From positions 1-64,000 of the forward strand of contig NZ_AQYH01000005.1 of NCBI RefSeq assembly GCF_000380505.1: a DNA stretch of 64,000 nt, written 5' to 3'. Below are positions 1 to 64,000 of the stretch, one piece after another. The DNA comes from Kaistia granuli DSM 23481. Lineage in GTDB: Bacteria; Pseudomonadota; Alphaproteobacteria; Rhizobiales; Kaistiaceae. How positions within the stretch are numbered: position 1 is the stretch's first letter; each line of letters starts with the position of its first letter. Made by a program: the position numbers and the translations under genes. The notes beneath the pieces are model-generated. The model saw only the letters and a list, made by a program, of their open reading frames with translations. It made no database searches and was not told the origin of the DNA.

Positions 1-411
1 CTAAGCGAGCTTGATAAAACGTAGTACCGCCGAAGTCTCTTTTCGCTCATCCAGTTACCTGGACAAGCCGCAAGGACATCGCCGTCTACGTTTCTCTTTC
101 TTCCTATTCACTTGTCAAACAACAGACAGGTCTTACCCTGTCGAAAGCTCAAAACCAAACCGCTCGATCCAAACAAGCCACCCAAAAGAGCAACCCTGGG
201 AACCAAACCGCCCGGCCGAACCGGAGGCGCTTATCTAGTCATCTTCCGACAACCAGTCAACCACCCAAATAACAAAACTCAGAGACGAGTTTTCCGTTCG
301 CTGGCAGCGGTGCCGCCCGCGTTCTTGAGGTGGTTTATACGGACGACACCCGACCCCGTCAACCGCGAATTACAACAATTCGAGCCATCCAAACCCCCAC
401 CACCCAACCCA

Positions 412-420
412 TGTGGATAA
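412..420 (-). promoter_or_regulatory. single DnaA-box match
   Basis: TGTGGATAA is the exact complement of the consensus DnaA box TTATCCACA. It lies in non-genic DNA, 64 bases before a pair of TTAA half-sites (484-487 and 494-497) spaced by six, which resembles but does not match the CtrA consensus TTAA-N7-TTAA. One box in 64 kb is compatible with chance, and no hemE, parAB or dnaA gene is nearby, so this is not evidence for an origin. Confidence 0.3.
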
Positions 421-723
421 GCCGGCCCACAACACCGCACAACCCGCAGAAATCAGCCAATCCAACCTAAGTGATTGAAAAGATTAATTTTCGTTAAGAT
501 GTCCGCCGGCGCTTGGTCGATGTCGAAGCGGGCAGCCGAGCCGCTGTCGAAGGCTGGATCATTGGGATCGACGATCCTGCGCCGGCTTCGCATGGCGGCC
601 ATGCGGAAATGGTGGTCGTCACGGCGATCCCGCCGTGCCGAGGCCGCTCCGGCGGATGCCGTCCCGAGGAGATCGGCGACAGCACCACCAGGTCGGTCTG
701 CCGACAGGCCGGAAACAGGCCGA

Positions 724-759
724 AACAGAAACGGCGGCCCGAAGGCCGCCGTTTCTGTT
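724..759 (-). terminator. terminator downstream of the ftsK paralog
   Basis: A 16-bp perfect stem (AACAGAAACGGCGGCC and its complement) closes on a four-base loop. It sits 28 bases past the stop codon of the minus-strand ftsK paralog. The minus-strand tail is only a short T-run, so it is a strong hairpin with a weak U-tract. Confidence 0.75.
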
Positions 760-786
760 CTTATAGAGAGACGAAGAAGGATCCGC

Positions 787-3384
787 CTAGCGCTCCATGA
801 AGATCTCGCGCTTGCCCGCATGATTGGCGGGGCCGACGATCCCTTCCTGCTCCATCCGCTCCATGATCGAGGCGGCGCGGTTATAGCCGACCTGCAAGCG
901 ACGCTGGATATAGGACGTCGACGCCTTGCGGTCCCGCAGCACGAGGGCGACGGCCTGCTCATAGGCGTCGCCGCCCTCCTCGCCGATCGTGCTCTTGTCG
1001 AAGACCGCGACATCGTCCTCGGCGACGGCCTCTTCCGGCTCCTCGTCGCTGGCCGTGACGGCGTCGAGATATTCCGGGCGGCCCTGGCGCTTCAAATGCG
1101 CGACCACCTGCTCGACTTCATGATCAGACACGAACGGACCGTGCACGCGGGTGATGCGGCCGCCGCCGGCCATATAGAGCATGTCGCCCTGGCCAAGCAG
1201 CTGCTCGGCGCCCATCTCGCCCAGAATGGTGCGGCTGTCGATCTTCGACGTGACCTGGAACGAGATGCGGGTCGGGAAGTTCGCCTTGATCGTGCCGGTG
1301 ATGACGTCGACCGAGGGACGCTGCGTGGCCATGACAAGATGGATGCCGGCGGCACGGGCCATCTGGGCGAGACGCTGGACGGCGCTTTCGATGTCCTTGC
1401 CGGCGACCATCATCAGGTCGGCCATCTCGTCGATGATGACGACGATGAAAGGCAGATGGGTGAGATCCATCACCTGCTCTTCCTGCGTCATTTCGCCGGT
1501 CGTCCGGTCGAAGCCGGTATCGATCGTACGGGTAATGACCTCGCCATTCGCCCTCGCTTCGGCAACGCGGACGTTGAAGCCGTCGATGTTACGCACGCCG
1601 AGGCGCGACATCTTCTTGTAGCGCTCCTCCATCTCGCGCACGGCCCACTTCAGGGCGGTGACCGCCTTCTTCGGGTCGGTGACGACGGGGGTGAGCAGAT
1701 GCGGGATGCCCTCGTAGACAGAGAGTTCCAGCATCTTCGGATCGATCATGATCAGGCGGCATTCTTCGGGGCGGTGCCGGTAGAGCAGCGACAGGATCAT
1801 GGTGTTGATGGCGACCGACTTGCCGGAGCCGGTGGTGCCGGCGACGAGCAGATGCGGCATGCGCGCGAGATCGGCGATCACCGGTTCGCCACCAATGGTC
1901 TTGCCGAGGCAGAGGCCGAGCTTGGCCTTGGCTTCAGCAAAATCCTGGCTTGCCATCAATTCGCGCAGCCATACCGTCTCGCGGGTCTGGTTCGGCAGCT
2001 CGATGCCGATGACATTGCGGCCCTCGACGACGGCGACGCGCGCTGACACCGCGCTCATCGAGCGGGCGATGTCGCCCGACAGGCCGATGACGCGGCTCGA
2101 CTTGGTGCCGGGCGCCGGCTCCAGCTCGTATAGCGTTACGACCGGGCCGGGATTGGCGTCGATGATCTCGCCGCGAACGCCGAAATCGCGCAGCGTCTGC
2201 TGCAGGAAGGTCGAGTTCTGGTCGAGATATTCGGCCGAAAGCTCGAAGGGCGGCTCGCTGACCGGCGGCTCGGCGAGCAGCTCCAGCGGCGGCAGTTCGT
2301 ACTCGCAGGTATGAAAGCTGACGACGGTCTCGGCCCTAACCGGGACGATCTCCGGGGCGATGGCGACCGGCGCCGGAACGGGCTCGGGCGCTGCGGCAAT
2401 CGGCTCGACGGCGACCGTATCGAGGGCGCTCTCGCGACGCAGACGGCGCGATTCGCGCGACCGCGCGCTCAGCGACTGCACCGGCGTGACCCAGATCGGC
2501 CATTCGAACCAGACCTGGATCGAAGCCTGGACAAAGCCCGGCAACAGGGTTTCGGGAGCGCGCAGCACCGGTGCAACGAAGCTCGGGACCGGGGCGATCG
2601 CGACGGGCTCACTGGCCGGAGCGGGCGCCGCGGCGACCGACGGAGCGGTCGTCGGCGCGGCCGGGCGCACCGGGCGCGTCACGCGGGCGGGCTCGGCTTC
2701 GGCGACCGGCGCTTCGGGCAAGCCGATGGCGCGGACTGGCGGCACGGCGCGACCGACCTGGATCAGGCGCTCGAGGCGGCGGATGTTGGAAGGCTGCGCC
2801 GCCGCGACGATTTCGGCCTGGCGATCGGGCTGCGACACGGGCTCGGAGACCGCCGGCGCATCGGCGACGGGCGGAGCAACGGGTGTCTGCGTCGCGGCCG
2901 ACAGGACATTCGGCGGCACCATCGAGGGGACGACGGGGCTGCGCGTGACCGGCGGGGTCGGGGCGACGACGGTGGCGACCGGAGCCATCTTGACCGGGGC
3001 CGAAACCACGGGAGCGGGCGCGACGGGCGCCGGTGTCACCAGCGCGACGGGAACCGGGGCGGCGGCGACGGGCGGTTCCGTCGCCTCGGCCGCCGTCTCG
3101 TCGATTTCGGCCGGAGATTCGGCATCGCCCGCCGCATGGCGCGGACGGCGCAAATAGTCCGGGGTGCGGGTGAACCGGGCATTCATCCCGGCCGTGAAGG
3201 GCTGCAGCCAGGAGGGCAGCGGCTCGCCATCCGGCCCGGTCACCGGTGCGTCGCGCGCCACCGGCGCGGCGGCGGGACGCGATGGATCGGGATGATGCAG
3301 TGCCTCTCGTTCGCGCGGGGAGCGCGCCGCCGGTTCGGCGGACTGGAGGGTGGTGTATTGGGGAGGCCGATTGGAAGAACGCAT
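787..3384 (-). CDS. ftsK: FtsK/SpoIIIE-type DNA translocase lacking membrane segments
   Basis: This 865-residue protein has a full FtsK motor: Walker A GTTGSGKS near residue 512, Walker [12 protein letters not shown] near 647, and a C-terminal gamma winged helix of about 60 residues ([16 protein letters not shown] region) that in FtsK reads KOPS-type polar sequences. The first 350 or so residues are Ala/Pro/Val-rich and contain no membrane-spanning segments. FtsK normally has four such segments, and the second copy at 51402 in this window does. The motor is very similar between the two copies. A short Trp-rich patch (VWFEWPIWV) lies in the linker. Pairs of FtsK proteins, one without the membrane part, are known in Rhizobiales. 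By inference this copy is a cytosolic translocase, or is recruited to the septum by a partner. The ATG start has only a weak ribosome site. Confidence 0.9.
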
Positions 3385-3762
3385 GTTTGTCGCTGACCCT
3401 GGTACGCGGTCTGGCCGACCGTTGCTGGTCGCTCAGGCATACGAAGAACAGCGTTAACGAATGGTTTGAACGATCCGTCCAATCCACCATTCGAGGTCGC
3501 TGTTGCAGCCAGCCCACAGCAGCCGTTGCGATGCCGGAGGGCTGGCTCCCCGGCCCTGCCCCTAGCCCGGAGACAAGGAGCGTCCAGGCATGGGGCGCGG
3601 CCAGACGCGCGACGTCGCGGGCTGTGATGCGACCGTCTTTCCGGCGTTCGCTGCGATGGGAATCCCGGAGCGCCTGCAGCCGCGGCAGCAAGTCGCGTCG
3701 AAGCGCGATAGCTCGGAACGCGAGAGGAACGAGCGGCGGCGCGCGTTCGGGGTTGCCCGGCA
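3385..3762. other. intergenic region upstream of the ftsK paralog
   Basis: This 378-bp gap should hold the ftsK promoter, but I could not find a convincing -35/-10 pair. A minus-strand frame opens with an ATG overlapping the stop of the upstream DedA-type gene. It is Arg-rich, resembles no family I know and runs on into ftsK out of frame, so I do not call it. Confidence 0.4.
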
Positions 3763-5784
3763 TCAGGGCGCGCTCGGACCCGCTATGCCGGTCAGCAGCA
3801 GGATCCGCCGGCCGCCTTGTTCGTCGGCAATTGCCTGTAGGCCGGCCGGCGCCGCGAAGGAGCCGAGCAGGCCGAACTGCTCGGCCGACGACAATTCCTG
3901 GTCCTGCAGCAGGGTGGCGAGTTGCAACGGGCGGCTGATCCGTTCGCGCGTCAGCGAACCGAGCAGGATCCGGTCTCGGCGTCCGCTCGCCTCGGCGAAC
4001 GTCGTGGTCGGCCAGAACCGCAACACCACACGATTGTCGGCATCGACCGGACGGACAAGCGTCAGCGCAGCGAAGCGACCGGCATGGGTCAGCGGCAGGG
4101 GCGGCAAACCGTCGAGCGGCGCATCCGGGGTCAGGAAACGGGCGAAGCCGCCAAGATCGCCGGACGGCGCCACCTGCCAGCCGCCAGACGTCAGCGCGGC
4201 CCGAAGCGTCGCGGCATCCAGATCCGACTGCAGCGTCAGCGCGCCACCGTCGGAGCCGTCGAGCTCCCAGCGATCGGCCGGGAAGATGGCCCAGTCGCCG
4301 TCGCGCCAGCGGGTCGCCTCCATCGCCGTCTCGACCGTGCGCGGACGATAGGCCTCGACCGCCGCATCATAATGAGTGGCGAAGCGCAGCCCGCCGGCGA
4401 CGAGAAGGACGCCGAGCACGAGCCCGACCAGCCGCAGCGGCCGCATCGCCTGCAGATCAAGGCGGCGGAACACCAGCGCGTAGATCGCCGCCAGCGCCGA
4501 ACCGAGCGCCAGGCCTGCCAGCACGTCGGAAGGCCAGTGCGCGGCGAGATAGACGCGCGACGCCGCGATCGCTGCGACGAGCAGGCCGGCGAGCGCGAAA
4601 ACGACCACTTTCCAGCGGAACGGCGCATTGTGCGTCGCCAGCCAGGCGATCGAGGCATAGAGGGCGGCGGACGAGGTGGCGTGGCCGCTGGGAAAACTGA
4701 AGGCGTCGGCCCCGGAATAGAGATCGATCGGCCGGGGAATGACGAAAACGCCCTTGGCCAGCGGCACCGAGATGGCGGCGAAGGCCATTGTCAGGATGAG
4801 GCCGCCGGCCAGCTTGCGGGCCCGGTGGAGAAGCAGCCAAAGCGCGGTCGCCAGCAGCACCGGAATGATGACGACACCGTCGCCGAGCGTGGTGATGGCG
4901 ATCATCACCGTATCGAGCTTCGGCGTGCGCCATCCCTGGACCAGCGTGCTCAGGGCCGAATCCATGCGGGTGATCTGCTCGCGCATGAGGACGTCCTCGG
5001 CGAGCGACACGAACGCCGCCGCCAGCGCGATCGCGGCAAACCCCATGACGATCAGGGTCGATGTGCCGGGATCGTCGGGATCGAGCACGGTGACGAGCAC
5101 GCGGTCGAACACGGCTCCGCGGCGCTTGCTGGCGACGATGAAGCGGCGGTAGCGCCGGCTGAGGCCGGGCAGCACCCAGCGCAGGCCGAGATGCGCGAGC
5201 CAGATGACGAGGCCGACCAGGACGAGCGCGCCGACGAGGATCGCCACCAGACGGCCGGCGATCGAGCCGAGCACGCCGAGCGCGAGGCCCATGCCGGCGC
5301 CGGGCAGGATATGTGCCGGCGCCCAGATCAGGGCGGAAAGGACATTGACGACATAGAAGCGCACGGGTGGCATGCCGACGACGCCCGCAACGAGCGGAAT
5401 GACGGCCCGCACGCCGGGCACGAACCGGCCGATCGCCACGCTCAAAAGGCCGAAGCGGTCGAAGAACGCCTCGCCCTTGGCCAGAAGCTCGGGGCGCTCG
5501 CGCAGGGGCCAGATCGTGCGGATCCGCTGCTTGTAGCGATGGCCGATCCAGTAGGAGACGCCATCGCCGGCGATGGCGCCGAGCGTCGCCCAGATCAGGA
5601 TCGGCCAGATCGATAATTCGCCGAGGCCGACGACGGCCCCGATGCCGATCAGGATCGCGGTGCCCGGAACGAACATGCCGACGACGGCGATCGCCTCCGC
5701 CATCGCACTAACGAAAACCAGCAGCGCCGCCCAGTGCGGATGCCGGGCGGCGAGATCGATGAGGGCCTGCAGCCAGTCGCCCAT
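3763..5784 (-). CDS. DedA / PAP2 phosphatase / LssY-like fusion membrane protein
   Basis: This 673-residue inner-membrane protein has three parts. Residues 1 to about 200 are a DedA/SNARE-associated domain, with several membrane segments and the ...GRFVPGVRAVIPLVAG motif typical of DedA proteins, which are linked to undecaprenyl-phosphate or phospholipid flipping. From about 250 to 425 lies a PAP2 phosphatase with all three signature motifs: K...RP around residue 346, PSGHATSS, and SR..LAAHWPSD. The final 220 or so residues resemble the soluble LssY C-terminal domain. A likely role is recycling or remodelling of a lipid pyrophosphate carrier, with transport and dephosphorylation on one chain; the substrate cannot be told. 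It follows the Rnk-like gene by 49 bases on the same strand and may be co-transcribed with it. Confidence 0.88.
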   Translation of the reverse strand: MGDWLQALIDLAARHPHWAALLVFVSAMAEAIAVVGMFVPGTAILIGIGAVVGLGELSIWPILIWATLGAIAGDGVSYWIGHRYKQRIRTIWPLRERPELLAKGEAFFDRFGLLSVAIGRFVPGVRAVIPLVAGVVGMPPVRFYVVNVLSALIWAPAHILPGAGMGLALGVLGSIAGRLVAILVGALVLVGLVIWLAHLGLRWVLPGLSRRYRRFIVASKRRGAVFDRVLVTVLDPDDPGTSTLIVMGFAAIALAAAFVSLAEDVLMREQITRMDSALSTLVQGWRTPKLDTVMIAITTLGDGVVIIPVLLATALWLLLHRARKLAGGLILTMAFAAISVPLAKGVFVIPRPIDLYSGADAFSFPSGHATSSAALYASIAWLATHNAPFRWKVVVFALAGLLVAAIAASRVYLAAHWPSDVLAGLALGSALAAIYALVFRRLDLQAMRPLRLVGLVLGVLLVAGGLRFATHYDAAVEAYRPRTVETAMEATRWRDGDWAIFPADRWELDGSDGGALTLQSDLDAATLRAALTSGGWQVAPSGDLGGFARFLTPDAPLDGLPPLPLTHAGRFAALTLVRPVDADNRVVLRFWPTTTFAEASGRRDRILLGSLTRERISRPLQLATLLQDQELSSAEQFGLLGSFAAPAGLQAIADEQGGRRILLLTGIAGPSAP

Positions 5785-5833
5785 CGATCAGGCCCCTAGG
5801 CCCGGACGAGCATGACGGCGGCCCTCGCCAACA

Positions 5834-6247
5834 TCAGGCGACCTCGGCGTCGCCGACCTGCAGCACGGTCAGGCGTTTCAGCTCGCCATTGCGGGTTTCC
5901 CAGCTGATCGATTCGCCGACGCCGACGCCAATCAGGGCGGCGCCGATCGGGGTCAGAACCGAGATCTTGCCCTGGCCGATATCGGCATCCTCCGGATAGA
6001 CGAGCGTGACCTTGCGGACGGCGCCGGCCGTGTCATCGCGATATTCGACCTCATGGCCCATCCGCACAAACGGGTGCGAGCGCTTGGCATCGGCGACGAC
6101 GCGGGCGCGGTCGAGCTCCTCGGTCAGGATCGCCGAAACGTCGGGATGCGTATTGGTCGCCGCACGGGCAAGCGTCGAGAGCCGCTCGTGATCGGCGGCC
6201 AGGATCGTGATGCGGGGCTTCAGGCGGCCGGCGCTGCGCGTCGTCAT
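5834..6247 (-). CDS. rnk: Rnk-like GreA/GreB C-terminal-domain protein
   Basis: This 137-residue protein matches the usual length of Rnk, the regulator of nucleoside diphosphate kinase, which binds RNA polymerase through a domain shared with GreA/GreB. The Rnk/Gre features are visible: a helical N-terminal half, then ...VRKVTLVYPEDAD..., then SVLTPIGAALIGVGVGESI near the C-terminus. I chose the ATG at 6247 because a GGAG ribosome site lies about ten bases ahead of it and the protein then has normal Rnk length; an in-frame ATG 22 codons upstream lacks such a site. It is the first gene of a possible two-gene unit with the DedA-PAP2 protein. Other Gre-domain paralogs cannot be ruled out. Confidence 0.82.
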   Translation of the reverse strand: MTTRSAGRLKPRITILAADHERLSTLARAATNTHPDVSAILTEELDRARVVADAKRSHPFVRMGHEVEYRDDTAGAVRKVTLVYPEDADIGQGKISVLTPIGAALIGVGVGESISWETRNGELKRLTVLQVGDAEVA

Positions 6248-6896
6248 GGTCTTCGTCTCCAAGTTGGACCGCGCTCGTTCGCGAGCGACGATGGTCCGGA
6301 ATTGATCTTCCATCGCCCCGCTCCCGTTGGGAAGTGCGGTGAGGACCGAGAATGAATGCGCCCTGTTCGTCGCCGCGCGCGCGACATCGTTCCAGGGCGT
6401 CTTGCTGGACCAGACTGCGCCCGGTCGGCGCGCGAAAGCGCTAGGGCAGGAAGAGACAGTCTGGATGGAATGTAAGGAAAGTCATGCTGGCACAAACCCC
6501 GTGTCCGGGGCGAACGCGCACGCCGAACCCGGGGCTAGTGTCCCGCGATCAGAAGACCTGCGTGGAGCAGGGAACGGCGAAAGGTCGAATAGGTCTGCAT
6601 GGTGCTTCAGACATAAGCACACTGACGGGAAAGTCAAACGGCGCGGACAAGGTCCGGAAGCACCGATGAAGCCGGGCCTTCCGACGCGAGCGGCTCCCGG
6701 ACCCCGCCCGGACGCCGAGGCCGGGGTATCCGCTTCCCGAAGCTTCCCAGCTGGCAGCGTCCGAAGGATGCGTCGCAGCGCGCCCCGCCCTGCCCCCAGA
6801 TTTCGTCACACGTGAAACACTAGCCCAGCGCGCAGGGAGCGAGATCGCCCCCGCCGCCGCAGGAGACGGCACCTGGCTTCCGGCCGCGAAAACCGT
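6248..6896. other. 650-bp stretch with no supported gene
   Basis: Short open frames on both strands show no ribosome site, no codon-bias signature and no family resemblance. It lies upstream of the Rnk gene and downstream of the TupA-like gene, both on the minus strand, so it should contain the rnk promoter. Base composition is less GC-skewed at codon positions than the flanking genes, as expected for non-coding or decayed DNA. Confidence 0.4.
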
Positions 6897-7949
6897 TCAC
6901 GCCAGAACAGGAACCGGATCCACGGAGAGCCCAGCGACATGGGCTCGCAGCAGGCGTTGGTAGACGGCGCGCCAACCCGTCTGCGGCGTCGACAGGAACC
7001 AGGATCGGCCGAGATCCCAGCATCGGCCCATCGCCGCGAGGACGGCGGAATCGGAATTGGTCATCAGTCCGGCTGTCGGATAGGGCGTGATCTCGCCGGC
7101 ATGGAGCCTGCCGTCGACGACCATGAAATCGACGCGGAGATAGTCCGAGCCCGCCGCCACGGCCCTCGCCGCCCGCATCGCCTCGCCGTAGCAGTCCGGC
7201 ACGCAGTAGCCATCGGGCAGCGCCCGCGCCGGATTGCGGGCCACCAGAGTATTGGTGACGCGGAGGCGCCGCCCCTGGCCGTCGAAGATCGCCGACAGTC
7301 CGACCGGCGACTTCTCGCCCCGGTAGATCATGGCGTAGAAAATTTCGCCGGCGAAGAGATGGACCTTGATGTCGTCGATCTGATGCGAGTCCGGATGCAG
7401 GACCTCCTCGGCAAACAGCCGGCGCGATGTCTCGCCGTAAGCCCATTCGGCGGTATCGCGACCGTAGGGCCCCGCCAGCCAGTCCCGGCAGGTGGCGTAA
7501 AGCAGCGCCTCGTCCTCGGCGCGCTCATGAAAGAACCAGTTGCGACCCGAGCCGGAATTCATCTTCAGGACGACGCCAGAATGGCGCAGCGACGCTGGCA
7601 GTTCGGCAGGATCCTCGCCCGCCCACAGCGTCCTGGCAATCCGGACGTCGATCCCGGCCTGGTCGGCGCAGCGCTGGAAGATCGCCTTGGTTTCCAGCTT
7701 GTCGCAATAGGCGATGAAAGCCGGGTTGCGATCGAACACGCGCCGCCAGAACATCTTGTCGTTGTAGCTGACCGGAAAGGCCACGCGGGGCAGAGCCCCG
7801 ATTTCGGCCCGGAATTCCCGCGTCTGCTTGCGGTAGCCGGCATGGATGGCGGCATCGATCAGCCGCCCCAGCGGAGGGAGTAGCACGCTCACGACGGGGC
7901 CGCGCCAGTCGTGTCCCGCCGGGGGCAGGAAGGCGGATATGGCTCGCAA
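6897..7949 (-). CDS. TupA-like ATP-grasp protein
   Basis: This protein of about 350 residues looks like the TupA-type ATP-grasp family, named after the teichuronopeptide gene and often found in polysaccharide clusters, where it is thought to join an amino or hydroxy group to a carboxylate using ATP. Supporting stretches are SYNDKMFWRR, a central SGVVLKMNSGSGRNW (the nucleotide-binding strand and Gly-rich loop), DDIKVHLFAGEIFYAM, and a C-terminal YLRVDFMVVDGRLHAGEITPYP with the metal-binding Asp/Glu pattern. No glycosyltransferase or export gene is next to it, so it is an orphan here and its substrate is unknown. The start is uncertain: the frame opens with TTG at 7949 without a good ribosome site, and a GTG about 18 codons inside is possible. 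Confidence 0.7.
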   Translation of the reverse strand: MRAISAFLPPAGHDWRGPVVSVLLPPLGRLIDAAIHAGYRKQTREFRAEIGALPRVAFPVSYNDKMFWRRVFDRNPAFIAYCDKLETKAIFQRCADQAGIDVRIARTLWAGEDPAELPASLRHSGVVLKMNSGSGRNWFFHERAEDEALLYATCRDWLAGPYGRDTAEWAYGETSRRLFAEEVLHPDSHQIDDIKVHLFAGEIFYAMIYRGEKSPVGLSAIFDGQGRRLRVTNTLVARNPARALPDGYCVPDCYGEAMRAARAVAAGSDYLRVDFMVVDGRLHAGEITPYPTAGLMTNSDSAVLAAMGRCWDLGRSWFLSTPQTGWRAVYQRLLRAHVAGLSVDPVPVLA

Positions 7950-8129
7950 GATCCAGATGCGACGCCAGTGATCCTTGTAGCGCAGGGCATTTCAGAACGT
8001 CCCGACGACGGCAGCTCCATGCCCCGCCCTGAAGACTGTTCTTCAAATCAACCAGGCCTTTGGCGTCAAGAAGATTTCCGGGCCGGAAGAAAGGTTTATC
8101 CCCTTATCAATCCGGCCCGGCATGTCGTC

Positions 8130-9851
8130 CTAGTGGCTTTCGCGCGGGACGGCGTGGCCGCGGCAACCGACGAGGAAGTCGAGATCGGCGCCCTTGTCGG
8201 CCTGCAGCACGCGCTCGACATAGAGCGACTGGTAGCCGCCTTCCATGGCGGGCTTCAGCGGCTGCCACAGCGCCCGGCGGCGGGCGAGTTCCTCGTCACT
8301 GACGTCGAGATGCAGGCGGCGGCCGGCAACGTCGAGCTCGATGAAATCACCATCCTGGACCAGCGCCAGCGGACCGCCAACGGCGGCCTCCGGCGCCGTA
8401 TGCAGCACGACGGTACCGAAGGCGGTGCCGCTCATGCGCGCGTCCGAGATGCGGACCATGTCGCGCACGCCCTGTTGCAGCAGCTTGCGGGGCAGCGCCA
8501 TGTTGCCGACCTCGGCCATGCCGGGATAGCCCTTCGGGCCGCAGTTCTTCAGCACCATGATGCAGCTGGCATCGATGTCGAGGGCGGGATCGTCGACGCG
8601 CGCCTTGTAGTGATCGATGTCCTCGAACACGACGGCGCGGCCTCGATGCTGCATCAGTTCGGGAGAGGCGGCCGACGGCTTGATGATGGCGCCGTCCGGC
8701 GCGAGATTGCCGCGCAGCACCGCCATGCCGCCGTTCTGCACCAGCGCCTTGTCGCGCGGCAGGATGACGTCGGGGTTGAAGTTCTCGACGCCCTCGATGT
8801 TCTCGGCGATCGTCCGGCCGGTGACGGTCAACGCGTCGAGATCGAGCAGGTCGCGGATCGCGTCCATGACGGCGGGAATGCCACCGGCATAGCAGAGATC
8901 CTCCATCAGATATTTGCCCGACGGCATCAGATTGACGATGGTCGGGATGTCACGGCCGAAGGCGTCCCAGTCGTCGAGCGTCAGGTCGACGCCGATGCGG
9001 CCGGCGATGGCAAGCAGGTGCACGACGGCGTTGGTCGAGCCGCCGATGGCGCCGTTCATACGGATTGCATTGGCGAAGGCGGCGCGGGTCAGCACCTTCG
9101 ATAGGCGCAGATCCTCGTTGACCATGGCAACGGCGCGACGGCCGGTCAGCCGGGCGAGACGGGCGCGACGGGCGTCGACGGCCGGATAGGCGGCGTTGCC
9201 GGGCAGCGTGACGCCGAGCGATTCGGCCATCGACGCCATGGTCGAGGCGGTGCCCATCGTCATGCAGTGGCCAGGCGAGCGCGACATGGCGCTTTCCGCC
9301 GCCATGAAGTCCTCCGGGCTCATCACACCGGCGCGCACATCCTCGGAGAATTTCCAGACATCCGTGCCCGAACCGATGTCCTTGCCGCGGAACTTGCCGT
9401 TCAGCATGGCGCCGCCGGACAAGAGGATGGTCGGCAGGTCGCAGGAGGCGGCGCCCATCAAGAGCGACGGCGTGGTCTTGTCGCAGCCGGCCATCAGCAC
9501 GACGCCGTCCATCGGATTGCCGCGGATCGATTCCTCGACGTCCATCGAGGCGAGGTTGCGGAACAGCATGGCGGTCGGGCGAAGGTTGGATTCACCGCAG
9601 GAGAACACCGGGAACTCGAGCGGGAAGCCGCCGGCGTCGAGCACGCCCTTCTTCACTTCCTCGACCAGCGGGCCGAAATGGGCGTTGCAGGGCGTGAATT
9701 CGGAGAAGGTGTTGCAGATGCCGATCACCGGCCGGCCGTCGAACATGTCGTCCGGCAGGCCGCCATTCTTCATCCAGCTGCGGTGAATGAAGGCGTCCTT
9801 GTCAAAGCCGCCAAACCAGGCCTGCGAGCGGAGTGGGGTCTTGCGGGTCAT
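8130..9851 (-). CDS. IlvD/Edd-family aldonate dehydratase (L-arabonate type)
   Basis: This 573-residue enzyme removes water from an aldonic acid to give a 2-keto-3-deoxy acid. It aligns with Rhizobium L-arabinonate dehydratase from end to end. The three cysteines that hold the 2Fe-2S cluster are present at 55 (TPCN), 123 (GCDKTTP) and 196 (HCMTMGTAS). The Ser of ARMSGTAFG, the catalytic base in that family, is also present. Characterised members accept L-arabonate, D-fuconate and D-galactonate, so exact specificity is open; it is not the biosynthetic IlvD of branched-chain amino acids. A GAGGAAAC site precedes the ATG. It is the last gene of a four-gene minus-strand unit with a regulator, GMC oxidoreductase and ABC ATPase. 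Confidence 0.88.
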   Translation of the reverse strand: MTRKTPLRSQAWFGGFDKDAFIHRSWMKNGGLPDDMFDGRPVIGICNTFSEFTPCNAHFGPLVEEVKKGVLDAGGFPLEFPVFSCGESNLRPTAMLFRNLASMDVEESIRGNPMDGVVLMAGCDKTTPSLLMGAASCDLPTILLSGGAMLNGKFRGKDIGSGTDVWKFSEDVRAGVMSPEDFMAAESAMSRSPGHCMTMGTASTMASMAESLGVTLPGNAAYPAVDARRARLARLTGRRAVAMVNEDLRLSKVLTRAAFANAIRMNGAIGGSTNAVVHLLAIAGRIGVDLTLDDWDAFGRDIPTIVNLMPSGKYLMEDLCYAGGIPAVMDAIRDLLDLDALTVTGRTIAENIEGVENFNPDVILPRDKALVQNGGMAVLRGNLAPDGAIIKPSAASPELMQHRGRAVVFEDIDHYKARVDDPALDIDASCIMVLKNCGPKGYPGMAEVGNMALPRKLLQQGVRDMVRISDARMSGTAFGTVVLHTAPEAAVGGPLALVQDGDFIELDVAGRRLHLDVSDEELARRRALWQPLKPAMEGGYQSLYVERVLQADKGADLDFLVGCRGHAVPRESH

Positions 9852-9906
9852 GTTTCCTCGAGTGAATGGCGCCGCGGGCGATGGCCCGCGTGGTGGTGGC
9901 GAAATG

Positions 9907-10692
9907 TCAGGGGGTCTGAACGCCGAGCAGGCTGCGCGCGCGGCGCATCTTGGCGACGTTCTCGATATTCTTGTGCAGCAGCTTGGTCATGATGGCGCGG
10001 GCCCGCTCGGGATCGCGCTGGTGGATGGCCTCGGCGACCAGCTTGTGGTCGTCCGGATAGCGCGACGACACGGCATCGACCTCGATCGCCAGCGCGAAAT
10101 TGGCCCGGAGCACGACGAACACCGTCCGCATCAGGCTGAGCATCATCTTGTTGTGGCAGGCTTCGAACAGCCGGCGATGGAACAGGATGTCCGCCTCGAT
10201 GCCGGCGAACTTGTCCGGCGCGTTCTCCATCGCCTCGTAGGCCTCGAACAGACGGAGCACTTCCACCGTCGAGGCCGCGGTCGCCGCCAGCGCCGCCACC
10301 TGCGGCTCGATGATGGCGCGCAGGGCACTCAGTTCGTCGATCAGTTCGTCGCGCAACTCCGGATGATCGAGGTTCCACTGGATCACGTCGGGGTCGAGAT
10401 AGTTCCATTCGCCGCGCGGCAGCACGACCATGCCCGTGCCGCGCCCGGCCAGGACGAGGCTCTTCGCCGACAGGATCTTGATCGCCTCGCGCACGACATT
10501 GCGGCCGACGCCCAGTTCGGCGGCGATCTCCGCCTCGACCGGCAGGGTGGTATCCGGCGGATACTGGCCCCAGACGATGGCGCGCCCCACGGTCTGGACG
10601 GCGTCGTCGACCAGGGTACGAACCTTCTTGCGCTCGCCGGTCAGGCTGGACCCCAATGGGGAGGAACGGTCAACGACCACGATCTGTCTCAC
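9907..10692 (-). CDS. FadR-type GntR transcriptional regulator of island A
   Basis: It has an N-terminal winged helix (VEAEIAAELGVGRNVVREAIKIL is the recognition part) and a C-terminal all-helical FCD ligand domain with the metal-binding Asp and His pattern (DILFHRRLFEA; ...YPDDHKLVAEAI). FadR-type regulators of this build usually bind a sugar acid and release a palindromic operator. The start is unsettled: the open frame begins at a TTG (10749), and GTG codons at 10692 and 10680 are alternatives, none with an ideal ribosome site. It lies between the GMC gene and the dehydratase gene. The best operator candidate is the near-palindrome at 13621-13641 in the divergent promoter region. Confidence 0.85.
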   Translation of the reverse strand: MRQIVVVDRSSPLGSSLTGERKKVRTLVDDAVQTVGRAIVWGQYPPDTTLPVEAEIAAELGVGRNVVREAIKILSAKSLVLAGRGTGMVVLPRGEWNYLDPDVIQWNLDHPELRDELIDELSALRAIIEPQVAALAATAASTVEVLRLFEAYEAMENAPDKFAGIEADILFHRRLFEACHNKMMLSLMRTVFVVLRANFALAIEVDAVSSRYPDDHKLVAEAIHQRDPERARAIMTKLLHKNIENVAKMRRARSLLGVQTP

Positions 10693-10780
10693 AACTCCGG
10701 CCGTCCGGGACGACCTCTTCAGGCGCGGGTCAAGACCCCGCGCCTGCAACCATATAGTGCACCCGCCGCTCCGTCAGCGA

Positions 10781-12409
10781 TCAGAACACGGCCGGCGCGA
10801 CGGTCTCGTTCATCAGGATCGACACCGCCTTGTTGCCGAGCGCCAGCGCGATCGCATTGGTGTTGGCGGACGGAATAAACGGGATCGCCGAGCAGTCGAT
10901 GACCCGGAGCCCGTCAACGCCGCGCACGCGCAGCTTGGTGTCGAGCACGGCCATCGGGTCGCCATCCGGTCCCATGCGGACCGAGCCGGACGGGTGATAA
11001 TTGGTCTTCACCGTCTTGGCGCAGAAGGCGGCGAGTTCGTCGTCGCTGACCTTGTCGGAACCCGGCAGCAATTCGCCCTTGATGTTGGAGCCGACCGGCT
11101 CGGTCTTGAGCAGATTGCGGGCGAAGCGCATCGACGCGATCGTCAGGCGCAAATCGTCGGGATCGCCGAAGAAGTTCGAATCGACCACCGGCTTGGCGGC
11201 CGGATCGGCCGAACGAAGCTTGACCGATCCGCGCGCCTTCGGCCGCAGCAGGCAGGAGGTCAGCGTGACGCCATGCGTCGGCTGCATATCGGTGACATCG
11301 CGGTCGAGATAGACGATCGGCGCGCAATAGAGCTGCACGGTCGGCCGGTCGCCACCGTCCGGATCGTAGAACAGGCAGGATTCGATGCCGGTCGTCGACA
11401 CCGGACCGGTGCCGAACAGCACATATTGCAGGCCGTTGCGCAGCATCGGCCAGCCCTTGTCCTCGCCGAAATAGCCGCTCGCCCGCTTGGTGGTGGCGAT
11501 CACAGGCACCTCGTGGTGGTCCTGCAAATTCTGGCCGACGCCGGGCAGATCGGCATGGACGGCGATGCCGTGCTCCTTCAGATGGGCCTCGGGACCGAGA
11601 CCGGACAGCATCAGGAGCTTGGCGGTATTGTAGGTGCCGGTGGCGACCAGGACTTCCTGATCGGCGCGCGCCTCGACACGCTTGCCTTCGTGCACATATT
11701 CGACGCCGACGGCCCGGTTGCCCTCGAACAGGATGCGGGTCACCAGCGCCTCGGTGACGACGGTCAGGCGCTTGTCGTTCATCACCTGCGACAGGAAGGA
11801 GAACACCGCGTCGCTGCGGCGCATCTTGCCGTTCACCACGCCCATGGTGTGCTGCATGACGCCGACGCCGTTCTGGCGCGCGCCGTTGAAGTCGGGATTG
11901 TAGGGAATGCCGGCGCCCTGGGCGGCGAGGATATAGTCCCGCGTCATCTCGCAGAGCTGGCCGGGGTCGGAGACCAGCAGGCTGCCGTCGATGCCGTGAT
12001 AGGCGTCGTTGAACTTCTGGTTCTTTTCCAGCGCCTTGAAGTGCGGCAGCAGGTCGGCATAGCTCCAGCCGGTATTGCCGCCGAGGAATTCGTCCCAATG
12101 GTCGTAGTCGTCGCGCTGGCCGCGCATATAGACCATGGCGTTGACCGAGCTGCCGCCGCCAAGAACCTTGGCCTGCGGCACGATCGGGCCGCGGCCGCCG
12201 AGGCGCGGCTGCTCGACCGTGTGGTGCATCTCGAGGAAGTCCTCGCGGCCGAGATACTTCATGTAGCCGGCCGGCATCTGCATGAGCTTGGCGTAGTGCG
12301 ACGGGCCGCGCTCGATCAGCAGGACACGGGCGCCATGGTCACGAACCAGGCGGGTCGCCGCGACGCAGGCGGACGAGCCGCCGCCGGCAATGATGTAATC
12401 AAAGGCCAT
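10781..12409 (-). CDS. GMC-family FAD-dependent oxidoreductase
   Basis: This 542-residue protein has the N-terminal FAD-binding strand-turn-helix (GGGSSACVAATRL, with Ala in place of the third Gly), the GMC signatures VNAMVYMRGQRDDYDHW and VATGTYNTAKLLMLSGLG, and the C-terminal catalytic NYHPSGSVRMG and SANTNAIAL segments, giving the usual His plus Asn pair. It has no signal peptide, so it is probably cytoplasmic. Automatic annotation would call it choline dehydrogenase, but the setting between a sugar ABC ATPase and an aldonate dehydratase suggests it oxidises a sugar or sugar derivative. That substrate assignment is inference. It begins 14 bases after the ATPase gene and is surely co-transcribed with it. 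Confidence 0.88.
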   Translation of the reverse strand: MAFDYIIAGGGSSACVAATRLVRDHGARVLLIERGPSHYAKLMQMPAGYMKYLGREDFLEMHHTVEQPRLGGRGPIVPQAKVLGGGSSVNAMVYMRGQRDDYDHWDEFLGGNTGWSYADLLPHFKALEKNQKFNDAYHGIDGSLLVSDPGQLCEMTRDYILAAQGAGIPYNPDFNGARQNGVGVMQHTMGVVNGKMRRSDAVFSFLSQVMNDKRLTVVTEALVTRILFEGNRAVGVEYVHEGKRVEARADQEVLVATGTYNTAKLLMLSGLGPEAHLKEHGIAVHADLPGVGQNLQDHHEVPVIATTKRASGYFGEDKGWPMLRNGLQYVLFGTGPVSTTGIESCLFYDPDGGDRPTVQLYCAPIVYLDRDVTDMQPTHGVTLTSCLLRPKARGSVKLRSADPAAKPVVDSNFFGDPDDLRLTIASMRFARNLLKTEPVGSNIKGELLPGSDKVSDDELAAFCAKTVKTNYHPSGSVRMGPDGDPMAVLDTKLRVRGVDGLRVIDCSAIPFIPSANTNAIALALGNKAVSILMNETVAPAVF

Positions 12410-12423
12410 GAGGATCGGTCCTG

Positions 12424-13479
12424 TCAGAAGCGAAGGCGCTTTTCGCTCTTCGTGTCGAAGAGGAAAATATGTTCCGGACGAATGCGCAAGCCGACGCGTT
12501 CGTCGAGCTGCGGCCGGAAGGATGAATCGGCCATCACCGTCATTCGCGTCTCGCCGAGCTGTGCCGTGATCTGCATGCCGGAGCCGGTATATTCGACCGA
12601 ATAGACGGAACCGACGACATCGGCCTCTTCCGGCGGGGCGACGACGATGTGATCGGGGCGGATGCCCAGCGTGACCGCGCCGCCAAGCTGGACCGGGAAG
12701 CCTCCGAGGCGAACGCCGGGCGCCGTGAACGTGCCGGCCGACAGGGTGCCGGCGATCAGGTTCATCGGCGGCGAGCCGATGAAGGTGGCGACGAACAGCG
12801 AGGCCGGATCCTCGTAGATCTCTTCCGGAGTGCCAAGCTGGACGATTTCGCCCTTGTTCATGACGGCGACCCGGGTCGCCAAAGTCATCGCCTCGATCTG
12901 GTCGTGCGTCACATAGATGGTGGTCGTCTTCAGCTCGTGATGCAGCCGCTTCAGCTCGGCCCGCATCGAGACGCGCAGGATGGCGTCGAGATTGGAAAGC
13001 GGCTCGTCCATCAGGAAGAGGTTCGGCGTCCGCACGATGGCGCGCGCCAAGGCGACGCGCTGGCGCTGGCCGCCGGAAAGAGCGCGCGGGCGACGCTCGA
13101 GCAGGGCTTCGAGATGCACCTTCTCCGCCGCCGACTTGACGCGGCGCTGGCGCTCGGCCGCGGGGAGATTGCGCAGCTTCAGAGGGTATTCGATGTTCTC
13201 TCCGACGGTGAAATGCGGATAGAGGCCGTAGTTCTGGAACACCATCGCGATGTCGCGGTCGCGCGCCGGACGATCGTTGACCCGCTCGCCACCGATCAGG
13301 ATATCGCCGCCGGAGACGGGCTCTAGCCCGGCGATCATGCGCATCGTCGTCGTCTTGCCGCAGCCGGACGGTCCGAGCAGCACCAGGAACTCCTGATGCG
13401 CGATCTCCAGATTGAGATCCTGGATGGCAGCGAAATTACCCCAGCGTTTCGACACGCCACGAAGCTGTACGTCGACCAA
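12424..13479 (-). CDS. sugar ABC transporter ATPase (UgpC/MalK class), island A
   Basis: This 351-residue ATPase has Walker A GPSGCGKTT, signature [14 protein letters not shown], Walker [14 protein letters not shown], the H-loop [10 protein letters not shown], and a C-terminal OB-fold (TOBE) region of about 110 residues as in MalK and UgpC. It would power the CUT1 permeases encoded divergently at 15191-16968. The start is a TTG with a near-perfect GGGAGG ribosome site five bases ahead; no ATG fits. It is the first gene of the minus-strand operon that continues with the GMC oxidoreductase, regulator and dehydratase. So one transporter is split across two divergent operons, which fits control of both from the shared 248-bp promoter region. 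Confidence 0.93.
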   Translation of the reverse strand: MVDVQLRGVSKRWGNFAAIQDLNLEIAHQEFLVLLGPSGCGKTTTMRMIAGLEPVSGGDILIGGERVNDRPARDRDIAMVFQNYGLYPHFTVGENIEYPLKLRNLPAAERQRRVKSAAEKVHLEALLERRPRALSGGQRQRVALARAIVRTPNLFLMDEPLSNLDAILRVSMRAELKRLHHELKTTTIYVTHDQIEAMTLATRVAVMNKGEIVQLGTPEEIYEDPASLFVATFIGSPPMNLIAGTLSAGTFTAPGVRLGGFPVQLGGAVTLGIRPDHIVVAPPEEADVVGSVYSVEYTGSGMQITAQLGETRMTVMADSSFRPQLDERVGLRIRPEHIFLFDTKSEKRLRF

Positions 13480-13620
13480 ATCAACCTCCCGAACTCCTCA
13501 CCCTGGCCCGGCCGACGCGACCTCTATCCTACGCGTCCGCTACGCCATCGGACTCGGGAGGCCGGAGGACCGGCTTGACTTTCCCTCGCCACGAGTCCCA
13601 TTCTTAGCATCACTAAATCC

Positions 13621-13641
13621 TACTTATCAAGTTGATGAGTA
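13621..13641. promoter_or_regulatory. candidate operator in the divergent promoter of island A
   Basis: TACTTATCAA and TTGATGAGTA flank a single G and are complementary at nine of ten positions. The site lies in the 248-bp gap between the divergent ATPase and binding-protein genes. A plausible -35 (TTGACT at 13576) and a weak -10 precede it on the plus strand, which would place the palindrome near the transcription start, as expected for repression by a GntR protein. No binding consensus for this regulator is known to me. Confidence 0.5.
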
Positions 13642-13727
13642 TGATGAGGCTCGCCGCAGGAGGCGACGGGCCGGCCGGACGCAGGATGCAAATCGTCCGT
13701 CCTGTGCGTATCAATTCGGGAGGAACC

Positions 13728-15119
13728 ATGTCGAAATCCGTTCTGCCGCCCAAGGGTGGACTGCATCTGCCGATCACCCGCCGCAGCCTGCTGCAGGCAA
13801 CCGCGATCCTGTCCGGCGCCGGCATCCTGTCGGTGCATGGCGTGCCGGTCTTCGCCAGCGAAGTCTTCGACGACATCAAGGGCCAGTGGGAATCGGCCAA
13901 GATGGACTGGAAGCGCCAGAGCGGCGCGACGATCGTCCTGAACGGCGTCCAGCACCCGTGGATGGATGCGATCACGCCGCTGGTGCCGCATTTCACCAAG
14001 CTGACCGGCATCGAGGTCAAGGTCCAGACCCAGTCGGAGTCGGAATACATCGCCTCGCTGCCGGTCAAGCTGGGCGCCAAGAGCGCGACGCCGGATGTCT
14101 ACATGGTCTGGGCGCTCGGCCAGGCCGTCACCGCCGGTTGGCTCGAGCCGCTCGGCCCGATGTTCGCCGACCCGAAGCTGACCGACCTCGCCTGGTGGGA
14201 TGTGGACGATTTGTTCCCGTCGACGCGCGCCTACCAGACCTGGGCCGACGGCAACCAGTATGTCGTCTCGGTCACGGCCGAGGCGCAGACGCTGTTCGCC
14301 AACAAGACCATGCTGGACGAGAAGGGCCTCGCCCTGCCGAAGACGATGGACGAGCTGCTCGCCACCGCCAAGGCGCTGAAGACCGACGACATCGCCGGCA
14401 TCGCCATGCGCGCCAAGTCGGGTGACGGCGCCACCTGGCCGGCCGGCGGCTTCGTCTTCTCCTATGGCGGCGCCATCATCGGCCTCGACGGCAAGGTCGC
14501 CGTCGATCAGCCCGAGGCGGTGGCAGCCATCGACATGTACGGCAAGCTGCTGCGCGAGGCCGGCCCGATCGGCAGCGGCAATTACCACTGGATGGAGTGC
14601 CTGAACGACTTCATGGCCGGCGCCGTCGCGATGTCGAGCGACTCGTCCAACTTCGCCACCGACATCGGCAACAAGGACAAGAGCGCCGTCGCCGGCCAGG
14701 CCATCTATGGCGGCATGCCGACGGCCGCCGGCAAGCCGGCCAAGCCGAACATCTACAACTGGACGATCGGCATGAACCCAAACGCCGCCAACAAGGACGC
14801 GGCCTTCCTGTTCCTGCTCTGGGCGACCTCGAAGCCGACGGCGGCGATGGCCGCGGCGGCCGGCCTCGCCACCCAGCGCACCTCGGCCTGGAAGACCAGC
14901 GCCTTCGGCGAGCGTTTCGGCAAGCAGGCCGTGTCGGCCGTACTGGAGAACCTGAACGCCGCCGACGCCGATCTGATGAAGGCGACCTGGTTCCACGCCA
15001 AGGGGCCGCAGATCCTCGACGCCTTCGGCATAGGCGTGAACGAAGTGGTCACCGGCGCGAAGGATGCGCAGTCGGCCATGACGGCTGCGGCGGAGAAGAT
15101 GCGGGCCGCCATCGGCTGA
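13728..15119 (+). CDS. extracellular sugar-binding protein, island A
   Basis: This 463-residue protein is a family 1 periplasmic solute-binding protein of a CUT1 importer. The N-terminus carries a twin-arginine-like leader (ITRRSLLQATAILSGAG), suggesting export through Tat in a folded state. The mature part has the usual pattern of aromatic residues and a closing C-terminal helix. The ATG at 13728 is preceded by GGGAGGAACC; an upstream in-frame ATG lacks a site. It heads the plus-strand operon with two permeases and a DapA-family enzyme. The ligand is likely a sugar, glycoside or sugar acid that feeds the aldonate dehydratase encoded divergently. Confidence 0.92.
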   Translation: MSKSVLPPKGGLHLPITRRSLLQATAILSGAGILSVHGVPVFASEVFDDIKGQWESAKMDWKRQSGATIVLNGVQHPWMDAITPLVPHFTKLTGIEVKVQTQSESEYIASLPVKLGAKSATPDVYMVWALGQAVTAGWLEPLGPMFADPKLTDLAWWDVDDLFPSTRAYQTWADGNQYVVSVTAEAQTLFANKTMLDEKGLALPKTMDELLATAKALKTDDIAGIAMRAKSGDGATWPAGGFVFSYGGAIIGLDGKVAVDQPEAVAAIDMYGKLLREAGPIGSGNYHWMECLNDFMAGAVAMSSDSSNFATDIGNKDKSAVAGQAIYGGMPTAAGKPAKPNIYNWTIGMNPNAANKDAAFLFLLWATSKPTAAMAAAAGLATQRTSAWKTSAFGERFGKQAVSAVLENLNAADADLMKATWFHAKGPQILDAFGIGVNEVVTGAKDAQSAMTAAAEKMRAAIG

Positions 15120-15147
15120 TCCGCCCGCTTCGCTTCGAAACCGACTG

Positions 15148-15171
15148 GCGGGGTGGCGAAAGCCGCCCCGC
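15148..15171 (+). other. hairpin between binding-protein and permease genes, island A
   Basis: GCGGGGTGGC pairs with GCCGCCCCGC (one G-U) around a GAAA tetraloop. There is no U-tract. It starts 29 bases after the binding-protein stop. Such hairpins are known to protect the 3' end of binding-protein mRNA and to lower permease expression. Islands B and C have equivalents. Confidence 0.7.
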
Positions 15172-15190
15172 ATCTGACTGGATCCCCAAG

Positions 15191-16084
15191 ATGCGCTCCT
15201 CCGCCGCCCGCAGCCGCAACCGCTTCATCCTGCTCATGCTCGCACCGGCCACGGTGCTCCTGGCCGGGCTGACGCTCATTCCCTTCGTCGTCAGCGTCGG
15301 CTTCTCGCTGACCAATTATTCGCTGACCGCGCCGAACGACATCGCCTTCATCGGCCTCGGCAACTATCTCGCTCTGTTCTCGAGCAGCGAATTCTGGAAC
15401 GCGGCCTGGATCACGGTGCTGTTCACCGTCGTCGCCGTCGGGCTGCAGCTCGTGCTCGGCGTCGGCATCGCCGCCCTCCTGCATCACGAGACGCGGGCGG
15501 TCTCGGCGCTCCGGCTGATCTATCTGCTGCCGATGGCGATCACGCCGGTGGCGGCGGTCTTCACCTTCCGCATGATGTTCAATCCGACGCTCGGCGTGTT
15601 CAACTACATCCTGAAGACGATGGGCCTGCCGGCGCAGGACTGGCTCGGCTCGCCGACCATGGCGCTGGTGTCGCTGATTCTCGTCGACAGCTGGCAGTGG
15701 ACGCCCTTCATCCTGCTGATCGCCGCCGGCGGCCTCGCCGCCCTCGACGAGGAGCCGCTGGAAGCGGCCCGCATGGACGGCGCCGGGCCGATGGCGATCT
15801 TCTTCCAGCACACGCTGCCGATGCTGTTCCCCTATCTGGCGGTCGCGATCGTCTTCCGCTCGATCGATGCCTTCAAGACGTTCGACATCATCTTCGTCCT
15901 GACCAATGGCGGGCCGGGCGTTGCGACGCGCACGCTCAACCTGCTCGCCTACAAGCAGGGCATCGAGTTCCTTTCCATGGGCTATGCCGCGGCGATCGCC
16001 ATCGTCATGCTGATCGTCACCATCGTCGCCAGCCAATTGTTCCTGCGGCGGGTCGACCTGTTCAAACCCAAGGCGGCGCTGTGA
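15191..16084 (+). CDS. ABC sugar permease, MalF/UgpA type, island A
   Basis: This 297-residue inner-membrane protein has six predicted membrane segments, starting with RFILLMLAPATVLLAGLTLIP. It carries the EAA loop EAARMDGAGPMAIFFQHTLPM, the contact point for the ATPase. The frame is open upstream through the binding-protein gene, but the ATG at 15191 gives the standard length and N-terminus for the family. Its stop overlaps the start of the next permease by one base (TGATG), showing translational coupling. Confidence 0.92.
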   Translation: MRSSAARSRNRFILLMLAPATVLLAGLTLIPFVVSVGFSLTNYSLTAPNDIAFIGLGNYLALFSSSEFWNAAWITVLFTVVAVGLQLVLGVGIAALLHHETRAVSALRLIYLLPMAITPVAAVFTFRMMFNPTLGVFNYILKTMGLPAQDWLGSPTMALVSLILVDSWQWTPFILLIAAGGLAALDEEPLEAARMDGAGPMAIFFQHTLPMLFPYLAVAIVFRSIDAFKTFDIIFVLTNGGPGVATRTLNLLAYKQGIEFLSMGYAAAIAIVMLIVTIVASQLFLRRVDLFKPKAAL

Positions 16085-16968
16085 TGGCCGAGATGACGAT
16101 GACAAGCTCTCCCGACCGCGTGAACCTGCGCCCGCTCTCGCCCGCCACGCGGCTTGCGCGCGCCCTCGCGCCCTGGGCCCGCCGGCTGATCCTCTGGGCC
16201 TTCGCCATCTGGTGCCTGTTCCCGATCTACTGGCTCGCCACCATGAGCCTGAAGCGGCAGGTCGACGCCATGGCGCGCACGCCGCGCTTCTGGTTCCAGC
16301 CGATCTGGGACAATTACCTCGCCGTCATAAAGGCCGGCGACATCTGGAACTATTTCGGCTCGTCGCTGATCGTCGCGCTGGCGACCACGGCAGTCGCCCT
16401 CGCCCTCGGCATCCCGACCGCCTATGTGCTGGCGCGCTACCGTTTCCGCGGCAATTCCGATTTCGGCTTCTGGATTCTCTCGACCCGGATGACGCCGCCG
16501 GTCGCCATGCTGATCCCGTTCTTCGTGCTCTATGTCCGCACCGGGCTGATGGACACCTATCCCGGCCTCGTCATCGCCCATGTCGCGATCAACCTGTCGA
16601 TCGTGGTCTGGCTGATGAAGGGCTTCTTCGAGGATCTGCCGAGCGAGCTGGAGGAAGCCGCTTTCATGGACGGCGCCACCTATTTCCAGGCGTTCCGCCA
16701 GATCTGCCTGCCGGTGGCGCTACCCGGCATCGCCGCCGTCGCCATCCTCTCCTTCCTGTTCTCCTGGAACGAGTTCCTGTTCTCGCTGGTGCTGACCAAC
16801 GAGATCCGCACCGTGCCGGTCGGCCTCTATTCCTTCGTCGGCTATCAGCAGGTGCGCTGGGGCGAACTGTCGGCCTCGGCCGTGCTGATGCTGGTGCCGG
16901 TGCTCGCCTTCGTCTTCATTTTCCAGAAGCAGCTCGTTCGCGGCCTCACCATGGGAGCCACCAAATGA
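16084..16968 (+). CDS. ABC sugar permease, MalG/UgpE type, island A
   Basis: This 294-residue partner permease has a first membrane segment LILWAFAIWCLFPIYWLATM, five more segments, and the EAA loop EEAAFMDGATYFQAFRQICLP about 90 residues from the end. It forms the heterodimeric channel with the preceding MalF-type protein. Its last codons overlap the start of the DapA-family gene by four bases (ATGA), so the enzyme and the transporter are made together. Confidence 0.92.
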   Translation: MAEMTMTSSPDRVNLRPLSPATRLARALAPWARRLILWAFAIWCLFPIYWLATMSLKRQVDAMARTPRFWFQPIWDNYLAVIKAGDIWNYFGSSLIVALATTAVALALGIPTAYVLARYRFRGNSDFGFWILSTRMTPPVAMLIPFFVLYVRTGLMDTYPGLVIAHVAINLSIVVWLMKGFFEDLPSELEEAAFMDGATYFQAFRQICLPVALPGIAAVAILSFLFSWNEFLFSLVLTNEIRTVPVGLYSFVGYQQVRWGELSASAVLMLVPVLAFVFIFQKQLVRGLTMGATK

Positions 16969-17861
16969 CCGTTCGCGGCATTCACGCCATCCTCTACGCC
17001 TTCTTCGACGAGGACGAGCGGCTCGACCGCGCCGCCATGCGCCGGCAGGTCGAGCTCTGCCTCGACGCCGGCGTCGCCGGAATCGCCGCGCTCGGCCTCG
17101 CGACCGAAGTCGCAAAACTCTCCTTCGACGAGCGCCGAACGCTGATGCAGTGGGTGTCAGAGGATGTCGGCGGCCGCGCGCCGCTCGGCTTCACCATTCT
17201 CGGCCAGTCGGTCGAGGAACAGGTGGCGCTGGTGCGGGCGGCGGAGGCGGCGAAGGCCGACTGGATCATCCTGCAGCCGCCGGCCGTCGGCAGCTACGGC
17301 GCCGACGAATACATCGCCTTCTTCAGCCGCATCATGGCGCAGACGGACCTGCCGGTGGCCATCCAGAACGCGCCGCAATATCTCGGCCGCGGCCTCGACG
17401 CCGGCGACATCGCCCGGCTGATGGAGCGCCATCCCAACATGACGCTGATCAAGGCCGAGGATTCGGCCGTCGGCATCGAGCGGCTGATCGCCCGCACCGA
17501 GGGTCGGATCGACGTCTTCAACGGCCGCGGCGGGCTGGAGCTGATCGACAATCTGCGCGCCGGCTGCGCCGGCTTCCTGCTGGCGCCCGACCTGGTCGAC
17601 CGCGCCGTCGAGGTCATGCGGCTGCACGATGCCGGCGACCCCGCCGCCGACGCCCGCTACGCCGAGATCGTGCCGGCGATCGTCTTCGTCATGCAGTCGC
17701 TCGAAACGCTGATCTGCTACGGCAAGCGCCTGTTCGCAGCGCGCGCCGGATTGACCGTGCACGACCGCGGCCCCGCCCTGCGGCCGACCGAATTCGGCCT
17801 GTCGCTGGTGGCCCGGCACGCCGAGGCGCTCGGCCCGTTCGCCGGAACGATCTCGCGCTAG
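16965..17861 (+). CDS. DapA/NAL-superfamily lyase or dehydratase
   Basis: This 298-residue TIM-barrel protein belongs to the dihydrodipicolinate synthase/N-acetylneuraminate lyase superfamily. The Schiff-base lysine is K163 in LIKAEDS. The usual Tyr of the YNxP motif is replaced (IQNAP at 133-137), so the classical Tyr-mediated proton relay is altered. It is not the biosynthetic DapA: it is translationally coupled to a sugar importer and lies in an island with an aldonate dehydratase. Two roles fit, and sequence alone cannot separate them: aldol cleavage of a 2-keto-3-deoxy sugar acid, or its second dehydration as in the L-arabinose route via 2-ketoglutarate semialdehyde. I see no semialdehyde dehydrogenase in the window. 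Confidence 0.85.
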   Translation: MTVRGIHAILYAFFDEDERLDRAAMRRQVELCLDAGVAGIAALGLATEVAKLSFDERRTLMQWVSEDVGGRAPLGFTILGQSVEEQVALVRAAEAAKADWIILQPPAVGSYGADEYIAFFSRIMAQTDLPVAIQNAPQYLGRGLDAGDIARLMERHPNMTLIKAEDSAVGIERLIARTEGRIDVFNGRGGLELIDNLRAGCAGFLLAPDLVDRAVEVMRLHDAGDPAADARYAEIVPAIVFVMQSLETLICYGKRLFAARAGLTVHDRGPALRPTEFGLSLVARHAEALGPFAGTISR

Positions 17862-17868
17862 CACGACA

Positions 17869-17893
17869 TTCGGGGCGGCCAGGCCGCCCCGAA
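17869..17893. terminator. bidirectional hairpin between the DapA-like gene and wspR
   Basis: TTCGGGGCGGCC and GGCCGCCCCGAA flank one A, a perfect 12-bp inverted repeat centred in the 36-bp gap between two convergent genes. No U-tract is present on either side, so termination strength is uncertain, but placement between converging operons supports the call. Confidence 0.7.
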
Positions 17894-17897
17894 CCCC

Positions 17898-18959
17898 TCA
17901 GGGGGAAGAACTCGCCGCCGGCCTGGCCGGGCCCTCATGCAGCACGACCCGGTCGCGGCCCTCGGCCTTGGCACGGAACAGCGCCTGATCGGCCGCCTTG
18001 ACGAGATCGTCCGGCGAGCCGCCTTCTTCCGGCAGCATGGTCGCCACACCGATGCTGACGCTGATCCGGCCCTCGCCATGTGGAATGGCGAGATCGCGCA
18101 CGCCCTCGGTCAATCGCTCCGCCACATGCTGCGCCCCGGCGAGCGTCACATCGGTCAGGACGATGACGAACTCCTCGCCGCCATAGCGTGCTGCCAGATC
18201 GGTTGAGCGGTTGGCGCTCGACTGCAGCACGCCCGACACCCGCTTCAGCACGTCGTCGCCGGCAAGGTGGCCATAGGCGTCATTGTAGCGCTTGAAGTGG
18301 TCGACATCGATCATCAGCACCGAGACCTCCGTCTGCGTGCGCAGGCCGCGCTTCCATTCGGCGCCGAGATACTCATCGAAATAGCGCCGGTTGCCGAGGC
18401 CGGTGAGGCCGTCGATCCGGGTCAGCCGCTCCAGCTCGAGATTGACCCGCATCAGCTGGCGCTGGCTCTCCCGCAGTGCCCGATAGGCCTCGTCGCGCTG
18501 GACGTGATCGAGATAGGCCCGCGTGTGATAGCGGATGCGGGCCATCAGCTCGACCCGGTCCGGCAGCTTGACCAGATAATCGTTGGCGCCGGCCTGGAAC
18601 GCCTCGCTCTTGATCGACGGATCGTCCTTGGCCGACAGCACGATCACCGGGACCGAATGGGTCGTGGCTGTCTTGCGGTAGTGGCGCACGAGTTCCATGC
18701 CGTCGATGCCCGGCATCACCAGATCCTGCAGGATCACCGTCGGCTTGACGCGCTCGGCGACGGCCAGCGCTTCCATCGGGTCGGTGCAATAGTGAAAGTC
18801 CATGTCCGGCTGGGTGGCCAGCATCCGTCGCACCGCCTCGCAGATCATCACCTGGTCATCGACCAGCAGGACCATCGACAGGTATTTGTCGGCCGGCACG
18901 GGTGTCGGCAGCTCCGACGAACCGGGCTGCTGCGGGTTGAAATCCTGTTCACCCTTCAT
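17898..18959 (-). CDS. wspR: WspR-type response regulator diguanylate cyclase
   Basis: This 353-residue output protein makes cyclic di-GMP when phosphorylated. The receiver domain (about 28-150) has the phospho-acceptor D79 in ILQDLVMPG. A helical linker (QRDEAYRALRESQRQL) is nearly identical to that of Pseudomonas WspR. The GGDEF domain has an intact GGEEF active site at 260-264 and the inhibitory I-site RxxD (RSTD, 251-254), so feedback inhibition by c-di-GMP is expected. It is the last gene of the seven-gene wsp operon, 12 bases after wspF. Length and architecture match Pseudomonas WspR (347 residues). Confidence 0.95.
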   Translation of the reverse strand: MKGEQDFNPQQPGSSELPTPVPADKYLSMVLLVDDQVMICEAVRRMLATQPDMDFHYCTDPMEALAVAERVKPTVILQDLVMPGIDGMELVRHYRKTATTHSVPVIVLSAKDDPSIKSEAFQAGANDYLVKLPDRVELMARIRYHTRAYLDHVQRDEAYRALRESQRQLMRVNLELERLTRIDGLTGLGNRRYFDEYLGAEWKRGLRTQTEVSVLMIDVDHFKRYNDAYGHLAGDDVLKRVSGVLQSSANRSTDLAARYGGEEFVIVLTDVTLAGAQHVAERLTEGVRDLAIPHGEGRISVSIGVATMLPEEGGSPDDLVKAADQALFRAKAEGRDRVVLHEGPARPAASSSP

Positions 18960-18971
18960 GGGATGACCTTT

Positions 18972-19994
18972 TCAAGCATTGGCACGGGCGCAGGCCTCGA
19001 CGAGGCGCGACGCTATGGAATCGAGCGGAAGGATCTCCGCGGCGGCACCCAGTTCGGCGGCCGCCTTCGGCATGCCATAGACCGCGCTGGTCGCGCGGTC
19101 CTGGGCGATAGTGAGATGATGCCGCTCACGCAGCGTCTTCAGGCCGGCGGCGCCGTCGCGGCCCATGCCGGTCAGGAGCACGCCGACCAGATCGTCCTGC
19201 CACCAGCGCGCGGCGCTTTCGAAGAAGACATCGATGGACGGACGATAGATGTGCTGGCGCGGCTGCTGCGAATAGCCGAGCTCCTGGCTCGACTTGAAGA
19301 CCAGATGGTCGCTGGTCGAGGCGACCAGGATGGTGCCGGGCTTCGGCCGGTCGCCTTCGCGGGCGGCCCGGATCGGCAGCGCGATATGCTGGCCGAGCCA
19401 ATCGACCAGGCCGGCGACGAATTGCTCGTCGAGATGCTGCACCAGGACGATCGCCGCCGGGAAATCGACCGGCAGCCCGCCGAGCACCGCCGCCAGGGCG
19501 GCCGGACCGCCGGCCGAGGCGCCGATGGCGACGAGGCTGGAGGCGCGCGCGCCGGCGACCGGCTGCGCCGTCGTGGCGGTCCGCTTGCCGGGCACCTCGT
19601 GCACCAGCTTGCCGATCGTGGTGATCTTGGTCAGGAGCGCCGTGGCGGTGCCTGTGCCGTCGCCCCGCACGCCTGCCTGCGGCATGTCGACGGCGTCGAG
19701 CGCGCCATGGCCCATCGCCTCGTAGACGCCCGGGACGTTGTCCTCGATGCTGGCGGTAACCAGCAGGATCGGACAGGGCGTCGCCAGCATGATGCGGCGG
19801 GTCGCCTCGACCCCGTCCATGACCGGCATGTTCAGATCCATCAGCAGCAGATCGGGCAGATCGCGCTGGCAGAGCGCCACCGCCTCAGCGCCGTCCCTGG
19901 CGATCCAGGCGAGCTGATGCTCGGCCGTCGAGGCCAGGATTCGCCGCAGCAGCTCCACGGCGATCGGCATGTCGTTGACGATGCCGATTCTCAT
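18972..19994 (-). CDS. wspF: WspF-type CheB methylesterase
   Basis: This 340-residue protein has a receiver domain (phospho-Asp about residue 53, LLMDLNMPVMDG) followed by a CheB methylesterase/deamidase domain. The catalytic Ser (IGASAGGPAAL), His (VQHLDEQF) and Asp (LTGMGRDGAAG) are all present. In the Wsp system, WspF removes methyl groups from the WspA receptor and resets signalling; loss of wspF in Pseudomonas locks WspR on. It lies 22 bases after wspE and just ahead of wspR. Confidence 0.95.
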   Translation of the reverse strand: MRIGIVNDMPIAVELLRRILASTAEHQLAWIARDGAEAVALCQRDLPDLLLMDLNMPVMDGVEATRRIMLATPCPILLVTASIEDNVPGVYEAMGHGALDAVDMPQAGVRGDGTGTATALLTKITTIGKLVHEVPGKRTATTAQPVAGARASSLVAIGASAGGPAALAAVLGGLPVDFPAAIVLVQHLDEQFVAGLVDWLGQHIALPIRAAREGDRPKPGTILVASTSDHLVFKSSQELGYSQQPRQHIYRPSIDVFFESAARWWQDDLVGVLLTGMGRDGAAGLKTLRERHHLTIAQDRATSAVYGMPKAAAELGAAAEILPLDSIASRLVEACARANA

Positions 19995-20016
19995 CCGATG
20001 CTTCCCTGGCGCAGGT

Positions 20017-22311
20017 TCATTCCGTTGCCTCCCCGATCAGATCCACGACGGCATGAAGCAGCGTTTCGTCATGAAAGCTGCCCTTGGTCAGATAATAATC
20101 GGCACCCGCATCGAGGCCGCGCGCCCGGTCTTCCTCGCGATCCTTGTAGGACACGATCATCACCGGCAAGCTTCTCAGGCGAACATCCTTCTTGATCAGG
20201 GTGACGAGTTCGATGCCGTCCATGCGGGGCATGTCGATATCGGTCACCACCAGGTCAAACGGATCGGAGCGGACAGCGTTCCAGCCATCCATGCCGTCGA
20301 CCGCCACTTCGACCTCATAGCCGTGATAGTCGAGCAGTTTGCGCTCGAGTTCGCGCACCGTCAGCGAATCGTCGACCACCAGGACCCGTTTGCGCCGTCG
20401 CGCGGCGGCCGCGCCCGACCGGCGCCGCTCCAGCGTCCGCAATCCGCCGGCCGCGGCCAGCTTCTCGGCCGAACGTACCATGTCGGCGACATCGAGGATC
20501 AGCACCGGCGACCCATCATCCATCAGGGCCGCCGCGCTGATATCCTTGACCTTGGCGAGACGCTGATCGAGCGTCCGCACGACAAGCTCGCGCTCGCCCA
20601 GGAAACGGTCGACGACCAGCCCATACGCCTCGCCGCGATCGCCGACGACGACGACCGAAAGCTCGCCTTCGTCGAGCCGCGGCTCACCGCGTCCCAGCAC
20701 TTCGTGCGTCGTCAGCAGGCCAAGCTGCCGGTTATCGAAGTGGAAATGCGGTCGACCTTCCAGCATCTCGATCTGCTCGCGCGCCAGCGACAGCGTGCGG
20801 ATGATGCCGGTCAGCGGAAACGCGTAGGGCTCCTCGTCGACCTCGACCAGGAGCGTGCGCATCACCGACAGCGTCAGCGGCAGCTGCAGGCGGAACTGCG
20901 TTCCGGCGCCGGGTTGCGAGGCAACGCTGACCAGGCCGCGCACCTGTTTGGCCATCGCCTGCACGGCGTCGAGGCCGACGCCGCGTCCGGAAACATGGCT
21001 GACGGACGCCTTCATCGAGAAGCCGGGCAGGAACAGGAACTCCAGCAGCTCCGCCTCGCTCAGGCTGGCCGCCGTCGCCTCCGTCGTCAGCTGGCGTGCG
21101 AGGATCGCGGCGCGCAACGCCTCCAGCTCGATGCCCCTGCCGTCATCGGCGACGACGATCTGCAGCAGACCGGCCTTGTGCCAGGCCTCCAGACGCACCA
21201 CGGCTTCGGCAGGCTTGCCGGCGGCGAGCCGCTCTTCCGGAGTCTCGACGCCATGGTCGACGGCGTTGCGCAAAAGATGGCCGAGCGGCGCCTCGAGCTG
21301 CTCCAGGATATCGCGATCGATGCTGGTCGAGCCGCCGATGATCTCGAGCCGAACCTGCTTGCCGAGGCTGCGGCCGAGGTCGCGTATGCTGCGCGAAAAG
21401 TGCCGGACGCCATCCTCGAACGGCCGCATCCGGCTGGCGAGCGTCTCGTCATAGAGACGGTTGGCGAGATCGGTGGCGCGCCGGTCGATCGCTTCCAGCT
21501 CGTCGAGGCGGGCGGCGAGAAAGAGATGACCCTGCAGCAATTGTCGCTGCGCCTCTTCAAAGGCGAGCGCCGCCTTCTCCTCGACCGTGACCGGCAGGGC
21601 CGCGCGCAGATGCTCGAAGGCGCGGACGGTGTTGTTCTGCAGGCGCTTCAACCGCAGCAATTCGTCGTGGAACGGACGAAGCCGGCGGGCTTCCATCAAG
21701 GATTCGCCCGCTAGCCCCAGCAGCCGGTTCAGGCTCTCGGCCGTGACCCGGACCATGCTGTCACCGGAAGCGCCCGATGCGGATGGCGGGGGATCAACGG
21801 CTTCGACACGCGGCTCCGGCGCGCGGGTGGGTTCCGTCCCCTGCGCACTCGCGGCCGGCGCGACGAGGGGTACCGGTGGATCCGAGACCGGGTTCGAAGC
21901 GGCGTCCAGCGTTGCCAGGAAGGCGGCGATCACACCGGCGAAACGGCCGTCATCGGCTGGATACTCGCCGGTATCGCCTGGCTCGTCGCTGCCGGCGGCG
22001 ATGGCGGCCAAGAGGTCGACACCCCCAAGCAGCGCGTCGATATGGTCGCGGTTGAGGGCCAGCCGGCCTCTTTGGGCGGCGACCAGGCATTCCTCCATCG
22101 CATGCGCCACCTCGACGGCGGCGGCGAGGTCGATGATGCGGGCCGCGCCCTTCAGCGAATGGGCGGCGCGCATGCACGCCTCGAGATGGTCGGCCGCGAC
22201 CGGATTGCGCTCCAGCGCCAGGAGACCTGCGGTCAGCGCCTCGGACTGCGTCGCGAGCTCGGCCCGGAACAGGTCCAGCATGGAGAACTGGCTGAAATCC
22301 TCGCTGCTCAT
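20017..22311 (-). CDS. wspE: WspE-type hybrid CheA histidine kinase with receiver
   Basis: This 764-residue kinase contains, in order, an HPt domain with H51 (AAHSLKGAARI), a linker, a dimerisation helix pair (SLNRLLGLAGESLMEARRL), a HATPase domain (N-box HLLRNAVDHGVETPEER, G-boxes VADDGRGI and GRGVGLDAV), a CheW-like docking domain, and a C-terminal receiver (VLVVDDSLTVRE; TDIDMPRMDG). The attached receiver is the mark of WspE rather than flagellar CheA. It would phosphorylate WspR and WspF. Its start overlaps the wspD stop by four bases in the form ATGA. Confidence 0.95.
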   Translation of the reverse strand: MSSEDFSQFSMLDLFRAELATQSEALTAGLLALERNPVAADHLEACMRAAHSLKGAARIIDLAAAVEVAHAMEECLVAAQRGRLALNRDHIDALLGGVDLLAAIAAGSDEPGDTGEYPADDGRFAGVIAAFLATLDAASNPVSDPPVPLVAPAASAQGTEPTRAPEPRVEAVDPPPSASGASGDSMVRVTAESLNRLLGLAGESLMEARRLRPFHDELLRLKRLQNNTVRAFEHLRAALPVTVEEKAALAFEEAQRQLLQGHLFLAARLDELEAIDRRATDLANRLYDETLASRMRPFEDGVRHFSRSIRDLGRSLGKQVRLEIIGGSTSIDRDILEQLEAPLGHLLRNAVDHGVETPEERLAAGKPAEAVVRLEAWHKAGLLQIVVADDGRGIELEALRAAILARQLTTEATAASLSEAELLEFLFLPGFSMKASVSHVSGRGVGLDAVQAMAKQVRGLVSVASQPGAGTQFRLQLPLTLSVMRTLLVEVDEEPYAFPLTGIIRTLSLAREQIEMLEGRPHFHFDNRQLGLLTTHEVLGRGEPRLDEGELSVVVVGDRGEAYGLVVDRFLGERELVVRTLDQRLAKVKDISAAALMDDGSPVLILDVADMVRSAEKLAAAGGLRTLERRRSGAAAARRRKRVLVVDDSLTVRELERKLLDYHGYEVEVAVDGMDGWNAVRSDPFDLVVTDIDMPRMDGIELVTLIKKDVRLRSLPVMIVSYKDREEDRARGLDAGADYYLTKGSFHDETLLHAVVDLIGEATE

Positions 22312-23015
22312 GCGATGCTCCGATCGATCGCATCGAGAAGTCTCGTCTCGTCCAGAATGCCGACCGACCTCCCCTGCCAGGCCAGCATGGTCTTGGTGAA
22401 GGCCGACGCCGCCTGGCCGACCGTGCCCGGAACCGCCGTCAGCGCGTTGGGGCGAAAACGATGGATGCCGTGCACCTCATGCACGCTGAACGCGATCCGG
22501 CCATTGGCACGGCCGATCACCACCAGCCGCTCGAAATGCAGGCTGCGGTCGCGGCGCTCGACCTCGGCGTCCTTGTCGATGCCGAGCAGGGTGGCGAAGG
22601 AAATGCAGACGAGCAGTTCGCCGCGCACATTGACGATGCCGCGCACGATGCCGTTGCGCCGGTGCGGCAGCGAATGCACCCGGCGCGGCTCCGCCACCTC
22701 CTCGAACACGGAGGTCGACAAGGCCAGCCATTCCTCGCCGATACGGAAGATGACGACGGCGGCGAGCGCTTCGTCGCCATCAGTCTCGCCCGCCTTTTCG
22801 CCGGCGAAATGCGCCGCCCATTCGGCGCGATAATCCGCCGATAACGGCCGGTCAAGCAGCCCGCGCGCGGCGTCCTCGAAGGTCGGACAGTTGCGGCAAT
22901 GCAGATGCGTTTCGAGCTCCGGACAAGAACGATCGCCTTGGACGCCGATCCGGCGCCAGCAATCGTCGATCTCCCATGCCGCGGCGGCCGCGAATGTCCC
23001 GGAAGCATCCGACAT
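22308..23015 (-). CDS. wspD: WspD-type CheW coupling protein with Cys-rich N-terminus
   Basis: This 235-residue coupling protein has a C-terminal CheW domain (about 75-230, VVIFRIGEEWLALSTSVFEEV onward) preceded by a segment typical of WspD: CWRRIGVQGDRSCPEL followed by HCRNCP. The spacing C-x11-C-x8-C-x2-C could bind a metal, though this is only a pattern. The ATG at 23015 overlaps the wspC stop by one base; the codon before it is TTG. Having two CheW proteins, WspB and WspD, is standard for the Wsp system. Confidence 0.92.
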   Translation of the reverse strand: MSDASGTFAAAAAWEIDDCWRRIGVQGDRSCPELETHLHCRNCPTFEDAARGLLDRPLSADYRAEWAAHFAGEKAGETDGDEALAAVVIFRIGEEWLALSTSVFEEVAEPRRVHSLPHRRNGIVRGIVNVRGELLVCISFATLLGIDKDAEVERRDRSLHFERLVVIGRANGRIAFSVHEVHGIHRFRPNALTAVPGTVGQAASAFTKTMLAWQGRSVGILDETRLLDAIDRSIA

Positions 23016-24268
23016 CAAGTGCCGCTCCTATTCGTCATCCGGCCGAGCCGACCGGTCAGAACCCTGGCCCCGGCCGCGTCGCCTTGTCGTTGCAGCAACA
23101 AGGCGAGATGCGCCATCGCCTCGCGGTGATCGGGCGCGAGATAGATCGCCTTGCGATAATTCTGGACCGCCTCCTCGGCGTTGCCGGCGGCGTCCAGGAC
23201 GAGGCCCAGGCGATAAAACGCCTCGGCAGACGAGCCAAATTCGCGCAGATGCGAGCGCGCCGCCGCCTCCGCCTCTGCCAGCCGGCCGGCATTGGCGGCG
23301 CGTTCGATGGCGGCGAGGCTCGCGGCGACGCGGTCCGGCGATTGTACCGCCGGGGCGACAGGCGCCGGACGTGATTTTGCAGGCGCGGGCGACCGAGCGG
23401 CCGGCCGGTCGGCCGCCTTGGTACCGCCCGGGGGAAGCGCGCGGACCGGGCGCACCGCGCCCGGCGGCGTTGCGGGCTGCGCGCCCTCGGGCCTCAGCGT
23501 GAAGGCGAACGCCATCGGCAACCGGGCGGAGACGAAACCCTGCGCCATCGGCAACGCCGATTCGGCCGGGCCGACGAGCAGCAGCCCTTCCGGGGCCAGC
23601 ACGCCCTTCAGCCGGTCGAGCGCGCGGTCCTGCGTCGGCCGATCGAAATAGATGAGCAGATTGCGACAGAAGACGATGTCGAAGCGACCGGCCTCGGACC
23701 GAAGGTCGAGATCGAAGAGGTTGGCGCAGACGAAACGCACCCGCTCCCGCACGGCGTTTCGCGGCCGATAGGCGGCCTCGACCGGCTCGAAATAGCGGTC
23801 GCGGAAGCTGAGATCGCGGCCGCGGAACGAGTTGCGGCCATAGATCGCCCGCTCCGCATAGGCGATATTGCGCGCGCTGACATCGCGGGCCTCGACGACG
23901 AACGCCTCCGCCGCGAAACCGGCGTCGAACATCGCCATTGCCATCGAATAGGGCTCTTCGCCCGTCGAGCAGGGGAAGCTCAGGAGCCGGAGGGGGCGAT
24001 GGTGGCGCCGTTGCGCGTGCAGGTGTTGCGCCATCGCCGCGAAGGCGCCCTCATCGCGAAAGAACCAGGTCTCGGGAACCACGGTGGCGTCGATCAGCTC
24101 CTGCCGCTCGGCGCGCGATCCGCTGAGAAAATCCCAATAGGCGTGCAGGTCGGTGGTGCCGAGAGCCGTCATCCGCTCCTTGAGCGCATGACGAATGACC
24201 GAAGCGCCGACGGCGTCGCTGCTGAGGCCGATCTCGTCCTTCAGGAACTGTTCGATCACGCCCTGCAT
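23015..24268 (-). CDS. wspC: WspC-type CheR methyltransferase with TPR tail
   Basis: This 417-residue protein has a CheR domain (about 1-270), with SAM-binding LLSFPCSTGEEPYS and FDIVFCRNLLIYFD, then a Pro/Ala-rich linker, then about 100 residues of tetratricopeptide repeats (AEAFYRLGLVLDAAGNAEEAVQNYRKA). CheR fused to TPR is the WspC architecture and not that of flagellar CheR. It would methylate the WspA receptor. It shares one base with the wspB stop. Confidence 0.93.
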   Translation of the reverse strand: MQGVIEQFLKDEIGLSSDAVGASVIRHALKERMTALGTTDLHAYWDFLSGSRAERQELIDATVVPETWFFRDEGAFAAMAQHLHAQRRHHRPLRLLSFPCSTGEEPYSMAMAMFDAGFAAEAFVVEARDVSARNIAYAERAIYGRNSFRGRDLSFRDRYFEPVEAAYRPRNAVRERVRFVCANLFDLDLRSEAGRFDIVFCRNLLIYFDRPTQDRALDRLKGVLAPEGLLLVGPAESALPMAQGFVSARLPMAFAFTLRPEGAQPATPPGAVRPVRALPPGGTKAADRPAARSPAPAKSRPAPVAPAVQSPDRVAASLAAIERAANAGRLAEAEAAARSHLREFGSSAEAFYRLGLVLDAAGNAEEAVQNYRKAIYLAPDHREAMAHLALLLQRQGDAAGARVLTGRLGRMTNRSGT

Positions 24269-24732
24269 CAGGGGCTCGTCGCAAGCTGGCGAAACAGGAT
24301 GTCGCGGAGGGCCGGCGGCAACAGCGCCTCGGCCCGGACCAGCTGGATCAGCCCACGCGCATCGGCGGCGACCGGCCCGAGATAGGGGGGCATGCCGGCC
24401 TCGACGCCGGACGGCACGAAATCGGCGGGATCGCGCGACAGGGTCTCGATGACCCGCTCGGCGACGAGGCCGAGCCGGCGCGTTTCGCCCTCCCCGACGG
24501 GATAGCGGATCAGGATGATGCGCGTGCTCAGCACCGCGGCCGAAGGACGGCCGAGCGCCAGCAGGCTGAGATCGAGCAGCGGCACGGGGCCGCCATGATA
24601 GTTGATAGCGCCGACGACGCCGTGCGGCGCACCAGCCAGGACGGTGGGCGTGACGAAGGGCAGGACTTCCTCGACCTGCTCGACATCGAGAACGTAGCGG
24701 TCCCTGCCCAGACGAAACATCAGGAACAGCAT
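24268..24732 (-). CDS. wspB: WspB-type CheW coupling protein
   Basis: This 154-residue protein is a single CheW domain beginning MLFLMFRLGRDRYVLDVEQVEEVLP, close to the start of Pseudomonas WspB. The loop GAINYHGGPVPLLDLSLL is the CheW beta-barrel signature. It should link the WspA receptor to the WspE kinase alongside WspD. It lies 31 bases downstream of wspA and overlaps wspC by one base. Confidence 0.92.
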   Translation of the reverse strand: MLFLMFRLGRDRYVLDVEQVEEVLPFVTPTVLAGAPHGVVGAINYHGGPVPLLDLSLLALGRPSAAVLSTRIILIRYPVGEGETRRLGLVAERVIETLSRDPADFVPSGVEAGMPPYLGPVAADARGLIQLVRAEALLPPALRDILFRQLATSP

Positions 24733-24763
24733 GGTTCGACCCTCGTCTCCTCAGTGGACCGCA

Positions 24764-26401
24764 TCAGCCGCGCAGCTTGAACCGGGTGATGCTGCTGCGC
24801 AGCCCGCTCGATACCTGGTTCAGCTCCTCGATGGCGAGCGACGATTGCTGCAGCGATTCGACCGTCTGCTGCGCCGCCTCGCTCAATTGCGACAGCGCGT
24901 CGCTGATCTGGCCGGCGCCGGTCGCCTGCGCCTGCATGCCCTCATTGGCGATCTCGAAGCGCGGCACCAGGCCCTGCACCTGCTCGATGATCTCGGACAG
25001 CTGGCCACCGACCTGCTGCACCTCGGTCATGCCGCGGCGCACTTCCTCGGAGAACTTGTCCATGCCCATGACGCCGGCGGCGACGGCGGACTGGATGTCC
25101 TTGACCATCTGCTCGATGTCATAGGTCGAGACGGCGGTCTGGTCGGCGAGGCGACGGATCTCGGTGGCGACGACAGCGAAGCCGCGACCATACTGGCCGG
25201 CCTTCTCCGCCTCGATGGCGGCGTTGAGCGACAGGAGATTGGTCTGGTCGGCGACCTTGGTGATGGTGGTCACCACCTGGTTGATGTTGCCGGCCTTCTC
25301 GCTGAGGATCGCCAGCTTGGCGTTGATGGCGCCGGCAGCCTCCATCACATGCCGCATGGTCGCCTCCATCCGCGACAGGCCGGCCTGGCCGCCGCCCGCC
25401 AGTTCGGCGGTCTGTTCGGCAACGGTCGACACCTCGTTCATCGTGCGGACGAGTTCGTTCGACGTCGCCGAGATCTCCTTGGCAGTGGCGCCGATTTCCG
25501 TCGTCGTGGTGGCGATCTCGTTCGCCGTCGCCTGCTGCTGCTTCGAGGTCGCGGCGACCTCGGTGATCGAGGTGTTGACCTGGATGCCGGATTTCTGCAC
25601 CTGACCGATCAGCGTCGTCAAATCGTCGGCCATGCCGTTGAAGCCGTCGGCCAGCGTCGAGAACTCGTCGCGGCGCGCCAGCGCCAGGCGCTGGCTGAAA
25701 TCGCCGCGCCGCATCACCGCGACGGCGGCGACGAGCTGGCCGAGCGGCCCCATGATGGCGCGGAATAGCCAGTAAGCGAGCAGAACGGACAAGACGAGCG
25801 CGACAACGAAGCTGCCGATCAGCACCAGCTTGGCCGACTGCACATTGGCGAGGATGGTCTGGGTCGAGCGGTCGCTTTCGAGCTTGTTGTAGTCGACCAT
25901 CTTGCGCAGGCCGGCCTGGATCTGCTCCAGGATCGGCTCGAGTTCGTTCTTGATGGAGGCGCGCTGCTGAGCCACCGCTTCGGCCGTCGCGCCATTGCGG
26001 ATCATCGCGACGACCGCATCCTCCCTCGGGAAGAAGTCGTCGGCGAGCTGGCGCACCACATCGAGATTGACCTTGTCCTGCTCGGAATCGAAGGACTTCT
26101 CATAGGTGACCATCAAGCCGCGCAGATAGTCCCGATTGGCCTCGATCGCCGCCGTCGCGCTCTGGCGCGCCGCGTCGGTTTCCGACAGCGCCAGATCCTG
26201 CACCAGTGTCTGCGTCTCGATCCAGCCCGCCATCATCTCCAGGCTGTAGAACAGGCCCGGCACCGTCTTGGTCTCGACGGAAATCGCCTCGTTCTCGGTC
26301 CGGATCAGCGAGAGAAAGGTGAGCGCCGCCATGATCGACATCACCACCAGCACCGCGGCGAAACTGCCGAGAATACGTTGACGAATGGTCAGATTGTTCA
26401 T
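24764..26401 (-). CDS. wspA: WspA-type methyl-accepting receptor
   Basis: This 545-residue receptor has membrane segments at about 10-32 and 191-213 around a periplasmic helical domain of about 155 residues, then a HAMP domain ([15 protein letters not shown]...), then a cytoplasmic signalling coiled coil whose tip reads [33 protein letters not shown]. The N-terminus [15 protein letters not shown] matches the start of Pseudomonas WspA, which is why I chose this ATG over the longer open frame; an in-frame ATG six codons upstream is possible. WspA responds to surface contact or envelope stress in Pseudomonas. It is the first gene of the operon. The 296 bp between it and the next gene should hold the promoter, but I found no clear one. 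Confidence 0.93.
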
Positions 26402-26697
26402 CGAGCGTGGTTCCGTCATGCAAGCGTGGCTCGGCTCCGGGAGCCCTGGCCGCATTCCCGCGAACGCGCCGACCCATCGGATGATCGCATGACTATAGCG
26501 GCCAATCCTTTCATCTCCATTGCAGGCCGACGCAAAACGGACGTGGCCAACAAGAAGAAGATGGATGGAAGACCAGCAATGACGGCCCGGCCGGAAGCAT
26601 CCGCCCGCCGTCTCTCTCCGTCTCGTCGGCGCGACATCGCCGTCACCGCCAGGCCAGACCCTACAGTCGGCGGAGCCTCGCGCCTCCCGCCGAAGGC

Positions 26698-27366
26698 CTA
26701 GAGTCCCATCGCGCGGTGCATGGCGCGGGCGAGATGGGCGTCCATCGCCGCGACAGCGGCTTCCGGATCCTGGTTTTCCAGCCCCTCGATGACGGCGAGA
26801 TGCTCGTGCATCGTCTGCGCGACCGCCAACGCCGACAGCATGTACATGTTGTCGAGCCGGATGACGCCGATCTGCTCCATCATGTGGGCATGCGCCGTGG
26901 CGATCAGCGGATTGCGCAGGCTGTCGATCATGTGACGGTGAAACGCGCCGTCGACGGCCGAGGACTGCTCGATCAGCGCCGATTCGAGCGTGCCGGAACG
27001 GGCGAGCTCGATGATCGCTTCGTGACGTTCGCGCCAGGAGGCGAGATCCTCCTGCCCGGCGCGCTCGGCATAGCGCCGCACGGCCTCCGCCTCCAGCACG
27101 CGGCGCATCTGGAAGCAATCCTTCAGATGGCTCATGTCCGGCTTGACGATGCGGATGCCGGAACGCGGCAACACGGCGAGGAAGCCCTCCCGCTCCAGCA
27201 ATTGCATGGCCTCGCGCAGCGCCCCGGTCTGCACCTGCAGCAGATCGGCGAGCTCCCCCTGCGACACGGTCGCGCCGATCGGAATCTGGCGCGAGAACAA
27301 CGCCTCCTTGAAGCGCTGGTAGGCCACCTGACTGAGCTTCGTGGGGGCGTCTGCCGCCTGGACCAT
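26698..27366 (-). CDS. GntR/FadR-type regulator of island B
   Basis: This 222-residue protein has a winged helix ([26 protein letters not shown]) and an FCD ligand domain ([45 protein letters not shown]). It is divergent from the island B transport operon, separated by 158 bp that contain the perfect palindrome TTCATATATGAA. By position it should control that operon and itself in response to a sugar acid. It differs in sequence from the other two GntR proteins of the window. Confidence 0.88.
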
Positions 27367-27405
27367 GGTTTTCCCCTCTCCCTGAACGCGCCTTATATCA
27401 CGATC

Positions 27406-27417
27406 TTCATATATGAA
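27406..27417. promoter_or_regulatory. candidate operator in the divergent promoter of island B
   Basis: TTCATATATGAA is a perfect 12-bp palindrome 40 bases before the GntR gene and about 110 bases before the binding-protein gene. A second imperfect repeat (TATC..GATA) lies some 20 bases further. The length and AT-rich centre fit known GntR/FadR operators. Confidence 0.5.
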
Positions 27418-27524
27418 ACAGCGGTCCTATTGCTATCAGATGGCCGATATGAATAATCAGATCAGGATTTTGGTTGCGGGAAGAGGCAACCAGACTCGAT
27501 CAAATTGACCCTTGGGAGGAACTC

Positions 27525-28775
27525 ATGGTCGCCAATCTCACTCGCCGTGGCCTCATGGCGGGCAGCGCCGTGCTGGCCGCCTCGGCCGCCTTCGCCCCGA
27601 TGCGCGCCCTCGCCGCCACCAACATCAATTATTGGCACCACTTCACCAGCCAGGCCGAGTTCGCCGGCCTGCAGGCGGTGATGGAATCCTTCGCCAAGTC
27701 CCATCCGGCGATCCAGGTCACCCAGGAAAACATCCCGAACCCCGAATTCATGGCGAAGTTCACCGCGGCCGTGGTGTCCGGCAGCCGTCCCGACGCCACC
27801 ATGGTGACGGCCGAGCGGCTCGCCGACATGCTTGCCATGGAAGGCCTCGTCGACATCACGGCGCGCGTCGACGCCTGGGATCAGAAGGCGAACTTCCCGG
27901 ATGACCGCTGGAAGGGCATCTCGCGTGAAGGCAAGATCTATGGCGTGCCCGCTTTCGCCTTCGTCGATTGGGGCTATTACCGCTCCGACTGGTTCGAGGA
28001 AGCCGGCATCGCGGGCCCGCCGGCCACCTATGCCGAGTTCGTCGACATCGCCAAGAAGTTGACCGATCCGGCCAAGGGCCGCTACGGCTTCGGCATGCGC
28101 GGCGGCGCCGGCGGCCAGAAATACGTGCTTGACGTGATGGAGGCGTTCGGCGCGCCGGTCGTCGACGCCGAGGGCAATATCGGTCTCGACCGCGACAAGG
28201 CGATCGAGGCAGTCAAGTTCTATGCCGGCCTCTTCACCACCGACAAGGTCGTGCCGCCGAGCGCGCCCGGCGACGGCTACCGCCAGATCATGGAAGCCTT
28301 CCGCACCGGCCAGACCGGCATGATCTGGCATCACACCGGCTCGTTCCAGGAGATCTCGGCAGCCCTCAAGCCCGGCGTCGAGTTCAAGACGTTCGCGATT
28401 CCCGCCGGTCCCGTCGCCCGCGTAGCCCGTCTCGCCTATCTCTACAATGCGATGATGAAGGAAGAGAACGCCGACGCCGCGTGGGACTGGATCAGCTATT
28501 GGGGCCAGACAGAGCCGGCGCTCGCCCTGCTCGAGAAGACGGGCTACTTCCCGGCCAACGCCGCCGTGGTCAACGACGAGCGCATCACCTCGAACCCGCT
28601 CTATGCGCCGGCCGTCGAGACGCTCTCCTTCGGCATCCTGCCGGCCAATTTCGTCGGCATCGCCGGCTGGTCGGAGCACACCGTGCTCGCCGCCTTCCAG
28701 AAGGTTCTGATCGGCCAGCTGTCGGCCGAGGACGCCGTCGACGAGATGATCGCCGGCCTCGAAGAGACCAAGTAG
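27525..28775 (+). CDS. extracellular sugar-binding protein, island B
   Basis: This 416-residue family 1 solute-binding protein has a twin-arginine-like leader (LTRRGLMAGSAVLAASAAF) ending at ALA. The mature part begins TNINYWHHFTSQAEF, as in CUT1 sugar-binding proteins. The ATG at 27525 follows GGGAGGAACTC; an earlier ATG in frame has no site. It heads a five-gene plus-strand operon with an enolase-superfamily enzyme, two permeases and an ATPase. Confidence 0.92.
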   Translation: MVANLTRRGLMAGSAVLAASAAFAPMRALAATNINYWHHFTSQAEFAGLQAVMESFAKSHPAIQVTQENIPNPEFMAKFTAAVVSGSRPDATMVTAERLADMLAMEGLVDITARVDAWDQKANFPDDRWKGISREGKIYGVPAFAFVDWGYYRSDWFEEAGIAGPPATYAEFVDIAKKLTDPAKGRYGFGMRGGAGGQKYVLDVMEAFGAPVVDAEGNIGLDRDKAIEAVKFYAGLFTTDKVVPPSAPGDGYRQIMEAFRTGQTGMIWHHTGSFQEISAALKPGVEFKTFAIPAGPVARVARLAYLYNAMMKEENADAAWDWISYWGQTEPALALLEKTGYFPANAAVVNDERITSNPLYAPAVETLSFGILPANFVGIAGWSEHTVLAAFQKVLIGQLSAEDAVDEMIAGLEETK

Positions 28776-28794
28776 CGCGCCGGGCCAGCATCGG

Positions 28795-28825
28795 CCGGGC
28801 GGTCGCGTTTCACGCCGCCGCCCGG
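28795..28825 (+). other. hairpin after the binding-protein gene, island B
   Basis: CCGGGCGG and CCGCCCGG enclose a 15-base loop, starting 19 bases after the binding-protein stop codon. There is no U-tract. It parallels the hairpins found at the same place in islands A and C. Confidence 0.55.
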
Positions 28826-28908
28826 ATCGCGCACGCCCGCCGCCCAGCCCACCTGACCTCCGCATCGCATGAAAGTCGTTGGCGTGCCGACCACGCCGGG
28901 AGCAACCC

Positions 28909-30015
28909 GTGAAGATCACCGACATCCGCGCCTACATCATCGAGGACGACCATCCGCAGCACGCCTTCCGCTGGCGCCAGGGCCTGGCCGGCTCCGGTGA
29001 CGGCACGGCGCCCGGCGAGCGACCGAAGACGGCCATCCTGCGCATGGATACGGACGAGGGCATCACCGGCTCGGTCAGGATCGCCGATGGCGAGGCGATC
29101 GCCAGCCTGACGCGCCGCCGCCTGAAGACGCTGATCGGCGAGAACCCGCTGATGACCGAGCGGCTGTGGACGCTGATCTGGGAGATCGACCGCGTCGAGG
29201 AGCTGCACATGCGCCATCTCGGCCTGATCGACCAGCTCGCCTGGGACATCAAGGCGAAGAAGGCGGGCCTGCCGGTCTACCAGATGATCGGCGGCAACAA
29301 CGACCGCGTGCAGGCCTATGCCTCGACCGTCACCTGGGACACGATGGACGAGTATGAGCGCTACATCAAGGAATGCATGGATGTCGGCTTCACCGCCTTC
29401 AAGCTGCATGCCTGGGGCGACGCCAAGCAGGACGCCAAGCTCAGCCACAATCTGCGCAAGTGGACCGGCGACGACGCCGTGCTGATGTTCGACGGCTCGG
29501 CCGGCTGGGACTTCGTCACCTCGCTCTGGTTCGGCCGCCAGCTCGAGGATGCCGGCTTCTACTGGTACGAGGAGCCGATGCGCGAGTTCGATCTCAAGAG
29601 CTACACCAAGCTCACCGAGCAGCTCGACATCCCCGTGCTTGCCGCCGAGACCTCGGATGGCTGCCACTGGAACGCCGCCACCTGGATCGACATGGGCGCG
29701 CTCGACATGATGCGCACCTCGACCTTCTACAAGGGCGGCATCACCGGCGCGATGAAGGTGGCGCATCTGGCCGAATCGCACGGCATGAAGGCGCAGGTGC
29801 ACGGCATGAGTGTCGCCAACGCCCATATCTGCGGCGCCATCCCCAACAACGACTTCTACGAGCAGTTGGTCATCTCGAGCGAGCAGATCCGCGGCCTCGC
29901 CAGCCTGGCCGAGGTTCCGATCGTCGACGGCTATCTGACCGTGCCGTCCGAGCCCGGCCTCGGCGCCGAGCCGGACTGGGCCTATCTCGAGCGCACCGCG
30001 CTCGCGATCGTCTAA
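28909..30015 (+). CDS. mandelate racemase/enolase-superfamily sugar-acid dehydratase
   Basis: This 368-residue protein has the N-terminal capping domain and C-terminal barrel of the enolase superfamily. Likely active-site residues are the K165-x-H167 pair (AFKLHAWG), metal ligands D195 (LMFDGSAGWD), E221 or E222 (WYEEPMRE) and E247 (LAAETSDG), and H298 (QVHGMSVANAH). The KxH pair in place of KxK argues against a muconate-type enzyme and fits acid-sugar dehydratases of the mandelate racemase subgroup. The exact substrate is not evident. The GTG start is chosen because GGGAG lies six bases before it. It sits between the binding-protein and permease genes, so it should act on the imported compound or its oxidised form. 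Confidence 0.85.
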   Translation: MKITDIRAYIIEDDHPQHAFRWRQGLAGSGDGTAPGERPKTAILRMDTDEGITGSVRIADGEAIASLTRRRLKTLIGENPLMTERLWTLIWEIDRVEELHMRHLGLIDQLAWDIKAKKAGLPVYQMIGGNNDRVQAYASTVTWDTMDEYERYIKECMDVGFTAFKLHAWGDAKQDAKLSHNLRKWTGDDAVLMFDGSAGWDFVTSLWFGRQLEDAGFYWYEEPMREFDLKSYTKLTEQLDIPVLAAETSDGCHWNAATWIDMGALDMMRTSTFYKGGITGAMKVAHLAESHGMKAQVHGMSVANAHICGAIPNNDFYEQLVISSEQIRGLASLAEVPIVDGYLTVPSEPGLGAEPDWAYLERTALAIV

Positions 30016-30028
30016 GGAAACAAGAGAG

Positions 30029-30985
30029 ATGGCCGAACGCATGTCAGCCCTATCTGAGCAGTCACCGTCGATCTGGCGGCGGCTCGATCCGGCGGCGGCG
30101 CTCGGCCGTCTCTCCGAAAGCCGCTACTGGATGTATCTGCTGCTGGTCCCCAGCGCGATCCTGATCCTGGCGGTGGTTCTCTATCCGACCGTTTACGGCT
30201 TCCAGCTATCCTTCCGCCAGATGCGGCTGAACCGGCCGGATCTCGGCACCGGCTTCGTCGGCTTCAAGCACTACATCTATATGTGGTCCGACAAGGTGTT
30301 CTGGCTGTCGCTGCGCAACACCGCTGTCTGGGTCACCTTCGCCGTGGTGATCGAGTTCGCGCTCGGCCTCGTCGCCGCGCTGGCGCTCAACCGCAATCTG
30401 CCCGGCACCAAGATCATGGGCGTGCTGATCCTGCTGCCCTTCTTCCTGCCCAACGTCGTCGCCGGCCACATGTGGGCGCTGCTGCTCGACCCGCGCCTCG
30501 GCGTCGTCAACGACATCCTCGTCCGGCTCGGCTTCCTCGAAACCTACAAGGCCTGGTTCGCCGATCCCTCGACCGCGCTCGGCGCCGCCATCCTCGTCGA
30601 GGCATGGCACGGCTTCCCGTTCTTCGCGCTGCTGCTGCTGGCTGGCCTCAAGGGCGTCCCGGACGACCTCTACAAGGCGGCCTCGGTCGACGGCGCCGGC
30701 CCGATCCGGCAGTTACGCCTGATCACGCTGCCGATGCTGCGCTCTGTCATCGCCGCCGCCGTCATTCTCCGCGTCATCGGCCTGGTCAACTCGCCGGACC
30801 TGCTCCTGATCCTGACCGGCGGCGGCCCTGGCCAGTCGACCCAGGTGCTGTCGCTCTACGCGTTCCAGAAGGCCTACAAGGACTTCAACTTCGGCTATGC
30901 CGGCGCGCTTTCCGTCGTGATGTTCGTGCTGCTCATGGTCTTCGCCTGGGCCTATGTGCGCGTCTCCAAAGTGAACCAGGACTGA
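30029..30985 (+). CDS. ABC sugar permease, MalF type, island B
   Basis: This 318-residue membrane protein has six predicted spans, the first being YWMYLLLVPSAILILAVVLYP, and the EAA loop KAASVDGAGPIRQLRLITLPM. The N-terminal 30 residues are cytoplasmic. It begins 13 bases after the enolase-superfamily gene, with AAGGAAAC and AGAGAG upstream of the ATG, and is followed at 9 bases by its partner. Confidence 0.92.
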   Translation: MAERMSALSEQSPSIWRRLDPAAALGRLSESRYWMYLLLVPSAILILAVVLYPTVYGFQLSFRQMRLNRPDLGTGFVGFKHYIYMWSDKVFWLSLRNTAVWVTFAVVIEFALGLVAALALNRNLPGTKIMGVLILLPFFLPNVVAGHMWALLLDPRLGVVNDILVRLGFLETYKAWFADPSTALGAAILVEAWHGFPFFALLLLAGLKGVPDDLYKAASVDGAGPIRQLRLITLPMLRSVIAAAVILRVIGLVNSPDLLLILTGGGPGQSTQVLSLYAFQKAYKDFNFGYAGALSVVMFVLLMVFAWAYVRVSKVNQD

Positions 30986-30994
30986 GGGAACGCC

Positions 30995-31840
30995 ATGATC
31001 ACGACAAGCCGTCGCGCCCGTCTGGGTTGGAACATCGCCACCTATGCGGTGCTCATCACGCTGACGATCTTCTGCATCTTCCCGCTGGTCTGGACGCTGC
31101 TGACCTCGCTCAAATACGAGGCCGACATCGTCACCCAGACGATGCAGTACATCCCCAAGCGCATCACCTTCGACAACTACGTCGCGATCTGGACCCAGTC
31201 CGGCTTCCCGACGCTGGTGTTCAACTCCTTCGTCGTCACCGCCACCACGGTCGTGCTCTGCCTGATCACCGGCACGCTCGCCGCCTATTCCTTCTCGCGC
31301 TTCCATTATCCCGGCCGCGGCGTGCTGATGCTCGGCTATCTGGTCATCCGCATGTTCCCGGCCGTCTTGATGATCATCCCGCTCTTCATCCTGATGCGCG
31401 GCGTCGGCCTGCTCGACAGCCGCTTCGGCCTGGCGCTCGCCTATACGAGCTTCCTGCTGCCGCTCTTCGTCTGGATGCTGAAGGGCTTCTTCGACGCAGC
31501 GCCCAAGGAACTGGAAAGTGCTGCCCGCATCGACGGCTGCACCCGGCTCGGCGCCATGGTCCGCATCGTGCTGCCGCTCGCCCGCAACGGCCTCGTCGCC
31601 ACCTCGGTCTTCGTCGCCATCGCGGCCTGGAACGAGTTCCTGTTCGCGCTGATGCTCACCACCAGCCAGGGCTCGCGCACCTGGCCGGTCGGCCTGCAGC
31701 TGATGGTCGGCGAATTCCAGTTGCCCTGGGGCGTGCTCGCCGCCGGCGGCATCATCAGCATCATCCCCGTCATGATCCTGTTCGCCATCGTGCAGCGGAC
31801 CATGGTCCACGGAATCACCGCCGGCGCGGTCAAGGGTTGA
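30995..31840 (+). CDS. ABC sugar permease, MalG type, island B
   Basis: This 281-residue partner permease starts with one span ([21 protein letters not shown]) and has the EAA loop [21 protein letters not shown] and a closing C-terminal [12 protein letters not shown], the usual end of MalG-type proteins. A GAGGGAA site precedes the ATG. Ten bases separate it from the ATPase gene. Confidence 0.92.
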
Positions 31841-31850
31841 GGACACCATC

Positions 31851-32942
31851 ATGTCGACACTGACGCTGAACGGCGTGCGCAAGAGCTTCGGCGCCATGGA
31901 CGTGCTGCAGAGCATCGATCTGCAGCTGGAGGACGGCGAGTTCCTCGTCCTGCTCGGCCCCTCGGGCTGCGGCAAGTCCACGCTTCTGAACATCGTCGCG
32001 GGGCTGGAGACGCCGACATCCGGCGACATCTTCATCGGCGACAAGCGGGTCAACGACGTCCACCCGAAGAACCGCAACATCGCCATGGTGTTCCAGTCCT
32101 ACGCCCTCTATCCGACCATGCCGGTCGAGCGGAACATCGGCTTCGGCCTGGAAATGCGCGGCGTCGAGGCCGACACCCGCAAGCGCGCCGTCGACGGCGC
32201 GGCGCGCATGCTGCAGGTCGACCATTTGCTCGATCGCAAGCCCGGCCAGCTCTCCGGCGGCCAGCGCCAGCGCGTCGCCATGGGCCGCGCCATCGTGCGC
32301 GAGCCGGAACTTTTCCTGTTCGACGAGCCGCTGTCGAACCTCGACGCCAAGCTGCGCGCCGAAATGCGGACCGAGATCAAGCGCCTGCACAACCGCCTCG
32401 GCACCACGGTCGTCTACGTCACGCACGACCAGATCGAGGCGATGACGCTCGGCACACGAATCGCGGTGATGAAGGGCGGTGTGATCCAGCAGCTCGCCGA
32501 TCCGATGACCACCTATGAGAAGCCGGCCAACATGTTCGTGGCCGGCTTCATCGGCTCGCCGTCGATGAACTTCGTGAATGGCACGCTCGCGCGCGACGGC
32601 GACCATGTCGTGCTTCAGACCGAGGGCCGCGAGCCGACGACGATCCGGCTGCCACGCGTCGCTGCCAATCTCGACGGTCTCGACGGCCGCCAGGTGGTGC
32701 TCGGCGTCCGGCCGGAATCCTTCTCGGCCGCGACCGGCGACACCGCCGACCTCGTCGGCACGATCGATGTCGTCGAGCCGACCGGCCCGGATACGCTGGT
32801 GGTGCTGGCGGTGGGTGGCCAGACGATCACCGCCCGCCTCGGCCCCAAGCTGACGGTATCCACCGGCGAGACGCTCGGCCTGACGATCCACCCCGATTCG
32901 ATCAGCCTGTTCGATCCGAAATCCGGCGGCCGCATCGGCTGA
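31851..32942 (+). CDS. sugar ABC transporter ATPase (UgpC/MalK class), island B
   Basis: This 363-residue ATPase has Walker [10 protein letters not shown], signature [14 protein letters not shown], Walker [15 protein letters not shown]-loop [10 protein letters not shown], and a C-terminal TOBE region. A GAGGACACC site precedes the ATG. It is the last gene of the island B operon and completes a self-contained importer. Its relatives in islands A and C are similar through the nucleotide-binding part but differ in the last 120 residues. Confidence 0.93.
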
Positions 32943-32948
32943 TCCGAC

Positions 32949-32979
32949 CCGGAGCGCCGCCGGCCGGCGCGCGCTCCGG
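32949..32979. terminator. hairpin between the island B ATPase and hsp20
   Basis: CCGGAGCGC pairs with GCGCTCCGG around a GC-rich interior that can itself fold. It occupies the 45-bp gap between two convergent genes. No U-tract is seen. Confidence 0.55.
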
Positions 32980-32987
32980 AACCGCCC

Positions 32988-33497
32988 TCAGTGGCTGATG
33001 CCGCTGCCGGTCGTCGGTCCGCCGACCGGAATGTGGCGGGTCTTTTCCTGCGCCGCGTTCTTCGGCAGGACCACGGTCAGGACTCCGTTTTCGACATTTG
33101 CCCTGACCTGGTCGCGCAGGATCGACTGGGGAAGGCGGATCGACCGCGTGAAGCGACCGAACGACCGCTCGACGAAGTGATAGTTCTCGCGCTCTTCCTT
33201 CTGCTCCATGCGCTTCTCGCCGCGAATAGTCAGCATGTCGTCGTCCAGGGTGACTTCGACATCCTTCTCCGCCACGCCGGGCAACTCGGCCGTGATGCGA
33301 ATTTCCTTATCGGTTTCAGAAACGTTGATCTGCGGCATCAACGCGCCGCCCTCCTGACGCTCAGCGCCAGCGGCCGGCATGCCCGCCGTGGTGAACATGT
33401 CCTCGAACAGACGGTTCATGCCCCGCTGGAGCGAGACGAAGGGGTCAATGCCTCCCATCTGATTGCTGCCGAAGGGTACAAGCGAACGACGTGCCAT
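32988..33497 (-). CDS. small heat-shock protein, Hsp20 family
   Basis: This 169-residue alpha-crystallin-type chaperone has the conserved core from about residue 56 to 150 (KEIRITAELPGVAEKDVEVT; LTIRGEKR; SFGRFTRSIRLP). An N-terminal RSLVPFGSNQMGGIDPF segment is typical of the family. It keeps unfolding proteins soluble under stress. The ATG at 33497 is chosen because TAGGAG lies nine bases ahead, whereas a GTG two codons earlier would be too close to that site. It is convergent with the island B operon and has its own leader. Confidence 0.93.
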   Translation of the reverse strand: MARRSLVPFGSNQMGGIDPFVSLQRGMNRLFEDMFTTAGMPAAGAERQEGGALMPQINVSETDKEIRITAELPGVAEKDVEVTLDDDMLTIRGEKRMEQKEERENYHFVERSFGRFTRSIRLPQSILRDQVRANVENGVLTVVLPKNAAQEKTRHIPVGGPTTGSGISH

Positions 33498-33830
33498 GGC
33501 CACGATCTCCTATCAACGAACGCCGGCGTCTCGGTTTCGCTGTTCCTGACCGGCCGGCGCGGCGGCACAGGAAGGCGGCACCCCTGGGGACTCCCCAGGC
33601 TGACGCGCGACCGAGGATCCCCAGCGCTGAAAGAACTAGGGTCCGGGAAGCCGGCTTTCGAGAGGGCAACGACGGGGCGATGAGGATTCCGCGGGCTACG
33701 CTGTTGTCGCCGTCGCGATCATCAAATGGCTGGCACCTTGTTGACGAAATGGTGGGGCACACCCGACCATTGCCGGGCTACCTGTCAGCGGCTGCGACGC
33801 AGCCCCTCCCCGCGACAGGATACGCCCGCC
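33498..33830. promoter_or_regulatory. divergent leader region of hsp20 and benE with a palindrome
   Basis: This 333-bp gap separates two divergent genes. It contains the perfect inverted repeat CCTGGGGA-C-TCCCCAGG at 33583-33599, about 86 bases before the hsp20 start, which would lie in the hsp20 leader if transcription begins above it. Rhizobial small heat-shock genes often carry ROSE-type RNA thermometers, but I do not see the ROSE anti-Shine-Dalgarno pairing. I see no clear heat-shock sigma-factor promoter either. Confidence 0.4.
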
Positions 33831-35063
33831 ATGACACCGCCCCCAGCCGCCTCCCCGCTTCGCCCCGGGGATCTCATCAATCCCGTCATCGCCGGGCTGA
33901 TCTCGGTCATCGTCAACTATGGCGGAACCTTCATCCTGGTGTTCCAGGCGGCCAAGGTCGCCGGCCTAAGCCCCGAGCTGACGGCATCCTGGGTCTGGTC
34001 GGTTTCGATCGGCGTCGGCGTGACCGGGCTCTTCCTGAGCTGGCACTACCGCGAGCCGATCATCACCGCCTGGTCGACGCCGGCCGCCGCCTTTCTCGTC
34101 ACGGCGCTTGCCCACACGCCCTATGCCGAGGCGATCGGCGCCTACATGATCTCGGCAGCCGCCTTCGTCGTCCTCGGCCTGTCGGGCTGCTTCGAGAAAC
34201 TGGTGCGGCGGATCCCGCCGGGAATCGCCGCCGGATTGCTGGCCGGCATCCTGCTGCAGTTCGGCATCGGCGCCTTCAAGGGCGCGACGGTCGACCCGAC
34301 GCTGGTCGGCGTGCTGATCGTCGCCTATGTCGTGCTGAAGCGCTTCACGGCGCGCTATGCCATCGTCGGCATCCTCGCGCTCGGCCTGGTCTTCCTGCTG
34401 GCGCAGGGCCGCATCGACCTGTCCGGCCTCGAACTGACGCTGGCCGCGCCTGTCTTCACCATGCCGGCCTTCTCGCTCAACGCCCTGCTCAGCGTCGCCC
34501 TGCCGCTCTTCCTCATCACCCTGACCGGGCAATACATGCCGGGCATGCTCGTGCTTCGAAACGACGGCTACAAGACCAGCGCCAACCCGATCGTCACCGT
34601 CACCGGACTCGGCTCGCTCTTCATGGCACCGTTCGGATCGCATGCCTTCAACATCGCCGCGATCACCGCCGCGATCTGCACCGGCAAGGAAGCGCATGAC
34701 GATCCCGGCAAGCGCTGGATCGCCGGCATCGCGGCCGGGCTGTTCTACATCCTCGTCGGTGCCTTCGGCGTGACGCTCGCCGCCGTGTTCATGGCCTTTC
34801 CGGCGACCTTCATCACCACGCTGGCCGGACTGGCGCTGCTCGGCACGATCGGCGGCAGCCTGGCCGGCGCGGTGGCGGACCCGAAATCGCGCGAGGCGGC
34901 GCTGATCACCTTCCTCGCCTCCGCCGCCAACATCAGCCTGCTCGGCATCGGCGGCGCGTTCTGGGGGCTGGTGATCGGGTTGGTCGCCCATGTCGTGCTG
35001 AACGCCCGCCTGCCGGCGCGCCCAGCCAGCCGGCGGAACACGGTCGTGACGACCGACCGATAG
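33831..35063 (+). CDS. benE: BenE-family benzoate/H+ symporter-like transporter
   Basis: This 410-residue membrane protein matches BenE-type transporters in length and pattern: about 12 hydrophobic spans, the N-terminal ...PVIAGLISVIVNYGGTF, the substrate region EPIITAWSTPAAAFLV, and SLFMAPFGSHAFNIAAITAAI. The ATG at 33831 is preceded by AGGA and gives the standard N-terminus; the open frame starts 35 codons earlier without a site. No benzoate catabolism gene is nearby, so the substrate is uncertain. Confidence 0.85.
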   Translation: MTPPPAASPLRPGDLINPVIAGLISVIVNYGGTFILVFQAAKVAGLSPELTASWVWSVSIGVGVTGLFLSWHYREPIITAWSTPAAAFLVTALAHTPYAEAIGAYMISAAAFVVLGLSGCFEKLVRRIPPGIAAGLLAGILLQFGIGAFKGATVDPTLVGVLIVAYVVLKRFTARYAIVGILALGLVFLLAQGRIDLSGLELTLAAPVFTMPAFSLNALLSVALPLFLITLTGQYMPGMLVLRNDGYKTSANPIVTVTGLGSLFMAPFGSHAFNIAAITAAICTGKEAHDDPGKRWIAGIAAGLFYILVGAFGVTLAAVFMAFPATFITTLAGLALLGTIGGSLAGAVADPKSREAALITFLASAANISLLGIGGAFWGLVIGLVAHVVLNARLPARPASRRNTVVTTDR

Positions 35064-35090
35064 CGCGGCAGGAAACGGGCCCGGACGAGG

Positions 35091-35113
35091 AAGGCCACGG
35101 GAACCGTGGCCTT
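35091..35113. terminator. bidirectional terminator between benE and the island C operon
   Basis: AAGGCCACGG and CCGTGGCCTT form a perfect 10-bp stem with a GAA loop, midway between two convergent genes. The stem shares its core with the terminators of the two tRNA-Gly genes. Confidence 0.75.
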
Positions 35114-35137
35114 CGGCATTGCTTGGGGATCGGACGT

Positions 35138-36220
35138 CTATTCGATGCGCAGTCCCGTTTCCGGATCGAAGAGATGCACGCGGTTGGCGGGGAAAGCGAG
35201 ATGCAGCCGCTCGCCCGCCCCCTGCTCGATCCGGTCCCGCACGACGACGACGATCTCGGTCGCGCCGAGACGGGTCGAGATCAACGTCTCGGCGCCGGTC
35301 GGTTCCGTGATGACCACCCGCGCCGAAAAGGTACTCTCCCCGCCGGCATCAACCAGGGTGATGTGCTCGGGGCGGATGCCGAGGATCAGCCTGCGCCCCG
35401 CCGCGATGCCCGGCCGCAGCCCGGGCAAGGGCAATTTCTCGCCGTCGGCGGTCACGAGACTGGCCGATTGGGCTGTTCCCTCGACGGTGCCGGTGACGAG
35501 GTTCATCGCCGGCGAGCCGAGAAAGCCGGCGACGAAGAGATTGCGCGGGCGATCATAGAGCTCGAGCGGACGGCCGGCCTGCTCAACGACGCCCTGGTTC
35601 ATCACCACGATGCGATCGGCCATGGTCATGGCCTCGACCTGGTCATGCGTCACATAGACCGTCGTCGTCTTGAGGCGCTGGTGAAGCTCCTTGATCTCGC
35701 CGCGCATGGCGACGCGCAATTTGGCGTCGAGGTTCGACAGCGGCTCGTCGAACAGGAACACCTTGGGGTCGCGCACGATGGCGCGACCCATGGCGACACG
35801 CTGGCGCTGGCCGCCGGAAAGATGCGCCGGCTTGCGCTGGAGCAAGGGAACAAGGTCGAGGATTTCCGCTGCCTCGCGCACCCGCCGCTCGATTTCCGCC
35901 TTCGGACGTCCCGCCAGCTTGAGCGCATAGCCCATGTTCTCGGCGACGTTCTTGTGCGGATAGAGCGCGTAGCTCTGGAACACCATGGCGATGTCGCGAT
36001 CGCGCGGCGCCAGGTCGTTGACGACGCGGTCGCCGATCGAGATCTCCCCCTTCGAGATGGTTTCGAGACCGGCGATCATCCGCAGAAGCGTGGACTTGCC
36101 GCAGCCCGAGGGCCCCACGAGGGTGACGAATTCTCCATCGGCGATATCGATCGAGACACCATGGATGACGGGCACGTTTCCATAGGATTTGCGAACAGCG
36201 TCGAGACTCAGCGTTGCCAT
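35138..36220 (-). CDS. sugar ABC transporter ATPase (UgpC/MalK class), island C
   Basis: This 360-residue ATPase has Walker [10 protein letters not shown], signature [14 protein letters not shown], Walker [14 protein letters not shown]-loop YVTHDQVEAM and a C-terminal TOBE region. The ATG at 36220 is used; the codon before it is TTG. It lies 28 bases after the mannonate dehydratase gene and is the last gene of the island C operon, so this importer is also self-contained. Confidence 0.93.
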   Translation of the reverse strand: MATLSLDAVRKSYGNVPVIHGVSIDIADGEFVTLVGPSGCGKSTLLRMIAGLETISKGEISIGDRVVNDLAPRDRDIAMVFQSYALYPHKNVAENMGYALKLAGRPKAEIERRVREAAEILDLVPLLQRKPAHLSGGQRQRVAMGRAIVRDPKVFLFDEPLSNLDAKLRVAMRGEIKELHQRLKTTTVYVTHDQVEAMTMADRIVVMNQGVVEQAGRPLELYDRPRNLFVAGFLGSPAMNLVTGTVEGTAQSASLVTADGEKLPLPGLRPGIAAGRRLILGIRPEHITLVDAGGESTFSARVVITEPTGAETLISTRLGATEIVVVVRDRIEQGAGERLHLAFPANRVHLFDPETGLRIE

Positions 36221-36248
36221 CAAATTCGACCTTGCGGTGCGGCCGCCG

Positions 36249-37295
36249 TCAGGCGGCCTTGAGATACTGGGCCATGCGGATCAGGCCCTGCATGTAGCCG
36301 ATGGCATGGGCGCGGCCGCGATGGTTCCACGGCGTGTCGCCGTCCATCTGCGGGACGTGGTCATCGAGCAGGAAGCCGTCGAAGCCGTTCTGGATCAGCA
36401 GCGCCATCACTTCGCCGGGATCGAAATTGCCTTCGCCGATGAAGCATTCGATGAAGTTGGGCACCGTGCCCTGCACGTCGCGGAAATGGATGTAGAAGAT
36501 CCGGTTCTTCGGCGCGAAGAACTCGATCATCTCGCGCACGGCATCCTTGCCGCCCGGCATTTCCGAACAGCAGCCGAGGCAGAGATCGAGGCCCCAGGCG
36601 GCGCTGCCCTGGCTGATCTCATAGGCGCGCTTGAACCCTTCGGGGCGATAGAACAACCGGGCGACGCCGCCCAGCATCGGCACCGGCGGATCGTCCGGAT
36701 GCAGCGCCAGCTTGACGCCGGCCGCCTCGGCCACTGGCAGCACGGCGTCCATGAAATAAGTGTAGTTGCCCCACATCGTCTCTTCGTCGATGAGGACCGT
36801 GCCGGGCTCGGAGAGCGGCATGGCGCTCTGGTGGCCGAGCGAGGTGGGCAGGAAGGCGCGCAGTTCGTCGATCGACTGCGCGGCATCGACGACGGCCATG
36901 TCGAAGCGGGTATTGCCGGCGCCGCCGCGTCCCGGCGCCGAATGGTCGGTGCGCCAGACGGAATTGGGCATGAAGTGATAGCCGAGGATCGGGATGCCAG
37001 CCTCGCCGACGGCGCGGACGGTGGCGCAATAGTTCTCGATCTGCTCGTCCCGGCCCGGCAGGCCCAGCATGGCCTTATGATAGAAGTGGACCGGCACGTT
37101 CTCGATCGCCTCGAGCTTGAGGCCGGCGGCCTCGGTCTTCTCGACCAAAGCGCGAAGGTCGGTCGTCTCCCAGCGATGCTCGCCCGGCAGCTTCGGCGTG
37201 TTCATCTGGATGCCGCTGGCGCCAATCTGGGCGGCGAAGCGCAGCTTCTCGTCGGTGAGTTCGTTGAATTGCCCGACGGCAACGCGGATCGTCAT
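36249..37295 (-). CDS. uxuA: mannonate dehydratase, UxuA family
   Basis: This 348-residue enzyme converts D-mannonate to 2-keto-3-deoxygluconate in hexuronate breakdown. UxuA features are visible: the N-terminal TIM-barrel start VAVGQFNELTDEKLRFAAQIGASGIQ, the metal-binding LALHPDDPPVP and GLDLCLGCCSE segments, YIHFRDVQG, and the final LLDDHVPQMDGDTPWNHRGRAHAIGYM. Because it belongs to a sugar importer operon, uptake of a hexuronate, glucuronide or alginate/pectin fragment is likely. Uronate isomerase and mannonate oxidoreductase genes (UxaC, UxuB) are not in the window, so they must be elsewhere if the pathway is complete. AAGGA precedes the ATG. Confidence 0.9.
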   Translation of the reverse strand: MTIRVAVGQFNELTDEKLRFAAQIGASGIQMNTPKLPGEHRWETTDLRALVEKTEAAGLKLEAIENVPVHFYHKAMLGLPGRDEQIENYCATVRAVGEAGIPILGYHFMPNSVWRTDHSAPGRGGAGNTRFDMAVVDAAQSIDELRAFLPTSLGHQSAMPLSEPGTVLIDEETMWGNYTYFMDAVLPVAEAAGVKLALHPDDPPVPMLGGVARLFYRPEGFKRAYEISQGSAAWGLDLCLGCCSEMPGGKDAVREMIEFFAPKNRIFYIHFRDVQGTVPNFIECFIGEGNFDPGEVMALLIQNGFDGFLLDDHVPQMDGDTPWNHRGRAHAIGYMQGLIRMAQYLKAA

Positions 37296-37347
37296 GCTGG
37301 TTGTCCTTCTCGGATGAATGAAGCGATGGAAAGCGATCGGGCCGGTC

Positions 37348-38238
37348 TCAGCCCTTGACGGAACCTGCGGTAAGGCCCTGCACCATGAAGTGCTGGGCGA
37401 TGAAGTAGAGGATCATCAGCGGCACCGACGACAGCACGGCGCCGGCCATCAGCGGGCCCCAGGGCAGCACGTCGCTGGTGATCAGATAGTTGAGCGCCAG
37501 CGGCGTCGTGCGCTGGCTTTCGGACGTCACCAGCACCAGCGCCAGCAGCAGCTCGTTCCAGGCCCCGGTGAAGGTGAAGATCGAGACCGCGGCGATGCCG
37601 GGGGCAGAGAGCGGCAGGACGATGCGCAGCAGCGCGCCGAACCGGCTCAGCCCGTCGATCATCCCCTGCTCCTCGAGCTCGCGCGGCACGCCGCGGAAAT
37701 AGCCCTGCAGCAGCCAGGTGCTGAGCGGCAGCGAGAAGGTCAGGTAGACGAGGATCAGGCCGTGCAGCGAATTGCCGAGATTCATCCGCGCCATCAGGAT
37801 CGACAGCGGAATGAACAGCAGCGAGGTCGGCGTCAGATAGGCAAACAGGATGATGCGGCCGATCAGCCCCTTGAAGCGATAGCGGAAGCGCACCATCGAA
37901 TAGGCCGCGCAGGACGAGATCAGCACAGAGATCACCGTCACGACGGTCGAGACGATCAGGCTGTTCAGGATCGGCCGCAGGAAGTCCTTGTCGAGCAGCA
38001 GGACGCGGAAGTTCTCGAGCGTGAACACCCGCGGCCACAGCGACGGCATGCGGTAGATCTCGCGCGGCAGCTTCAGCGACGTGATGACCATCCAGTAGAT
38101 CGGGAAGACGATCACGATGACGGCTGCGACCAGGCAGAGATAGGTCAGGCCGCGGCCGAGCCAGTAGCGCTGCCGATCGGTCAGCATCCGCTTGCGCGCC
38201 TCGGACCGGCGGGCGGGATTGCGCAGGACCTGCTCCAT
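37348..38238 (-). CDS. ABC sugar permease, MalG type, island C
   Basis: This 296-residue permease has the first span GLTYLCLVAAVIVIVFPIYWM, five more spans, the EAA loop EEQGMIDGLSRFGALLRIVLP, and a C-terminal FMVQGLTAGSVKG as in island B. The ATG at 38238 overlaps the previous stop by one base (TGATG); the codon before it is TTG. It is translated as part of a coupled pair. Confidence 0.92.
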   Translation of the reverse strand: MEQVLRNPARRSEARKRMLTDRQRYWLGRGLTYLCLVAAVIVIVFPIYWMVITSLKLPREIYRMPSLWPRVFTLENFRVLLLDKDFLRPILNSLIVSTVVTVISVLISSCAAYSMVRFRYRFKGLIGRIILFAYLTPTSLLFIPLSILMARMNLGNSLHGLILVYLTFSLPLSTWLLQGYFRGVPRELEEQGMIDGLSRFGALLRIVLPLSAPGIAAVSIFTFTGAWNELLLALVLVTSESQRTTPLALNYLITSDVLPWGPLMAGAVLSSVPLMILYFIAQHFMVQGLTAGSVKG

Positions 38239-39158
38239 CAATCCTCATCCTTCTGCAGCATCGAGGTGGCGACGATCACCAGGATGGCGAGCACCGGCAG
38301 CATGGCGACCGAGACGGCGGCGGCTTCGCCGATGCGCTGGGTCTGCATGCCGAAGAAGGCGAGGACCGGGAACACCATGGTGGCGTCGGACGGCCCGCCC
38401 TGGGTCAGGAGCCACACATGCTCGAAGGCATTGGCGGTCCAGATCGAGGAGAGCAGGGTGGTGATGATCAGAACCTGCCGGATGCCGGGGAAGGTCACCA
38501 TCCAGAACCGCTCCCAGGCATTGGCGCCGTCGACCCGCGCCGCCTCGTAGAGATCCTTGGGAATGGACTGCAACGCGGCGAGGATGCTGATGAACCAGAA
38601 GGGAAAGCCCCGCCAGACCGAGGCCAGGATCACGGACGGCATCGCCGTCTGACGCTGACCGAGCCAGTCGATGACATGCGGGTAGAGCCCGGTCTGGGTC
38701 AGGATCAGGTTCAGGCCGCCGCCGATCGGCTGGTACAGGACGCGCCAGGTCAGGAAGGCGACAAAGGCCGGCATCGCCCAGGGCAGCATCAGGAAAGCCC
38801 GGAACAGGCCGCGGCCGGGCAGGTTCTGGTTGACCAGCAGCGCCAGGCCGAGCCCGATCAGGAGCTTCAGCACGTCGGTCACCAGCACGATGACGATCGT
38901 GTTCCAGATCGCGCTGGAAAAGGTCGCCGTCTGGGCCAGATAGCGGAAATTGGCGAAGCCGACCCAGTTGCCGACGCTGCCGACCATGCGGTCGGTGAAG
39001 GCGACATAGATGGCATAGAAGAAGGGATAGGCGACCAGGCCGAGAATGAGCACGATCGCCGGCAGCACCATGGCATAGGCGAAGAGGTGCACGCGGCGGC
39101 TGGCATTCAGCCAGCGCGCGCGGCGCGGCGCGGCAGACGTTTCGACGGATAGGGACAT
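38238..39158 (-). CDS. ABC sugar permease, MalF type, island C
   Basis: This 306-residue permease has the first span FAYAMVLPAIVLILGLVAYPF and the EAA loop EAARVDGANAWERFWMVTFPG. The ATG at 39158 is directly preceded by GAGGAAAC, which decides the start over an upstream in-frame ATG. It follows the binding-protein gene across a 62-bp gap with a strong hairpin. Confidence 0.92.
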   Translation of the reverse strand: MSLSVETSAAPRRARWLNASRRVHLFAYAMVLPAIVLILGLVAYPFFYAIYVAFTDRMVGSVGNWVGFANFRYLAQTATFSSAIWNTIVIVLVTDVLKLLIGLGLALLVNQNLPGRGLFRAFLMLPWAMPAFVAFLTWRVLYQPIGGGLNLILTQTGLYPHVIDWLGQRQTAMPSVILASVWRGFPFWFISILAALQSIPKDLYEAARVDGANAWERFWMVTFPGIRQVLIITTLLSSIWTANAFEHVWLLTQGGPSDATMVFPVLAFFGMQTQRIGEAAAVSVAMLPVLAILVIVATSMLQKDED

Positions 39159-39177
39159 GTTTCCTCGCCAGTGCGGA

Positions 39178-39201
39178 GCCGGCGGCACGCATGCCGCCGG
39201 C
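39178..39201 (-). other. hairpin between binding-protein and permease genes, island C
   Basis: GCCGGCGGCA and TGCCGCCGGC form a perfect 10-bp stem with a CGCA loop, 19 bases after the binding-protein stop on the minus strand. No U-tract is present. Its place and strength match those of islands A and B. Confidence 0.7.
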
Positions 39202-39220
39202 GGGAATCGCGCAACCGGAC

Positions 39221-40537
39221 TCAGTATTTGTCGTAGATCACCTGGGCCTGGCTCTGCGCCTCATCCATCGCGCGGTCGAAATCCCAGCCATCGATCACGA
39301 CGCGCTGCGCCATCTTCGGCACGATGAAATTGGAAAACGCATCGGCGAAGGCGGCATTGTAGACGTCGGGATAGCCGGGAGCCGTGCCGTTCTCGACCAG
39401 GTCGAGCAGCCCGGCATGGATGGGATCCTTGCCGTCGAAGACCGGGAACTTGGCTTCCCCCTTCAGCACCGGGCCGTAGATCGCCTGTTCGTAATAGGCG
39501 CTGGCGAATTCCGGCTTGGCGAGGTGGGCGAGCAGCGCCTTGGCGGCCGCCTGGTTGGTGCTGGCGGCCGGAATGGCCCGCATCTGCAGCATGATCGGCG
39601 AGATCCGTCCGGCCGGGCCGGCCGGCAGGGCCGAATAGGCGGTCGCGTCGTAGAGCTCCGGATCCTGCTTCTTGGCGGCGAGGCCGACCGAACCGGTATT
39701 GGCGATGAAGGCGGTCTGGCCGGAGAGGTAGGACTGGTTGTCGCCGGCCCCGTCCCAGGTCGCGTTGCCGGGCGGGAACACGCCCTTGTCCCAGGCCCCC
39801 TTGAGCCAGGTGAGATAGGCCCGCGTCGCGTCCGACTTGATCGTCACCGTCTTGCCGGCATCATCAGCCAGGCGGCCGCCGAAGGACTGCAGCACGGAGA
39901 GCTGCATGTTGCCGTCGCCGACGTTGGAGAGCGCCAGGCCGAGACCGGCCACCGGCGCGGCGGTCACGGCGGCCGACTGGGCGACCAGTTCGTCCCAGCT
40001 CGCCGGCGCCTTGTCGAAACCGGCGGCGGTCAGGAGATCGGTGCGGCGCAGCAGCAGATTGCCGCCGACGCCGGACGGCAGGCCGGTGCGGCCGCCCTCG
40101 ACCGCGCTGGCCTTGTCGACGGCGTCGTACCAGCCGCCGCCCTCCTTGCCGACCGCCTCGTAAACGTCGTCGATCGGAACGAACACGCCCTGGCGCGACA
40201 GCACCAGCAGCAATTCGAGGCTGAGATCGACGGCATCCGGCAGCGTCTTCGATTCAACCGCCGCCGACAGCTTCTGGACGATCTCGTTCTGGTTGATCAT
40301 CACGACATCGGTCCGGACGCCATTGGCCTCGCCCCAGGCGTTGACCGCGTCGACCAGCATCTTGTTCGCGGCTTCCGAGTAGATCAGGCCGCCCCAGAAG
40401 GTGAGCTTGGTGCCGGCGAACGGCTTGTCCTGGGCCATCGCCGGTGCGCCGCCGACGGTCACCGCGAGCGCCACGGCCGACGCCGCCAGCATGAAGCGGC
40501 GGCGCGTCCAGGCGCGCATCCGATGTTGAAGTGTCAT
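39221..40537 (-). CDS. extracellular sugar-binding protein, island C
   Basis: This 438-residue family 1 solute-binding protein has a leader with a twin-arginine-like motif (WTRRRFMLAASAVALA) and cleavage after AMA. The mature part starts QDKPFAGTKLTFWGGL. The ATG is preceded by GGGAGGAGACGG. It heads the minus-strand island C operon: binding protein, two permeases, UxuA and ATPase. Confidence 0.92.
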   Translation of the reverse strand: MTLQHRMRAWTRRRFMLAASAVALAVTVGGAPAMAQDKPFAGTKLTFWGGLIYSEAANKMLVDAVNAWGEANGVRTDVVMINQNEIVQKLSAAVESKTLPDAVDLSLELLLVLSRQGVFVPIDDVYEAVGKEGGGWYDAVDKASAVEGGRTGLPSGVGGNLLLRRTDLLTAAGFDKAPASWDELVAQSAAVTAAPVAGLGLALSNVGDGNMQLSVLQSFGGRLADDAGKTVTIKSDATRAYLTWLKGAWDKGVFPPGNATWDGAGDNQSYLSGQTAFIANTGSVGLAAKKQDPELYDATAYSALPAGPAGRISPIMLQMRAIPAASTNQAAAKALLAHLAKPEFASAYYEQAIYGPVLKGEAKFPVFDGKDPIHAGLLDLVENGTAPGYPDVYNAAFADAFSNFIVPKMAQRVVIDGWDFDRAMDEAQSQAQVIYDKY

Positions 40538-40611
40538 TCCGTCTCCTCCCAGACGTCGAACCGAGCCCTGCCACGCGGGAGCCGCATCGCATGACTTAAT
40601 CCGATATGCCT

Positions 40612-40627
40612 ATTAAATATATTTAAT
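40612..40627. promoter_or_regulatory. candidate operator in the divergent promoter of island C
   Basis: ATTAAATATATTTAAT is a perfect 16-bp palindrome in the 215-bp gap between the divergent binding-protein and GntR genes, 75 bases from the former's start. It is a purely AT stretch in a very GC-rich genome, so it stands out. It is best read as the operator of the divergent GntR protein, overlapping the promoter region. Confidence 0.55.
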
Positions 40628-40752
40628 CAGCCTATACCACTCATCCTAGGAGGCCATTAATTGCTCTGTCAATCCGGCCAGCACGGAAATGCCGCGTGAC
40701 ACCATGGTGGCGAGCGGCTAGTGGTGGGCGATTGACGAGGAGCGGTTCATCC

Positions 40753-41403
40753 ATGAATGGGGGCATCGACAATCCCGGTTCCCTGGCCTTTTTTGCTGCC
40801 CTGATCGACGGGCGGCTCAAGCTCGGGCAGACGATCACGCAGGAAGAACTCTGCCGGGTTCTCGGCCTGACCCTGTCGCGCATGCGCGAGGTGACGGTCC
40901 TGCTGGAGGCGGAGGGGCTGGTCCAGGTCAAGAAGCGCGTCGGACTGACGATCTTCTATCCGGACGTGCGCTTTGTCGGCAGCACCTTCCAGTACCGCGA
41001 GATCCTCGAATGCGAGGGGCTGCGCCGCTTCGCCGAGATGGTGACCGAAGACTGGACCGACCGGATGCTGGCCGAGCATCAGGACGTGATCGAGCTGGTC
41101 AAACGCCATCCCGATCCGGCGTTCTTCGCCGGTCCGGTCGGCGCGCTGGAGACGCGCTTCCACGAGAGCTTCATCAACGCCTTCGCCAACGACCAGATCA
41201 GCATCAATTACCGGCGCAATTCGCAGAAGATGTACCTGCTCCGCCTGCTCAATCCCGACGCCATCGGCCCCAGCAACACGATCAAGTCGATGCTGGAGCA
41301 TGTCGAGGTCGTCGAAGCGCTGAGGCGGCGCGACACCGTCGCCGCGGTCGAGGCGCTGCAGCGACATTTCAAGAACGTCCTGCACCGCATCCTCACGCAC
41401 TAG
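40753..41403 (+). CDS. GntR-type regulator of island C
   Basis: This 216-residue protein has an N-terminal winged helix (TQEELCRVLGLTLSRMREVTVLLEAEGLV) and an FCD-like helical domain (QYREILECEGLRRFAEM; ETRFHESFINAFAND; HVEVVEALRRRDTVAAVEALQRHF). The ATG at 40753 is preceded by GAGGAGCGG. It faces the uxuA transport operon and by position should control it in response to a uronate-derived ligand, as UxuR/ExuR-type GntR proteins do. Confidence 0.86.
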   Translation: MNGGIDNPGSLAFFAALIDGRLKLGQTITQEELCRVLGLTLSRMREVTVLLEAEGLVQVKKRVGLTIFYPDVRFVGSTFQYREILECEGLRRFAEMVTEDWTDRMLAEHQDVIELVKRHPDPAFFAGPVGALETRFHESFINAFANDQISINYRRNSQKMYLLRLLNPDAIGPSNTIKSMLEHVEVVEALRRRDTVAAVEALQRHFKNVLHRILTH

Positions 41404-41517
41404 GGCGCTGCGGGCGTACCGGTGGTGTGAGGAGAACGAGTTCAAACTGAAGAGTGGAGCCGGGATTTGGCCCGACGAAGCCTCCGGCGCTCTCGCTATG
41501 GCGAAGGCCAGAAACGC

Positions 41518-41548
41518 AAAAGGGCCACGGAAAACCGTGGCCCTTTTT
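41518..41548. terminator. terminator of the first tRNA-Gly unit
   Basis: An AGGGCCACGG stem pairs with CCGTGGCCCT, flanked by A-runs and T-runs so that it can stop transcription in both directions. It lies 28 bases downstream of the tRNA gene on the minus strand and also downstream of the island C regulator on the plus strand. Confidence 0.85.
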
Positions 41549-41575
41549 GAACTTCCGGTGGGTTGCCGGAAGGAT

Positions 41576-41650
41576 TGGAGCGGGTGAAGCGATTCGAACG
41601 CTCGACCCTAACCTTGGCAAGGTTATGCTCTACCCCTGAGCTACACCCGC
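41576..41650 (-). tRNA. tRNA-Gly(GCC), copy 1
   Basis: A 75-base tRNA including an encoded CCA. The acceptor GCGGGTG pairs with CACCCGC, the anticodon arm is ACCTTGCCAAGGT with anticodon GCC, and the T-loop is GTTCGAATC. It decodes GGC and GGU, the commonest glycine codons in this genome. Confidence 0.97.
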
Positions 41651-41678
41651 TTCTCGCCGGCACCGCCGACGTGGGCAC

Positions 41679-41707
41679 CTTATGACCCAAGCCCGGATCG
41701 ATTGCAA
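41679..41707 (-). promoter_or_regulatory. promoter of tRNA-Gly copy 1
   Basis: On the minus strand TTGCAA and CATAAG are separated by 17 bases, 28 bases upstream of the tRNA. The same pair is kept in copy 2. Confidence 0.65.
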
Positions 41708-41874
41708 GAGATCGGCGAGCGCTTCGCCGAGATCCCACAACTCGTCGCGACCGGCCCGATACGAACCCGCCCCCCCCCGCCGACAGCCCCGGCCGACACG
41801 GTTTTTCTTCCAGAACAAGTGAGATCAGCGACGGAAAGTTTTCTGCCGGCACAGGCAAAACCAGCCGGAAAAGC

Positions 41875-41904
41875 AAAAAGGCCACGGAGAACCGTGGCCT
41901 TTTT
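41875..41904. terminator. terminator of the second tRNA-Gly unit
   Basis: GGCCACGG and CCGTGGCC with an AGAA loop, flanked by five As and five Ts, 28 bases downstream of the tRNA gene. It is the duplicated form of the terminator at 41518. Confidence 0.85.
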
Positions 41905-41931
41905 GAGCATCCGGTGGGTGACCGGAAGTAT

Positions 41932-42006
41932 TGGAGCGGGTGAAGCGATTCGAACGCTCGACCCTAACCTTGGCAAGGTTATGCTCTACCCCTGAGCTAC
42001 ACCCGC
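41932..42006 (-). tRNA. tRNA-Gly(GCC), copy 2
   Basis: Identical in sequence to copy 1 over all 75 bases including the encoded CCA. It has its own promoter and terminator. Confidence 0.97.
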
Positions 42007-42034
42007 TTCTCGCCGGCACCGCCAGCGTGCGCAC

Positions 42035-42063
42035 CTTATGACCGAAGCCGGAATCGATTGCAA
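42035..42063 (-). promoter_or_regulatory. promoter of tRNA-Gly copy 2
   Basis: TTGCAA, a 17-base spacer and CATAAG on the minus strand, exactly 356 bases from the matching elements of copy 1. The remaining 230 bases up to the porin gene show no clear feature. Confidence 0.65.
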
Positions 42064-42293
42064 GAGGGTTTTTGCGTCCCAATTTGAGCCAGAAATCTGC
42101 CACCGCCCCGCCACGATGCGAGACCTTTTTACCGCAGCAACCCGGTGAATCCGGACTTTCGCGACCCCTGCGCCGGCTCAAGGGTCGTCAGGCCGGGATC
42201 GACGTGCTACCTCCCCGGCCGGGTCAAGCCAGGGGTGGCTGAGGTACTGGGTCCAGGCGCGTATTGCCTGGAACCGCATCTCTTGAGGTACCC

Positions 42294-42899
42294 ATGAAAA
42301 AGCTTCTTCTCGCCGGCGCGGCGCTCCTCGCCCTCTCCGGCGCCGCCTCCGCGGCGGATCTCACCTATGAGCCCGCGCCGGCCCCGGTCGAGCCCATCGT
42401 CACGGAAGCCGCCTTCAACTGGACCGGCTTCTACGTCGGTGTGCATGGTGGCGCGCTGTTCGGCGACTTCACCGGCGATCTGGACGGCCTGAGCGGCACC
42501 GGCGGCCTCATCGGCGCCCAGGCGGGCTACAACTACCAGATCGACCATTGGGTGATCGGCGTCGAGACCGACATCGCCTATTCGTCGCTGTCCGACGTCG
42601 CCGACCTCGACTGGCTCGGCAAGACCACCGTTCGCGGCGGCTATGCCTGGGACAAGTTCCTGCTCTACGCAAAGGGCGGCGTCGCCTATGGCGACATCAA
42701 GTTCGCCGACGAGAGCCAGTGGAACGTCGGCTGGACGGCCGGTGCCGGCGTCGAATACGCCTTCACCAACAACATCACCGCCAAGCTCGAATACAATTAT
42801 GTCGACCTCGGCGAGGACGACATCGGCAATTTCGTGCCGGCAGTCAGCGGCGGCGCGACCGGTTCCTCGGTCACGGCCGGCCTGAACTTCAAGTTCTGA
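42294..42899 (+). CDS. Omp25/RopB-like outer-membrane beta-barrel protein
   Basis: This 201-residue protein has a clear Sec signal peptide ([20 protein letters not shown]) and a mature barrel starting [14 protein letters not shown]. The next part reads [19 protein letters not shown], the hallmark of the small porin-like outer-membrane family of Rhizobiales. Alternating hydrophobic strands end in the aromatic VTAGLNFKF, as needed for the BAM machine. The ATG is preceded by TTGAGG. It is a single gene with its own terminator. Confidence 0.9.
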
Positions 42900-42922
42900 T
42901 CGGTTTCGATCCGGACGATGGG

Positions 42923-42949
42923 AAAGCCCGGCCTCGCGCCGGGCTTTTT
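42923..42949 (+). terminator. terminator of the porin gene
   Basis: AAAGCCCGGC, loop, GCCGGGC and five Ts, 24 bases after the stop codon. A textbook intrinsic terminator. Confidence 0.92.
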
Positions 42950-43056
42950 CTAGGCTGAGCCTCTCGCCGCGCCGCCGCCGCTCCGGCATCCCGGCCCGCC
43001 GGCTTGCCGACCCGGCGGCGACATGCTTCATCTGCCGTTCAGCCAGGGGGATCCCG

Positions 43057-43575
43057 ATGCCGGCCACGCCAGACGATCTGTTCCAGCTTTTCCACAGCCT
43101 CGGCATCGAGACGGTGACGGTCGAGCATCCGCCGCTGTTCACGGTCGAGGAATCGCAGGGGCTGCGGGGCGAAATCGCCGGTCGCCACAGCAAGAACCTG
43201 TTCCTGAAGGACAAGAAGGGCGCGCTCTTCCTCGTCGTCGCCGAAGAGGAAGCCGCGATCGACCTGAAGCGGCTGCACGAGCGCATCGGCGCGTCCGGCC
43301 GCCTGTCCTTCGGCTCGGCCGAGCTGATGCAGGAACTGCTCGGCGTGACGCCGGGCTCGGTGACGCCCTTCGGCCTGATCAACGACCGCGAGGCGCGAAT
43401 CCGGGTGGTGCTCGACGAGGCGCTGGCCGGGGCCGACCCCGTCAACTTCCATCCGCTCACCAACACCGCGACGACGACGATCGCCGCCGCCGACCTGCTC
43501 ACCTTCCTGCGCGCCACCGGCCACGAACCACTTTTGCTGTCCTTTTCGACCGCGCCGGCCAGTCCGGATTTGTAA
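43057..43575 (+). CDS. YbaK/ProX-type aminoacyl-tRNA deacylase
   Basis: This 172-residue stand-alone editing protein hydrolyses tRNA-Pro charged with a wrong amino acid, probably alanine (ProXp-ala). Family features are [15 protein letters not shown] at the start, [21 protein letters not shown] with the conserved Lys, and [14 protein letters not shown] near the end, which forms the substrate pocket. A GGGGGAT site precedes the ATG. It is followed at 76 bases by the CnoX gene. Confidence 0.9.
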
Positions 43576-43651
43576 AACCGGGTTCGAAGCGCCATCTTCT
43601 CCCCGACATGCCGGCGCGTGAGCCGGCCCCGTGACGATCGAGGCAATCCGC

Positions 43652-44578
43652 ATGAACCAGCCCAGCTTCAACATCGGCGACGCCGCCGCGACGTCGGCCA
43701 ACGGCGCCGAGGCGCTGATCAAGGACACGACGACCAACAGCTTCGCCAAGGACGTGCTGGACGAATCCCGCCGCCAGCCGGTTCTGGTCGATTTCTGGGC
43801 GCCGTGGTGCGGCCCGTGCAAGCAGCTGACGCCGGTGATCGAAAAGGTCGTCCAGAACGCGCGCGGCACGGTGAAGCTGGTCAAGATGAACATCGACGAC
43901 CATCCGCAGATCGCCGGCCAGCTCGGCATCCAGTCGATTCCGGCCGTCATCGCCTTCGTCGACGGCCGCCCGGTCGACGGCTTCATGGGCGCGCTGCCGG
44001 AAGGCCAGATCAAGGAGTTCATCGAGCGCGTGGCCGGCCCCGCCGGCGGCGCCGAGCTCGAAGCAGCCCTCACCGAGGCCGATGCCCTGGTCGAGCAGGG
44101 CGATTTCGCGCAAGCCGCGGAGGTCTATGCCGCCATCCTCGCTGCCGAACCCGACACGTTCCGCGCCCTGGTCGGTCTGATCCGCTGCGACGTGGCGACC
44201 GGCAATGTCGACGCGGCGAAGGAGCTGCTCGATTCACTGCCGGTCGAGAAGGCCAATGACCCCGCCGTGACCGCGCTGCGCGCCCAGATCGCGCTGGCCG
44301 ACCAGGCCGCCGATCTCGGCGAGGAAGGCGAATTGCGGGCCCGGATCGAGAGGGATCCGAAGGACTACGACGCCCGTTTCGAGCTGGCGCTGCTCCTGAA
44401 CGCGAAAGACCAGCGCGAAGACGCGGCCGACCTGCTTCTTGACATTTTCCGGCTGAATCGCAGTTGGGAAGAGGACAAGGCCCGCAAGCAGCTCGTGCAG
44501 TTCTTCGAGGCCTGGGGCCCGACCGACGAGGCGACGCTCTATGGCCGTCGTCGCCTCTCCTCTCTGCTGTTTTCCTAA
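43652..44578 (+). CDS. cnoX: CnoX/YbbN-type thioredoxin-TPR co-chaperone
   Basis: This 308-residue protein has a thioredoxin domain with the active site WCGPC (about 27-135) followed by TPR-like repeats (about 150-300). It acts as a redox-active holdase that hands clients to GroEL. E. coli CnoX lacks the catalytic pair, while alphaproteobacterial versions keep CGPC, as here. The ATG at 43652 has GAGG eight bases ahead; a GTG seven codons earlier does not. Confidence 0.9.
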   Translation: MNQPSFNIGDAAATSANGAEALIKDTTTNSFAKDVLDESRRQPVLVDFWAPWCGPCKQLTPVIEKVVQNARGTVKLVKMNIDDHPQIAGQLGIQSIPAVIAFVDGRPVDGFMGALPEGQIKEFIERVAGPAGGAELEAALTEADALVEQGDFAQAAEVYAAILAAEPDTFRALVGLIRCDVATGNVDAAKELLDSLPVEKANDPAVTALRAQIALADQAADLGEEGELRARIERDPKDYDARFELALLLNAKDQREDAADLLLDIFRLNRSWEEDKARKQLVQFFEAWGPTDEATLYGRRRLSSLLFS

Positions 44579-44591
44579 GGGCACAAGTCGG

Positions 44592-45272
44592 ATGCAGGTA
44601 GGCATTGCCACCTATGAAGGCCCGGACGATCTCCCCGATCTGATTCCGGTTTTCCCGCTTCCCGAGGCATTGCTGTTGCCGCGCGGGCAGATGCCGCTCA
44701 ACATTTTCGAGCCGCGCTACATGGCGATGATCGACCATGCGATGGCGGGCGACCGCGTCATCGGCATGGTGCAGCCGCTGACCATGTCGGAGACGGAGGA
44801 TGGCGACGAAGCCGGCGAACTGTTCGCCGTCGGCTGCGCCGGCCGCATCACCTCCTATGCCGAGACGGGCGACGGCCGCTACATGATCTGCCTGACCGGC
44901 ATCAGCCGGTTCCGCATCATCGAGGAAGTCGAGCCGGAATCCGGTTTCCGGCGCGCCCGCGTGACGGCGGCGGATTTCACCGCCGATTTCATCGAGGACG
45001 CCGGTTCCGACACGGTCGACCGCACGCATCTGCTCGATACGTTCCGCCTCTATCTCGATGCCAACCATCTGGAAGCGGATTGGGACAGCATCGAGAAGGC
45101 CTCGAACGAGACGCTGGTCAACGCGCTGTCGATGATGAGTCCCTATGGCATGGCCGAGAAACAGGCCCTGCTCGAGGCGCCCGATCTGAAGACGCGCTCG
45201 GAGACGCTGATCGCGCTCACCGAAGTGTCACTGGCCCGCCGCAGCGGCGGCGCTCCGTCGCAGCTGCAGTAG
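44592..45272 (+). CDS. Lon N-terminal-domain (LON substrate-binding) protein
   Basis: This 226-residue protein is only the substrate-recognition domain of Lon protease, without ATPase or peptidase. The motif [30 protein letters not shown] is diagnostic. A helical C-terminal part follows. Such stand-alone proteins are common in alphaproteobacteria and poorly understood. It follows cnoX by 13 bases and precedes the Trm112-like gene by 11, so the three form one operon. Confidence 0.9.
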
Positions 45273-45283
45273 AGGAGGCCGGC

Positions 45284-45475
45284 ATGGTGCATGTCGAGCG
45301 ACCGGCAAGCCGGATCGATGGCAAGCTGCTGGAGCTGCTTGTCTGCCCGCTGAGCAAGACGGCGCTCGAATATGATCACCAGCGCCAGGAACTGGTGAGC
45401 CGCGCCGCGCGGCTCGCCTATCCGATCCGCGACGGCATCCCGATCATGCTGCCGGACGAGGCCCGGCCGATCTAA
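45284..45475 (+). CDS. Trm112/YcaR-family small protein
   Basis: This 63-residue protein matches the UPF0434/Trm112 family: [17 protein letters not shown] and [17 protein letters not shown]. In this family a CPxCK-type zinc site is sometimes reduced, and here only one Cys remains (VCPLSK). Trm112 proteins activate methyltransferases; the bacterial partner is unknown here. An AGAGGAGG site precedes the ATG. Confidence 0.9.
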
Positions 45476-45554
45476 GCGGGTCTCGCCGTCATCTTGGATG
45501 ACGCCGTGCGGCGGGGCGTTTCGTGCGGTCGGCAACCCGGCGTGTTCCCTCCCC

Positions 45555-45713
45555 TTCACCTCTCCCTGAGGGAGGGGTCGACGACCGAAGGTCGGCGGGT
45601 GAGGGTTTACGGCGTCGCGGATCTGCCTCCCTCCTCCGGGAGCTTCATCCGGAGGGCTTCCTAAACCCTCACCCGGCCCGTTGGGCCGACCTCTGCCTCA
45701 GGGAGAGGTGAAA
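45555..45713. repeat. intergenic inverted-repeat element, copy 1
   Basis: This 159-bp element is bounded by TTCACCTCTCCCTGAGG and its complement and has inner inverted motifs (CGACCGAAGGTCGGCGGGTGAGGGTTT and AAACCCTCACCCGGCCC class). It fills most of the 261-bp gap between the Trm112-like gene and ubiH. Two further copies lie at 55005 and 59955. The transcript could fold into a long hairpin. Confidence 0.85.
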
Positions 45714-45736
45714 TCATCGCGACACATCGCCAGAAC

Positions 45737-46975
45737 TCAGATCGCCTCGCCGCGCAGCAGGCGCGGGCCGGAGGTGCCGACGTCGGAGGCCGTGCCGATA
45801 AAACTCTCCTTGAGCCGCGGCAACCGGTCGACCAGGCCGAGGCCGACATCTCGAACAATCCTGAGCGCCGGATTGTCGTTCGAGAACAGCCGGGTCAGAC
45901 CGTCGGTCATGATCCCCATCTGCACCGTGTCGAACCGCCGCCAGCGCTCGTAGCGCTCCAAGATGTCGAGCGTGCCGGGATCGAGGCCGAGGCGCGCCGC
46001 CTCGACCACCGTCTCGGCCAGCGCCGCCGCGTCCTTGAAGCCGAGATTGAGGCCCTGGCCGGCGATCGGATGGATGGCGTGCGCCGCGTCGCCCACCAGC
46101 GCGACGCGCGGCGCGACGAAGGAGCGCGCCAGCTTCAGGCCGATCGGATAGGCGCGGCGGGGACCGATCGGCTCGATCGCGCCGAGCTGGTGGCCGAATC
46201 GGCGCTCGAGTTCGAGCTGGAAGGTGAAATCGTCGGCCTTGACCAGACGGTCGGCGCTTTCCGTGCTCTCCGACCACACCAGCGACGAGCGATTGCCGGG
46301 CAGCGGCAGGATGGCGAACGGGCCGGCGGGCAGGAAGTGTTCGACGGCCCTGCCGTGATGCGGGCGCTCGTGCTGAACCGTGGTGACGATGCCGGACTGG
46401 CCGTAGGACCAGCCGACGGTGCGGATGCCGGCGAGATCGCGCAGGCGCGACTTGGCGCCATCGGCGGCGACCAGCAGGCGAGCCTTGATCGTGCGGCCGC
46501 CAGCGAGCTTTGCCGCGACATGCGAGGAATGGGTGACGAAATCGACCACCGATTCGCCGGCGATCAGATCGACGCCGGCCGCCGCGGCAGCCTCGGCGAG
46601 CGCGCCGACCAGCGCGCCGTTCGGCACCATGTGGGCGAACGGCTCGCCATCGGCGACGGAGCCGGAAAAGGTCAGGAACACCGGTCGCACCGCATCGCGC
46701 AGCTTGCTGTCGGTGACGATCATCTCGGTGATCGGCTGGCTGGTCTCGGCGATCACCGCCCAGATGCCGAGCTGCTCCAGCATGCGCTTCGCCGCCGCGG
46801 CGATCGCCGAGGCGCGGCCGTCACGCGATCCCGCGCCGGCAGGCGCCGGATCGACCACCGCGACCGACAGCGACGGAGCGCCCTGTTTCAGCGCCAGCGC
46901 CGTGCACAAGCCGACATAGCCGCCGCCGGCGATCAGCACGTCGAGGACGGGTTCTTCGTGTTCACGCGCGCCCAT
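45737..46975 (-). CDS. ubiH: UbiH-family FAD-dependent ubiquinone hydroxylase
   Basis: This 412-residue monooxygenase has the N-terminal FAD motif VLIAGGGYVGLCTALAL, the middle DG motif VAADGAKSRLRD and the GD motif VALVGDAAHAIHPIAGQGLNLGFKD. The last pattern is shared by UbiH, UbiF and UbiI. It would hydroxylate the ring of a ubiquinone precursor at the membrane. Which ring position it acts on cannot be read from sequence. An internal ATG at 46975 with GGAAGGGACGG upstream is the start; the long open frame beyond it is antisense to tesB. Confidence 0.88.
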   Translation of the reverse strand: MGAREHEEPVLDVLIAGGGYVGLCTALALKQGAPSLSVAVVDPAPAGAGSRDGRASAIAAAAKRMLEQLGIWAVIAETSQPITEMIVTDSKLRDAVRPVFLTFSGSVADGEPFAHMVPNGALVGALAEAAAAAGVDLIAGESVVDFVTHSSHVAAKLAGGRTIKARLLVAADGAKSRLRDLAGIRTVGWSYGQSGIVTTVQHERPHHGRAVEHFLPAGPFAILPLPGNRSSLVWSESTESADRLVKADDFTFQLELERRFGHQLGAIEPIGPRRAYPIGLKLARSFVAPRVALVGDAAHAIHPIAGQGLNLGFKDAAALAETVVEAARLGLDPGTLDILERYERWRRFDTVQMGIMTDGLTRLFSNDNPALRIVRDVGLGLVDRLPRLKESFIGTASDVGTSGPRLLRGEAI

Positions 46976-47074
46976 AAAGATCCGTCCCTTCCGGCAATCC
47001 GCCGCTTGACTTGACCGGCCATCGGCCGCAACACCAACGCTCGTCCCGCCGAACCGCTGCAAGAACACTCCCGC

Positions 47075-47977
47075 ATGATCGACGACCTCCTCTCGATACT
47101 CGATCTGGAACCGCTGGAACACAATCTGTTCCGGGGTCGCAGCTTCGATCCCGGCTGGCAGCGCGTCTTTGGCGGCCAGGTGATCGGCCAGTCGCTGGTC
47201 GCCGCCTCGCGCACGGTCGAGCCCGACCGGCACGTGCACTCGCTGCATTGCTATTTCCTGCGCCTTGGCGACCCGGCCGCGCCGATCATCTACGAGGTCG
47301 AGCGGGTTCGCGACGGCGGCAGCTTCTCGACGCGCCGCGTGGTCGCGACCCAGCACGGCCGCTCGATCTTCGTCATGTCGGCCTCCTTCCACATCCGCGA
47401 AGAAGGCTTCGATCACCAGATCACCATGCCGGACGTGCCGCCGCCGGAGGATCTGCCGGTCGACGGCCCGCACACCGCCGCCCTGCTCGACGGCGCGCCA
47501 GAGGGCGTGCGGCTCTACTGGGAGCGACTCCGGCCGATCGAGCTCCGGCCGGTCGACCTCGAAGGCTTCTTCACCCGTGCCGAGCCGCGCCAGGGCCATG
47601 CGATCTGGATGCGGGCCAAGACCTCGATCGGCGACGACCCGGTGCTGAACAGCTGCGTGCTCGCCTATGCGTCGGACCTGACGCTGCTCGACACCACCCT
47701 GCTCGCGCATGGCCGCTCCGCCTTCGATCCGAGCGTGCAGGTCGCCAGCCTCGATCATGCGATGTGGTTCCACCGGCCGTTCCGGATCGATGACTGGCTG
47801 CTCTATGTCGAGGACAGCCCCTCGGCGCATGGCGCGCGCGGCTTCAACCGCGGCAGCCTGTTCGACCGGCGCGGCGTCCTCGTCGCCTCGGTCGCGCAGG
47901 AAGGGCTCGTGCGCCCGGTCGAGGCATCGGCGCACAATTCGCTGGCGCTGACCCGACCCTCTCAGCCTAAAAAATAA
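47075..47977 (+). CDS. tesB: acyl-CoA thioesterase II (TesB)
   Basis: This 300-residue double-hotdog enzyme hydrolyses acyl-CoA. TesB features are FRGRSFDPGWQRVFGGQVIGQSLVAA at the start, HSLHCYFLRLGDPAAPI, and near the end DDWLLYVEDSPSAHGARGFNRGSLF. The catalytic Asp of TesB (LDHAMWFH region) is present. It is divergent from ubiH across 99 bp and lies 230 bp before glnK. Confidence 0.92.
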   Translation: MIDDLLSILDLEPLEHNLFRGRSFDPGWQRVFGGQVIGQSLVAASRTVEPDRHVHSLHCYFLRLGDPAAPIIYEVERVRDGGSFSTRRVVATQHGRSIFVMSASFHIREEGFDHQITMPDVPPPEDLPVDGPHTAALLDGAPEGVRLYWERLRPIELRPVDLEGFFTRAEPRQGHAIWMRAKTSIGDDPVLNSCVLAYASDLTLLDTTLLAHGRSAFDPSVQVASLDHAMWFHRPFRIDDWLLYVEDSPSAHGARGFNRGSLFDRRGVLVASVAQEGLVRPVEASAHNSLALTRPSQPKK

Positions 47978-47992
47978 TCACAACAATTCGAC

Positions 47993-48009
47993 TGCCTGCA
48001 AAGCAGGCA
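47993..48009. promoter_or_regulatory. 17-bp palindrome, possible NtrC site upstream of glnK
   Basis: TGCCTGCAAAGCAGGCA is a perfect palindrome with TGC and GCA ends spaced by 11, the spacing of NtrC sites (TGC-N11-GCA). It lies about 100 bases above the sigma-54 promoter of glnK. The alternative is a rho-type hairpin after tesB, since it begins 15 bases past that stop; it has no T-run. Confidence 0.4.
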
Positions 48010-48107
48010 CAATTTGCGGCAAGACCGAGGCGAGGCCTCGGATCGCATCCGTTCGACTGACGCGCTTTTACGCGAATCGCATTTTTTCCCGACGCCCGGA
48101 CGGCAGT

Positions 48108-48122
48108 TGGCACGGACCTTGA
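48108..48122 (+). promoter_or_regulatory. sigma-54 (-24/-12) promoter of glnK-amtB
   Basis: TTGGCACGGACCTTGA has the -24 GG and -12 dinucleotide exactly ten bases apart, as RpoN requires. The -12 is GA in place of GC. Transcription would start near 48133, giving a 75-base leader. NtrC/RpoN control is established for glnK-amtB in many proteobacteria. Confidence 0.65.
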
Positions 48123-48177
48123 ATGGTCATCGCCAGTGAACGCCGCCGCGTGGCTTGTCAGGCCGCGCGGTTCTTGA

Positions 48178-48546
<369 letters not shown>

Positions 48547-48672
48547 CGCGATCCGCCGACGCTGCAGAGCGTCGCGCGACTCCGAGCATCACATCGAACA
48601 ACAGCCGCGAGAAGGACACGCGTCCCGGGCGCCGGCAGCCGACCACAGGGTCGGTTCGACAGGAGAGGTTCC

Positions 48673-50019
48673 ATGAAGCTTCGAAATGCACTTTCCCTGG
48701 TGGGCGCGGGTGGCGCGCTCCTCGCATCGGCGGCGGTCGCCTTTGCCCAGGACACCGCCGAGCCGGCCGTTGAAGCGGCCGAGGCCGCCGTCGCCGCCGC
48801 CACGCCGACGCTGAATTCCGGCGACACCGCCTGGATGCTGATCTCGACCGTGCTGGTGCTGGCCATGATCGTGCCTGGCGTCGCGCTGTTCTACGGCGGT
48901 CTCGTCCGCGCCAAGAACATGCTTTCCGTGCTGATGCAGGTCCTGCTGATCGCCTGCGTCGCGATGATCATCTGGGTGTTCTACGGCTACAGCCTCGCCT
49001 TCACCGATGGCGGCGCGCTGATCGGCGGCCTGTCGAAGGCGTTCCTCGCCGGCATCAAGCCGGACACGCTCTCCGGCACGATCCCGGAATATGTCTTCCT
49101 GTCGTTCCAGATGACCTTCGCGGCGATCACCGCGACACTCGTCGTCGGCTCGTTCGCCGAGCGCACGAGGTTCTCGGCCGTGATCCTGTTCATGATCCTC
49201 TGGATCACCGTCGTCTACCTGCCGATCGCCCATTCGGTCTGGCAGTCGACCGGCTGGCTGTTCCAGCGCGGCGCGCTTGATTTCGCCGGCGGCACGGTCG
49301 TCCATATCAATGCCGGTATCGCCGGCCTGGTCGGCGCGCTGATCATCGGCAAGCGGGCCGGCCTCGGCAAGGATCTGATGCCGCCCCATTCGCTGACGCT
49401 CTCCATGGTCGGCGCGGCCATGCTCTGGGTCGGCTGGTTCGGCTTCAACGCCGGCTCGGCGCTCTCGGCCGGCGCCGTCGCCGGTCTCGCCACCATCAAC
49501 ACCTTCGTCGCCACGGCGGGTGCCGCCATCGGCTGGTCGCTGATCGAATGGATCGTCCGCGGCAAGCCCTCCATGCTGGGCGGCATCTCGGGCGTCGTCA
49601 CCGGTCTGGTCGCCGTCACCCCGGCCGCCGGCTTCATCGGCCCGGTCGGCGCCATCGTGCTCGGCTTCGGCGCGTCGATCATCTGCTTCTTCTTCGTCAC
49701 CACGGTGAAGAACCGTTTCGGCTATGACGACAGCCTGGACGTGTTCGGCATCCATGGCGTCGGCGGCATCGTCGGCGCGATCGCCACCGGCATCCTGGTC
49801 AGCCCGTCGCTCGGCGGTGTCGGCATCGAGGGCTACGCCATGGGCCACCAGCTCTGGGTGCAGATCGAAGGCGTGCTGTTCACCGTCGTCTGGTCCGGCA
49901 TCGGCTCGGCCATCCTCTACAAGATCGTCGACGTCATCGTCGGTCTGCGCGTCCGTCCGGAAGTCGAGAGCGAAGGCCTCGACATCGTCGAGCACGGCGA
50001 GCGCGCCTACCACAACTGA
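48673..50019 (+). CDS. amtB: ammonium transporter AmtB
   Basis: This 448-residue channel has a signal peptide (MKLRNALSLVGAGGALLASA), a short Ala/Glu-rich segment and 11 membrane spans. Amt hallmarks are VPGVALFYGGLVRAKNMLSVLMQ, DFAGGTVVHINAGIAGLVGALI (pore His) and FGIHGVGGIVGAIATG (second pore His). An AGGAGAGG site precedes the ATG. It is trimeric in the inner membrane and gated by GlnK. Confidence 0.96.
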   Translation: MKLRNALSLVGAGGALLASAAVAFAQDTAEPAVEAAEAAVAAATPTLNSGDTAWMLISTVLVLAMIVPGVALFYGGLVRAKNMLSVLMQVLLIACVAMIIWVFYGYSLAFTDGGALIGGLSKAFLAGIKPDTLSGTIPEYVFLSFQMTFAAITATLVVGSFAERTRFSAVILFMILWITVVYLPIAHSVWQSTGWLFQRGALDFAGGTVVHINAGIAGLVGALIIGKRAGLGKDLMPPHSLTLSMVGAAMLWVGWFGFNAGSALSAGAVAGLATINTFVATAGAAIGWSLIEWIVRGKPSMLGGISGVVTGLVAVTPAAGFIGPVGAIVLGFGASIICFFFVTTVKNRFGYDDSLDVFGIHGVGGIVGAIATGILVSPSLGGVGIEGYAMGHQLWVQIEGVLFTVVWSGIGSAILYKIVDVIVGLRVRPEVESEGLDIVEHGERAYHN

Positions 50020-50075
50020 TCCGGCCGGGCGCCCCGGCGCCCGCCGCAACAAAAACAACACCTTCCAGACCCGAG

Positions 50076-50106
50076 AGACCCCGGCCTTGCGCCGGGGTCT
50101 TTTTTT
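50076..50106 (+). terminator. terminator of the glnK-amtB operon
   Basis: AGACCCCGGC and GCCGGGGTCT form a perfect 10-bp stem with a five-base loop, followed by six Ts, 56 bases past the amtB stop. Confidence 0.95.
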
Positions 50107-50192
50107 CGCCGCACGCCCGGGATGGTTAAAGCCGGCTTAACCAACGGCCGTTAGGGTCGATTTATCAGTCTTCGAAAACAAGGATCGGCGTC

Positions 50193-51377
50193 ATGCTCGG
50201 CCCGACGAGCGCCCGCAAAGCCTCTTCTCCCTTCGCCCGTCTGAACGACCGGCTGGCCGGCATTCCCGCCGGGCAAGCGCCGATCAACCTGACCATCGGC
50301 GAGCCGCAGCATCCCGTCCCCGCTTTCGTGGCGCCGGTGATCGCGGAGAATATCGCGCTGTTCGGACGCTACCCCCCGGTGCGCGGCACCGACGCCTTCC
50401 GCGGCACCGTCGCCCGCTGGCTCGACCGTCGCTACCAGCTTGCCACGACCATCGATCCCGAGCGCATGGTGCTGCCGCTGAACGGTTCGCGCGAAGGCCT
50501 CGCGCTCGCCGCGCTGTCCGCCCGCCAGCGCCGTCCGGAGATCGAAAAGCCGGTCGTTCTGCTGCCCAATCCGTTCTACCAGGCCTATGCCGCCGGCGCC
50601 GAAGTGGCGGGGGCGGAGATCGTGCTGCTCGATGACGGCGCCGACGCCCGCTCGATCCCCGATCTCGGCCGGATTTCCGACGACGTTCTGGCGCGCACCA
50701 TCGCACTCTACATCGCGTCACCGACCGCCCCGCAGGGCGACGTCGCGACGCTGGAGGACTGGACGCGGGTCCTCGAGACCGCACGCCGGTTCGACTTCAT
50801 GGTGTTCGCCGACGAATGCTATTCGGAAATCTACCGCGACGTGCCGCCGCCCGGCGCGCTGCAGGCGGCCGACCAGCTTGGCAGCGGCTATGCCAACGTC
50901 CTGGTTTTCCATTCGCTGTCGAAGCGATCGAACCTGCCGGGGCTGCGCTGCGGCTTCGTCGCCGGCGATCCGGATTTCCTCGCCGAATGGATGCGCTTTC
51001 GCAACATCGCGGCGCCGCAGGTGCCCGGCCCGATCCAGGCCGTCGCCATCGCCGCCTATGAGGACGAGAGCCACGTCGCCGACAACCGGGCGCAGTACAA
51101 CGCCAAATATGCCGCTGCCACCGCGATCCTCGGGCCGAACATCCGCGCCAGGACGCCGGAGGGCGGCTTCTTCCTGTGGCTCGAAGTGGGCGACGGCGAA
51201 GCGGCGGCGGTCAAGCTCTGGCAGGAGGCGGGCGTCCGGACCATTCCCGGCGCCTATCTTTCGCTGCCGCGTCCCGACGGTTCCAATCCGGGCACGCCCT
51301 ATCTTCGCGTCGCCATGGTGCAGGATCTAGCCACCACCCAGGAAGCGCTCACCCGTATGGCGCGTGTTCTCGGCTAA
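50193..51377 (+). CDS. class I/II PLP-dependent aminotransferase (DapC-like)
   Basis: This 394-residue aminotransferase of fold type I has the PLP lysine in HSLSKRSNLPGLRCGF and the C-terminal carboxylate-binding Arg in TPYLRVAMV. It resembles N-succinyldiaminopimelate aminotransferase of alphaproteobacteria, which acts in lysine and peptidoglycan precursor synthesis. The usual SPxNPTG/SPSNPQG motif reads SPTAPQG, so the Asn that contacts the PLP ring is Ala. The start is well placed for the family. It precedes the membrane ftsK by 24 bases and may share its transcript. Confidence 0.82.
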   Translation: MLGPTSARKASSPFARLNDRLAGIPAGQAPINLTIGEPQHPVPAFVAPVIAENIALFGRYPPVRGTDAFRGTVARWLDRRYQLATTIDPERMVLPLNGSREGLALAALSARQRRPEIEKPVVLLPNPFYQAYAAGAEVAGAEIVLLDDGADARSIPDLGRISDDVLARTIALYIASPTAPQGDVATLEDWTRVLETARRFDFMVFADECYSEIYRDVPPPGALQAADQLGSGYANVLVFHSLSKRSNLPGLRCGFVAGDPDFLAEWMRFRNIAAPQVPGPIQAVAIAAYEDESHVADNRAQYNAKYAAATAILGPNIRARTPEGGFFLWLEVGDGEAAAVKLWQEAGVRTIPGAYLSLPRPDGSNPGTPYLRVAMVQDLATTQEALTRMARVLG

Positions 51378-51401
51378 AAGTGCAAAGGACATGACCGGAT
51401 A

Positions 51402-53963
51402 ATGCGTTCGACACGATCGGTTTCGCTGCCTCTGCCTTCCGAGGAAGACGACGGCATCCGCAGGCTCCTCCGCCGCCATGTCCGGCTGCTGACGGGGCTG
51501 GCGCTCATCGCCGGCACGGCCGCCGTCGCGGCGAGCCTCGCGACATGGGCGGTCGATGATCCGTCCCTGTCCTACGCGGTCGACAAGGAGGCGGTGAACG
51601 TCCTCGGCCTGCCGGGCGCGATCATCGCTGATCTGTTGATGCAGTTCTTCGGCCTCGCCGTCGCGGTCCTGCTTCTGCCGGCCGTGATCTGGGGCTGGCG
51701 CGGGCTGTTCGGAGGACGGCCTTTCGCCAAGACGATGCTGCTCTCCTGGCTCGGCGCCAGCGCCTTCGCGGCCGCCCTGGTGGCGCTTGTCCCCGTGACG
51801 GCCAAATGGCCGCTGCCGACCGGGATGGGCGGCGTCATCGGCGACATCTTCGCCCGCCTGCCCGGCCTGGTGGTCGGCACGCCCGTCACCCAGACCACGA
51901 CGATCGTCGCCGGCGCGCTGTTCGGCCTCGTCGCGCTGGCGCTGTTCCTGCATTCGACCGCCTTCATCCGCTTCGGCCGGCAATCCGATGAACGCGCCTC
52001 GGTGAACGAGCCCGTGCGGTCGACGCCGAAGCGCCAGCGTCCGGAAGAGCGCTTCGACGACAATGACGATCTGCTCGGCGAGGAGGAGCGTTCGAGCTTC
52101 TTCACCGTGCCGCTCGGCGCGCTCGCCCATTTCGGCTACTCGGCCAAGGCGAGCCTCGCCCGCCTGTTCGGCCGCAATCGCGGCGAGCTGCAGGAGCGCC
52201 ACGCCGGCGCCGATGTCGACGGTCGCCCGCAGCGCGACCGCGTCGAGCCGCGCCTGGCCGGCGCCAAGGCTCCCGCCCGCGCCCGGATCGCCGAGCCTGA
52301 AGACGATTTCGACGACTGGTCGGAGGAGGACGACGCCGATATCGACCTCGCGCCCGTCGCGGCACCGGCCCGTGTGCCCGCCGCCCGTGCCAAGCCCGGC
52401 AAGCGCCAGACCCGCGAAGCCCAGCCGACGCGCGGCCCGAACGACGTGTTCGAACTGCCGGCGCTCGACTTCCTGACGCCGCCCCGCGCCGTCGATCCGC
52501 GCGCCAAGATCAACACCGAGGCGCTGGAGCAGAACGCCCGCGTGCTCGAGGGCGTGCTCGACGATTTCGGCATTCGCGGCGAGATCATCCATGTCCGCCC
52601 CGGCCCCGTCGTCACGCTGTACGAGCTGGAGCCGGCGCCCGGCATCAAGTCGTCGCGCGTCATCGGACTTGCCGACGACATCGCCCGCTCGATGAGCGCC
52701 ATCGCCGCCCGCGTCGCCGTCATTCCCGGCAAGAACGCCATCGGCATCGAGCTGCCGAACGCCCGCCGCGAGATGGTGTTCCTGCGCGAAATGCTGGCGG
52801 CCGAGGATTTCGAGCATTCGAAGGCCCGTCTGCCGATCGGCCTCGGCAAGACGATCGGTGGCGAGCCGGTCGTCGTCGACCTGTCGCGCATGCCGCATCT
52901 GCTCGTCGCCGGCACCACCGGCTCGGGCAAGTCGGTCGCCATCAACACCATGATCCTGTCGCTGCTCTACCGGCTGACGCCGGCCGAGTGCCGGCTGATC
53001 ATGATCGACCCGAAGATGCTGGAACTCTCCATCTATGACGGCATCCCGCATCTGCTGACCCCCGTCGTCACCGATCCGAAGAAGGCCGTCGTCGCGCTCA
53101 AATGGACCGTGCGCGAGATGGAGGACCGCTATCGCAAGATGTCGAAGGTCGGTGTGCGCAACATCGACGGCTACAATGCCCGCGTCGGCCAGGCCAAGGC
53201 GCGCGGCGAGATCCTGACCCGCACGATCCAGACTGGCTTCGACAAGGAGACCGGCGAGGCGATCTACGAGCAGGAAGACCTGCCGCTGGAGCCGATCCCC
53301 TATATCGTCGTGATCATCGACGAGATGGCGGATCTGATGATGGTGGCCGGCAAGGACATCGAGGGCACGGTGCAACGCCTGGCCCAGATGGCGCGCGCCG
53401 CCGGCATCCACGTCATTATGGCGACGCAGCGTCCCTCGGTCGACGTCATCACCGGCACGATCAAGGCCAACTTCCCGACCCGCATCTCGTTCCAGGTCAC
53501 CTCGAAGATCGACAGCCGCACCATTTTGGGCGAACAGGGCGCGGAACAGCTGCTCGGCCAGGGCGACATGCTCTACATGGCCGGCGGCGGCCGCATCCAG
53601 CGCGTGCACGGCCCCTTCGTATCCGACGAGGAGGTCGAGAAGATCGTCGGCCACCTGAAGCTGCAGGGCCGGCCCGACTATCTCGACGCCATCACCGAGG
53701 ATGACGGCGAGGACGAGGGTGGCGGTGATCCGGCGGCAGTGCTCGGTGGCGAGGAGTCGAACGACCTCTACGACAAGGCCGTCGCGGTGGTCTTGCGCGA
53801 TCGCAAGGCCTCCACCAGTTATATCCAGCGTCGCCTTTCCATCGGCTACAACCGCGCCGCTTCGCTGATCGAGCGGATGGAGCAGGAAGGGCTGGTCGGC
53901 CCCGCCAATCATGCCGGCAAGCGCGAGATCCTGGTCGGCGGCGAGGATGACGGACGGTTCTGA
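51402..53963 (+). CDS. ftsK: membrane-anchored FtsK DNA translocase
   Basis: This 853-residue divisome protein has four predicted membrane segments in the first 190 residues (starting [19 protein letters not shown]), a charged Pro/Ala/Arg linker to about 340, a RecA-like motor with Walker A GTTGSGKS near 504 and Walker [12 protein letters not shown], and the C-terminal gamma winged helix ([17 protein letters not shown]). It pumps the terminus DNA through the closing septum and helps resolve chromosome dimers. This is the canonical copy; the paralog at 787-3384 lacks the membrane part. Confidence 0.96.
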
Positions 53964-54074
53964 CGCCCCGAAATCGCCATCCGGCAGTCCTAGATGCAGG
54001 CCGGGTGACGACGGGACACGGATCGCCCGCCCAGGAAACACCGGCCAATCCGGCCCAGGACGCGAAGGATGCGC

Positions 54075-54743
54075 ATGGTGATGATCGACACGGACAAGGG
54101 TTTCACACGGCGTCGCTTCCTGGCTCTTTCGGCCGGCATCGCGGTCGCCGTCGCGGCCGGTCCGGCGCTGATGACCGGGGAGGCGCACGCCGCCTTCAAC
54201 GCCAACCAGAAGGCGGCGCTCAACAAGATCAATACCTATTTCAACTCGATCCGCACCATGCAGGGCCGGTTCATCCAGTTCGGCCCGAATGGCGAGCAGT
54301 CGGAGGGCGTGTTCTTTATCGCGCGTCCCGGCAAGATCCGCTTCAACTACAGCCCGCCGGTCCGGATGGACGTCGTCAGCGACGGCAACCAGGTCGCGAT
54401 CCGCGACAACAAGCTCCGCACGCAGGACCTCTATCCGTTGAAGCGGACGCCGCTGCGCTATCTGCTCGCCGACCGCATCGACCTGACCTCGTCCAACATC
54501 GTCCGCAAGCTGATCGAGGAGCCGGACCTGATCTCGCTCGTGCTCGAGCAGGAGAGCGCGTTCGGCGGCGGCAGCCTGAAGCTGATCTTCGACAACCGCA
54601 CCTTCGAGCTGCGCCAGTGGGTCGTCACCGACGCCCAGGGTCTCGATACCTCGGTCGCCGTCTATGACGTGGAAATCGGCAAGGCGGCCGATCCGAAACA
54701 TTTCAAGATCGACTACTACCTGCCGAACAAGAGCCTGAAGTAA
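54075..54743 (+). CDS. lolA: outer-membrane lipoprotein carrier LolA
   Basis: This 222-residue periplasmic chaperone carries lipoproteins to the outer membrane. The leader has a twin-arginine-like stretch (FTRRRFLALSAGIAVAVAAG) and probable cleavage near AHA. The mature part has LolA features: INTYFNSIRTMQGRFIQFGPNG, IARPGKIRFNYSPPVRMDVVSDG and FDNRTFELRQWVVTDAQG. Of three clustered in-frame ATGs (54069, 54075, 54081) the second has GAAGG at the best distance. Confidence 0.9.
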   Translation: MVMIDTDKGFTRRRFLALSAGIAVAVAAGPALMTGEAHAAFNANQKAALNKINTYFNSIRTMQGRFIQFGPNGEQSEGVFFIARPGKIRFNYSPPVRMDVVSDGNQVAIRDNKLRTQDLYPLKRTPLRYLLADRIDLTSSNIVRKLIEEPDLISLVLEQESAFGGGSLKLIFDNRTFELRQWVVTDAQGLDTSVAVYDVEIGKAADPKHFKIDYYLPNKSLK

Positions 54744-54834
54744 TCGGCTCGCGCCGATGTGAACGACGGTGATGCCGGATTATCGCAGTGGTCCTTGAAT
54801 CCGGCGCCGGCTTCCCCAAATGTTAGAAACAGCG

Positions 54835-54966
54835 GGCCATTCCATCGATCGGTAGTGCCCCCCGTCTCGCCGAAGATGGTCCCGCGAAGCGCCGCGTCTC
54901 AGACGGGCGCAAGGCGCTGAAAAGCGCAACGCCCAGCTTCCCCCCCGGAGCTGGGCGTTTCCTTTT
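54835..54966 (+). ncRNA. candidate structured small RNA between lolA and xthA
   Basis: This segment can fold extensively (CCCGTCT with AGACGGG, and AGCGCC with GGCGCT as alternatives) and ends in a very strong intrinsic terminator. It lies more than 90 bases past lolA, farther than an ordinary lolA terminator. Two unpaired C-runs (GCCCCCCG and TTCCCCCCC) resemble the anti-Shine-Dalgarno loops known in alphaproteobacterial trans-acting small RNAs. A possible promoter is TTGAAT at 54794 with a weak -10. The alternative is the long 3' untranslated region of lolA. Confidence 0.4.
54928..54966 (+). terminator. strong intrinsic terminator before xthA
   Basis: AACGCCCAGCT and AGCTGGGCGTT form a perfect 11-bp stem with a C-rich ten-base loop and a TTTCCTTTT tail. 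Confidence 0.9.
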
Positions 54967-55004
54967 GTGGAGCGAGCCTTTCGACTCGAAGCACCCGGTT
55001 TTCG

Positions 55005-55133
55005 TCACCTCTCCCTGAGGGAGAGGTCGACGACCGAAGATCGGCGGGTGAGAGTTCACACCCTCACCGGAGAATTCCCCAAAACCCTCGCCCGGCTCTG
55101 CGGGCCGACCTCTCCGTCAGGGAGAGGTGAAAT
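55005..55133. repeat. intergenic inverted-repeat element, copy 2
   Basis: This 129-bp copy is bounded by TCACCTCTCCCTGAGGGA and its near complement, with the inner CGACCGAAGATCGGCGGGTGAG and CCCTCGCCCGGC motifs of copy 1 but a shorter middle. It lies between lolA and xthA. Confidence 0.85.
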
Positions 55134-55250
55134 GTCCGTCGGGAACTCGCCCAGCAAGTCCACACAAGCCCGCTCGCTGATTTTGCTTGGCGATCGGCGG
55201 CGCGATCCCGTATGCCGACCCGGCGCTCTTCCCGCCGCCGGAAACTCTTC

Positions 55251-56054
55251 ATGACCATCAGCATTGCGACCTGGAACATCAATTCGGTCCGTCTCCGGAT
55301 CGATCTCGTCACGTCCTTCCTCGAGGCGCATCGACCCGACGTCCTCTGCCTGCAGGAAATCAAGTGCATTGAGGACAATTTCCCGGCCGGTGCCTTCAAC
55401 AAACTCGGCTATGTCCACCAGGCGGTGCACGGCCAGAAGGGCTATCACGGCGTCGCCACCGTCTCGCGCAAGCCCTTCGTCGAGACGAAGCGGCGCGGCT
55501 TCTACGGCAAGGAGGATGCGCGCCACGTCCAGGTCGCCCTGACCGACCGCGACCTGCCGATCACGCTGCACAATTTCTACGTGCCGGCCGGCGGCGACGA
55601 GCCCGATCCCGCGATCAACGACAAGTTCGAGCACAAGCTCGGTTTCCTGAACGAGATGAAGAGCTGGCTGACCGGCGCCGAGACCAGCGGCCCGGCGATC
55701 CTGGTCGGCGACCTCAACATCGCCCCATATGAGCACGATGTCTGGTCGCACAAGCAGCTGCTGAACGTCGTCAGCCACACGCCGGTCGAAACCAGGCTGC
55801 TGGAAGAAGTGCGCGAGGCCGGCGGCTGGATCGACGCCATGCGCCAGTTCGTGCCGATGGACGAGAAGCTCTACACCTGGTGGAGCTACCGGGCCAAGGA
55901 TTGGGAGACTTCCAATCGCGGCCGCCGCCTCGACCATGTCTGGGTCACGCCGCCGCTGAAGGCGCGCCTGAAGGACATCAAAGTCATTACCGAGGCGCGC
56001 GGCTGGAACAAGCCGTCCGACCACGTCCCGGTCATCGCCCGCATCGCGGTTTAG
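55251..56054 (+). CDS. xthA: exodeoxyribonuclease III
   Basis: This 267-residue AP endonuclease repairs abasic sites in DNA. Active-site motifs are ATWNINSVRLRI, LCLQEIKC (metal Glu), FYVPAGGDEPD, VGDLNIAPYEHDVW (catalytic Asp/Asn) and the C-terminal SDHVPVIARI (catalytic His). Length is typical for XthA. The ATG at 55251 gives the conserved MTISIATWNINS start. Confidence 0.95.
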   Translation: MTISIATWNINSVRLRIDLVTSFLEAHRPDVLCLQEIKCIEDNFPAGAFNKLGYVHQAVHGQKGYHGVATVSRKPFVETKRRGFYGKEDARHVQVALTDRDLPITLHNFYVPAGGDEPDPAINDKFEHKLGFLNEMKSWLTGAETSGPAILVGDLNIAPYEHDVWSHKQLLNVVSHTPVETRLLEEVREAGGWIDAMRQFVPMDEKLYTWWSYRAKDWETSNRGRRLDHVWVTPPLKARLKDIKVITEARGWNKPSDHVPVIARIAV

Positions 56055-56069
56055 GGACTTTGAAGCCTG

Positions 56070-56124
56070 AACCCTCCCCTTGAGGGAGGGCCAAGATCGC
56101 CTTGGGGCGACCTTGGGGAGGGTT
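56070..56124. repeat. short inverted repeat after xthA
   Basis: AACCCTCCCC and GGGGAGGGTT bound a 55-bp segment with its own inner symmetry (ATCGCCTTGGGGCGA). It starts 16 bases after the xthA stop and may act as its terminator. Sequence differs from the three larger repeat copies. Confidence 0.55.
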
Positions 56125-56220
56125 GCGTCGTCGGGAATATCGCTGGCCGCGAGAAGATTCCCCTCCCGAAAACGCGAAGGGTCGCCCAAACGACCCGTAG
56201 GGAATAATTATACCGATCGG

Positions 56221-56263
56221 TTGACTATTCGCCGATACAGACTATATTCAACTACATGGTTGA
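56221..56263 (+). promoter_or_regulatory. promoter and candidate operator of the ArsR-AHSA1 pair
   Basis: TTGACT (56221) and TATATT (56243) are 16 bases apart, and the -10 ends only seven bases before the ATG, so the mRNA should be leaderless. TCAAC-N6-GTTGA (56248-56263) is an inverted repeat over the start codon, and GGTTGACTAT occurs twice. ArsR autorepression would fit. Confidence 0.6.
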
Positions 56264-56651
56264 CTATAGCGCACCCCAGCTCGACGACGTGTTCCACGCC
56301 CTTGCCGATCCGACCCGGCGGGCGATGGTGGCGCGATTGTCCCACTCGGAGCAGACCGTCGGCGAACTTGCCGCGCCGTTCTCGATCACGCTCGCCGCGG
56401 CGTCGAAGCACATCAAGGTGCTGGAGCGCGCCGGCCTGATCGCCCGCACCGTCAACGGCCGCACCCATATGTGCCGGCTCGACACAGCGCCGATCCATGC
56501 CGGCATGGAGTGGATGCGCCACTACGAGAAGCTCTGGAACCAGCGCATCGACGTGCTCGAAGGCCTGCTCGCTTCCGAAGACGCGGACACGAAGCGCGCC
56601 GACCCGAAGCCGGACGATCAGCAGGCCCCTCCGAAAGGAACCGGATCATGA
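56256..56651 (+). CDS. ArsR-family winged-helix repressor
   Basis: This 131-residue protein has the ArsR core DPTRRAMVARLSHSEQTVGELAAPFSITLAAASKHIKVLERAGLIARTVNG, with no cysteine metal-binding motif, so it is unlikely to sense arsenic. A C-terminal tail of about 30 charged residues follows. ArsR proteins of this type are usually fused or coupled to AHSA1/SRPBCC proteins, as here: the next ATG overlaps its stop in ATGA. There is no ribosome site. Confidence 0.88.
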   Translation: MVDYSAPQLDDVFHALADPTRRAMVARLSHSEQTVGELAAPFSITLAAASKHIKVLERAGLIARTVNGRTHMCRLDTAPIHAGMEWMRHYEKLWNQRIDVLEGLLASEDADTKRADPKPDDQQAPPKGTGS

Positions 56652-57187
56652 ACATGCTTGGCGAAATCATCGCTCGCGACGCCGTTCGCATCGAACGGCT
56701 GATGCCCGGCCCGATCGACCGGCTCTGGAGCTATCTGGTCGATCCCGACAAGCGTCGCGCCTGGATCGGCGGCGGCGACATCGAGCCGCGTGTCGGCGGC
56801 CGGGTCGAGATCGAGATCCGCAATGCCGACCTGTCGGACGAAGGCGATCGGCCGCCGCCAAAATACGCGCGGCATGTCGGGCCGACCTGGATCTTCGGCG
56901 AAGTCACCCACTTCGAACCGCCGCGTGTCCTCGGCTATCGCTGGCACCATGACGGTGAACTCGCCTCGGAGGTGCGGATCGAGCTGGAGCCGAAGGGCGA
57001 CAAGGTGTTGTTCCGCCTGACCCACACCCGCCTGCCCTCGCGCGACGCGCTGCTCAGCGTCTCGGCCGGCTGGCACACCCATCTCGACATTCTGGCGGCC
57101 CATCTCGCCGGCGAGGCGCCCGAGAGCTTCTGGCGCACCATGACGCGTCTCGACGCGATCTACGACCAGCGCATTCCGCCCTGGTAA
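56648..57187 (+). CDS. SRPBCC/AHSA1-type ligand-binding protein
   Basis: This 179-residue protein has the helix-grip fold of activator-of-Hsp90-like START proteins (GPIDRLWSYLVDPDKRRAWIGGGDIEPRVGG; VLGYRWHHDGE; GWHTHLDILAAHLAG). The family binds hydrophobic ligands. Its four-base overlap with the ArsR gene suggests a two-gene operon in which the protein is the regulated product; the ligand is unknown. Confidence 0.87.
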   Translation: MNMLGEIIARDAVRIERLMPGPIDRLWSYLVDPDKRRAWIGGGDIEPRVGGRVEIEIRNADLSDEGDRPPPKYARHVGPTWIFGEVTHFEPPRVLGYRWHHDGELASEVRIELEPKGDKVLFRLTHTRLPSRDALLSVSAGWHTHLDILAAHLAGEAPESFWRTMTRLDAIYDQRIPPW

Positions 57188-57265
57188 CGGCTCCGGGGCC
57201 CGCCCCGGACCTAACCCGATCCACGTTCCGTCCTGCATTCGTCCCATCCAGCCAGGGAGGCTGTC

Positions 57266-58063
57266 ATGCTGCTCAAGGACAAGATTGCCGTGATCTATGG
57301 TGGCGGCGGCGCCATCGGCGGCGCGACCGCCCGCACCTTCGCCCGCGAGGGCGCCGAGATCTTTCTCGCCGGCCGCACGCTCGAAAGGCTCGAGCGCGTC
57401 GCCGCCGACATCCGCGCCGAGGGCGGCCGCGTCACCGTCGACATCCTCGACGCGCAGGACGAGGCGGCCGTCAACGACCATGCCGACCGGGTCGCGGCCC
57501 GGGCCGGCGGCATCGACATCGCCCTCAACGCGGTCAGCGTCCCCCACAAGCAGGGCCGGCCGCTGGCCGAGGTCAGCCTCGGTGAGTTCGAACACACGAT
57601 CGGCGCCAACACGCGCACCAACTTCCTGACCGCCAGGGCGGTGGCGCGGCACATGCGGCCTCGCGGCGGCGGCGTCATCCTGACGCTGACGGCGCCCGGA
57701 TCGCGCGTTTCCCGCCCCGGCTTCCTGGCGCATGGCATCGCCTGCAGCGCGATCGAGACGTTTTCGCGGCTGCTCGCAGTCGAGCTCGGCCAGTTCGGCG
57801 TCCGCGTCATCTGCCTGAAGTCGGACGCCATTCCCGATGCCGTGCCGCTGTCCTATACGCGCGAGCTGTTCGACGACATGACGCGCGGCTTCGGCACGAC
57901 GACGGAGGCGTGGCTGGAGGTGCATGCGCGGGAGGATACGCAGCTCGGCCGCCTGCCGCGGCTCGATCAGATCGCCGACTACGCCGCCTTCGTCGCCTCG
58001 GACCGGGCCGGCGCCATGACCGGCGCACTGGCGAACCTCACCTGCGGCTCGGTGCTCGACTGA
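57266..58063 (+). CDS. short-chain dehydrogenase/reductase
   Basis: This 265-residue SDR has the cofactor motif IYGGGGAIGGATARTFAREG. The usual active-site YxxxK is not clear: the matching region reads FLAHGIACSAIETFSRLLAVELGQFG, with His in the Tyr position and Ala-Cys in place of Lys spacing, so catalysis may be lost or altered. A GGGAGG site precedes the ATG. It converges on the cNMP-binding gene with a three-base gap. Confidence 0.8.
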   Translation: MLLKDKIAVIYGGGGAIGGATARTFAREGAEIFLAGRTLERLERVAADIRAEGGRVTVDILDAQDEAAVNDHADRVAARAGGIDIALNAVSVPHKQGRPLAEVSLGEFEHTIGANTRTNFLTARAVARHMRPRGGGVILTLTAPGSRVSRPGFLAHGIACSAIETFSRLLAVELGQFGVRVICLKSDAIPDAVPLSYTRELFDDMTRGFGTTTEAWLEVHAREDTQLGRLPRLDQIADYAAFVASDRAGAMTGALANLTCGSVLD

Positions 58064-58066
58064 GTC

Positions 58067-58528
58067 CTAGGACCGCCCCGCGTCGAGCCGGTGTTCGAGC
58101 CGGCCGAGTTCGCCGACCGTCTCCATCAGCCGGTCGGCGATCAGCGTGTGCATGCGCGCCGCGACATCGGGATATTCGGTCAGGATGCGCCGCATCAGCG
58201 TGCGGTCGATCTCGATCACCAGCGCGTCGCCGACCGCCGTCGCGGTGGCCGGCCGCCGTGTCTCGATGAACAGCGCCGTCTCGCCGATCAGCGTGCCCGG
58301 GCCATAGACGCCGAGCACCACGCGTTCCTCGCCGCCGCGCGACAGCTCGATCTCGCCCGACATCACGACAAACCCGGACAGCGCCTTCGAATCGGCGCGG
58401 AACAGCACCCGCCCCGCCGGCAGTTCCAGCCTCGTCGCACTAAAGGCGATCAGCCGCAGATGGTCCGTCGCCAATTCCGCGAACAGCGGTACCGTCGAGA
58501 GCCTTGCAATATCCTGTTCAAGCGTCAC
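58067..58528 (-). CDS. cyclic-nucleotide-binding domain protein
   Basis: This 153-residue protein is a single CRP-type cNMP-binding domain (LFAELATDHLRLIAFSATRLELPAGRVLF; GPGTLIGETALFIETRRPATATA) without a DNA-binding part, ending in a short helix. The phosphate-binding cassette (GETALF...RRPATA) looks intact enough for a nucleotide. The GTG start has AGGA ahead. It follows cenR by 52 bases; the same pairing (OtpR/CenR and a cAMP-kinase-regulatory-subunit-like gene) is known from Brucella. Confidence 0.82.
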   Translation of the reverse strand: MTLEQDIARLSTVPLFAELATDHLRLIAFSATRLELPAGRVLFRADSKALSGFVVMSGEIELSRGGEERVVLGVYGPGTLIGETALFIETRRPATATAVGDALVIEIDRTLMRRILTEYPDVAARMHTLIADRLMETVGELGRLEHRLDAGRS

Positions 58529-58580
58529 GCCGAAATTCCTGCCCCGAGCCGCGATCGAAGCCGCTTGACCGGTCTGTGTT

Positions 58581-59264
58581 TCATGGAACCAGCTTGTAGC
58601 CGCCGGCTTCCGTCACGAGCAGCTCCGCGATGGAGGGCTCGCGCTCGATCTTCTGCCGCAACCGGTAGATATGCGTTTCGAGCGTGTGCGTCGTGACGCC
58701 TGAATTATATCCCCAGACTTCGTGCAGCAGCACGTCGCGCCCGACGACTTTTTCGCCGGCACGATAGAGGAATTTCAGGATCGATGTTTCCTTCTCGGTC
58801 AGCCGGATCTTCTGGCCGCGCTCGTCGAGCAGCAATTTGGCGCTGGGACGAAAGGTATAGCGACCGATCGAGAAGGTCGCGTCCTCGCTCTGCTCGAACT
58901 GGCGCAATTGCGCGCGGATGCGGGCGAGCAGGACGGCGAAGCGGAACGGCTTCGTCACATAGTCGTTGGCCCCCGCCTCGAGGCCGAGAATGGTGTCGGA
59001 TTCGGAATCATGCCCGGTGAGCATGATGATCGGCGCCTTGAAGCCGCCCTTGCGCAACAGCTTGACCGCCTCGCGGCCATCCATGTCGGGCAGCGTCACA
59101 TCCATGATCAACAGGTCGGTCGGCTCGCCACGCGCCCGCTGGACACCCTTGGTGGCCGTCGGCTCATCGAGCAATTCGAACTCTTCATAGAGGGAAAGTT
59201 GCTCGACAAGACTTTCGCGCAGCAGGTCGTCATCGTCGACGACCAGAATTCGCCGTGCAGCCAT
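58581..59264 (-). CDS. cenR: OmpR-family response regulator, CenR/OtpR type
   Basis: This 227-residue regulator has a receiver domain (phospho-Asp in LLIMDVTLPDMDG) and an OmpR-type winged helix (RLTEKETSILKFLYRAGEKVVGRDVLLHEVWGY; TLETHIYRLRQKIE). Resemblance and the downstream cNMP-domain gene suggest the CenR/OtpR regulator of envelope functions; this is by neighbourhood and recall rather than alignment. No histidine kinase is adjacent. The ATG at 59264 has AGGGG ahead and yields the usual N-terminus. Confidence 0.8.
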   Translation of the reverse strand: MAARRILVVDDDDLLRESLVEQLSLYEEFELLDEPTATKGVQRARGEPTDLLIMDVTLPDMDGREAVKLLRKGGFKAPIIMLTGHDSESDTILGLEAGANDYVTKPFRFAVLLARIRAQLRQFEQSEDATFSIGRYTFRPSAKLLLDERGQKIRLTEKETSILKFLYRAGEKVVGRDVLLHEVWGYNSGVTTHTLETHIYRLRQKIEREPSIAELLVTEAGGYKLVP

Positions 59265-59396
59265 GATGCTTGCCCCTGACGTTTTCTTCGGCTTTCGTCG
59301 CAAGAACCGAAGCATTCTTCTAATTCGATGGATTAAGGTTTAGCCCCCAAATATGGCGGCGCGCAAGCAAGCGCCCACGCTTCTTCCGAAAGTCCC

Positions 59397-59927
59397 ATGT
59401 CCCTGCACAACCGACAGACCCTCCATGTAGAGCCCCGTCCTGGCTGCCGCACGCGCGGCACGTTGCGGCTCGGCAATCTCAGGGTTCCCTGCGCGCTCGG
59501 GCGGTCCGGCGTCACCCATGCGAAGCGCGAGGGCGATGGCGGCACGCCGGCCGGACGCTATGCGCTGCTCGAGGTGCGCTATCGCCCCGATCGGGTCCGG
59601 CGCCCGACGACGGCGCTGCCGCTCCGCCGCTCGCGCCCGCGCGACGGCTGGTGCGACGGCAAGGGCGACCGCAACTACAACCGCCCCGTCGAGCTGCCCT
59701 ACCCGGCCAGCGCCGAGACGATGTGGCGAGACGATGCCGTCTACGACATCGTCGTCATCCTCGACTGGAACTTGAGGCCGCGCCGGCAGGGCGGCGGCAG
59801 CGCCATCTTCTTCCATCTGGCGAGGCCTGGCTTCACGCCGACGGAAGGCTGCGTCGCCGTCACGCTTGCCGACATGCGCAAGATCCTGCGGCGGCTAAGG
59901 CCCGGCGCGGCGATCGAGGTGCGGTGA
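59397..59927 (+). CDS. YkuD-type L,D-transpeptidase domain protein
   Basis: This 176-residue protein has the L,D-transpeptidase core with the catalytic His (IFFHLARPG) and the T-x-G-C motif (PTEGCVAVT), where Cys forms the acyl-enzyme. No signal peptide or membrane anchor is seen, which is odd for a cell-wall enzyme; either export is by an unusual route or the start is upstream. It is divergent from cenR across 132 bp, so both may be controlled together. Confidence 0.85.
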   Translation: MSLHNRQTLHVEPRPGCRTRGTLRLGNLRVPCALGRSGVTHAKREGDGGTPAGRYALLEVRYRPDRVRRPTTALPLRRSRPRDGWCDGKGDRNYNRPVELPYPASAETMWRDDAVYDIVVILDWNLRPRRQGGGSAIFFHLARPGFTPTEGCVAVTLADMRKILRRLRPGAAIEVR

Positions 59928-59954
59928 GAGGTCTCCACGTCGCGCAACCTCCCC

Positions 59955-60102
59955 TTCACCTCTCCCTGAGGGGAGGTCGACGGCGGCAGGCCGGCGGGTA
60001 CAGCCTCGAAATTCAGACGCCGGACCGACGGAGCCTTATCCGGATGGTTCCCAAACCCTCACCCGGAGCTTCGCTCCGACCTCTCCCTCAGGGAAAGGTG
60101 AA
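59955..60102. repeat. intergenic inverted-repeat element, copy 3
   Basis: This 148-bp copy is bounded by TTCACCTCTCCCTGAGG and CCTCAGGGAAAGGTGAA and has the same inner CCGGCGGGT and AAACCCTCACCCGGAGC parts as copy 1. It lies between the convergent L,D-transpeptidase and yggS genes. Confidence 0.85.
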
Positions 60103-60157
60103 GGAGGAACAACCACCAGCAATCCCGCAGAGGACTGACGGGCCAAGGGCAAAGCCC

Positions 60158-60886
60158 TCACACGGCCTGTTCGCCCGGCTCGTCCGGAGCGACGGCGGAG
60201 GCGATCGGCGGGCGCGAGCCGAAAATGGCGCCGCCGACGCGCACATAGGTGGCGCCAAAGGCGATCGCCGTCTCGAAATCGCCGCTCATGCCCATCGACA
60301 GCTCGGCGACTCCGATCTCCGCCGCCATCTTGGCGAGCAGGGCGAAATGCGGCCCCGACGCCTCGCCGGCCGGCGGAATGCACATCAGCCCGTCGATCGC
60401 GAGGCCATGCACGGCGCGGCAACGCTCGACGAACTCGGCCGCCTCGCGCGGCGCGATGCCCGCCTTCTGCGGCTCCAGCCCGGTGTTGACCTGGACGAAC
60501 AGCTTCGGCGCCCGGCCCTGCTTCTCGATCTCGCCCGCCAGCGCGCCGGCGATCTTGTCGCGATCGACGGTGTGGATGGCGTCGAACAGCGCCACGGCTT
60601 CCTTCGCCTTGTTCGATTGCAGCGGGCCGATCAGATGCAGTTCGAGATCGGCGCATTCCTGCCGCAGCAGCGGCCATTTCGCCTGCGCTTCCTGAACGCG
60701 GTTCTCGCCGAAGCGACGCTGGCCGGCGGCGATGACGGGACGGATCTCGTCGACGCCGAACGTCTTCGACACGGCGATAAGCCGGACCGAACCGGCCGCG
60801 CGCGCCGCATCCGCCTCCTTTGCCCGGATCCGGGCGAGGACGGAGGAAAGGCGGGTTTGGACATCATCGGACAGGATATCGGGCAT
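60158..60886 (-). CDS. yggS: YggS/PLPBP pyridoxal-phosphate homeostasis protein
   Basis: This 242-residue TIM-barrel protein binds PLP and buffers the B6 pool. PLP lysine is in LIAVSKTFG. Other YggS features are RFGENRVQEAQAKW, LHLIGPLQSNKAK, FVQVNTGLEPQKAG and LSMGMSGDFETAIAFGATYVRVG. The ATG at 60886 is preceded by GGAGGCACC. It is divergent from leuS across 193 bp. Confidence 0.95.
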   Translation of the reverse strand: MPDILSDDVQTRLSSVLARIRAKEADAARAAGSVRLIAVSKTFGVDEIRPVIAAGQRRFGENRVQEAQAKWPLLRQECADLELHLIGPLQSNKAKEAVALFDAIHTVDRDKIAGALAGEIEKQGRAPKLFVQVNTGLEPQKAGIAPREAAEFVERCRAVHGLAIDGLMCIPPAGEASGPHFALLAKMAAEIGVAELSMGMSGDFETAIAFGATYVRVGGAIFGSRPPIASAVAPDEPGEQAV

Positions 60887-61079
60887 GGTGCCTCCGGAGC
60901 AGGATGACGCTGCGCCTAGCATGACGGGCCGGATCGCTCAACCGATGCGCCGTTCCGGTGGCCCGATCGGGCGCTGCGTCAGCGATAGCGGTTGACCGGG
61001 CCGCGCGTTTCTGGTGAAGGTCGCACCCTGTTCCGGTGGCATGAAGCCGCCCTTTCCCTCTCTTTTTCGACGACGGACC

Positions 61080-63713
61080 ATGGCCATAGAACGCTACAAC
61101 CCTCGTGATGCCGAACCGCGCTGGCAGCGTGTCTGGGCCGATCAGAGCATTTTCGAGACGAAGAACGACGATCCGCGTCCGAAATACTACGTGCTGGAAA
61201 TGTTCCCCTATCCGTCGGGACGCATCCATATCGGCCATGGCCGCAATTATGTGATGGGCGACGTGGTGGCGCGCTTCAAGCGCATGAAGGGCTTCAACGT
61301 CCTGCATCCGATGGGCTGGGACGCCTTCGGCCTGCCGGCCGAGAACGCCGCCATCGAGCGCAACAGCCACCCGAAGATCTGGACCTACGAGAACATCGAG
61401 GCGATGAAGGCGCAGCTGAAGCTGCTCGGCCTGTCGCTCGACTGGAGCCGTGAGATCGCCACCTGCGATCCGTCCTATTACGCCGAACAGCAGCGCATCT
61501 TCACCGATTTCCATGCCGCCGGCCTGGTCTATCGCAAGGAGAGCGAGGTCAACTGGGACCCGATCGACAACACGGTGCTCGCCAACGAGCAGGTGATCGA
61601 CGGGCGCGGCTGGCGCTCGGGCGCGCTGGTCGAGCGACGCAAGCTGTCGCAGTGGTTCTTCAAGATCACCGATTTCGCCGAGGAGCTGCTCGGCGCGCTG
61701 GACGAACTCGACCGCTGGCCGGACAAGGTCCGGCTGATGCAGAAGAACTGGATCGGCCGCTCCGAGGGCCTGATGGTCCGCTTCGGCCTCGACGCCATTT
61801 CCGCGCCGCAGGGCGAGACCGAGATCGAGGTCTACACGACCCGTCCCGACACGCTCTACGGCGCCTCCTTCGTCGCCATCGCCGCCAACCACCCGTTGGC
61901 CGAGAAGATGGCCGCCGGCAATCCGGAGCTGGCCGACTTCATCGCCGAATGCCGCCGCACCGGCACCTCGGCCGAAGCGATCGAGACGCAGGAAAAGAAG
62001 GGCTTCGACACCGGCATCCGCGCCAAGCACCCGCTGGTGCCGGGCTGGTACCTGCCGGTCTATGTCGCCAATTTCATCTTGATGGATTACGGCACCGGCG
62101 CCGTGTTCGGCTGCCCGGCGCATGATCAGCGCGACCTCGACTTCGCCCGCAAATATGGCCTGCCGGTCACGGCGGTCGTGCTGCCGGAGGGCGAGGATTC
62201 GCTCACCTTCGAGGTCGGCGACGTCGCCTATACCGACGAGGGCACGCTGTTCCGTTCCGACTTCATGAACGGCATGACGATCCCGGAAGCCAAGGAAGCC
62301 GTCGCGCTGCGGCTCGAGGGCCAGATCCTCGGCAATGCACCGCAGGCGAAGCGCCAGGTGAATTTCCGCCTGCGCGACTGGGGCATTTCGCGCCAGCGCT
62401 ACTGGGGCTGCCCGATCCCGATCATCCATTGCCCGAGCTGCGGCCCGGTCGCGGTGCCGAAGGCGGATCTGCCGGTCAAGCTGCCGGAAGACGTCACCTT
62501 CGACCAGCCCGGCAACCCGCTCGACCGCCATCCGACCTGGAAGCACGTCAACTGCCCGAAATGCGGCGGCGCGGCGACGCGCGAGACGGACACGATGGAC
62601 ACGTTCGTCGATTCGTCCTGGTATTTCGCCCGTTTCGCCAGCGAGCCCGGCGCGGCACCGCTTTCGAACGAGGCTGCCGACCAGTGGCTGCCGGTCGACC
62701 AGTATATCGGCGGCATCGAGCACGCGATCCTGCACCTGCTCTATTCGCGCTTCTTCACCCGCGCGCTGGAGCGCACCGGGCGCGTCTCGGTGACGGAGCC
62801 GTTCGCCGGCCTGTTCACCCAGGGCATGATCGTGCACGAGACCTACAAGGATGCAGCCGGCAAGTGGCTGTTCCCGGAAGAGGTCGAGAAGCGCGCCGAC
62901 GGCACCTCGGTCAAGATCGGCACGGATGAGCCGGTGACCGTCGGTCCGCCGGAGAAGATGTCGAAGTCGAAGAAGAATGTCGTGCCGCCGGAAGTGGTGG
63001 CCGAGACCTACGGCGTCGACTGCGCCCGCTGGTTCATGCTCTCCGACACGCCGCCCGAGCGCGACAGCGAATGGACGGAAGCCGGCATCGAAGGCGCCTG
63101 GCGCTTCACCCAGCGTCTCTGGCGCCTGGTCGGCGACGCCGTCGAGCTCTCGCAGGCGGATGCCGCCAAGCCGGAGACCTTCGGTCCCGAGGCCACGGCG
63201 CTGCGCCGGGCGACGCACAAGCTCGCCGCCCATGTCGAGGACGATATCGACCGGCTGCGCTTCAACGTCGCCGTCGCCCGCATCCACGGCTTCGCCAACG
63301 TCTTCGCCGAAGCGATCTCGGCGGCGCGCAAGCAGAGCGAGACCAGCGGCGAACCCCCGGCGGCCGATCTCGCCTTCGCGCTGCGCGAAGCGGCGGAATT
63401 CCTGGTCGCCGCCATCGGCCCGATGATCCCGCACCTCGCCGAGGAATGCTGGGTCCTGCTCGGCCGCGACGGTCTCGCCGCCGAGGCCGCCTGGCCCGTC
63501 GTCGATCCGGCGCTGCTGGCCGAGGACGAGCTCGTCCTGCCGATCCAGATCAACGGCAAGAAGCGCGCGGAATTGACAATCTCCGCCACGGCGTCGGAAA
63601 GTGACATCGAAGCCGCAACCTTGGCCCTCGACGGCGTCATCAAGGCGCTGGAAGGCCGTGCCCCCCGCAAGATCGTCATCGTGCCGAAGAGGATCGTCAA
63701 TGTCGTCGTCTGA
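61080..63713 (+). CDS. leuS: leucyl-tRNA synthetase
   Basis: This 877-residue class I synthetase charges tRNA-Leu. It has the HIGH motif ([19 protein letters not shown]), the CP1 editing domain ([20 protein letters not shown], with the conserved Thr-rich part; [13 protein letters not shown]), a Zn-type insert ([16 protein letters not shown]) and the KMSKS loop ([13 protein letters not shown]). Length is standard. The ATG at 61080 gives the typical [16 protein letters not shown] start. Confidence 0.97.
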
Positions 63714-64000
63714 TCACAAAATGGATTCGACGCCGGCCTCCGGCACGACCGCGGGGCGGGTCGCGCGGCTGGCACGGGGCGGCCTCGTCGCCCTGGGCCT
63801 CGGCCTGTTCGCCTCGGCCTGCACGATCCAGCCGGTCTACATGCCGATCGCCAACGGCCCGCAGGTCGCGGCCGATCTCTCGGCGATCTCGATCGAGGAC
63901 GTCAACGACCGCGTCGGCCAGCAGGTCCGCAACAATCTGATCCTCGGCTTCACCGGCGGCGGCAAGGCCGCGCCGCCGCGCTATGATCTCGCCATGCGCG
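63700..64000 (+). CDS. lptE: LPS-assembly lipoprotein LptE (partial, runs off the window)
   Basis: The first 100 residues are seen. The ATG overlaps the 3' end of leuS by 14 bases. A lipoprotein signal ([15 protein letters not shown]) has the lipobox ASAC. Then IQPVYMP and ...[17 protein letters not shown] follow, as in alphaproteobacterial LptE, which seals the LptD barrel at the outer membrane. The leuS-lptE-holA order is standard in proteobacteria and supports the call. Confidence 0.88.

Follow-up and report, generated by a model that had tools for sequence, protein, structure and literature searches.

The wsp operon lies on the minus strand of the window (the whole stretch of DNA analysed, 64,000 nucleotides), at positions 17898-26401, and comprises seven contiguous and co-directional ORFs. 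Their order, wspA-B-C-D-E-F-R, had been proposed by an earlier sequence-only reading and is borne out by the ORFs, the Pfam domains, and the motifs (Table 1). The same reading had counted overlaps of 1 to 4 bases at three of the six junctions, in agreement with the distances that we measured from A/B to F/R (+31, -1, -1, -4, +22, and +12 bases). The start of wspA is an ATG within a longer frame listed from a TTG, and the ATG of wspD and the wspC stop share 1 base (the listed TTG start of wspD is at 23018). All of wspA-F is carried by 63 of the 80 named loci, so the operon is beyond chance.

Table 1. Features of the wsp locus and its surroundings (positions in the window).
Feature	Position	Strand	Description	Evidence
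wspA	24764..26401	-	membrane chemoreceptor, 545 aa	Pfam 4HB_MCP_1, HAMP, MCPsignal
wspB	24268..24732	-	CheW-type coupling protein, 154 aa	Pfam CheW 1.6e-18
wspC	23015..24268	-	CheR methyltransferase with C-terminal TPR, 417 aa	Pfam CheR 1.6e-38, TPR
wspD	22308..23015	-	second CheW, N-terminal cysteine module, 235 aa from ATG	Pfam CheW 1.7e-20
Cys4 module of WspD	22887..22961	-	C-x11-C-x8-C-x2-C, residues 20-44 from the TTG at 23018	
wspE	20017..22311	-	CheA-receiver hybrid kinase, 764 aa	Hpt, HATPase_c, CheW, Response_reg; tree
wspF	18972..19994	-	CheB methylesterase with receiver, 340 aa	Response_reg, CheB_methylest 1e-59
wspR	17898..18959	-	receiver-GGDEF diguanylate cyclase, 353 aa	PDB 3bre E 2.5e-121; Response_reg, GGDEF
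Inverted repeat	17869..17893	.	perfect, 12 nt, 1-nt loop, between the ends of the dapA-like gene and wspR	
Upstream gap	26402..26697	-	296 bp upstream of wspA, presumed promoter region	ORF ends
Block missing from relative G010	17842..26699	.	absent at an otherwise matching site	site comparison

The GGEEF site, the I-site, and the receptor tip had been read as intact, and the motif positions show that they are. WspR has GGEEF at residues 260-264 and the I-site RxxD as RSTD at 251-254; the WspA tip is present, as are the residues that, from knowledge of the families, we take to be catalytic within their motifs (Asp79 of the WspR receiver, His51 and Asp691 of WspE, Ser160/His187/Asp280 of WspF). 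WspE has a C-terminal receiver and no recognised P2, since Pfam returned only Hpt, HATPase, CheW, and receiver domains. WspF scored 466 bits against NF009206 (cut-off 342). The inverted repeat is possibly a terminator shared by the dapA-like gene and wspR.

Relation to Wsp and other chemosensory systems

The operon is, judged by its sequence, a genuine R-type Wsp system. It has the features of the class: a 4HB-HAMP-signalling receptor, two CheW proteins, an N-terminal extension of WspD, a CheR-TPR fusion, and a receiver-GGDEF output resembling WspR over its length. The best solved match of the latter is 3bre, named as WspR of P. aeruginosa in PMC5907407, which covers residues 16-350; 3i5a aligns with residues 23-339, and both score far above PleD. 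The survey PMC8552884 recognised Wsp by at least 30% identity plus synteny to known wspA-F, and the window operon shows both. Measured against two Pseudomonas loci (L100 and L101) rather than the survey queries P. fluorescens Pf0-1 and B. cenocepacia HI2424, the identities are 50-53% for A, 42-43% for B, 44-47% for C, 40-43% for D, 51-53% for E, 55-56% for F, and 56-57% for R.

Wsp and Che systems have domain families in common, and one might thus suspect a mere likeness to Wsp in what is an ordinary chemotaxis cluster, flagellar or of another ACF class. Phylogeny against such classes had been named as the check, and we ran it with outgroups on WspE alone, the joined WspA-F trees being limited to Wsp rows. 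WspE of the window groups with Wsp: it falls inside a 26-row clade (SH-aLRT 100) made of all 25 Wsp rows and one class row that is itself Wsp. The 27 other CheA/CheW rows lie outside this clade, and the three sister rows are of a Wsp-like type. Given the current sample of CheA, this tree refutes the chemotaxis cluster. Among 385 genomes, Wsp and Wsp-like loci scored at least 499 bits and the next best 338, the synteny is with named Wsp loci, and FliG_C was not found. Hence, we regard a chemotaxis cluster as extremely improbable.

Among the closest known systems is the Pseudomonas R-system (3bre; PMC8552884), which has the same genes in the same order, the same domain architectures, GGEEF, and the I-site. 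It also shares the cysteine module of WspD (17 of 17 Pseudomonas rows), but it sits in a different Wsp clade; a further difference is that, in the host of the window, searches for FliG_C, PilZ, and CheW or MCP genes outside the operon gave no match. The H-system of Burkholderia (WspH) has the same A-F core according to PMC8552884, but its output is a receiver-histidine kinase instead of receiver-GGDEF. Two Zetaproteobacteria, CP-5 and CP-8, compared here by their description in PMC5513912, share a complete wspABCDEFR outside the beta- and gammaproteobacteria, with a proposed role in particle attachment; they belong to another class and have two wspR copies per genome. The Wsp-like cluster 2 of Halomonas shares CheR-TPR, CheA-receiver, and a diguanylate cyclase output, but differs in gene order and in a cyclase with Hpt and two receivers, as far as PMC5907407 describes it.

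Genome context, distribution, and exchange

Wsp is the sole chemosensory array found in this Kaistia genome, which is a draft in 20 contigs (completeness 100, contamination 1.72). All three CheW domains of the genome lie within the operon, and wspA is the one MCP gene found. FliG_C, the only flagellar family searched, was found in none of 14 Kaistia genomes, with a positive Caulobacter control; hence, the flagellar association expected of F-class chemotaxis was not seen. PilZ gave no match in the genome, which has 20 GGDEF and 8 EAL matches; these point to an active turnover of c-di-GMP. Another strain, Kaistia sp. 32K, is described in PMC7563137 as lacking motility and flagella, producing EPS, and forming biofilms.

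According to the 2021 survey (PMC8552884), only beta- and gammaproteobacteria have Wsp, and zetaproteobacterial Wsp was reported in 2017 (PMC5513912). We found the A-F core together with WspR in Kaistia, Bosea, Mesorhizobium, Ancylobacter, Methylopila, roseomonads, and Labrys, and the core with an output other than WspR in Verrucomicrobia. Neither an alphaproteobacterial Wsp nor the WspD Cys4 module was reported in what a literature search, largely of titles and abstract openings, returned.

WspR is present in 8 of the 14 Kaistia genomes. In the joined WspA-F tree, the window falls within a Hyphomicrobiales clade of 22 Wsp rows (SH-aLRT 100); in a 29-row tree the matching 21-row clade contains it with support of 100/100. 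The Wsp tree rejects the monophyly of Kaistia. These results support a patchy distribution of Wsp, with probable exchange between lineages and the window's lineage placed among Hyphomicrobiales. The sequence-only reading had raised a horizontal origin: exchange between lineages is upheld by the trees, with other Hyphomicrobiales rather than Pseudomonas or Burkholderia as the nearest kin. It had also placed the operon between sugar-uptake islands; ABC-transporter-like genes, judged by eye on the ORFs, do lie on both sides, and a family scan identified a GntR/FCD regulator at 26698-27366. A mobile-element origin of the site is not supported: neither edge region, taken separately, contained direct repeats, only a terminator-like hairpin. 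Base composition showed no contrast (GC of 0.66-0.70 per 1.5 kb in the operon and 0.63-0.68 in the flanks).

Signal input and the cysteine module of WspD

We consider it very probable that the operon is an R-type Wsp, of a lineage exchanged among Hyphomicrobiales, that acts as a dedicated switch from envelope or surface contact to c-di-GMP, governing adhesion and exopolysaccharide. A dedicated switch is the most likely function because the searches brought up a single chemosensory array, a single receptor gene, and no FliG. The genes and their order, the motifs, the phylogeny, and the absence of FliG_C and of further CheW/MCP matches are direct observations, and the phosphoflow, methylation, stimulus, and output would be those suggested by work on Pseudomonas. 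The array would take in a signal from a surface or the membrane and give out c-di-GMP. WspA, an inner-membrane protein, would be set by a methylation balance, on by WspC and off by WspF (methylation of WspA itself is unconfirmed in Pseudomonas according to PMC8552884), and would control the kinase WspE via WspB and WspD. WspE would phosphorylate Asp79 of WspR, whose GGEEF domain would make c-di-GMP, and also WspF, which would reset the receptor.

The stimulus may differ from that of Pseudomonas, since the periplasmic part of WspA is only about 20% identical to both Pseudomonas WspAs compared. Across 20 other WspAs, the tip is 86-100% identical and the periplasmic part 11-66%. The only match returned for the sensor was SlmA (E 0.13, not meaningful). 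The array might now answer a chemical ligand rather than surfaces, for instance one linked to the adjoining sugar-uptake genes. The fast divergence of the periplasmic part fits this idea: it is 55-66% identical to the four nearest Kaistia, in contrast to 95-100% for the cytosolic part (residue 263 onward). All five Kaistia in the window's subclade also share the upstream GntR gene. However, K. terrae, K. defluvii, and G009 keep wsp without downstream sugar genes at the site, and the seven flank proteins tested had no match in the stretch examined of K. dalseonensis, BR1-1-16, or G001. Moreover, the sensors of R-systems are usually poorly conserved (PMC8552884). We therefore regard a ligand-sensing array as unlikely.

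The other candidate for an input is the Cys4 module of WspD, a putative metal site (profile match at 22845-22973). Its six residues C20, W21, C32, H40, C41, and C44 are complete in 58 of the 75 WspD rows, whereas the other 17 have at most one of them; the module is thus kept or lost as a unit. On a 67-row tree built without WspD, its state changed at least five times. A second, cytosolic input added to the Wsp core is possible, if somewhat doubtful: the Cys4, with bound zinc or an iron-sulfur cluster, would gate the coupling of WspA to WspE by redox or metal state, so that the array combines envelope contact and the chemistry of the cell, and module-less lineages would have lost the cytosolic input. 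The all-or-none pattern and the repeated changes speak for such gating. Outside WspD, only one of 709 conserved columns deviates in at least three of the five module-less lineages, and therefore the remaining Wsp system stays constrained. Searching 398 genomes with the module itself gave 25 phylum matches, all of them WspD and no other protein; five have the His replaced by R or D with the four Cys retained. Delta-wspD and delta-wspB strains differ in the location of WspA (PMC8552884).

Against it, a structural zinc site without sensing would fit the same data, the repeated loss shows that the array as such can do without the module, and several of the losses are plain deletions, which make the joint loss of residues trivial. 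AlphaFold2 modelled the module with a confidence of only about 60-64; a PDB search up to E 10 returned nothing for it, and Pfam nothing significant. In the WspD model (36 rows) the CheW domain is confident and the N-terminus poor; the PDB search with this model gave 18 matches at E<=0.001, all CheW/CheA chains, none of which informs the module. Two candidate relatives were rejected as not significant: RING fingers (match in 1 of 18 members, E 0.037) and the small subunit of 4-hydroxyphenylacetate decarboxylase, which binds iron-sulfur clusters (3 of 18, best E 0.045). WspB K30T seemed tied to loss of the module and was considered as compensation for it, but was also dropped, as the module-bearing window has T too. 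We give slightly less credit to the idea that WspD is itself a sensor, with a redox- or metal-responsive Cys4 that licenses receptor-kinase coupling and makes Wsp a two-input coincidence detector of envelope contact and cytosolic redox or metal state. If true, natural Wsp systems without the module would have a single input, as in K. terrae and K. defluvii next to the window with its module.

The Kaistia operon is thus of a known Wsp kind, with the Cys4 module as a testable element, and its presence in this genus contradicts the published exclusivity. Because no other array and no FliG turned up, the input of Wsp could here be studied free of chemotaxis cross-talk. PMC8552884 leaves open why Wsp needs two CheW proteins, and the repeatedly lost cysteine module of WspD offers a direct handle on that question.

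The operon and its identity as a Wsp system

Seven open reading frames on the minus strand of the window, which comes from the genus Kaistia (order Hyphomicrobiales), match wspA-B-C-D-E-F-R in domains and gene order (ORF listing and domain scan), A-F being the core and WspR the receiver-GGDEF output. The sequence-only reading had called this operon Wsp, with overlaps at three of the six gene junctions and an intact receptor tip and GGEEF and RxxD motifs, and the junction and motif checks bear out these details. The best PDB match of WspR residues 16-350 was 3bre (E 2.5e-121; PleD, 1e-52), which is the P. aeruginosa WspR according to a passage of PMC5907407. Compared with 20 other WspAs, the window protein has 11-66% identity in the periplasmic part and 86-100% at the tip. 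An excerpt of PMC8552884 describes the Wsp sensory domain as poorly conserved and the signalling domain as highly conserved.

Features discussed in the text (positions in the window, unless a locus or contig is named)
Feature	Position	Strand	Remark
wsp operon, seven genes	17898-26401	minus	wspA-B-C-D-E-F-R
wspD start codon	23015		ATG, most likely start
Sugar ABC-transporter-like genes beside wspR	~12447-17841		second variable island
First match to Kaistia genome G010	12000-17841		92%
Second match to G010	26700-33560		89%
Output gene of Wsp-like core, G227	L208:10745-11956		receiver + SpoIIE phosphatase
Output gene of Wsp-like core, G099	L209:5396-6604		receiver + SpoIIE phosphatase
Second set of four CheW domains, G001	G001:C8 ~12.8-18.0 kb
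Second set of four CheW domains, G009	G009:C3 ~667-672.6 kb

When the window WspE was searched in 385 genomes of the class, scores of at least 499 bits were found solely in the window genome, G100, G227 and G099, the next best being 338 bits. We then placed it in a tree of 56 rows (25 named Wsp and 31 others). The Wsp rows and L207, a whole Wsp locus of G100 with a GGDEF output, form a single clade (SH-aLRT 100), to which L208, L209 and the partial L147, all of the alphaproteobacterial family f75, are sister (joint clade, SH-aLRT 96). The other 27 rows not named Wsp fall outside the Wsp side; they include L128 (G001) and L129 (G009), CheW-domain proteins (44 bits, poor fill) that are not proper CheAs. 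This tree and the 67-row joined tree described below are quick searches without bootstrap, with long branches flagged in both. The earlier finding was right: the system is Wsp.

Other outputs accompany similar cores. In L208 and L209 the output of the Wsp-like A-F core is not a GGDEF protein, and the receiver-SpoIIE protein of f75 adds a further output type to WspR and WspH. In the verrucomicrobial loci L065, L067, L081, L090 and L118, a WspR-like receiver is joined to a histidine kinase and more receivers; L067, L081 and L090 have an Hpt domain as well (in L090 under the Pfam cut-off). These proteins may resemble Burkholderia WspH. Other Wsp genes were not seen in the examined stretch of L081.

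Host range and history

A scan of species genomes with the WspR receiver gave 594 stretches and 576 relatives, of which we used the best 80, ranked by likeness to the window; the numbers below describe this set and do not amount to a census. Among these 80 of 576, 63 loci have a complete A-F core, each gene at 60% coverage or more, and 17 are incomplete, many of them interrupted at contig ends; L076, L079 and L081 show the WspR-like gene alone. In L079 (Granulicella rosea) other wsp genes were undetected within 20 kb. Adding the window and three Kaistia stretches to the 63 gives 67 A-F rows, of which 62 match WspR across at least 85% of its length. The other five, all Verrucomicrobia, match in the receiver only, and the four of them that were domain-scanned (L065, L067, L090, L118) are receiver-histidine kinase hybrids. 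Among the matches listed, the alphaproteobacterial A-F hosts are Kaistia, Bosea, Mesorhizobium, Ancylobacter, Methylopila, two roseomonads and Labrys, plus two loci named to order level. Hence, with these and the verrucomicrobial hosts, the 2021 survey statement restricting Wsp to beta- and gammaproteobacteria is wrong; Zetaproteobacteria Wsp, in a passage of PMC5513912, already conflicted with it. Within the class, R-type Wsp looks rare: it was confirmed in the window genome and G100 only, of 385, with a further, partial candidate in G324. Twenty plasmid records have a WspE match at E<=1e-100, including six of Mesorhizobium and three of Novosphingobium, and the same organisms also match the WspR receiver (all at the level of single-protein matches). 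One of these plasmids is predicted to be conjugative and four mobilizable.

The joined tree drew on 85 sequences (84 loci and the window stretch), 18 of which were omitted (17 incomplete, and L127, a copy of L054). In it, 22 Hyphomicrobiales rows including the window form a clade (SH-aLRT 100), and two roseomonads are its sister group (100). Outside this clade lie Labrys, Pseudomonas and the rows of Achromobacter, Bordetella, Cupriavidus and Pandoraea. In a 29-row tree the eight Kaistia rows do not form a single clade, and forcing them to be monophyletic lowers the log-likelihood by 199 units (p-AU 3.7e-6); the constrained group is a genus, though the test was run once the 67-row tree had shown it split. 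Among the 14 Kaistia genomes, eight contain a WspR of at least 512 bits and, with it, A-F; the score is at most 168 bits in the remaining six, in 14 other genomes of the family and in 33 others of the order. Exchange among Hyphomicrobiales together with loss is the simplest reading. The WspE of the alphaproteobacterial L207 groups with Pseudomonas (SH-aLRT 99-100), an apparent separate transfer.

At the genomic site, the upstream GntR gene is common to the window, G011, G009, K. terrae and K. defluvii, and none of seven flank proteins searched around wsp matched in K. dalseonensis, Mesorhizobium sp. BR1-1-16 (a Kaistia despite its name) or G001. In G010, CheW was not found anywhere in the genome and 22 bases separate the two matches to the window. 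The flanks thus adjoin without wsp, which was therefore lost or gained there as a block. G006, a poor draft, likewise keeps GntR and lacks CheW, its contig ending 1.4 kb further on. The sugar transporter-like genes, a second variable island at this location, occur in G010, but G009, K. terrae and K. defluvii lack them between flanks that match.

The WspD cysteine module

Near its N-terminus WspD carries a Cys4 module, C-x11-C-x8-C-x2-C (residues 20-44, numbered from the TTG at 23018). Among 75 WspD rows collected via WspR, independently of the module, C20, W21, C32, H40, C41 and C44 are complete in 58, and none or one is present in 17; the rows include the duplicate genome L054/L127 (both module-less) and near-copies, e.g., L059 and L060. 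Every Pseudomonas row (17) and every verrucomicrobial row (7) carries it, as do 2 of 9 Kaistia rows (window and K. dalseonensis). On the tree of WspA, B, C, E and F (51 rows with, 16 without) it changed at least five times, and the window retains it while its sister G011 does not. We read five module-less lineages: G011; K. terrae, K. defluvii and G009; the Methylopila/Ancylobacter/G001/BR1-1-16 clade; Pandoraea; and Pararoseomonas. We also took the columns that are conserved across at least 90% of the module-bearing rows and counted those deviating in no fewer than three of the five lineages: 1 of 709 outside WspD and 12 of 43 inside it, the 12 all at residues 20-44, partly by construction. 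A module profile gave 25 matches in 398 genomes of the phylum, the window included, one per genome and all in WspD. The module is probably old, since both SpoIIE-output relatives, L208 and L209, carry it. We infer a Cys4 metal site, which may act as a sensor or may serve only to hold the fold; PMC8552884, in an excerpt, mentions conserved WspD motifs lacking known or predicted function.

Chemosensory and c-di-GMP setting

The window genome has three CheW domains, all within the wsp operon, and one chemoreceptor gene, wspA (two match pieces, one open frame). Six of the eight CheW-bearing Kaistia genomes have the three Wsp domains alone, and G001 and G009 have seven each. Of the four CheW domains in the second set of these two genomes, three are encoded in a single frame (540 or 586 aa). 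FliG_C was unmatched in all 14 Kaistia genomes, with a positive Caulobacter control, and part of PMC7563137 describes Kaistia sp. 32K as EPS-producing, non-motile and without flagella. The window genome has 20 GGDEF and 8 EAL matches (one partial), yet no PilZ domain was found in the whole genome. The best reading of Wsp here is therefore an envelope or surface switch independent of a flagellum. Its host range, its solitary chemosensory setting and the WspD module are worth following.
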